DNA of 26,652 nucleotides from a virus: positions 1 through 26,652 of the IMG/VR virus record IMGVR_UViG_3300001353_000013. One strand, written 5' to 3'. This document shows positions 1 to 26,652 of this stretch, in pieces. The translations under genes were made by a program, and so were the position numbers. How positions within the stretch are numbered: the first letter of the stretch is position 1; each line of letters begins with the position of its first letter. The notes under the pieces are model-generated. The model saw only the letters and a list, made by a program, of their open reading frames with translations, was not told the DNA's origin and made no database searches.

Positions 1-10
1 TAATTGCCAT
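1..10 (-). CDS. Start of the next gene downstream (partial, cut by window edge)
   Basis: An ATG at positions 10-8 on the minus strand follows the stop codon of the 2502-aa gene after a single base and opens the codons M-A-I before the window ends. The one-base spacing is the same as that between the 651-aa and 1240-aa genes, so a real start is plausible. Nothing can be said about its product beyond its being the next member of this structural operon. Confidence 0.5.
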
Positions 11-11
11 T

Positions 12-3000
12 TTATGACTTTATTTTTATCATAGGTTTGATGTCGTAAGAATATCCTAATCTTTTATTATATATCAACCTAAAATTCATAGGCTTTTGTT
101 TATGTGATTTATAAGTAAAATTATTGTCAGGGGAAAATCCTCCGTCACCAATTAAATTAATATCTACAGTGTTTACAATACTCGAAGCACTACCCTTAAA
201 ACGTTTAGTGTATAATTGAATAGAATCAACAACAAACTGTGATATAACATTTTTATTAATATAGAAATCAGCGTCGTCATTTAGCGTAGTCTTATCTCCG
301 GCAGAATTTTGTGCGCTTACATAATTTCTAATGGCATTTAATACACCATCAGTCCTTAGAATTCTAGTAGCAACGTCTGTGATATAGAAATCAGCAATAA
401 TTTCATTTTCGTCTTCAAACATTAATACTTCTGTATCATTGATAGAGTTTTTTAAGATCTCATCCAATTCTTCTTTACTTTCAATAACTTGATAGTTAAA
501 CGAATAAAGATTATATTCATTCTTAACTTTCATAGCAGTTGATGCTAAGTAAGATCTTTCTTCTGTATTGTCTACGGTTCCTGGAACATCTTCGCTTTTT
601 CCACCTGAAAGAGATCTAGTGTAGTAACCAAAATCCCATGAAGATCTAAATACATTAACATCTTTTTTAGAAATTGCAATCTCATCAATTAATGGATATA
701 GTGGTAATTTATCAGAAGACTCTGACAATTTAGTAATACCAGTAGGATTAGTTTCATTTATTTTATGATAGAAATGATTTTTAATTAATCCCCAGCTACC
801 GTCATGTACGCCACCGTCTTGTATAAACCCAATATTAAATGTAGTACCACATCGATTGTATCTTTCATAATAAGCTTTAGCCGTAGTTAATTCGTAACTA
901 TTTGTAAGAGAGTGTTTGTACATTATTGATTCAAAACCAACTTCTCTTTGATCTGCACTTGCTTGAATTCTATTAGATTTAAAATGAGTATACATGTCTG
1001 TGAATGTAACAACTGGTCTAAAATCTACCGTATATGCTCCAGCGTGTCTAATCAAGAATGGATAATATAAAGCATCATCCTCTCTAGTCAAATTATATCC
1101 AATAATACCTTTAAACAGTTTATAACTTTTAGGTTTATCATTATCTTCTTCCACAGAAAGAGTTGCATATTTAACTATTTCAGTACCATCCTCGAAATTA
1201 ATAGTAAATCTATTATTATTAATTGTACCATCTTCCTCGACCGTAGTATATGTAACACTATCATCGTTTAAGTTAATCATGTTGGCTACACTGTTTATAG
1301 AAATCTTATTTAAAATAGTTTCATGTATATTAGTACCTCCATCGACATATGAATATTTTATTCTTCTTTGGATGTTATTAGGTAAATATGCTACGTCTAA
1401 AACATCGTCTGGATCGTTTACATTAACTGGAGGTCCAACAACTTTAATGGTACTTGAGTTTTCAACAGAGTACACTTTAAACTTATAGATAGTATTACCA
1501 GGCGTAGTTGGATATAAATCCATTAACACATCACCGTATAATCCATTTTCACCTAAAACAATTTGATTTTCAAAATCAGGGATACTTCCGTCAAAATGAT
1601 TTATACCTTCAATCGTATATGGTGAACCTTCAGAGAAATTTGCAGTATTCCAACTTAATGCACCGTCAAATGGTGTATTCGCATAAGTATAATCTTCTAT
1701 TGTGTGATCGTATACGATTTTGTGTTTTAATTCATATAACATTTTTCTGTTCATATTACCTTTAATCCAGTAATCACCAAGATTTAAAGTAATGAAGAAT
1801 ATTACAAACTTAAACTTTTTATTTTGTATTATTTCAAATTCAACATCGTTATTAGTAACATCATTATTAGTTTTTAATAGAATACTAAACTTATATCCAT
1901 TAAACTCACTGCTTTTCACAAAGTCTAGCGCGGTTTTATTGGTAAATTCTTTTCTATTTTTTAAGACAACTTTTAAACCTTTAAATATAGTACTCGCAAA
2001 GGCACCAGTATCTCCGCCGTCAATTAAAGTATATTTCTTTTTAAGGTCAGTCTTAAAAAACGTGTTATTAATATCATCTGGGTTTAAATAACCCCTAGTA
2101 TACCCGCCGAATGTATCATATATGCCCTGAACATCATCACTGTTTAGATTCTTTTCAAATCCTTCAGTAATCATAAATTTATCAAAATAATTATTCTTAG
2201 TACTCTTAAATAAATTTGGAGTTAATTCAAAATCCTCTATAAAATTAATATATGAGAATGTGTTGTTTAATTCATCATATCTTAAATAACTAGGTTTCTT
2301 CTCCATATAGAACCACTCATGTGTCATATCATCTTTACTACGTTCAGTAGCACTTAAATCAGGTGAAAAGTTTGTTCTACCAAATGCTTCGTTAGTATTT
2401 AGATAATAAGGTTGATCTCTAACTGTTAAAGAATCTTTTAAAACCCATTTGTTTATATTTGGAACCACTCTCGAATTAGTGGCAAACTCTTTTAATTGAT
2501 TCTCTTTTAGTCTATCAAATTCACTAGTTATAATTTCAGCAGAAATATCATCAACAGATTCTTCTGATAAAATACCAGATAAATTAGAGAAATAATTAAT
2601 AGGTTTTAGTGGATAATTATCGCTAAAAATATCATTAGCAGATAATGTTGTATTGTATTCTCCCGTAATTGGATCAATATTAAGTATGGTATTTTCATAT
2701 GGTTCATATGCAATATTTGCCCTAGTTTCATAATCTAGTTCTTTTAGATCTGAGTTAGTAGTATCATAAAAGTCAAAGTTCATATCGTATATGTTATATG
2801 CTGAAAATAAACCAATTTTTACAATATTCTCACTAAATACTCTAGCCTCCCCGTCTTTAATATCGGATTTTAAGCTTAATATTAATTTTGATCTAGTAGA
2901 ATTAGGTATACTTATATCCTCTACAATATCTATTACTTCGTTAAATATACCAGCATATTTAGTTTCTAAATAATCTCCTACTGAAATTTCGCTTAATGTT

Positions 3001-6000
3001 GTATTGTTTATGTAAACTGATTTACTAGTAGAATTACCTCCGTTTAAATAATGAGCATCCCACTTAGAAAGAATGTAACCCGCACCTTTTCTTAATTTTA
3101 AAATATTATTAAAATCAATATTGTCAACATCTATAAAATCAATTACATTTTCTTTGTTAACTAAAACAGCATGTTGTAATAACCTATATCCAGGAACCCT
3201 AGCTTTAACCCAAAGATCAGACCCGATATTATAAGCATCTAAAGGACTATCATCTGCATGAATAACTCCTGCTAATGCAGAGGCAATATCACTTAATGTA
3301 CCTTGGTTAGAGAAGAATTTTCCACTATAAGTTCCTTTCGGTAAAGTATAATTAGCAGAATATGTTCTGTTTTGAATATTAATATTGGTTTGAATTTGAT
3401 CAACTCTTATTATAGAACTTATAGCTCCGGTTACCGCCATGTTTAGATCACCTAGGTTTGTTTCAATCTCAGTTAAAACAATAGACTGTGATTGATAATC
3501 AAAACTAATGTGGTAATTACCAACAGCACTAGTCTTTCTGTAGATTGTTATTTTATCTGGATCACTTATCGCCGACTCAATATTACCAGCAGTCTCCTGA
3601 AGAGTAGACCCTAACAATAAAGAATTATCAAATAAATTGTGAGTTCCCTGTGAATCTTCTAATCGAATATTAATACCCTCTCCCGGTGTTTGTTTAATAA
3701 AAGTAAATTTATAAGACTCCTCTCTTGATGCTACCACAGCAATTTTATCATTACTGTCTGGCACATCTACAATAGACATTTTAACAAAATCGTAGCCTCT
3801 TTCGTCATTTTTTATTAGATCGACAGATTTGCCAGTATGTGATATACCTATAGTGCTAGGAATATCTCCAGTAGAATCATCAATTCTAACTTCTAGATTT
3901 AGAGAATCATAAAGACCTGAATTAGATATCTTATAGTATACACCATTAATTAATACATAACCAAGTGTTGGCGTAGTACTCATTTGTTTATGTGTTGGAA
4001 TTGCAGTTGTTGGTTTACTTGGATTTACCAAAGACGAAACCCCTGCGAATTTAATAACATTATTAGATATTGAACTTATTTCACCAAAGCCCGAATCTAT
4101 ATCATCTACGTAAAGACCGAAATACCTATTAATGCTATAATCGCTAGAATCATTATCATCAAATAAAAATTCTAAGTTTAAAAGATTGGCACATAAAATA
4201 TTGTTTCTTCTAAAACCGTCTGTGATAAAGTCATTAGCTTCAATTAAAGCTTTATCAGTCTCTACGAAGTCTTTGTAGATATATTCACCCTTACTAGTTA
4301 ATTCACCAGAAGACAAATCAATACCATTATAGTTAGTAACTTCATTTTTGCCAAGCGAAACAGTAATAGGTGATTTAGGGAATGTTTCCTGTTGTACATG
4401 TGCCCTGATGTATTTACCCAGGTTTGATTTTTTAGATAAATCAAAAGTTTTGATAATCTCAGCGTTCCTTAATATCTCTTGAATCCTCCTAGCATTGTCT
4501 AAAGTAACACCAGATGCATCAACACCCCCTGGGTTTTTAACTTTAAATATAACAAAATTGTTTGGCATGTTATTATCAGCCCAAATAGGTGCCAACATCC
4601 TATAACTCTCATCGTAGTTTTTAGAATAATTATATGTAGTACCATATTGATACTCTTCCTCTATTTGTTTATTATAAGAATCTAATACTGTCAAGTCCGA
4701 CTCAGATCTTTTAGTTAAATAAACAAGATCAGATGTGGTGCCGTTTTTCTTAAAGAAATTAGCAACATCGGTTGAATAATTACCATTAGGATTTATTGGA
4801 CTCTTCTTGTATTTTATACCAGCTAAATCTTTACTAGCACTGATACTTTCCATATAAACTGAACCATCTGAACTTGTAACTAGTTTAACGTTACCTGATA
4901 ATTTGGGGTTAGTTCTTAATAGTGGTTTAGCTACATTGTCTAATTTATAGTTAGTTTCTGTTTTAAAGTTTGGTCCAGCAGAAACAGTTTCATAACCCTC
5001 AACAAACGGGAAAGTATATGTAGTTGTAACGCTTGAATTATCACCTATAACACAGAAACTAGATGCTATACTTTCATATACATCAACTTTAACTTCACTA
5101 CTTAAACCTATTTCAACGCCAGCTGAAACAACTGGCCTTTGTTGAGATGTGATACCTGAATCCTTAAGCAGGGCAATGGCATCGTCAATATCTTCTGCGG
5201 TTATTTTAACACTATACTCTAAACAACTATCAAAGCCGCTGGTCTTGATTACATTACCAAATGATAAAGTATCAATAAATGTTTTTATATAGCTACCAGC
5301 ATCACTAGAAACGTCCGTGTGTAGTCCATTAATAACATATATTGGCCAGAATAAAGTTTCTGTATTATTACCAGCCTCAGGCCCTTCTATTTCCGGATTT
5401 AATGAATAAAAACCATAAAATACATTTATATCATTTACACCAGGTTCCGGTCTAGATATGGTATTATTAGTTATGTTGGGCTTTATATAAGTCGAACACT
5501 GACCACTCGATACTATACTTGATCCGGAAACAGTAAGTCCGTCTGAGTCATAACCATACCATTTTAAATTAGCGCCATCGCCTGGATTTTCCCAAATTAA
5601 ATAGCCAGAAAGATCATTAAACACATTTGATTCAAATAAATCTATTTGATCTTCGCTAGTTGCACCTAATTCAGTTTTATAAACAGGTGTGTTAGATTTA
5701 GCTAATCCTAAAAGATCAGTAAAAGGCGCAGTACCCTCTGGTCTAACATACCACAAAGTGGTGTTCGTAACAACGCCGTTACAAAATTCATTTATACTAG
5801 GATCTGATAAATTTGATTTGTTAGCTACTAAACTATATGTAACGTTAACAATATCCTCTTCACAATACCATTCAAGTGTTCCGATAGAAGTTAATCCCCA
5901 ATCATTAATCAAAGATCTTTTATAATATGTGCCAGCAGGAGCTTCGCTGTAAATACCACTATCAATTAAACCTATCGTACTAGCGCCTCCGGTACTTGTA

Positions 6001-7520
6001 TATAAATCTGAATAATATTCACTAATAAACAGAGGTGTGTTGTCAGCTACTAATTGAGGAAGTGTTTTTTGAGACGCGCCATCATACCATACTGTTATTT
6101 CTTGATAATCTTCAGCACAATGTGTTATTGTGTTAGTTGCATATAAAACCGCAGTAGAACTAGAGTTTACCGAAACAGTACATGGAATAATACCATTAGT
6201 TACAATTTGACCGCTGCTGTTAATTTTTAATACACTTGTGGCACTATTATCTGAGACAGTAATATACACATCTGTCGCGTTTGGTGGTGTAAATTTATTT
6301 AATAAAGATTGATCATAAAAAATAGAATCACCGCCAGATAATTGAGCAACATTATTTGCCTGCACGGTACTTCCGTAGCCAGTCGCCAGTGTTGGAGCGA
6401 TACACATTGTATTAGGATCACTACCGAACGAGCTTATCTGAAAACTAAATACAGGAGAATATTCAACCTCAATATTGATAGTTGTTGGTGCAGATTCAGC
6501 GCCTTTGGAATCAATTGCTTTAATTACCCAACTATCATTACCAAAATAACCTGCATTAGGGGTATATGTAGCCCTTATAGAAGTGTTATCGTTTTGAACA
6601 AATGATATAGTTCCATTAGGGGTTGCTGTTATTTGTATAAACGATACTGGATCACCATCAGCATCTGTCGCATTTACAATAAACGTACTAGTGGTATTTT
6701 GTAAAACGCTCGTACTGGTTGTGGTTATAACTGGTGCAGAATTCTCTGGATTAATAGTTATGATAGCAGGTGCAGATGTTTGATTTGCAGAATCTGTTAC
6801 GGTAAACGTAAACGAATCAGAACCTGCCAGTGTTGAGGTATGTGTATAAGTTACTATATTACCTACAATAGTATATGTTCCTTTGGTAGGCGCCGCTACT
6901 ATATTGTACGTTAAATTATTAGTATCAAAATCATCAGAACCAGATAGTGTAATAGTAACTATATCATTCCATGCCACATCGTATGTTGCACTAATAGCAA
7001 CTGGTGGATTATCTGATGTTGCAGTTGGTGTGGGCGTTGCAGTCGCTGTAGGTTCAGGTGTTGCAGTCGCTGTAAGTTCCGGCGTTGGTGTCGGAGTTGG
7101 AGTTACTACTTCAGTTTCAGTTGGCGTAGGCTCAATTTCAGTTTCAGTTGGCGTAGGTGTAGGCTCAACTTCTGTCGCTGTCGGCGTAGGTGTAGGCTCA
7201 ACTTCTGTCGCTGTCGGCGTAGGTGTAGGCTCAACTTCTGTCGCAGTTGGTGTCGGAGTTACTACCGCACACTCCTCAATTTCAATGACCTCACCAACGG
7301 AACTGATAAGTAATACAACAGTATCATCACTTAATCGCCACCAAAGATCTTGTCCATCAAATTGTGTCCCAAGTTCTAATCCAGGAGTCGTAAATAGTAG
7401 TGTACCTGCCCCTAGCGCGCCTTCATGAAATAATTCAGATAATTCAGTTGTTCCGGTTGCGCCACATGCTGTTATAGCACTTGAATAACCTAGATCAGTT
7501 TTTAATATGATTGATGCCAT
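12..7520 (-). CDS. Giant virion protein / adhesin-like tail fibre (2502 aa), modular
   Basis: This is the largest gene of the window and probably a tail-fibre or baseplate-peripheral protein that contacts the host surface. Residues 1-84 form a small domain bounded by cysteines (C19, C84). Residues 88-169 are a Thr/Pro-rich linker of PTPTPTATEVE repeats. Residues about 172-260 and 261-353 are two cadherin/Ig-like beta-sandwich modules (SGSDDFDTNN, TFTVTDSANQ; NATDADGDPVS, YTPNAGYFGNDS). Residues 373-675 hold further cysteine-bounded modules with LWY/KWY motifs. From about residue 867 (LLRTNPKLSGNVKL) to the end the protein is long, non-repetitive, and rich in Asn, Asp, Tyr and aromatic residues. 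It resembles very large virion proteins I associate with Bacteroidota phages, though this is recollection, not a search. There is no signal peptide and no enzymatic motif. A 55-base leader with a TATATAAT-like element precedes the ATG; there is no Shine-Dalgarno sequence. The virion role is fairly sure; the receptor-binding role is inferred from size, position and modules. Confidence 0.8.
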   Translation of the reverse strand: MASIILKTDLGYSSAITACGATGTTELSELFHEGALGAGTLLFTTPGLELGTQFDGQDLWWRLSDDTVVLLISSVGEVIEIEECAVVTPTPTATEVEPTPTPTATEVEPTPTPTATEVEPTPTPTETEIEPTPTETEVVTPTPTPTPELTATATPEPTATATPTPTATSDNPPVAISATYDVAWNDIVTITLSGSDDFDTNNLTYNIVAAPTKGTYTIVGNIVTYTHTSTLAGSDSFTFTVTDSANQTSAPAIITINPENSAPVITTTSTSVLQNTTSTFIVNATDADGDPVSFIQITATPNGTISFVQNDNTSIRATYTPNAGYFGNDSWVIKAIDSKGAESAPTTINIEVEYSPVFSFQISSFGSDPNTMCIAPTLATGYGSTVQANNVAQLSGGDSIFYDQSLLNKFTPPNATDVYITVSDNSATSVLKINSSGQIVTNGIIPCTVSVNSSSTAVLYATNTITHCAEDYQEITVWYDGASQKTLPQLVADNTPLFISEYYSDLYTSTGGASTIGLIDSGIYSEAPAGTYYKRSLINDWGLTSIGTLEWYCEEDIVNVTYSLVANKSNLSDPSINEFCNGVVTNTTLWYVRPEGTAPFTDLLGLAKSNTPVYKTELGATSEDQIDLFESNVFNDLSGYLIWENPGDGANLKWYGYDSDGLTVSGSSIVSSGQCSTYIKPNITNNTISRPEPGVNDINVFYGFYSLNPEIEGPEAGNNTETLFWPIYVINGLHTDVSSDAGSYIKTFIDTLSFGNVIKTSGFDSCLEYSVKITAEDIDDAIALLKDSGITSQQRPVVSAGVEIGLSSEVKVDVYESIASSFCVIGDNSSVTTTYTFPFVEGYETVSAGPNFKTETNYKLDNVAKPLLRTNPKLSGNVKLVTSSDGSVYMESISASKDLAGIKYKKSPINPNGNYSTDVANFFKKNGTTSDLVYLTKRSESDLTVLDSYNKQIEEEYQYGTTYNYSKNYDESYRMLAPIWADNNMPNNFVIFKVKNPGGVDASGVTLDNARRIQEILRNAEIIKTFDLSKKSNLGKYIRAHVQQETFPKSPITVSLGKNEVTNYNGIDLSSGELTSKGEYIYKDFVETDKALIEANDFITDGFRRNNILCANLLNLEFLFDDNDSSDYSINRYFGLYVDDIDSGFGEISSISNNVIKFAGVSSLVNPSKPTTAIPTHKQMSTTPTLGYVLINGVYYKISNSGLYDSLNLEVRIDDSTGDIPSTIGISHTGKSVDLIKNDERGYDFVKMSIVDVPDSNDKIAVVASREESYKFTFIKQTPGEGINIRLEDSQGTHNLFDNSLLLGSTLQETAGNIESAISDPDKITIYRKTSAVGNYHISFDYQSQSIVLTEIETNLGDLNMAVTGAISSIIRVDQIQTNINIQNRTYSANYTLPKGTYSGKFFSNQGTLSDIASALAGVIHADDSPLDAYNIGSDLWVKARVPGYRLLQHAVLVNKENVIDFIDVDNIDFNNILKLRKGAGYILSKWDAHYLNGGNSTSKSVYINNTTLSEISVGDYLETKYAGIFNEVIDIVEDISIPNSTRSKLILSLKSDIKDGEARVFSENIVKIGLFSAYNIYDMNFDFYDTTNSDLKELDYETRANIAYEPYENTILNIDPITGEYNTTLSANDIFSDNYPLKPINYFSNLSGILSEESVDDISAEIITSEFDRLKENQLKEFATNSRVVPNINKWVLKDSLTVRDQPYYLNTNEAFGRTNFSPDLSATERSKDDMTHEWFYMEKKPSYLRYDELNNTFSYINFIEDFELTPNLFKSTKNNYFDKFMITEGFEKNLNSDDVQGIYDTFGGYTRGYLNPDDINNTFFKTDLKKKYTLIDGGDTGAFASTIFKGLKVVLKNRKEFTNKTALDFVKSSEFNGYKFSILLKTNNDVTNNDVEFEIIQNKKFKFVIFFITLNLGDYWIKGNMNRKMLYELKHKIVYDHTIEDYTYANTPFDGALSWNTANFSEGSPYTIEGINHFDGSIPDFENQIVLGENGLYGDVLMDLYPTTPGNTIYKFKVYSVENSSTIKVVGPPVNVNDPDDVLDVAYLPNNIQRRIKYSYVDGGTNIHETILNKISINSVANMINLNDDSVTYTTVEEDGTINNNRFTINFEDGTEIVKYATLSVEEDNDKPKSYKLFKGIIGYNLTREDDALYYPFLIRHAGAYTVDFRPVVTFTDMYTHFKSNRIQASADQREVGFESIMYKHSLTNSYELTTAKAYYERYNRCGTTFNIGFIQDGGVHDGSWGLIKNHFYHKINETNPTGITKLSESSDKLPLYPLIDEIAISKKDVNVFRSSWDFGYYTRSLSGGKSEDVPGTVDNTEERSYLASTAMKVKNEYNLYSFNYQVIESKEELDEILKNSINDTEVLMFEDENEIIADFYITDVATRILRTDGVLNAIRNYVSAQNSAGDKTTLNDDADFYINKNVISQFVVDSIQLYTKRFKGSASSIVNTVDINLIGDGGFSPDNNFTYKSHKQKPMNFRLIYNKRLGYSYDIKPMIKIKS
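7014..7259 (-). repeat. Tandem repeat encoding a Thr/Pro-rich linker
   Basis: This codes for residues 88-169 of the 2502-aa protein. Two adjacent 33-base units at 7164-7196 and 7197-7229 are identical and encode PTPTPTATEVE. Degenerate copies flank them at 7131-7163 (PTPTPTETEIE) and 7230-7259, and a looser PT/AT-rich tail continues to 7014. The period is a multiple of three, so gain or loss of units keeps the frame and changes only the length of an extended linker between the N-terminal domain and the Ig-like modules. Confidence 0.9.
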
Positions 7521-7556
7521 TTAGTTAAATCTTTTTATACACAGTCCACCTGTCTG

Positions 7557-7567
7557 TATTATATATC
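7557..7567 (-). promoter_or_regulatory. Possible late promoter element (GATATATAATA) before the 2502-aa gene
   Basis: The 55-base gap between the 1240-aa and 2502-aa genes contains GATATATAATA on the minus strand, 36 bases before the ATG. The identical 11-mer lies in the gap before the S1-domain gene, and a close variant lies in the gap before the amidoligase-like gene. It is reminiscent of the AT-rich T4 late promoter (TATAAATA), but the match is not exact. The same 11-mer also occurs inside coding sequence at 65-75, which weakens the case. Confidence 0.3.
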
Positions 7568-7575
7568 CAGATTTA

Positions 7576-10500
7576 TTATGTGGCGAATCTCGTCAACTTT
7601 GCGGCTCTAATAGAATTTAAGTTTTTACCCTTAGGACTGTATTTAGCGAATACTTCTAGATCAAATGAGAACTGTTGATCATATTTATCAAATATATCTA
7701 AACCAATCTTTTTGGTATATGTTAAGTTAGGGAATTTTAGTTTAGCCTGTCCACCGATTCTACCAATATCACTTGAAGCATCGTTACCGTAATAATCAGT
7801 CATTCTATATTGGAATATGATATCAACAGACAATGCATTGGAATTATCTAATGTGGCTACTCTACCCTTAATTTCTTTTCTACTCTGCTTGCTGTCACCG
7901 CCAACACTTAATGTATTTAAGTTAATCGGTGATAAGAATAAGAAAGCTCCACAAGAACGACCACCTAAAAGATATTGATCATTAGCGCCAAACGACATTT
8001 TAAAAGTCCTATCGCCTTCTGTTATTAAATTAGAAGTTTTTTGGAATGCTAATTGTTTAGTAGCTTTAATTGAATTAACAGCAGATGGTGAAAAAGAATT
8101 TCCAATTAATGGACTACTATATACAAACGAAGTTCCACTCGCATACGTTGCACTTATAGGCATCGTATATATTGCATTGTTAACCATTGATTGTATATTA
8201 GCCCTTTGCTCAGTATCACTAACATTATTTTCGTTTACTGCAGTTTCCTGTGCATCAGCGTATAGGTTTTCTAAATCCGGGTGGTCTTTATGAATAAACA
8301 AACCGTTGTTGTAATTTGCAGAACCTATTAATGCAGACGATGAAATACTACACACATCAACTTTTGCTGCTGAAAATTCTCCGCTTAAGTTAGTTACTCC
8401 GCCATTATTGTATCTGCCAAAAGTTCCTGTCCATATAAAATCAACAGATGTACCATTACCAGTTGGAGTAATTAAATCTACATTTGACGTCAATGGTTGG
8501 AATTCCGCGTAATTTAGTGAGTATTCATAATTATTTAATGAAGATCCCGTAGTAGATAATAGAGACTCTGTTATGTATAGTGGGTTTTGATTAGAAACAT
8601 CCATAAATCTAGAGTATACAAATTGTCCACGTCTTTGTGCCGATTGGTATGGTGCTTCAGCCAACAAATCATAAGATTGAATCGACTTAGAATCTATATT
8701 TTGATATTGAATAGGAACCAAATCATATTTACCTTCTGATGTATAATAGTTGTCTGAGCTTATTTTATTATCTGTGTCATTTGCTCCATTATCATTTAAG
8801 GTAACACCAAACCCGTTATCTGCAATAGCAGAACCTGCTGCAGAAGATCTGTATGCCGGTAGATTTCTATCACCAACCAATCTAGAAACTAATTCTAATT
8901 TAGTGGCCTTGGTGTTTTCTAATAAAAGTTTAAATGTTTTAGTAACAATATGTCCTTTCTTAACTGTTAAACTTGCAACCTCATCTGCGTAATATCCAGC
9001 GAAGATTTGATTTTTAGTACCGTTATTAATAACAGTAACCGTACCATCCTCGTCCATGATTTTAACAACCAATTCACCGATTTCAACTTCAACAGTACCT
9101 TTAAGTGCTGCTATTTGTGCTTCTAATTCGGCAATCTTATCATATACTGAAATTGGTTTTTGTTCAGCTGAAAGAAAACCAGACGCAATACTTGTAGCGT
9201 TGTGCGCATAATATTTTTCATTAGCACTAAAACTATCATCGATATGTGTAAATACGCCTTTAGATGTTAATTCTTCTGAAATTTTAACAGCCGCGGTTTC
9301 AGCAGCATTTGATAATAATAAAGATTCAACATTAGTTGTATCGATTTCTGTAATAGGGAAATCAATAGTGATTGCTTCTGACCAATCAGAATAAATCGGG
9401 TTAGCAGGATAACCAGCTTCAGAAACGGATTTAACTCTAATCTCTACTAATTCACCTTCGTTAATTGCAATATCTAATTGGTTAAAGTTAACCTCTTGCG
9501 CATCTTCAACCAAACTATTTTGCCACTCAAATTTATTTGTAAATGAGTTTCTATATCTGTCCCTAGCTTTAGTTTTAATTTCATTCCAATTTGAGAATAC
9601 AGCTGTTTTCTCTCTAGTACCTTCGGTAAATGGAAGTTGAGTAACTTCACCTGCTTTTCCACTAGTAGACAAGTATCTATATTGTATAACAAATTGGACA
9701 ATATTTTGATCTACTGTATCTGCAACTTTTTTTGCACTTGGTACAGACCAGAAACCTCTAACTCTATATTTAGGCGTAACATTAGTTGCATTAGTACCTG
9801 ATGCTAAAGATTGAATTTGATTAACAATACTGTTATAAAGATTAGTTTCACTAGTCCTCTCAGTAATAAGAGAGCTTAATTCATTTTTGTCTTTATCTTT
9901 TTGAATATTAGATTCATATTTCTTAGTAGAAATCTCAGATCTCTTTTTAACAATAGTTTCATCTAACTTCTTAATCTTTTCTTCAACGTTAACCTTATCA
10001 GCTGAAAGTTTCTTAATCTTGTCAGCCGCATCATTCGCTGTTAGGTGCGAGTTAATTTGTACTACCTTAAAGTTGTTAAGATTTAAGGTTGGAGAGTCTG
10101 GGGTAATACCCTGTGCTGCCGGTGGGATAGCATCCTCTTTAAGAGCGCTGATGTATCTACCAAAGTCAGCAACTTCAGTTTTGTAATAGTCATCAAGTCT
10201 AATTTCTGAGCCATCAGCCTGAATCAGCGTTAATTCATTTGTATATAAGCCAATACCAGGTGACCAGTTTTCAGCTAATATTTTTGAATCCGGATCTATT
10301 GCCTTAACAAAAACTATCATCCTCTCGTTAAATCCTACATTAAGGTCGATGTTTAAATTAGCAACATCGTTTTTATAGATACCTAATTGATTCGCTCCGA
10401 TTTTAATAGACTCATAACCCTCAACCGTTAATAACTCAACTTGATTAGTTGAACCATCAACTCTTGTAATTTTATATCTAGTGTTCTTAGTGCCGCTCTG

Positions 10501-11298
10501 AACCATAAGTTCATCACCTGCTTTTAATACCTCAGTATCTTTAAGATCCTTAGTGGCATCAGTATATGTTATTTTATCTAGTGTGTATAACTTTATAGCT
10601 TTTTTGGTAGTAACACCATCAACTACAATTTCCCTTTTAGAGTTGTTAATTTTTAAAACATCAAACTTACCGGTAAATTGCGCATTTCTATATGGCATAT
10701 CACGAGTGTCCTCATCTAGTGTGTATGAAATATTGTTATTACTAATTTCTTTAATTATATTTGAGTAATTTAAACCCTCTTTGTTTTTATAATTAGCATT
10801 GAAAAATTCAACCGATACGGCACTGGCAGAATCAATTAAGATTCTTTTAACCAAGACTCTTTCTGTATTATTAGGAATTTGACCACTAACATTAATACTA
10901 GTAGTTAACAACGGATTTAAGAAATCCTCAAAGAAATAGTTTGCTTTAGTTGCAAAGTTTACAGGTCTAGTGAAACTAGTAATATCATTAGCTGGTGTTT
11001 TAAGTGTAGAAGTAATAATATTTTGATAAGTACCGTCTGGTAACTTAATCCTAGTATTACCTTTACCTAATCCAGATAATGATTTTAAATTCGTGTCCAA
11101 TCTCTCCAATTCTCTCTTCATGTAACCGAACGATGGCACATAAACAGTTTTAGTCCCATCAGTAGTTAGTATCTCAAGGGGTACATCTTTCTGATCAGTT
11201 GTAATCGCCTCATTAATTCTCTCAAATGTTTTTAAGGAATTTGTATTGATTTCAAGTAGTTTCTTGAGCGAATTAGAAATAGAGTTGTTAGTATTCAT
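7576..11298 (-). CDS. Large virion structural protein with coiled coil and FN3-like region (1240 aa)
   Basis: Probably a peripheral baseplate or fibre protein. The N-terminus (residues 1-80) is helical with a short conserved-looking block (VPSFGYMKRELERLD), followed by IKLPDGTYQ at about 84-92. A strong coiled coil runs from about residue 420 to 495, rich in Lys/Glu heptads. A fibronectin-III-like beta region follows at about 510-650, ending in EIRVKSVSEAGYP and YSDWSEAITI. A short second coiled coil lies near 719 (KIAELEAQIAALKG), and the remainder is beta-rich. N-termini of this kind occur, as I recall, in structural proteins of marine T4-like phages, where they may dock onto the virion. 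The start lies one base after the stop of the 651-aa gene, with no ribosome-binding site, so the two are probably translated together. I see no enzyme motif. Structural role is likely; precise role unknown. Confidence 0.8.
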   Translation of the reverse strand: MNTNNSISNSLKKLLEINTNSLKTFERINEAITTDQKDVPLEILTTDGTKTVYVPSFGYMKRELERLDTNLKSLSGLGKGNTRIKLPDGTYQNIITSTLKTPANDITSFTRPVNFATKANYFFEDFLNPLLTTSINVSGQIPNNTERVLVKRILIDSASAVSVEFFNANYKNKEGLNYSNIIKEISNNNISYTLDEDTRDMPYRNAQFTGKFDVLKINNSKREIVVDGVTTKKAIKLYTLDKITYTDATKDLKDTEVLKAGDELMVQSGTKNTRYKITRVDGSTNQVELLTVEGYESIKIGANQLGIYKNDVANLNIDLNVGFNERMIVFVKAIDPDSKILAENWSPGIGLYTNELTLIQADGSEIRLDDYYKTEVADFGRYISALKEDAIPPAAQGITPDSPTLNLNNFKVVQINSHLTANDAADKIKKLSADKVNVEEKIKKLDETIVKKRSEISTKKYESNIQKDKDKNELSSLITERTSETNLYNSIVNQIQSLASGTNATNVTPKYRVRGFWSVPSAKKVADTVDQNIVQFVIQYRYLSTSGKAGEVTQLPFTEGTREKTAVFSNWNEIKTKARDRYRNSFTNKFEWQNSLVEDAQEVNFNQLDIAINEGELVEIRVKSVSEAGYPANPIYSDWSEAITIDFPITEIDTTNVESLLLSNAAETAAVKISEELTSKGVFTHIDDSFSANEKYYAHNATSIASGFLSAEQKPISVYDKIAELEAQIAALKGTVEVEIGELVVKIMDEDGTVTVINNGTKNQIFAGYYADEVASLTVKKGHIVTKTFKLLLENTKATKLELVSRLVGDRNLPAYRSSAAGSAIADNGFGVTLNDNGANDTDNKISSDNYYTSEGKYDLVPIQYQNIDSKSIQSYDLLAEAPYQSAQRRGQFVYSRFMDVSNQNPLYITESLLSTTGSSLNNYEYSLNYAEFQPLTSNVDLITPTGNGTSVDFIWTGTFGRYNNGGVTNLSGEFSAAKVDVCSISSSALIGSANYNNGLFIHKDHPDLENLYADAQETAVNENNVSDTEQRANIQSMVNNAIYTMPISATYASGTSFVYSSPLIGNSFSPSAVNSIKATKQLAFQKTSNLITEGDRTFKMSFGANDQYLLGGRSCGAFLFLSPINLNTLSVGGDSKQSRKEIKGRVATLDNSNALSVDIIFQYRMTDYYGNDASSDIGRIGGQAKLKFPNLTYTKKIGLDIFDKYDQQFSFDLEVFAKYSPKGKNLNSIRAAKLTRFAT

Positions 11299-11299
11299 A

Positions 11300-13255
11300 T
11301 TATCTTAAAATATCGGCTTCAAATTGATAGTTTGCAGGATCAATGCATACTAGTTCAATATATGGTTTATTTGTTATTAATTGTGTTGCATCTATATCAG
11401 CTATCAATTGATCATATCCAGTAGTTCCACCAGTCCAGATTTTAATATTATTGCCTGACATGTTTATTGCATCAAATGTAATTTTAAAAGTTTGTCCACC
11501 TTTCCAAGCGACTAAACTATCATCAATGTATATATTAAGATTACTTTCAGGATCAGAAATTGTTCCATCTGGTTTTCTAATTAAACCCTTAAGACTTAAT
11601 CTATTTGTAAACAGATCCAGTCTAGTCCAAATAGCAAATTTAACTGAACCGTTACCAGCATCACCTGCGTCAAACCACACGTTATCTGATAATTGAGTTG
11701 CTACCGCTTTACCTGCTATATTCCATAAGTAAACATTATTTAACGTATAGCCATCTACAGTGCTATTAATTTTAATTTTATTAGGAATAGTCTTATCAAC
11801 TTCTGTACCCTTGCCGGCAAACAAAACATCAGTGTTATATTGTAATTCTACTGGAATAGTTCCGTCAATTAAAGAGTTAATTTTATTATGCGCTTTAGTA
11901 ATTAGATCTAAAAGCGAATTTGAGTCCGCTAGTTGAATTGAACTATCTTGAAATTCCTGTTCCAATGACGCAACCCTATTTAATAAAGATGCACTTTGCT
12001 CGGATGCCGTAACCAGATTTTCAATACTGTCAAGCCTCTCGCCTATTTTAGCATATCTATTGTTTGCTTGTAATAAAAGTTCTGTTGCATTTTCTAATGC
12101 AGTTGTAGTATCCATGAATAAATCCATAGAAAACGTCGTAAAGTCATTTACGCTAGTTTCTACACCAACATTATCAAGTGATGAATTAAATTTTAGATTT
12201 AACTTTAACGAGAATGCGTTACCATTAAGACCAGTAACTTCATTTGGTTTATATTTAATCTGTTCGTTAATTTTAGAACCGGGTCCATAAGAATCTTGAA
12301 TATCATCAAGAATTAAGATACCGTATAAGTTTGTAGCTCTATTGGCTGGCACTGACTGGCTATAGATGTCATAGTATACAAGAATGGCATTAAAAGTAAA
12401 CTGTTGACCCTTTTTAGCAAAGTCAAGTAATGATTTAATTTCAGGATTTGTATTAATCTCCTCATATGCATTAGCATCAAACTGAATACCTACACTATTA
12501 GTAGCATTAGTTTGGATGTCATAATAAGCCCCGCTACTTAACGTATAGCTATCAACAATTGCATTAATATTAATATTAGGATCAGGGTGTGTTTGACCCT
12601 CTCTGCCCTCGATATAATCAGATGTATATAATTTAGTAGCTGTAGTATTGTAGTTTGTTGGTTTAAATAAAACAGTAGGTGTATAACCAACTGAAGTAGG
12701 AACATTAATATAAACCTCGTGATATGTATTGCCTTGATATGCAACATCATTCTCAACATCAATAGTTCCTAAATATTTAACAACTCTATCATAGTTCTCA
12801 CTAGCAAGTACACCATTAACCTTTTCGGTATAATTACCTAATAGAGTTTGATTAGAATCTGCCGTAATAAAATCAATAGCGCCTAACGAAGATAGCCATT
12901 TAAAGAAAATCTTTTCAGAATCAGATTGTAAAAGAATTGGATCATAATCGTCATCTTTTAACAAAAGTTCTTCCATGTTTAACGCATAGTTCTGGAATGT
13001 TTGTGCGAAATCAACGTTAGGCATGCCAGCAACATAAGCTTGACCAGAGGGTTGCTTAAGATTTAATTCAAAGTCTATTGTGTTAGAACCATTAACCGAA
13101 TCAGTAAAATCTGGAAGATCTAACAAAGCATATTTGCTAAACTCAAAATTTAAGTCTGAACTATTAAAGGCCCTAGTCATATCCCTCGCAGAAGACGCAA
13201 AAGCATACATTGTGCCACCCATGGGCTGTGGTATTCTAACTAGTGGAGTTGCCAT
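11300..13255 (-). CDS. Virion structural protein with central coiled coil (651 aa)
   Basis: The N-terminus (PLVRIPQPMGGTMYAFAS, followed by FNSSDLNFEFSKYALLDLP) resembles a family of structural proteins I recall from marine T4-like phages that sit between the baseplate wedge genes and the fibres. That match is from memory. Residues about 388-455 form a coiled coil with several Leu/Ile heptads (IGERLDSIENL, LLNRVASLEQEF), which suggests an oligomeric, probably trimeric, rod. The C-terminal 180 residues are beta-rich and look like a small adhesin or lectin-like head (WNIAGKAVATQLSDNVWFDA, IYIDDSLVAWKGG). The layout of an attachment domain, a coiled-coil stalk and a beta head fits a short fibre or baseplate appendage. 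The ATG is preceded by an A/T-rich leader with no Shine-Dalgarno sequence. Homology to T4 gp9, gp10 or gp11 is not evident. Confidence 0.75.
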   Translation of the reverse strand: MATPLVRIPQPMGGTMYAFASSARDMTRAFNSSDLNFEFSKYALLDLPDFTDSVNGSNTIDFELNLKQPSGQAYVAGMPNVDFAQTFQNYALNMEELLLKDDDYDPILLQSDSEKIFFKWLSSLGAIDFITADSNQTLLGNYTEKVNGVLASENYDRVVKYLGTIDVENDVAYQGNTYHEVYINVPTSVGYTPTVLFKPTNYNTTATKLYTSDYIEGREGQTHPDPNININAIVDSYTLSSGAYYDIQTNATNSVGIQFDANAYEEINTNPEIKSLLDFAKKGQQFTFNAILVYYDIYSQSVPANRATNLYGILILDDIQDSYGPGSKINEQIKYKPNEVTGLNGNAFSLKLNLKFNSSLDNVGVETSVNDFTTFSMDLFMDTTTALENATELLLQANNRYAKIGERLDSIENLVTASEQSASLLNRVASLEQEFQDSSIQLADSNSLLDLITKAHNKINSLIDGTIPVELQYNTDVLFAGKGTEVDKTIPNKIKINSTVDGYTLNNVYLWNIAGKAVATQLSDNVWFDAGDAGNGSVKFAIWTRLDLFTNRLSLKGLIRKPDGTISDPESNLNIYIDDSLVAWKGGQTFKITFDAINMSGNNIKIWTGGTTGYDQLIADIDATQLITNKPYIELVCIDPANYQFEADILR

Positions 13256-13274
13256 TTATTAATTAAATTTTGTT

Positions 13275-13841
13275 TTATACTATGTCAGTATTGTATGCTG
13301 AAATAACATACCATACATTATTAAAGCATCTTAGTGTTACTGTTGAGTTTTTACCTACAAGCGAGATAGTAGTTGCTCCAAGTGATTCTTGACTTAGGCC
13401 TGAAACAGATTTAGAAGTATCCGATGTATTGATAATCGTAACCTCTTGGCCATCTACAGCTTCAGGTAATGTAAAGTTAGCTTCAACAAAATATGTAATC
13501 GCAGTGATTGCAGTTGGTGTAACTTGTGTAGTCGGTACAGCTGCTGTACCCAATACCCCACTTTTAACTAATGTTCCGTTAAGTTTAGCAACATTGCTAA
13601 TAGTAACTGGTGTATTAAACGCAGCTCCTAAACTATTAACAGACAATAGACTTGTGCCGTTTAATAAAACTAACAACTCAGCGGTCGTTACTTTAGATAC
13701 TCCGCTCAAAGCCGAAGTCGTTGGGTTTAATAGAGCCGTAACAGAAGCTAACTCATCATTTAGCAACTCAAAATTGCTATTGATGATCGGTCTCGATGAA
13801 GATACTGAATCAGTACCTAAAATTTCAGTGATGTTTGCCAT
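13275..13841 (-). CDS. Small tail-fibre-like protein (188 aa)
   Basis: The N-terminus has the pattern SSSRPIINSNFELLNDEL, a common opening of phage fibre and baseplate-attached proteins, in which the helix docks onto the virion. Residues about 60-110 are Val/Thr/Ala-rich and read like a thin beta-structured shaft. The C-terminus (LPEAVDGQEVTIINTSD, TVTLRCFNNVWYVISAYN) has the form of a small beta-sandwich tip common in phage tail proteins. It lies directly after the 911-aa gene, with a 13-base A/T leader and no Shine-Dalgarno sequence. A fibre or fibre-linker role is inferred from these patterns and from position; a collar whisker or wedge accessory protein is possible. Confidence 0.7.
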   Translation of the reverse strand: MANITEILGTDSVSSSRPIINSNFELLNDELASVTALLNPTTSALSGVSKVTTAELLVLLNGTSLLSVNSLGAAFNTPVTISNVAKLNGTLVKSGVLGTAAVPTTQVTPTAITAITYFVEANFTLPEAVDGQEVTIINTSDTSKSVSGLSQESLGATTISLVGKNSTVTLRCFNNVWYVISAYNTDIV

Positions 13842-13854
13842 TTTATTGTTTTTA

Positions 13855-16590
13855 TTATTTTACTTTTAACATGTTTCGTTTTACAACATTTTTATTGCCG
13901 TGAGTGTCTTCCGCCTCTAATTGAATTGAATAGTATCCAGGTTCTTTAAAGATGTAAGTCAGCCACATATTATTATAGTATATATCAGTGATTTCTGGGT
14001 TAGTTATATTTGTGATAGTCCATTTGGCATTTTTTCTACCAGGGAACTTTGAAATATCAGTTGAAATCGTAATATGTGTTGATCTTTCAACTTCAGCATA
14101 GTCTGTAAACACTCGAGTATCATCCCATGTTGGGTTAAAATGTTCAACATGAGTCTCACCGGATACATTTGAATCAGAATTATCTCTAAAAAAAACAGTT
14201 TCAAAATCATATGTTTTTGAATATTCACGACCTACTGCTAAAATAAATCTAAATACGTCGCTAATATCATTGTCATCTAAATCCTCAAAGACCGCATTGT
14301 AGTTAAACTTACTAATAACGGGATCAATACTAGCATTTAATTCATCCATTATTTGTTTCCATCCATTTACGTCATTAACAGTAGTAGGTGTTGCATTTGT
14401 TATAGTATGCTGTCCAGTAGAAATTACGCCTGTTTTAGGATTTTTGTGTGTTATCACTAATGTATCGTATTGCTGGACATCATTAATTTTAAAACTAGAA
14501 GTTAAATCCGGGCCAACTCTCATAAAATTCCAAGCTAGATGTTTACTATCGCTATATGTAAATGTAGATTCGTCCCATGTGTAAGGTCCCGTAGTTTCAC
14601 TAAAACCTGAATTAGAATAAATATCCATATATCTTCTAACAGTAGAGAATCTTATACCTTGATCTTCTTCAAAATGAATATAGTTTGCCCTGTCTAGCGT
14701 TAGATATAACGTAGCGATGTCTTCGTCAATCGTAGTAAGATTGTCCTGTGGTGAATTCCAATAACCACCTGATTTTGACCATGGCAGTTTTTTAGCATCC
14801 CATGATTGATCTTCTAACCACTTATAGATTCCGTAAAGTTCTAAATTCTTTAATTTAATATCGATAACATCATTCATCCTATAGTGAGATCTATGTCCAA
14901 ATAGGTCATACGTCCTCATTTCCACGCTATAGGTGTCAGCATATGGTAATATCAATGGAAGTATTAAGTAGTCATCAATGGCTCCCCTGTATGTCTGGTT
15001 ATAGCCCCTGTCTTTACTTGTAATAACCCATTCAATTTCATAAACCCATGCCTTCCACCAGTTATCCCAAGTTACCTTAAGATTTGAATTGGCATCCACT
15101 GCATCTTCCCATGTAAAAAGAGCTTCGTCCCAAATATCATCAAAAGACTCTGTCCCATCTAAAAGAACTGGACATCCAATTGGAATATTAGGGTTATAGG
15201 AATAAAGTTCTCTATCGTGATATGTTTCATAAAAAGTACTAATTATACTTTTTAATTCAGTTCTATTTGCAGTAGTTAAATCATCTTCATTACCAATCCC
15301 TAAATTTAAGAATAAGTTATAATTATTAGTATCATTATTTTGGTCCAAACTAGGTTTAAGGACCATTGACATATCTTCAATAAATAATTGTCTATCGTTG
15401 GGAAAAACATTAAATTTAATATCGTGACCTTCACTAAAGAAACTAATTGGGTTTTGATTGTTCCAAACGTTTAAATTTCTTTGATCAAAATAATCACCTT
15501 CAGCGGTAATATCTATAATCCTAGCCTGTAATGGTAAATACTCTTTTTGTAATTTGTTCTTTAAACCATATAGTTTAATTAGGATTTCTTCTGGCGTGTA
15601 ATCAAACGTTTCAGTTACATTAGGAATATCCCATTGATCAAAAGTACCATTAGGTTCATTTAATCTATAGACAAGACTAAACTTGCTAGTCTTCTTCATT
15701 GTATTAGATGGTAACTTAAATGCTAATCTTTTTCTAGTAGCTTCACCTCTAACTGAAGAATGTGGAACTGGCACCGCAAATAATTTACCAAAATTCTTAA
15801 CAGAATTATCTATATTTAACCAGTATTCTTTTAACGTGATTTTATCATAACCGAAAAAGTCGATTGCATTTAAAACAGCTTTATATGTACCAACAAATGG
15901 CTTAATGTTATGTAACTCTAAAAGTAACTCTTTTCTTTTTCTGTTTAAAAGAATATAATCAGGCGACATTTCGCTAATGTCATGATCTTTAAATAACATA
16001 AAATCAGCTTCGCCTAATGTTGCACCGAAATTAGAAAGTAAAACTTTAAGCCTCTCATCTTCAGCAACCACTTCACCATAAAATTCAATTACGGCAATAA
16101 GAGTTTTAACACCGCCAGATAATTCATATAAGTTTAAGTTTCTAAGATGAGGTCCCTCTTTAGTGGAATTTAGCGCTATATTAAGTTGAATAGCTACATT
16201 GCTCTGTGTGTTTAAATGTTTAACACCATCTGTAATTTGATCAACGTTTGAGTTATCAATTAAATCAGTAACATATGTTTTTAATTCTTTAACAACAGGA
16301 ATATTACCAGTGTGATCTATATCATATAGGGTAATATCTTTGCTATCTCTGCTATTAAATTCTTCCCACTCAAACACAAACTTAGTTGCATTAGCAGTCT
16401 CCGCGACTGGGAAATTTATGTTTGGATCACCATTAAAGATACACTCTTCTAGAATAAACAGATTGACTGTCTCGTATAAACCAGCGGAAACTTCTGCTAA
16501 GTGGATCGTGCCCTGATATACCCCGAGGTTATCTTTCTCGAAGTTTAAATCATATTCTAATCCCTTAAAAAATCTTAAATTATTATACAT
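13855..16590 (-). CDS. Large baseplate protein in the gp7 position, with PKD-like domains (911 aa)
   Basis: This gene follows the gp6-like gene and a 93-aa gene, the place of the wedge protein gp7 in T4 (1032 aa), and its size is comparable. I cannot show homology to gp7 itself. Residues about 180-260 contain a helical segment (LLNRKRKELLLELHNIKPF, VGTYKAVLNAIDFFGYDKI) that recalls tail-protein-I-like baseplate components. Residues about 515-580 and 840-911 look like PKD/Ig-type beta-sandwiches (EWVITSKDRG with YSVEMRTYDLFGHRSHY; AKWTITN with EPGYYSIQLEAEDTHGN). The middle is rich in Trp and aromatic residues. The start codon overlaps the stop of the 93-aa gene by one base (TAATG), which indicates coupled translation. 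A structural part of the baseplate wedge is the best reading; a gp10/gp53-like role is an alternative. Confidence 0.75.
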   Translation of the reverse strand: MYNNLRFFKGLEYDLNFEKDNLGVYQGTIHLAEVSAGLYETVNLFILEECIFNGDPNINFPVAETANATKFVFEWEEFNSRDSKDITLYDIDHTGNIPVVKELKTYVTDLIDNSNVDQITDGVKHLNTQSNVAIQLNIALNSTKEGPHLRNLNLYELSGGVKTLIAVIEFYGEVVAEDERLKVLLSNFGATLGEADFMLFKDHDISEMSPDYILLNRKRKELLLELHNIKPFVGTYKAVLNAIDFFGYDKITLKEYWLNIDNSVKNFGKLFAVPVPHSSVRGEATRKRLAFKLPSNTMKKTSKFSLVYRLNEPNGTFDQWDIPNVTETFDYTPEEILIKLYGLKNKLQKEYLPLQARIIDITAEGDYFDQRNLNVWNNQNPISFFSEGHDIKFNVFPNDRQLFIEDMSMVLKPSLDQNNDTNNYNLFLNLGIGNEDDLTTANRTELKSIISTFYETYHDRELYSYNPNIPIGCPVLLDGTESFDDIWDEALFTWEDAVDANSNLKVTWDNWWKAWVYEIEWVITSKDRGYNQTYRGAIDDYLILPLILPYADTYSVEMRTYDLFGHRSHYRMNDVIDIKLKNLELYGIYKWLEDQSWDAKKLPWSKSGGYWNSPQDNLTTIDEDIATLYLTLDRANYIHFEEDQGIRFSTVRRYMDIYSNSGFSETTGPYTWDESTFTYSDSKHLAWNFMRVGPDLTSSFKINDVQQYDTLVITHKNPKTGVISTGQHTITNATPTTVNDVNGWKQIMDELNASIDPVISKFNYNAVFEDLDDNDISDVFRFILAVGREYSKTYDFETVFFRDNSDSNVSGETHVEHFNPTWDDTRVFTDYAEVERSTHITISTDISKFPGRKNAKWTITNITNPEITDIYYNNMWLTYIFKEPGYYSIQLEAEDTHGNKNVVKRNMLKVK

Positions 16591-16871
16591 TATCTAGTTT
16601 GATTGTCGTCTTTTTTAACGGTATAATTTTTGTAATTCTTTAAATACCTAGTTCCCTTTAAAAGGTTCTTGATCGCATCTTCTAAAAAGATTAGAAAATG
16701 TTGCATTGTTTGATTTCTTTGAATGTGACCAGAAAGTGATCTACCTATAAATTCACTAGGTGGCAAAGCATCATAGTTGTAACCAACATGAAGTCTTTCG
16801 TCCTTTCTAGCCTTAGTAGTGTCATATCTTTTAACACGTTTATATCCAAGTAAATTATCAAATAAACCCAT
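16590..16871 (-). CDS. Small probable baseplate-associated protein (93 aa), unrecognised
   Basis: A short, basic protein with no recognised family. It begins with an amphipathic stretch (MGLFDNLLGYKRVKRYD), has a central segment LPPSEFIGRSLSGHIQRNQT, and ends in a helix (FLIFLEDAIKNLLKGTRYLK) followed by a lysine-rich tail. It is joined to its neighbours by one-base TAATG overlaps on both sides, so it is expressed with the gp6-like wedge protein and the 911-aa protein and probably assembles with them. Its place between the gp6- and gp7-position genes suggests a small wedge or clamp component, in the manner of T4 gp53. This is inferred from position and size only. Confidence 0.75.
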   Translation of the reverse strand: MGLFDNLLGYKRVKRYDTTKARKDERLHVGYNYDALPPSEFIGRSLSGHIQRNQTMQHFLIFLEDAIKNLLKGTRYLKNYKNYTVKKDDNQTR

Positions 16872-18700
16872 TATTTAAGTGCTTTTCTATTTCCAGCCTG
16901 CATTCTAGTGTATATCGTTCTAGGAACTGGTTCTGCTTCGAAGTTTATACTAACAGCAGCCTCGGAATTAATCAAAACATCATCAACGATTTCATCACCG
17001 TCTCTGTCTTGCCAGCCACCTCTAAATACTGCAACTTCTTCTTTTTCCATTATAATGTCACCCCATTGATCAAGGCCTTTAACAGTATAAGGTATTTCAG
17101 TGGTGTCCGTAACAGGTACTACTTTAACATCTTCAATTCTTTTAAAGTAAACATATTTTTGTTTACCATTACCAACAGTTTCTAACGTCACGGGCTCTTG
17201 TGGAGCAATTGTAACATTAACTGATTCATAATAACCTAATCTTCTAGCAGTCTCTTCAGTTTCTGAAATAAATCTAACGTTAACTGCATCAATACCTTCA
17301 ATCTCTTCTAAGATATAGATGATATCAGATTTTGGTAGTTTATCTCTTCTTGTAATATTCAGTAAATATTCAGACACTTTAGCTCTAACTGCATTATAGA
17401 TTTCATCTTTAGTGTAACCTTCGAAATATCTAATATTAATATCAATACTATAATATCTTACTTGTGGCTTAACAAAAACAACTTCAGTAGTTACCATTTG
17501 TTGGCCACTATCTTCAAGAACTTTATGCATTGCATCATACTCGCCCTGATCTAAAAACATCTCTTCTTGTGGTATTGTAAAATAGTCTTGATTTTTAGCC
17601 AATTTCTTTTTAATATCTGGTACTGCAAAAATATAGATAACATTATCGTCATCTAAATATTGATCATCGGTTGTGTTATATGCATCTATATAAGAGAACA
17701 TGTTATACCTTGATAAGAAATATTCATAATTGTCTGGCGTTGCCAGTACAAAAGACTTACTTGCCATCGGAGTCATAATCTTAGTGAATTGTGTATTCTC
17801 TCTATCACTGCCCATTTTTGGTGATGAAGTAATAGTTACGTCTAAGAATTCATTTAAGTCATGTTCAGTTCCATTTGAATCAGTACCCGTTGCATCCCAT
17901 TTAATAGTTAAATCCGGCGAATCATCAAGATTACCAGCTAAACCTCCGTGTTTTACATATTCTACTTCAATAATTGCACCAACCGGTGGCACCATACCAA
18001 AACTACCATTACCAAAATAAAGGTCTAGACCTCCACTAATTCCTGTTTTAATTAAGTATGCCTTTTCATTTGAACCTAAGTCATATAATGAATTGTGTTT
18101 GGTCCAAAGTTCACCATTAACACTAACCGCAACTTTGCTGTGATCAGTAATACCACCAGTATTAATACTAAATGACTGCAATTTATTACCATCACTGGTT
18201 ACTGTTTGTTTTTCAAATTTACCTTGAATAATAGCAGTCTTAAATGAATTGTAATTTGTTTTCTCTAATTTAAACTTATCTTTAGAATTTAAAAGCGTGT
18301 ATGTTAGGCCATTAATATCAAATTTAAGTTGAGCTCTTGCATCTATGTTTAACGAATTCCCGGCTACTTTACTTAAATCAGCTCCCGGTTTCCATCTAAA
18401 TTCAATTTCACCAGTTGCTGCAAAACCCCTGGTTGCATCATGACCAGTTAATCTAGACATTCCATAAATAGACTCCGGCTGTTGTGCAGTGTATATGTTC
18501 TGCTCTACTACAGAATCTTCAATATAGAACATGATTAATTCTACCATTTCTGATAGAACACTGATTATTTGTGCGAATGGAGATGCCACGGTAAATAGAG
18601 TATTAGCTCTATTGTACACTCTAGAAATATAGGTTCTCGCATCGCTAGTAATATTATCAGCGCTGGTTCTAATTGTACTTAAAAATTTTAATTCGGCCAT
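16871..18700 (-). CDS. Baseplate wedge protein, gp6 / baseplate-J family (609 aa)
   Basis: A core component of the contractile-tail baseplate wedge, which in T4 forms the inner iris that opens on infection. The N-terminus is helical (residues 1-75). The baseplate-J signature is at about 229-257: FGNGSFGMVPPVG, then EVEYVKHGGLAGN, the usual 'F-G-[DN]-G-x-F-G-x-x-P-x-x-G ... GGxxGN' pattern. Residues about 400-520 contain the family's beta/alpha region (YYSIDINIRYFEGYTKDEIY, then a segment on the internal helix of the J-like fold). The length is close to T4 gp6 (660 aa). It follows the gp25-like gene with a 17-base gap, the classic gp25-gp6 neighbourhood. The A/T-rich leader has no Shine-Dalgarno sequence. 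Confidence is high for family and role. Confidence 0.9.
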   Translation of the reverse strand: MAELKFLSTIRTSADNITSDARTYISRVYNRANTLFTVASPFAQIISVLSEMVELIMFYIEDSVVEQNIYTAQQPESIYGMSRLTGHDATRGFAATGEIEFRWKPGADLSKVAGNSLNIDARAQLKFDINGLTYTLLNSKDKFKLEKTNYNSFKTAIIQGKFEKQTVTSDGNKLQSFSINTGGITDHSKVAVSVNGELWTKHNSLYDLGSNEKAYLIKTGISGGLDLYFGNGSFGMVPPVGAIIEVEYVKHGGLAGNLDDSPDLTIKWDATGTDSNGTEHDLNEFLDVTITSSPKMGSDRENTQFTKIMTPMASKSFVLATPDNYEYFLSRYNMFSYIDAYNTTDDQYLDDDNVIYIFAVPDIKKKLAKNQDYFTIPQEEMFLDQGEYDAMHKVLEDSGQQMVTTEVVFVKPQVRYYSIDINIRYFEGYTKDEIYNAVRAKVSEYLLNITRRDKLPKSDIIYILEEIEGIDAVNVRFISETEETARRLGYYESVNVTIAPQEPVTLETVGNGKQKYVYFKRIEDVKVVPVTDTTEIPYTVKGLDQWGDIIMEKEEVAVFRGGWQDRDGDEIVDDVLINSEAAVSINFEAEPVPRTIYTRMQAGNRKALK

Positions 18701-18717
18701 TATTTGTCTTTACTTTT

Positions 18718-19074
18718 TTATAGCATACTTACTTTAATAGCATATCTACTATCTATCGTAATATCTATATATGCAATATCTCTAACTTCACCTTTCATAA
18801 AATTCACCTCAGTTTTAATGTTATATTTTGTCGCAAGCGGACAATAGTGATTTATTTGATCAGTTATTCTAGATCTTATGTTGTGTTCATTTGATCCAAA
18901 GTCATATATAAGTTCCTCTAAACCGCAACCAAAATTAGGAGTACCCATTACCTCTCGCTTATTAGTGAATAGCAACGTTTGTATCTGCGTGATCAACATT
19001 TCTATCTCACTATTAGTCTGAACCTGTGTTTCATCGTAATTCGGGTCGCTCGGATATTTTATATATAGTTCCAT
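18718..19074 (-). CDS. Baseplate wedge protein, gp25-like (118 aa)
   Basis: A small conserved protein of the gp25 / W family, which joins the wedge to the sheath and hub and helps start sheath polymerisation. The family core is visible: I-x-x-L-I-x-T-N-K-R-E-V at about 31-42, then TPNFGCGLEELIYDFGS at 45-61. The usual E-P-R/G-E-x-x-x-x-P-x-x-G pattern is recognisable. The C-terminal strands (VRDIAYIDITID) close the small alpha/beta fold. T4 gp25 is 132 residues, so length fits. It stands directly before the gp6-like gene, as in most contractile-tail phages. The leader upstream of the ATG is A/T-rich, without a Shine-Dalgarno sequence. Confidence 0.9.
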   Translation of the reverse strand: MELYIKYPSDPNYDETQVQTNSEIEMLITQIQTLLFTNKREVMGTPNFGCGLEELIYDFGSNEHNIRSRITDQINHYCPLATKYNIKTEVNFMKGEVRDIAYIDITIDSRYAIKVSML

Positions 19075-19095
19075 TTATCTATGTATCTTATTTAT

Positions 19096-19938
19096 TTAAG
19101 AGTGCATCATCCAATCAACACCTTCATCTCCTTTGATCTCTTCGTCAATGGCTGCTAACTCATCATCTCCCATGGATTTAATAGCATCGTAATCAAAATC
19201 AACATTTCCGGGTAAAGCAAATTTAAAAATACCTAATTTAGTACCGATTGATTGTTTAATTTTAGCACTAACATATCTAAAGAAAATTTCATCGCTATAT
19301 AGCGCACAATCTGGTATCGTCTCATACACCTCAAGAATAACATCTCCTTTAGGTGTATCACCTAAGAATTTTAATTCACCGGTTAAACTTGAATAATTAT
19401 ATGATATGGGATTCTCTAGAATCTGTCTAGATAAGTCTGCCATCGAAGCATTCAATACATAATATTGTAATTCTTCTGCAGCCTCAGCCATTCCAGAACC
19501 TTCATACATACCTCTAAATAGCATTCTTTCCATAGAAAAGTCAGAACCAGATTGGAATCTTAAATCCATTCCACCACCGCCGCCATTCCATCCAGAAGCT
19601 AAGTCATATAAACCATAAACCGAGTATACTCCACCGCCACCATCTAAACCAGGGCCTGGTAAATTAAGTGCTCGGTGTGATTTAAAGTAATCAGTACTAA
19701 ATACATTACTTGGTATATGATAGAAATTCTCTTTTACAGAGTACTCATATTTTTTATAGAACCATTTTTTAGCTCTCTTAATAATATTAATGATTTCTTT
19801 TTGTGGTAGATTGATAGGAACCATACAGGCTCCAGTAATATCATCTGCTACTTCGTCTAAGAATAGATTTAAACAGTTAGGATCAAAATACCTTCCGGTA
19901 GTTAAATCATTATTTGAGCCGCTTATAATTTCACCCAT
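19096..19938 (-). CDS. Probable neck or tail virion protein (280 aa)
   Basis: I do not recognise the family securely. The protein has a helical N-terminus (LNLFLDEVADDI, then QKEIINIIKRAKKWFYKKYEY at about 46-66), a glycine-rich loop region (runs of four to five glycines near 99-103 and 119-123), a second helical part (ERMLFRGMYEGSGM, EEELQYY-like), and a beta/alpha C-terminus (PKGDVILEVYETIP, RYVSAKIKQSIGTKLGIF). The C-terminal tail is strongly acidic (SMGDDELAAIDEEIKGDEG). The pattern is like tail-completion or neck proteins of T4-type phages, and the neighbouring gp25-like gene supports a virion role. It follows the amidoligase-like gene by seven bases, so it may be a substrate or partner of that enzyme. 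That link is speculation. Confidence 0.65.
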   Translation of the reverse strand: MGEIISGSNNDLTTGRYFDPNCLNLFLDEVADDITGACMVPINLPQKEIINIIKRAKKWFYKKYEYSVKENFYHIPSNVFSTDYFKSHRALNLPGPGLDGGGGVYSVYGLYDLASGWNGGGGGMDLRFQSGSDFSMERMLFRGMYEGSGMAEAAEELQYYVLNASMADLSRQILENPISYNYSSLTGELKFLGDTPKGDVILEVYETIPDCALYSDEIFFRYVSAKIKQSIGTKLGIFKFALPGNVDFDYDAIKSMGDDELAAIDEEIKGDEGVDWMMHS

Positions 19939-19945
19939 TTTTTAT

Positions 19946-21253
19946 TTATTTTATTTTTTTACTTACAACAATTTCTGTTTCTTCAAACCTAGCATCTTTG
20001 CTAGTGAAGCCCTCTCTAAATATACCACCTATCATTTTACCCCTAAACATAGTGTCTCTGCCGGCAACATAACAGTTGGTTAATTCACAACTACCATGCG
20101 TATAACTAGATTCAACTTTAGAGTCTTTCACTTTAGTAGCTCTATATAAACTACCCCACATAACAGCAGAACTCGTGATATTGCAGTTATAAAAACTACA
20201 ATTAGTTAAATTACCTGCAAGTTCACAATCAATAAATTCAAAATTTTCTAAAAGATAAACAGTTGGAAATTTACCATCTTTAACCTGTACCGCGCCATAA
20301 TCTGAATCGTAGTTTATAACACCAGCGGTCATTGATCCATTTACAATAAGATCCATAACTCTATTTTTAAACCTTTCCCATTGTACTCGTATAATAGTTG
20401 GATTATCTTGTAGATCGACTAATATTTGTATATCTGGCCAGTGCTCAGATACTTTAGAGTAATCTTTGAGCATATCCATTATGGGTTTATTCTTATTTAT
20501 AATTCTCTGTAATTCAATTTTATTTTCAGCAGTAAAACGAGGATCGTTACAAGAGTTCCACATTTGCATTAGGAACCTTTCAATTAGGTATAAAATATTA
20601 TCCGTTTTTTTCTCATAATCTGCACCACCCAAATATCTAAACTCAAGATAGTTCTTTTCTTTTTTAGAAAAGTTTATACCATAATATTTCGTATCGGCAA
20701 ATTTAAAATTATTTGATGCTACTTGATTTGCATCAAAGTGAAATGCTTCCCATTTTGGCATTACCCATTTAATACTTTTAGCGTATGCTGATTTTTCTCT
20801 GTTTGGAAAAAACTTATAGATTTGTTGCTCATCAAAGTCTAAGATAAATTTAAGAACATTCATCTTAGAAATAAGTGCAGGATCCTCTAAATATTTTTTA
20901 TCGAAAGATAAATTAATGTGGATTGACGCCCTATCATTGGTATATCCATTTTCAGATATCCAATTAAGCATTTTAATTACCATAATCCTAGCGTTTCTAT
21001 ACGGAATAGGACCAGTAACTAACTCGATTAGGCCTTTACCACCAGACATGTCTGGTTCCATTTTAAACTCTTCAGCTGAAGGTTGAAAATCAGAATGTGC
21101 CTTATCTTCTAACCTAATTTTTCGATCTAGAAGCTTTGCCAATGATTTTTGGGTAGCTTCTAGATCGAAATTAGAATAGAATTCAAACTCAACACCCATA
21201 AGTGCCGCGTTCAAAATTGATTCTCTTGAGGAATCTATAGTTAATTTTTGCAT
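19946..21253 (-). CDS. Amidoligase-like enzyme with C-terminal beta-helix-like repeats (435 aa)
   Basis: Residues about 15-260 show the pattern of the amidoligase / COOH-NH2 ligase branch of the glutamine-synthetase-like fold: G20-V-E-F-E-F25 (metal-binding Glu residues), E66-P-D68-M-S70 followed by E77-L-V-T-G-P82, a histidine strand S110-I-H-I-N114, and E204-F-R-Y-L-G-G210. Enzymes of this superfamily use ATP to join an amine to a carboxylate, often on a peptide or protein. Residues about 338-425 form irregular short repeats (FEFIDCEL, CSFYNCNI, CELTNCYV) like a pentapeptide or right-handed beta-helix, suited to binding a large surface. The gene lies inside the baseplate cluster, preceded by a 56-base gap with a possible promoter. 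The predicted function is modification of a virion or host protein; substrate unknown. The start is the first in-frame ATG, with no Shine-Dalgarno sequence. Confidence 0.7.
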   Translation of the reverse strand: MQKLTIDSSRESILNAALMGVEFEFYSNFDLEATQKSLAKLLDRKIRLEDKAHSDFQPSAEEFKMEPDMSGGKGLIELVTGPIPYRNARIMVIKMLNWISENGYTNDRASIHINLSFDKKYLEDPALISKMNVLKFILDFDEQQIYKFFPNREKSAYAKSIKWVMPKWEAFHFDANQVASNNFKFADTKYYGINFSKKEKNYLEFRYLGGADYEKKTDNILYLIERFLMQMWNSCNDPRFTAENKIELQRIINKNKPIMDMLKDYSKVSEHWPDIQILVDLQDNPTIIRVQWERFKNRVMDLIVNGSMTAGVINYDSDYGAVQVKDGKFPTVYLLENFEFIDCELAGNLTNCSFYNCNITSSAVMWGSLYRATKVKDSKVESSYTHGSCELTNCYVAGRDTMFRGKMIGGIFREGFTSKDARFEETEIVVSKKIK

Positions 21254-21278
21254 ATTAAGATTATGATATTATCGTTTG

Positions 21279-21288
21279 AATATATATC
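21279..21288 (-). promoter_or_regulatory. Possible late promoter element before the amidoligase-like gene
   Basis: The 56-base gap upstream of the 435-aa gene holds GATATATATT on the minus strand, 25 bases before the ATG. It is a variant of the GATATATAATA found in the gaps before the S1-domain and 2502-aa genes. The spacing to the start codon matches that of the S1-gene copy. It could drive separate expression of the amidoligase-like gene. The evidence is only a shared AT-rich word, so confidence is low. Confidence 0.25.
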
Positions 21289-21309
21289 ACGCTCTCGATG
21301 CGATAGTTA

Positions 21310-22605
21310 TTAAGGCATTTTCAAAAATACTTTCATTGACTCAACGTCAATTCTGGTAATTTGTACCGTGATTGGATCTCCGTTCTTAAATACGCTCATA
21401 ACTTCTTCACCAACTTCGCTTACATGTAGTAGTCCAGTCACTCCTTCTTCAATACTAATAAATAAACCGTAGTCTTTTTTAGTTTTGACAGTAGCTTCAA
21501 CTACTGAAGGAATTTGATATCTAGATTGAATATCACTCCATGGATTAACAGTAGCATTAGCCTTTTGAGTAAGTGTGATCTTAGTATCACTGATAATATC
21601 CTTAACGATAAATGTGATTTCATCACCAGGCTGAATCTGTCTAGCTTTGAATTTAATAAGAGTTTCCTCATCTAAGTCGTTATTATGGATCATACCAGTC
21701 AAACAACCATTAAATTCAACAAATATACCATATTTAGCAGTACCTGTTACATTACCTGTAATTTCAGCACCTTGATTTGCTTTTATGTTTTCAATCTCGT
21801 TTGGAATTAAAGCCTGTAGATATTTTCTGTGAGAAACTACCAATGTACCTCTATCTGGTGAGAAACTTACAGGAACAACATAGATTTCAGTACCAATAAT
21901 AGAACTAAAGTCATGTAGTTTATTAATACCTGCTAATGAACCTGGCATAAAACAATCAATTCCCTGAATATTTACCATATAACCACCATTCTCAATCATA
22001 TGTGTAACTTTACCAACCCATGCGGTTCCACCAACTTCAACGGCTTCTCTAAGATCCATAAAGACTCTGTGTTTTATACCACCGTTAATTGATCCGACTA
22101 CATGTGAGTTGTTATCAGTTGAGGTAATTAAAACTGATGTTTCTTCACCCGGTTTTAAGGCTTGAATCGCAGCAGGTTCCTTATCATATTTAACATATAT
22201 TAGTTCTCTGTAACCAATATCGACACTAATAAACTCTGAGCTAATACCATAAACCGTTCCAGTATGAATTTCTCCAACACCTACAATAGTTACCATATTA
22301 CCCAAAGCAGCATCATGTGCGGTAAGCATGTCGTACATTTCTTGAGCATATGATTCTCTAGAAAAGACCTTATCGCCATTCATGGTTTTAATATGTGGAT
22401 TTGGTTTTTTGGTTTTTGATGGGCAACTAGCTTCATAAGCATCCCACATGAAGTTTCCCTCTTCATCGTAATAATCATCCGATATATCACCACCATCTGA
22501 TTTAAGATCTTTTAAGTTTTCGACCGTGATGTCTAGTTCTTCAACTTCTACAGTATTGACTTTAGTTTCGCCAATTCTGATCCTTTTGTTTTTTTCGTTG
22601 TTCAT
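21310..22605 (-). CDS. Ribosomal protein bS1-like protein with four S1 domains (431 aa)
   Basis: Four S1-type OB domains are visible at about 102-172 (HTGTVYGISSEFISVDIGY), 193-260 (GGYMVNIQGIDCFMPGS, then VVSHR), 278-347 (GTAKYGIFVEFNGCLTGMIH) and 365-430 (KDYGLFISIEEGVTGLLHVS). The N-terminal 100 residues contain an acidic stretch and F52-M-W-D-A-Y-E, like the F-N-W-D-A-F-E motif I recall in Bacteroidota bS1, followed by a helix leading into domain 1. Order and spacing look colinear with domains 1-4 of bacterial bS1 (six domains, roughly 600 aa); domains 5-6 are absent. In bacteria the first two domains dock on the 30S subunit and the next ones bind mRNA, so the phage protein could steer ribosomes to phage transcripts. 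It lies unexpectedly within a baseplate cluster and has its own 45-base leader. S1 assignment is secure; function is inferred. Confidence 0.9.
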   Translation of the reverse strand: MNNEKNKRIRIGETKVNTVEVEELDITVENLKDLKSDGGDISDDYYDEEGNFMWDAYEASCPSKTKKPNPHIKTMNGDKVFSRESYAQEMYDMLTAHDAALGNMVTIVGVGEIHTGTVYGISSEFISVDIGYRELIYVKYDKEPAAIQALKPGEETSVLITSTDNNSHVVGSINGGIKHRVFMDLREAVEVGGTAWVGKVTHMIENGGYMVNIQGIDCFMPGSLAGINKLHDFSSIIGTEIYVVPVSFSPDRGTLVVSHRKYLQALIPNEIENIKANQGAEITGNVTGTAKYGIFVEFNGCLTGMIHNNDLDEETLIKFKARQIQPGDEITFIVKDIISDTKITLTQKANATVNPWSDIQSRYQIPSVVEATVKTKKDYGLFISIEEGVTGLLHVSEVGEEVMSVFKNGDPITVQITRIDVESMKVFLKMP

Positions 22606-22630
22606 TTATTTTTATATTAAAGGTGTAACA

Positions 22631-22641
22631 TATTATATATC
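22631..22641 (-). promoter_or_regulatory. Possible late promoter element (GATATATAATA) before the S1-domain gene
   Basis: The 45-base gap between the 574-aa and S1-domain genes holds GATATATAATA on the minus strand, 25 bases before the ATG. It is identical over 11 bases to the copy at 7557-7567. Its position in one of only three gaps above 40 bases suggests a function, most likely a phage late promoter. The composition is purely AT after the first base, so chance cannot be excluded. Confidence 0.3.
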
Positions 22642-22650
22642 TATTTATTT

Positions 22651-24375
22651 TTAGAAGACTACCGGTACAAAACCTACCATCGGCACGGGACCTACTGGTG
22701 TTGGTATACCTCCTAAATAGAGTAATTTAAATTCTAACAAGTGTAGAGCATATGCCGCGGCAACTGCTGTAGAAACCGCAAGTGCTGGTGGTTGAGGTGC
22801 TGGCAATACACTAAATGTTTTACCAGTATTCCAAGCTCTTCTAAGATTTTTAGCTAGTCTCTTTTTACCACCATAATAAATCGGTATATAAATACCAGTT
22901 AATGGTGGGGGAATTAAAGCTGGCAAAGCAGATGGTGATGGAGCAAATGGTTTAACTAAACATGCATACCAATACGCAATAGTTATTTCAGCCATTTCTT
23001 CATATGGATCTCCACCTGGCCAACTAAAATTTATATCAACATCCTCCTCTGCCGTGTCACATTCGTCAGCTGCTTTTTTAGCATCAATAACCTGTTGTCT
23101 TTGAAACTTAAAAATAGTACCGCCGGCGTTTGGGCTTATATTAATAATATCATCAGCTGACTTAACATTTTTAATGGCTCCGGGAATTTTTGCCCAATGT
23201 ATATCGTACTCTAATTTTTCATATTGTGCCGTTACATATGTGTTGTCTTTTTTCCACCAAATCACTTTAGTATCGTCGGATACACCGTATTTAAAACTCA
23301 TTTCAGATCCGTTGTCATATGAAAAAAGAGCAACTACATGGTCCGTTAAAATTTTAGGTCTTTTGCTTGGATAATCTGGCAAATTATGTTCCCTGTCAAA
23401 AGAAACCTGTATTTTGTATTCAGAGAGTGGACAGTCTGACATTTTAAAATTGTCTAAACCGGCTTCAAACGCCGAACTTACACCATCAACCAGGGCTTGC
23501 CAATCATATCCTGCGCCCTCTATATCTGTTCTAGCTTTTTCACTCACATTAACGTATGGAAATCTACCGACAAAATAAGTACCTCCAACCGCTCGCTGTA
23601 TTTCAGTAAGATTATTGTACTTTGATTTACCTAAACTGGTGGCCCATAATTTATATTTGTCTTTTTCTTCTTGACTGGACAAATTGTGATATTGCTGTAA
23701 TAATCTATTTGCAAATGACTTGGCCAAATCTGATACAGTTTCTGAACCGTCTAAACATTCAAACTCAAAAAATCTAAACTTATATAAGTTTAAACTCTGT
23801 TTGTAATCTTCAACAAATTTATTAAATTTCTTTTGTTGTTTCTTTTCTTCTTCGATTGGATCTGGCTCTTCAATGGGTTCTGGACAAAAATCGGTATATG
23901 CTGGATGAGACTCTTTGCCCATTTCAATTATATTACCGTCTTTATCTTTCTGGTCTAATAAAGGAATATCGCCCTCTCTTAATATTCTTTCAAACACCAA
24001 GCCATAACCCTGTTTTAAAAGAAACTCTGCCGCTGGATTATTAGTATGTGTTGCACCAAATGGTGTCATTGCTAATCCCTTTATTGCCTCTAGATATCTT
24101 TCTGCTACTCTTACACCAAAATCATATCGACCACTTAATGGGTTTAAATTAATAGCATTAATCATCGATGTCGGATCAGTCGTCAAGTTAGCATTAACTG
24201 GATTTCCGGGTTTAATAGATTCTATTAATTCTGAAGATGGGGGGAAAATAGGCACTTGATCCTTGCCAACTTTTGGCAGATCATAAGATACCATACCGCC
24301 ACCCGGTTTAGTAAACGACTGCCCCGATATATCGGACGCTAATGCTGGTATAAATGATGGCCAAAGTGCGGGCAT
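22651..24375 (-). CDS. Unrecognised virion protein next to the spike, with hydrophobic Pro-rich C-terminus (574 aa)
   Basis: I do not recognise this family. The N-terminus is Pro/Gly-rich (LWPSFIPALASDISG, FTKPGGGMVSYDLP). Residues about 85-135 contain helices (ERYLEAIKGLAM, AEFLLKQGYGLVFERILREG). An acidic, charged coiled segment lies at about 165-195 (PEPIEEPDPIEEEKKQQKKF). A mixed alpha/beta part follows (WQALVDGVSSAFEAGLDNF; HVVALFSYDNGSEMSFKYG; KVIWWKKDNTYVTAQYEKLE). The last 110 residues are unusual: Pro-rich hydrophobic runs (PFAPSPSALPALIPPPLTG), an Ala-rich helix (LAVSTAVAAAYALHLLEFK) and a Val/Pro/Gly end. The gene starts two bases after the stop of the spike gene, so the products probably act together in the baseplate hub or tail tip. 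A leader with AAGG about nine bases before the ATG is the only Shine-Dalgarno-like sequence I noticed near a start. A membrane-contacting role is speculation. Confidence 0.75.
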   Translation of the reverse strand: MPALWPSFIPALASDISGQSFTKPGGGMVSYDLPKVGKDQVPIFPPSSELIESIKPGNPVNANLTTDPTSMINAINLNPLSGRYDFGVRVAERYLEAIKGLAMTPFGATHTNNPAAEFLLKQGYGLVFERILREGDIPLLDQKDKDGNIIEMGKESHPAYTDFCPEPIEEPDPIEEEKKQQKKFNKFVEDYKQSLNLYKFRFFEFECLDGSETVSDLAKSFANRLLQQYHNLSSQEEKDKYKLWATSLGKSKYNNLTEIQRAVGGTYFVGRFPYVNVSEKARTDIEGAGYDWQALVDGVSSAFEAGLDNFKMSDCPLSEYKIQVSFDREHNLPDYPSKRPKILTDHVVALFSYDNGSEMSFKYGVSDDTKVIWWKKDNTYVTAQYEKLEYDIHWAKIPGAIKNVKSADDIINISPNAGGTIFKFQRQQVIDAKKAADECDTAEEDVDINFSWPGGDPYEEMAEITIAYWYACLVKPFAPSPSALPALIPPPLTGIYIPIYYGGKKRLAKNLRRAWNTGKTFSVLPAPQPPALAVSTAVAAAYALHLLEFKLLYLGGIPTPVGPVPMVGFVPVVF

Positions 24376-24377
24376 AA

Positions 24378-25091
24378 TTATTTACCTTTTTGTTGATAGT
24401 TAATATGAGTGCTCGATAATTTTCCTACTGTTATTGGAGTTGGTGGCATTGGGGGTCCAGAAGGACCCACGCCAGTTGGATGTATATGTGCATTATAATC
24501 GTCTAACCACATTTGTAACCAATCCTGTAGAGATTGACCCCTCACTGCTGGTTCTGTTTCATCTGCTCCCGGCTCGCCCGTATTTGAAACGAATATATCA
24601 CCACAGTCTAAGAACATTTTAGCATCTGTACTGATTTTTATAAATCCCTCTTCGTCCATTTGAATGATTGGGCGCTCTTTGGCACCGCTACCTCTTGTGA
24701 TAACTAAACCATCTTCAGGAGAATGATAGATCCTTACGTTGCGCACAGCATCATATACTAGCGATATAACATCATGTGGTGCATCAGAAGTTTCTAAAAT
24801 ATCTGACTTAAGATCTGTATTTTGATCTATTTGAAACCAGTATTCAGGGTGGTAGATGTTACCGTTGTCAAAACGAACTGCAACAATATCACCAACTCTA
24901 GGTACTGCATGTGCACCAACTTGATCCCTATTCATAGGGGTTGCCCACGGAATTGCATCATCAGTTAGTTTATCAAATTTACCATAAACTTTAACCCTAC
25001 ATCTTCCGTTTAAAAGAGGATCTTCGTTAACTACAACTTCCCCAAGCCAGTGTTGATCCCTTAAATTATCTTTAAAAAGTTCATCAGCCAT
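24378..25091 (-). CDS. Baseplate hub / spike protein with gp5-type OB fold (237 aa)
   Basis: The central tail spike that pierces the cell envelope. Residues 15-90 are a gp5/VgrG-type OB domain: WLGEVVVNEDPLLNGRCRV, then KVYGKFD, IPWATPMN, VPRVGDIVAVRFDNGNIYHP and EYW. Residues about 105-170 are beta-strands (DGLVITRGSG, IIQMDEEGFIKIS). The tail end contains RGQSLQDWLQMWLDDYNAHIHPTGVGPSGPP (given in two parts: RGQSLQDWLQMW at about 184-195, AHIHPTGVGPSGPP at 201-214), a common end of phage spikes and hub proteins. There is no lysozyme domain and no long beta-helix, so the 575-residue T4 gp5 is much larger. Its start overlaps the stop of the 458-aa gene by one base (TAATG). Family and role are well supported. 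Confidence 0.88.
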   Translation of the reverse strand: MADELFKDNLRDQHWLGEVVVNEDPLLNGRCRVKVYGKFDKLTDDAIPWATPMNRDQVGAHAVPRVGDIVAVRFDNGNIYHPEYWFQIDQNTDLKSDILETSDAPHDVISLVYDAVRNVRIYHSPEDGLVITRGSGAKERPIIQMDEEGFIKISTDAKMFLDCGDIFVSNTGEPGADETEPAVRGQSLQDWLQMWLDDYNAHIHPTGVGPSGPPMPPTPITVGKLSSTHINYQQKGK

Positions 25092-26467
25092 TATTCGTAT
25101 ACATTTTCGTTAAGTGAATTATCTGCACTACTGTCAACACCTGGTGTATAAACTCTTTCGCCTAAGTTTCCGTCTGGGCTACTATCAACAGCAGGACTGT
25201 CGTACATGTTATTAGGAGTAATATTACCCTTTTTAGGTTTATTAGATTTACTTTGTGTAAACTGTCTAGCTAAATTTATAACACCATTAATACTACCAGC
25301 TTCAAGTGCGGTATTAATATCACTGAGTGTTCCTAATGCACCACTAGCGCCATGTACATTATCTAAAATTAGCGCCTTTACTTTATCCATACCAGCATTC
25401 GCCAAACTAGCTGCCGCCCCCGTTAATCTTTCAGGATAAACAGCACCCATTGGATTTTTACCAAAACCAGGCAAACTATTTTTTAAATTATTAAATCTAT
25501 TTACCAGCGAACCGGCGATACCATTTACCTTATCACTAATTGCATTCTGTGCATTTGCCAGTGGATTAAATGGAGACTCTGGATATAAACCATCTCCGGG
25601 TTTTGCCCCGGGTATAAGATCTTTATCATCAACTAACGATATATTTTCTCCGAATTTTTGATTAGTTAATAATGCAGTTTCCCATGTAAAACTTAATTTA
25701 GGTCTCTTTAATTCAGGCATCTTAGATGCATCTGCAAACATGTCTGCAATTGAATCTTGTTGCCATTCACAATGACCTAATTCAAACATTAAATAAGGTC
25801 TGGCATCTGCAGTAAATTGACTAACTAATCCAACATCAAATTTTCTACCATTTTTATCAATATTAGTTTCAGAACCTTTAGCTCTAGGAATTATATTTAC
25901 AGATTTACCTTCGTTGTTTTTTGCCATTGGGGATCCATATAAATCTAAGTCCCTGGCACCAGTATCTTGTTGAAATGTTCTAACTTCTGACATTACTATC
26001 CAAACCCTAAAACGTCTTAGGTTTTTAGGTAGTACTTCAATATATCTTTCATAATCATAACACGCCTTTTTATACAAAGACATTAGGCCAATTGCAGTTA
26101 ATTCAATATTCTCTTCTAAACACTCAATATCGATTTTAGGTTTTTCAGAACCTCTCCAAGGCTCATCCATTTTACCGTATGTTTGTGTTAATTCTAGACC
26201 ACTAACCTTTTGCCAAAACCAGGGCATTTCAGTATTAATCTTCATCAAAACCTTTTTAAAGTTTTCAAGATATGCAGCGTAGTTAGTTCCCATTGGACCA
26301 TCGACAAACTTTTCTAAATACTCCTTTGCAGGACCTGACATCAAAGGAGAGTGCTCCTTATCTACAGTATCAAACATGAGAAAAAAACTAAGATAAGTCG
26401 GATCCTCATTGATCTTTCTTAAAATAGAACCTTTTCTAAATTCATTAATATGTTTAAAATCTGCCAT
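25091..26467 (-). CDS. Probable tail-tube initiator or baseplate hub protein (458 aa)
   Basis: A virion protein directly upstream of the spike gene, where T4-like phages keep tube-initiator and hub genes. The N-terminal 270 residues look globular: SFFLMFDTVDKEHSPLMSG, then MPWFWQKVSGLE, DEPWRGSEKPKIDIECLE and LPKNLRRFRVWIVMSEVRTF, ending in MFELGHCEWQQDS and LSFTWETALL. The last part reads like the closing strands of a tail-tube fold, so a gp48/gp54-type cap is a reasonable guess. I recall similar proteins from large Bacteroidota phages. Residues about 300-405 are Ala/Asn/Gly-rich and helical, and the C-terminus (421-457) carries two short repeats. The leader before the ATG is A-rich without a clear Shine-Dalgarno sequence. 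Virion role is likely; the tube-initiator assignment is tentative. Confidence 0.72.
   Translation of the reverse strand: MADFKHINEFRKGSILRKINEDPTYLSFFLMFDTVDKEHSPLMSGPAKEYLEKFVDGPMGTNYAAYLENFKKVLMKINTEMPWFWQKVSGLELTQTYGKMDEPWRGSEKPKIDIECLEENIELTAIGLMSLYKKACYDYERYIEVLPKNLRRFRVWIVMSEVRTFQQDTGARDLDLYGSPMAKNNEGKSVNIIPRAKGSETNIDKNGRKFDVGLVSQFTADARPYLMFELGHCEWQQDSIADMFADASKMPELKRPKLSFTWETALLTNQKFGENISLVDDKDLIPGAKPGDGLYPESPFNPLANAQNAISDKVNGIAGSLVNRFNNLKNSLPGFGKNPMGAVYPERLTGAAASLANAGMDKVKALILDNVHGASGALGTLSDINTALEAGSINGVINLARQFTQSKSNKPKKGNITPNNMYDSPAVDSSPDGNLGERVYTPGVDSSADNSLNENVYE
25097..25207 (-). repeat. Two-copy repeat coding the C-terminal tail of the 458-aa protein
   Basis: Residues about 421-440 and 440-457 follow the same pattern, VDSS-[PA]-D-[GN]-[NS]-L-[GN]-E-[RN]-V-Y, preceded by SPA or TPG. 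The tail is acidic and probably disordered. The DNA copies are diverged, so the duplication is not recent. Such a tail could be a docking peptide for the spike or hub. Confidence 0.55.
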
Positions 26468-26494
26468 ATAGTATGTATCCTTATTTTATTATCC

Positions 26495-26652
26495 TTACTT
26501 ATCAGTAATGGTAACCGATGCTGTATTTGTAAATGTTTTACCTTCTGCTCGTAGTGTAATAGCAAGATCGTATGTTTGGGGGTCAAATGATCCTGTTTGT
26601 GAGAGATCCAACACCCACGTTCCATTCTTTTTAACTCGCATTCCGTAAGACG
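26495..26652 (-). CDS. C-terminal end of an upstream gene (51 codons, partial), beta-rich
   Basis: The minus strand is open from the window edge to a TAA at 26497-26495. The last 51 codons include SYGMRVKKNGTWVLDLSQTG, then FDPQTYDLAITLRA and the end KTFTNTASVTITDK. The alternating hydrophobic and polar residues and the closing strand are typical of a C-terminal Ig-like or tail-associated beta-sandwich. It lies 27 bases before the 458-aa gene on the same strand, so it is the preceding gene of the operon. The rest, and hence the family, is outside the window. Confidence 0.7.
   Translation of the reverse strand, partial: SYGMRVKKNGTWVLDLSQTGSFDPQTYDLAITLRAEGKTFTNTASVTITDK

What the first reader, a model, noticed from the sequence alone, without database searches (positions are those of the whole stretch)
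21310..22605. Phage-borne bS1 look-alike that keeps the ribosome-docking half of Bacteroidota bS1
Four S1 domains appear colinear with bS1 domains 1-4, including the N-terminal F-x-W-D-A-Y-E motif and the 'VSHR/VSHK' end of domain 2, while domains 5-6 are missing. In Bacteroidota most genes lack Shine-Dalgarno sequences and initiation depends on A-rich leaders. The genes in this window have exactly such leaders. A truncated bS1 made late in infection, among virion genes, could replace or compete with host bS1 and favour phage mRNAs. An alternative is a regulatory or packaged RNA-binding protein.
Basis: partly seen in the sequence, partly recalled or inferred. Interest (0 to 1): 0.8.

Follow-up and report, generated by a model that had tools for sequence, protein, structure and literature searches.

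The report
Phage copy of ribosomal protein bS1
A large phage, probably of Bacteroidota bacteria, carries a shortened, strongly altered relative of the ribosomal protein that brings messages to the ribosome, and it keeps the part that in known bacteria fastens this protein to the ribosome, so the phage may use it to steer the host's protein synthesis toward its own genes.

Summary
Observation confirmed. The ORF (minus strand, 431 aa) has four S1 domains: the first two match bS1 D1 and D2 specifically, the last two are D3-D5-like; D5-D6 are absent. A structure model aligns over residues 88-431 with E. coli bS1 1-348 as seen on the 30S. An N-terminal F-x-W element typical of Bacteroidia bS1 (41 of 50 in a class draw; 0 of 63 more distant bS1) is in 54 of 54 distinct proteins of the window's clade, but not in the 462-735 kb huge phages. 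The gene lies among baseplate genes in 80 of 80 nearest loci, is under purifying selection, and has 505 or more IMG/VR relatives. Phage leaders lack SD (5 of 124, chance 4.9). Nine of 18 records with the gene also encode bS21. Against Bacteroidia descent: plain similarity does not favour Bacteroidia and the tree cannot place the long-branched clade. Ribosome binding and replacement of host bS1 are inferred. Huge-phage S1 proteins and this hypothesis are in print (Al-Shayeb 2020), which left 'true rpS1' open. New variant of a known kind.

The parts
21310..22605 (-). ORF, 431 aa, four S1 domains, bS1-like
22432..22452 (-). residues 52-58 FMWDAYE, N-terminal F-x-W element shared with Bacteroidia bS1
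   Evidence: F.W in 54 of 54 distinct window-clade proteins, 41 of 50 class-draw Bacteroidia bS1, 0 of 63 more distant phylum-draw bS1
22366..22425 (-). residues 61-80, phage-specific basic insert (KTKKPNPHIKTMNGDKV at 64-80); Trp54-to-D1 distance 54-57 in phages against 27-35 in Bacteroidia hosts
   Evidence: motif in 44 of 54 window-clade proteins, 0 of 200 host bS1; a looser form in a Lak phage
22303..22365 (-). residues 81-101, with a helix at 87-101 ahead of D1, the place of the uS2-docking helix of bS1
   Evidence: model; aligned ranges begin at model 88-92 and bS1 1-3, single residue pairs not shown; register uncertain
22072..22275 (-). S1 domain 1 (residues 111-178), bS1 D1-like
   Evidence: (23.6 bits against 6.0 for the next domain)
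21820..22032 (-). S1 domain 2 (residues 192-262), bS1 D2-like, ends VVSHR
   Evidence: (39.5 bits against 14.5)
21562..21771 (-). S1 domain 3 (residues 279-348), D3-D5-like
21319..21516 (-). S1 domain 4 (residues 364-429), D4/D5-like
22606..22650 (-). A/T-rich leader without SD
19946..21253 (-). conserved 435-aa gene next to the S1 gene, no Pfam or PHROG match found
   Evidence: 54-72 bases downstream of the S1 match in 80 of 80 loci L003-L082
16871..19938 (-). baseplate and neck genes: gp6-like wedge (16871-18700), gp25-like (18718-19074), Ad2-like adaptor (19096-19938)
22651..25091 (-). 574-aa gene of unknown function (22651-24375) and gp5-type baseplate OB protein (24378-25091)

Best explanation
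A phage-encoded bS1 derived from, or remodelled on, a Bacteroidia-type bS1. Most likely it docks on the host 30S subunit at the mRNA exit site through its N-terminal element, helix and domain 1, as bS1 does. Its domains 2-4 then hold and unfold phage mRNA leaders, so that SD-less, A-rich phage mRNAs initiate well when virion proteins are needed. By occupying the site it would replace or compete with the weakly bound host bS1. Shown here: homology, domain order for D1-D2, a docking-helix-like element, the Bacteroidia-type N-terminal element, purifying selection, position among baseplate genes, SD-less genes. Inferred: ribosome binding, replacement of host bS1, preference for phage mRNAs, late timing, and the host.
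For: bS1 profile match over 79-430; E. coli bS1 in PDB 9.2e-42; D1 and D2 specificity; model aligned to 30S-bound bS1, Z 14.6, 326 residues, range 88-431 with 1-348, and Z 13.1-13.6 at 4.2-4.3 A for the D1-D2 part; F-x-W element of Bacteroidia bS1; Phe130 and Pro132 equivalents invariant in all 187 rows; no SD in phage leaders; dN/dS 0.067 against L008, eight flanking genes 0.000-0.121; bS21, another platform protein, in 5 of 12 IMG/VR and 4 of 6 huge/Lak records that carry the gene (the 429-kb record of L376 and LR756500 carry an identical S1 protein and are probably one phage, without bS21); in E. coli bS1 without D5-D6 is viable and D1-D3 are the essential part (Duval 2013, passages). The Lak version ends after D3.
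Against: No experiment. Identity to host bS1 is about 25% and the stem is 4.97 changes per column, so function may have moved. By plain similarity Bacteroidia are not the nearest: bS1 with the F-x-W element score 77-108 bits (median 95) against the window protein, those of the phylum draw without it 91-120 (median 104), E. coli 101, Tsukamurella 106; of the 30 best phylum-draw loci none has the element. Lys43, inserted in the uS2 Zn pocket in E. coli, is Arg in 54 of 54; Lys117 and Arg142, kept in nearly all cellular rows, are lost. The register that pairs Phe5/Phe9 with phage Tyr86/Tyr91 holds in one alignment but not in another nor by the ranges. The F-x-W element is missing in the 462-735 kb phages. 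The model is middling (pLDDT 73, pTM 0.47; 1-43 and 224-231 below 50) and Foldseek's whole-length superposition poor (TM 0.31, 15 A). bS21 was not found in Lak-A1 or LR756500 or in 7 of 12 IMG/VR fragments.
Confidence: 0.58

Rival explanations
1. Ribosome-docked decoy: it occupies the bS1 site on 30S to blunt host translation (dominant negative), while phage mRNAs with weak structure initiate without bS1.
For: The docking half is kept while residues of the D2 RNA face are lost (Lys117, Arg142 equivalents); D5-D6 absent. SD-less A-rich leaders would suit bS1-independent initiation.
Against: Domains 3 and 4 are kept and share conserved Phe/Tyr/His positions with host S1 domains; the gene sits with virion genes, which need active translation.
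Confidence: 0.12
2. Free RNA chaperone or regulator acting off the ribosome, for example protecting or unfolding late phage mRNA or coupling it to RNA polymerase.
For: S1 domains are generic RNA binders; Al-Shayeb 2020 allows a role 'on or off the ribosome'; in Lak phage the gene lies near a tRNA-His guanylyltransferase and a DnaB-like helicase; the tree does not tie it to any bS1 clade.
Against: Specific match of the first two domains to D1 and D2, held to be mostly ribosome-binding in E. coli (passages), and the retained N-terminal element.
Confidence: 0.15
3. Virion component: an RNA- or protein-binding part of the baseplate, or a packaged protein injected at the start of infection.
For: 80 of 80 nearest loci keep it among baseplate genes; in LR756500 the same genes follow in the same order with others between; homologues of the window's large tail proteins lie near it in LR745206 and LR756502, and a weakly tail-tube-like gene (1.2e-4) beside it in LR756501.
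Against: In Lak phage it is near nucleic-acid genes, and no window tail gene was found within 15 kb. Five cultured phages with a related wedge protein gave no match, so it is not needed for such a baseplate. Its best structure matches are bS1.
Confidence: 0.09
4. Relict bS1: an acquired bS1 now kept only for an unrelated binding role.
For: Very long stem and 66 host-to-phage switches at positions conserved on both sides, against 51 shared positions.
Against: Invariant core residues and purifying selection.
Confidence: 0.06

Closest known systems
bS1 (RpsA) of Bacteroidia (6 S1 domains)
   Same: D1-D2 order and specificity, F-x-W N-terminal element, VSH at the end of D2, conserved Gly/Phe/Pro core
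   Different: About 25% identity; ends after four domains; about 20-30 extra residues before D1, partly a basic insert; Lys43 to Arg, Lys117 and Arg142 lost
S1-domain proteins ('rpS1') of huge phages, Al-Shayeb et al. 2020 (PMC7162821)
   Same: Homologues in uncultured phage genomes of 462-735 kb (LR745206, LR756500-504), which I take, from memory, to be genomes of that study; same SD-less setting reported there (passages)
   Different: The window clade has the Bacteroidia F-x-W element and the insert; the paper left open whether the proteins are true rpS1
Phage bS21 (Mizuno 2019 PMC6375957; Chen 2022 PMC9723584)
   Same: Phage-borne 30S platform protein, in Chen's case in Bacteroidetes phages near virion genes, proposed to redirect initiation; co-occurs here in 9 of 18 records, one phage probably counted twice
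   Different: Another protein; Mizuno set S1 domains aside as ambiguous (passages); 'bS1', 'rpS1', 'protein S1', 'S1 domain' do not occur in Chen's main text
bS1 of Microcystis phage PhiMa05 (record MaAM05; PMC13157829)
   Same: Phage-encoded bS1
   Different: Vampirovibrio-type bS1 beside bL21 and bL27; distant (22.5% over 66%)
UniProt/BFVD entries A0A8D9CG03 and A0A6J5NIG6 ('30S ribosomal protein S1') and A0A7S9STL2 of uncultured phages
   Same: Best viral structure matches (E 9e-27 to 1.6e-39)
   Different: Names as in the database; I did not look for papers on these entries

Membership tests
bS1 (ribosomal protein S1) | Several tandem S1 domains in bS1 order | tested here: met
   Four domains; p1 to D1 and p2 to D2 specific, p3/p4 in the D3-D5 group without a unique assignment
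bS1 (ribosomal protein S1) | Score above a curated bS1 equivalog cut-off | tested here: not met
   Best NF004952 161.9 bits, cut-off 524; that model is 580 positions long, of which 22-373 are matched
bS1 (ribosomal protein S1) | N-terminal uS2-docking helix with an aromatic pair | tested here: inconclusive
   Helix present and inside the aligned range; aromatic register differs between alignments
bS1 (ribosomal protein S1) | Lys43-type residue in loop 2 of D1 (uS2 Zn pocket) | tested here: inconclusive
   Arg133 in 54 of 54 window-clade proteins, Lys in 5 of 7 huge/Lak rows, Lys in 120 of 120 Bacteroidota and 5 of 6 outgroup rows
bS1 (ribosomal protein S1) | Branches among bS1 proteins in a tree | tested here: inconclusive
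   Phage rows one clade (99, SH-aLRT) on a stem of 4.97; union with Bacteroidia p-AU 0.415, with all Bacteroidota 0.427
bS1 (ribosomal protein S1) | Binds 30S and supports initiation | not testable with these tools
   needs biochemistry
Bacteroidia-type bS1 | N-terminal F-x-W element upstream of the docking helix | tested here: met
   54 of 54 window-clade; 41 of 50 class draw, 80 of 80 named Bacteroidales (a set partly fetched by that motif), in the phylum draw 7 of 7 near and 0 of 63 far
Bacteroidia-type bS1 | Closest in sequence to Bacteroidia bS1 | tested here: not met
   Median 95 bits to bS1 with the element, 104 to other phylum-draw bS1, 101 to E. coli; the long branch makes this weak evidence
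PNPase, RNase R, Tex and other single-S1 proteins | Catalytic domains plus one S1 domain | tested here: not met
   Only S1 domains found by Pfam; PNPase and RNase R models match by their one S1 domain
Huge-phage rpS1-like proteins | Sequence homology to S1 proteins of huge-phage genomes | tested here: met
   tblastn to LR756500 1e-58 and LR745206 4e-39; profile A2 matches all 6 huge/Lak records at 2.6e-113 or better, but all six proteins are rows of A2

The most novel reading that the evidence does not exclude
Bacteroidota phages rebuild the mRNA exit site of the host 30S with their own bS1 (this protein), in many cases together with their own bS21, making a phage-specific ribosome that initiates on SD-less phage leaders, with a remodelled OB2 face (Lys117 lost, an aromatic Tyr209 where most Bacteroidia have Leu or Met) and a basic phage-only insert as selectivity parts.
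Probability: 0.25. Interest if true: 0.8.

Novelty: new variant of a known kind. Interest (0 to 1): 0.5.

Why it matters
Al-Shayeb et al. (2020) noted S1 proteins in SD-less huge phages but wrote that true rpS1 is difficult to confirm; Mizuno et al. (2019) set S1 domains aside. The D1/D2 specificity, the docking-helix-like element and an N-terminal element typical of Bacteroidia bS1 give concrete, testable marks of bS1 descent in a large phage family. If the protein exchanges into ribosomes it would be a natural tool to study how Bacteroidia ribosomes choose mRNAs without Shine-Dalgarno pairing, which is an open question.

Tried and rejected
PNPase or RNase R origin: rejected, since such models match only by their one S1 domain. 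Placement by tree: not decisive; a quick tree and two AU tests neither place the phage clade in Bacteroidota nor reject it; a third AU test (phage with the other Bacteroidota) did not finish and was not repeated. For one search five rows were dropped (L090, L300, L246, L247, L257) as long branches. Placement by similarity: does not favour Bacteroidia. Unique assignment of domains 3 and 4: failed, D3-D6 profiles cross-match. Lak truncation as a recoding artefact: checked, the gene ends at the same place under code 15, where TAG is read through. The 435-aa neighbour looked to me, from memory, like an amidoligase; Pfam gave nothing up to E 1, so I do not name it. A RimK-like (bS6-modifying) gene near phage bS21: PHROG 8.2e-9, but Pfam gives general ATP-grasp families and RimK only at 0.012, below its cut-off; dropped. 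A search for virion proteomics with S1 in Bacteroidota phages listed two papers that do not bear on it by title and abstract start. Papers were searched (open-licence PMC only). A Jug-phage preprint (PMC12363816, passages) gave nothing on S1. Some short 'phage' records with S1 hits look bacterial (L089: its bS1 is up to 89% identical to named Bacteroidales) and L089 was used as host. E. coli S1 domain boundaries used to cut domains were recalled.

Full report
What is there. The window is a 26,652-base IMG/VR viral record. Its ORF at 21310-22605 is on the minus strand, 431 aa, start ATG, in a run of minus-strand genes that includes a gp5-type OB protein, an Ad2-like adaptor, gp25-like and gp6-like wedge proteins. 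Pfam places two S1 domains; bS1 profiles, alignment, domain HMMs and model show four.

Is it bS1? NCBIfam bS1 models cover 79-430 in one stretch (best 1.9e-47), though far below the cut-offs set for cellular bS1; PNPase models match by their one S1 domain. phmmer against PDB gives E. coli bS1 9.2e-42, best stretch 111-428 to 21-344. HMMs cut from an alignment of 137 bS1 proteins (of 207 at hand; the 80 named Bacteroidales were thinned to about one in eight) put p1 on D1 and p2 on D2 with clear margins; p3 and p4 fall in the D3-D5 group without a unique place. The AlphaFold model (38-row alignment, pLDDT 73, pTM 0.47) has four OB barrels and a helix at 87-101. Foldseek's best PDB match is a chain of the 30S mRNA delivery complex '(bS1 resolved)', 5.4e-26, with TM 0.31 and 15 A over the whole length. 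VIA-align gives Z 14.6 for 9gut_B, range 88-431 with 1-348, rmsd 14.8 A over 326 residues, and Z 13.1-13.6 at 4.2-4.3 A for chains with the first two domains. The high whole-length rmsd I put down to hinges between barrels (inference). The program shows first and last aligned residue only, so that the helix lies on the docking helix follows from the ranges (model 88-92, bS1 1-3), not from printed pairs.

The N-terminal element. F-x-W ahead of the docking helix (FDWDAYE and the like) occurs within the first 150 residues of 41 of 50 bS1 of the class draw (24 of the 30 best by similarity to the window protein, 17 of 20 that I picked from the listing), in 80 of 80 named Bacteroidales (biased: one of six fetching patterns was this motif), and in the phylum draw in 7 of 7 proteins with 640 or more bits to a Bacteroidales bS1 but 0 of the 63 others (one protein is in both draws). 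Of 166 phage loci, 160 carry F.W..[YF]; of 54 distinct window-clade proteins 54 carry F.W and 52 the fuller F.W[DE].[YF]E. The six loci without it are huge phages (L083, L085-L088, L376); the Lak protein has FNWTPYE. Between this element and D1 the window clade has 54-57 residues, Bacteroidia hosts 27-35. Part of the extra stretch is basic and conserved: 44 of 54 window-clade proteins fit one strict pattern, a Lak protein a looser one, 0 of 200 host bS1 the strict one.

Against a Bacteroidia origin. By plain blastp score to the window protein, bS1 with the F-x-W element reach 77-108 bits (median 95, n 48), those of the phylum draw without it 91-120 (median 104, n 63), E. coli 101, Tsukamurella 106, other outgroups 75-102; none of the 30 best phylum-draw loci has the element. 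In the tree of 82 rows x 328 columns the 14 phage rows form one clade (99, SH-aLRT only) on a stem of 4.97 changes per column, outside the Bacteroidota cells; the program warns that long branches meet. Holding the phages with Bacteroidia, or with all Bacteroidota, is not rejected (p-AU 0.415, 0.427; 77 rows). Descent from a Bacteroidia bS1 therefore rests on the N-terminal element and the setting, not on tree or score; a bS1 that acquired the element to bind the same host site is possible.

Residues named as docking or mRNA contacts by D'Urso 2023 (PMC10123108, passages), over 54 window-clade, 7 huge/Lak, 50 class-draw, 70 phylum-draw and 6 outgroup rows: Phe130 and Pro132 (the latter added by me) are invariant. 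Phe120 is Tyr in 54 of 54 window-clade and Phe or Tyr in 7 of 7 huge/Lak rows, but Leu, Phe or Met (37, 7, 6) in the class draw. Lys43 is Lys in 120 of 120 Bacteroidota and Arg in 54 of 54 window-clade rows. Lys117, Lys in 126 of 126 cellular rows, is acidic in 54 of 54 window-clade rows (Asn if the gap is placed as). Phe79 and Gln7 equivalents are not conserved, in hosts either. The helix register is unsettled: lays phage SYAQ on E. coli SFAQ, and the ranges shift it by six to eight residues. So the anchor is kept in outline and the OB2 surface has changed. Between window clade and Bacteroidia 51 conserved positions are shared and 66 are switched.

Family and setting. In the 80 nearest loci the 435-aa gene follows the S1 match by 54-72 bases and the Ad2-like gene is present in 80 of 80; gp25-like in 78, gp6-like in 77, gp5-type in 66, the others being cut by contig ends or not detected. 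These loci are redundant: 166 phage loci hold 61 distinct proteins. In LR756500 (462 kb) the same genes follow in the same order with others between, and homologues of the window's large tail proteins lie near the gene in LR745206 and LR756502. In Lak phage the protein ends after D3, also under code 15, and lies near Thg1 and a DnaB-like helicase. Five cultured phages with a related wedge protein that I chose (PTm1, pT24, PAU, MaF61, MA9V-1) gave no match to profile A2. dN/dS between the window and L008 is 0.067 for this gene, 0.000-0.121 for eight neighbours. In the 150-kb relative the gene lies in a run of same-strand genes from 10 to 56 kb that holds the tail block and also bS21, PhoH, DnaJ and DNA-metabolism genes, so late expression is an inference from the tail neighbours only. 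Host: wedge relatives are mostly in phages of Bacteroidota (Prevotella, Tenacibaculum, Chryseobacterium, Flavobacterium), but Rhizobium and Sphingomonas phages are listed too.

Translation setting. 13 of 14 window leaders lack an SD-like 4-mer. In the 150-kb contig 5 of 124 have one, shuffled mean 4.9; A is 0.50-0.54 in the last 20 bases against 0.42-0.44 further up. bS21 is found in 5 of 12 IMG/VR records (fragments) and 4 of 6 huge/Lak records with the S1 gene, 0 of 5 cultured relatives without it; one phage (L376 and LR756500, no bS21) is probably counted twice. I have no background rate, so this is a hint only. In E. coli D5-D6 are dispensable and D1-D3 essential (Duval 2013, PMC3858243, passages), which is what these phages keep.

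Literature. Al-Shayeb 2020 (PMC7162821, passages) reported S1 proteins in huge phages, linked them to lack of SD, proposed hijacking of initiation and said true rpS1 is difficult to confirm. Mizuno 2019 (PMC6375957, passages) left S1 domains out. Chen 2022 (PMC9723584, two of six parts and a term search) treats bS21. McNutt 2023 (PMC9976891, passages) reports that added F. johnsoniae bS1 promoted initiation on an SD-less mRNA. PhiMa05 bS1 (PMC13157829, passages) is another lineage. 'Moraphages' (PMC12619734, passages), large aquatic phages with Flavobacteriales-type heat-shock genes, may be the lineage of the window; not tested.

Verdict. What I add is the Bacteroidia N-terminal mark, the phage-specific insert, the mapped residue switches, the extent and synteny of the family, and the co-occurrence with bS21; I did not find these in the papers seen. 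Function remains inferred.

Noticed in passing
L377-L381 (IMG/VR contigs); LR756501, LR756502, LR756504, LR745206: Phage bS21 occurs in 9 of 18 records that carry the S1 gene, about 19-141 kb from it; in the 150-kb contig a DnaJ-type chaperone gene and PhoH lie within 1.5 kb of it.
   Followed up: partly
window 12-7520 (-): 2502-aa tail protein with a TPTPTATEVEP-type low-complexity repeat and bacterial Ig/cadherin-like domains; homologous pieces lie near the S1 gene in two 635-642 kb phages.
   Followed up: partly
window 19946-21253 (-): 435-aa gene of unknown family, beside the S1 gene in 80 of 80 nearest loci; no Pfam match up to E 1.
   Followed up: partly
L084 16668-17477 and 17922-19097: In Lak phage the three-domain S1 gene lies near a tRNA-His guanylyltransferase and a DnaB-like helicase.
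   Followed up: partly
L089 and perhaps other short 'Bacteriophage sp.' records: L089, filed as phage, holds a complete six-domain bS1 up to 89% identical to named Bacteroidales, so it is probably a bacterial fragment; the other short records were not checked.
   Followed up: partly
PDB 9zcd_A: A Bacteroidota-type bS1 chain (591 aa, 2.9e-243 to the Bacteroidales bS1) is in the 2026 PDB sequence set; it is not among the rows shown by the fold search.
   Followed up: no
L247, L250, L257: A divergent group in the Bacteroidia class draw has bS1 without the F-x-W element and with 45-47% identity to a Bacteroidales bS1.
   Followed up: no
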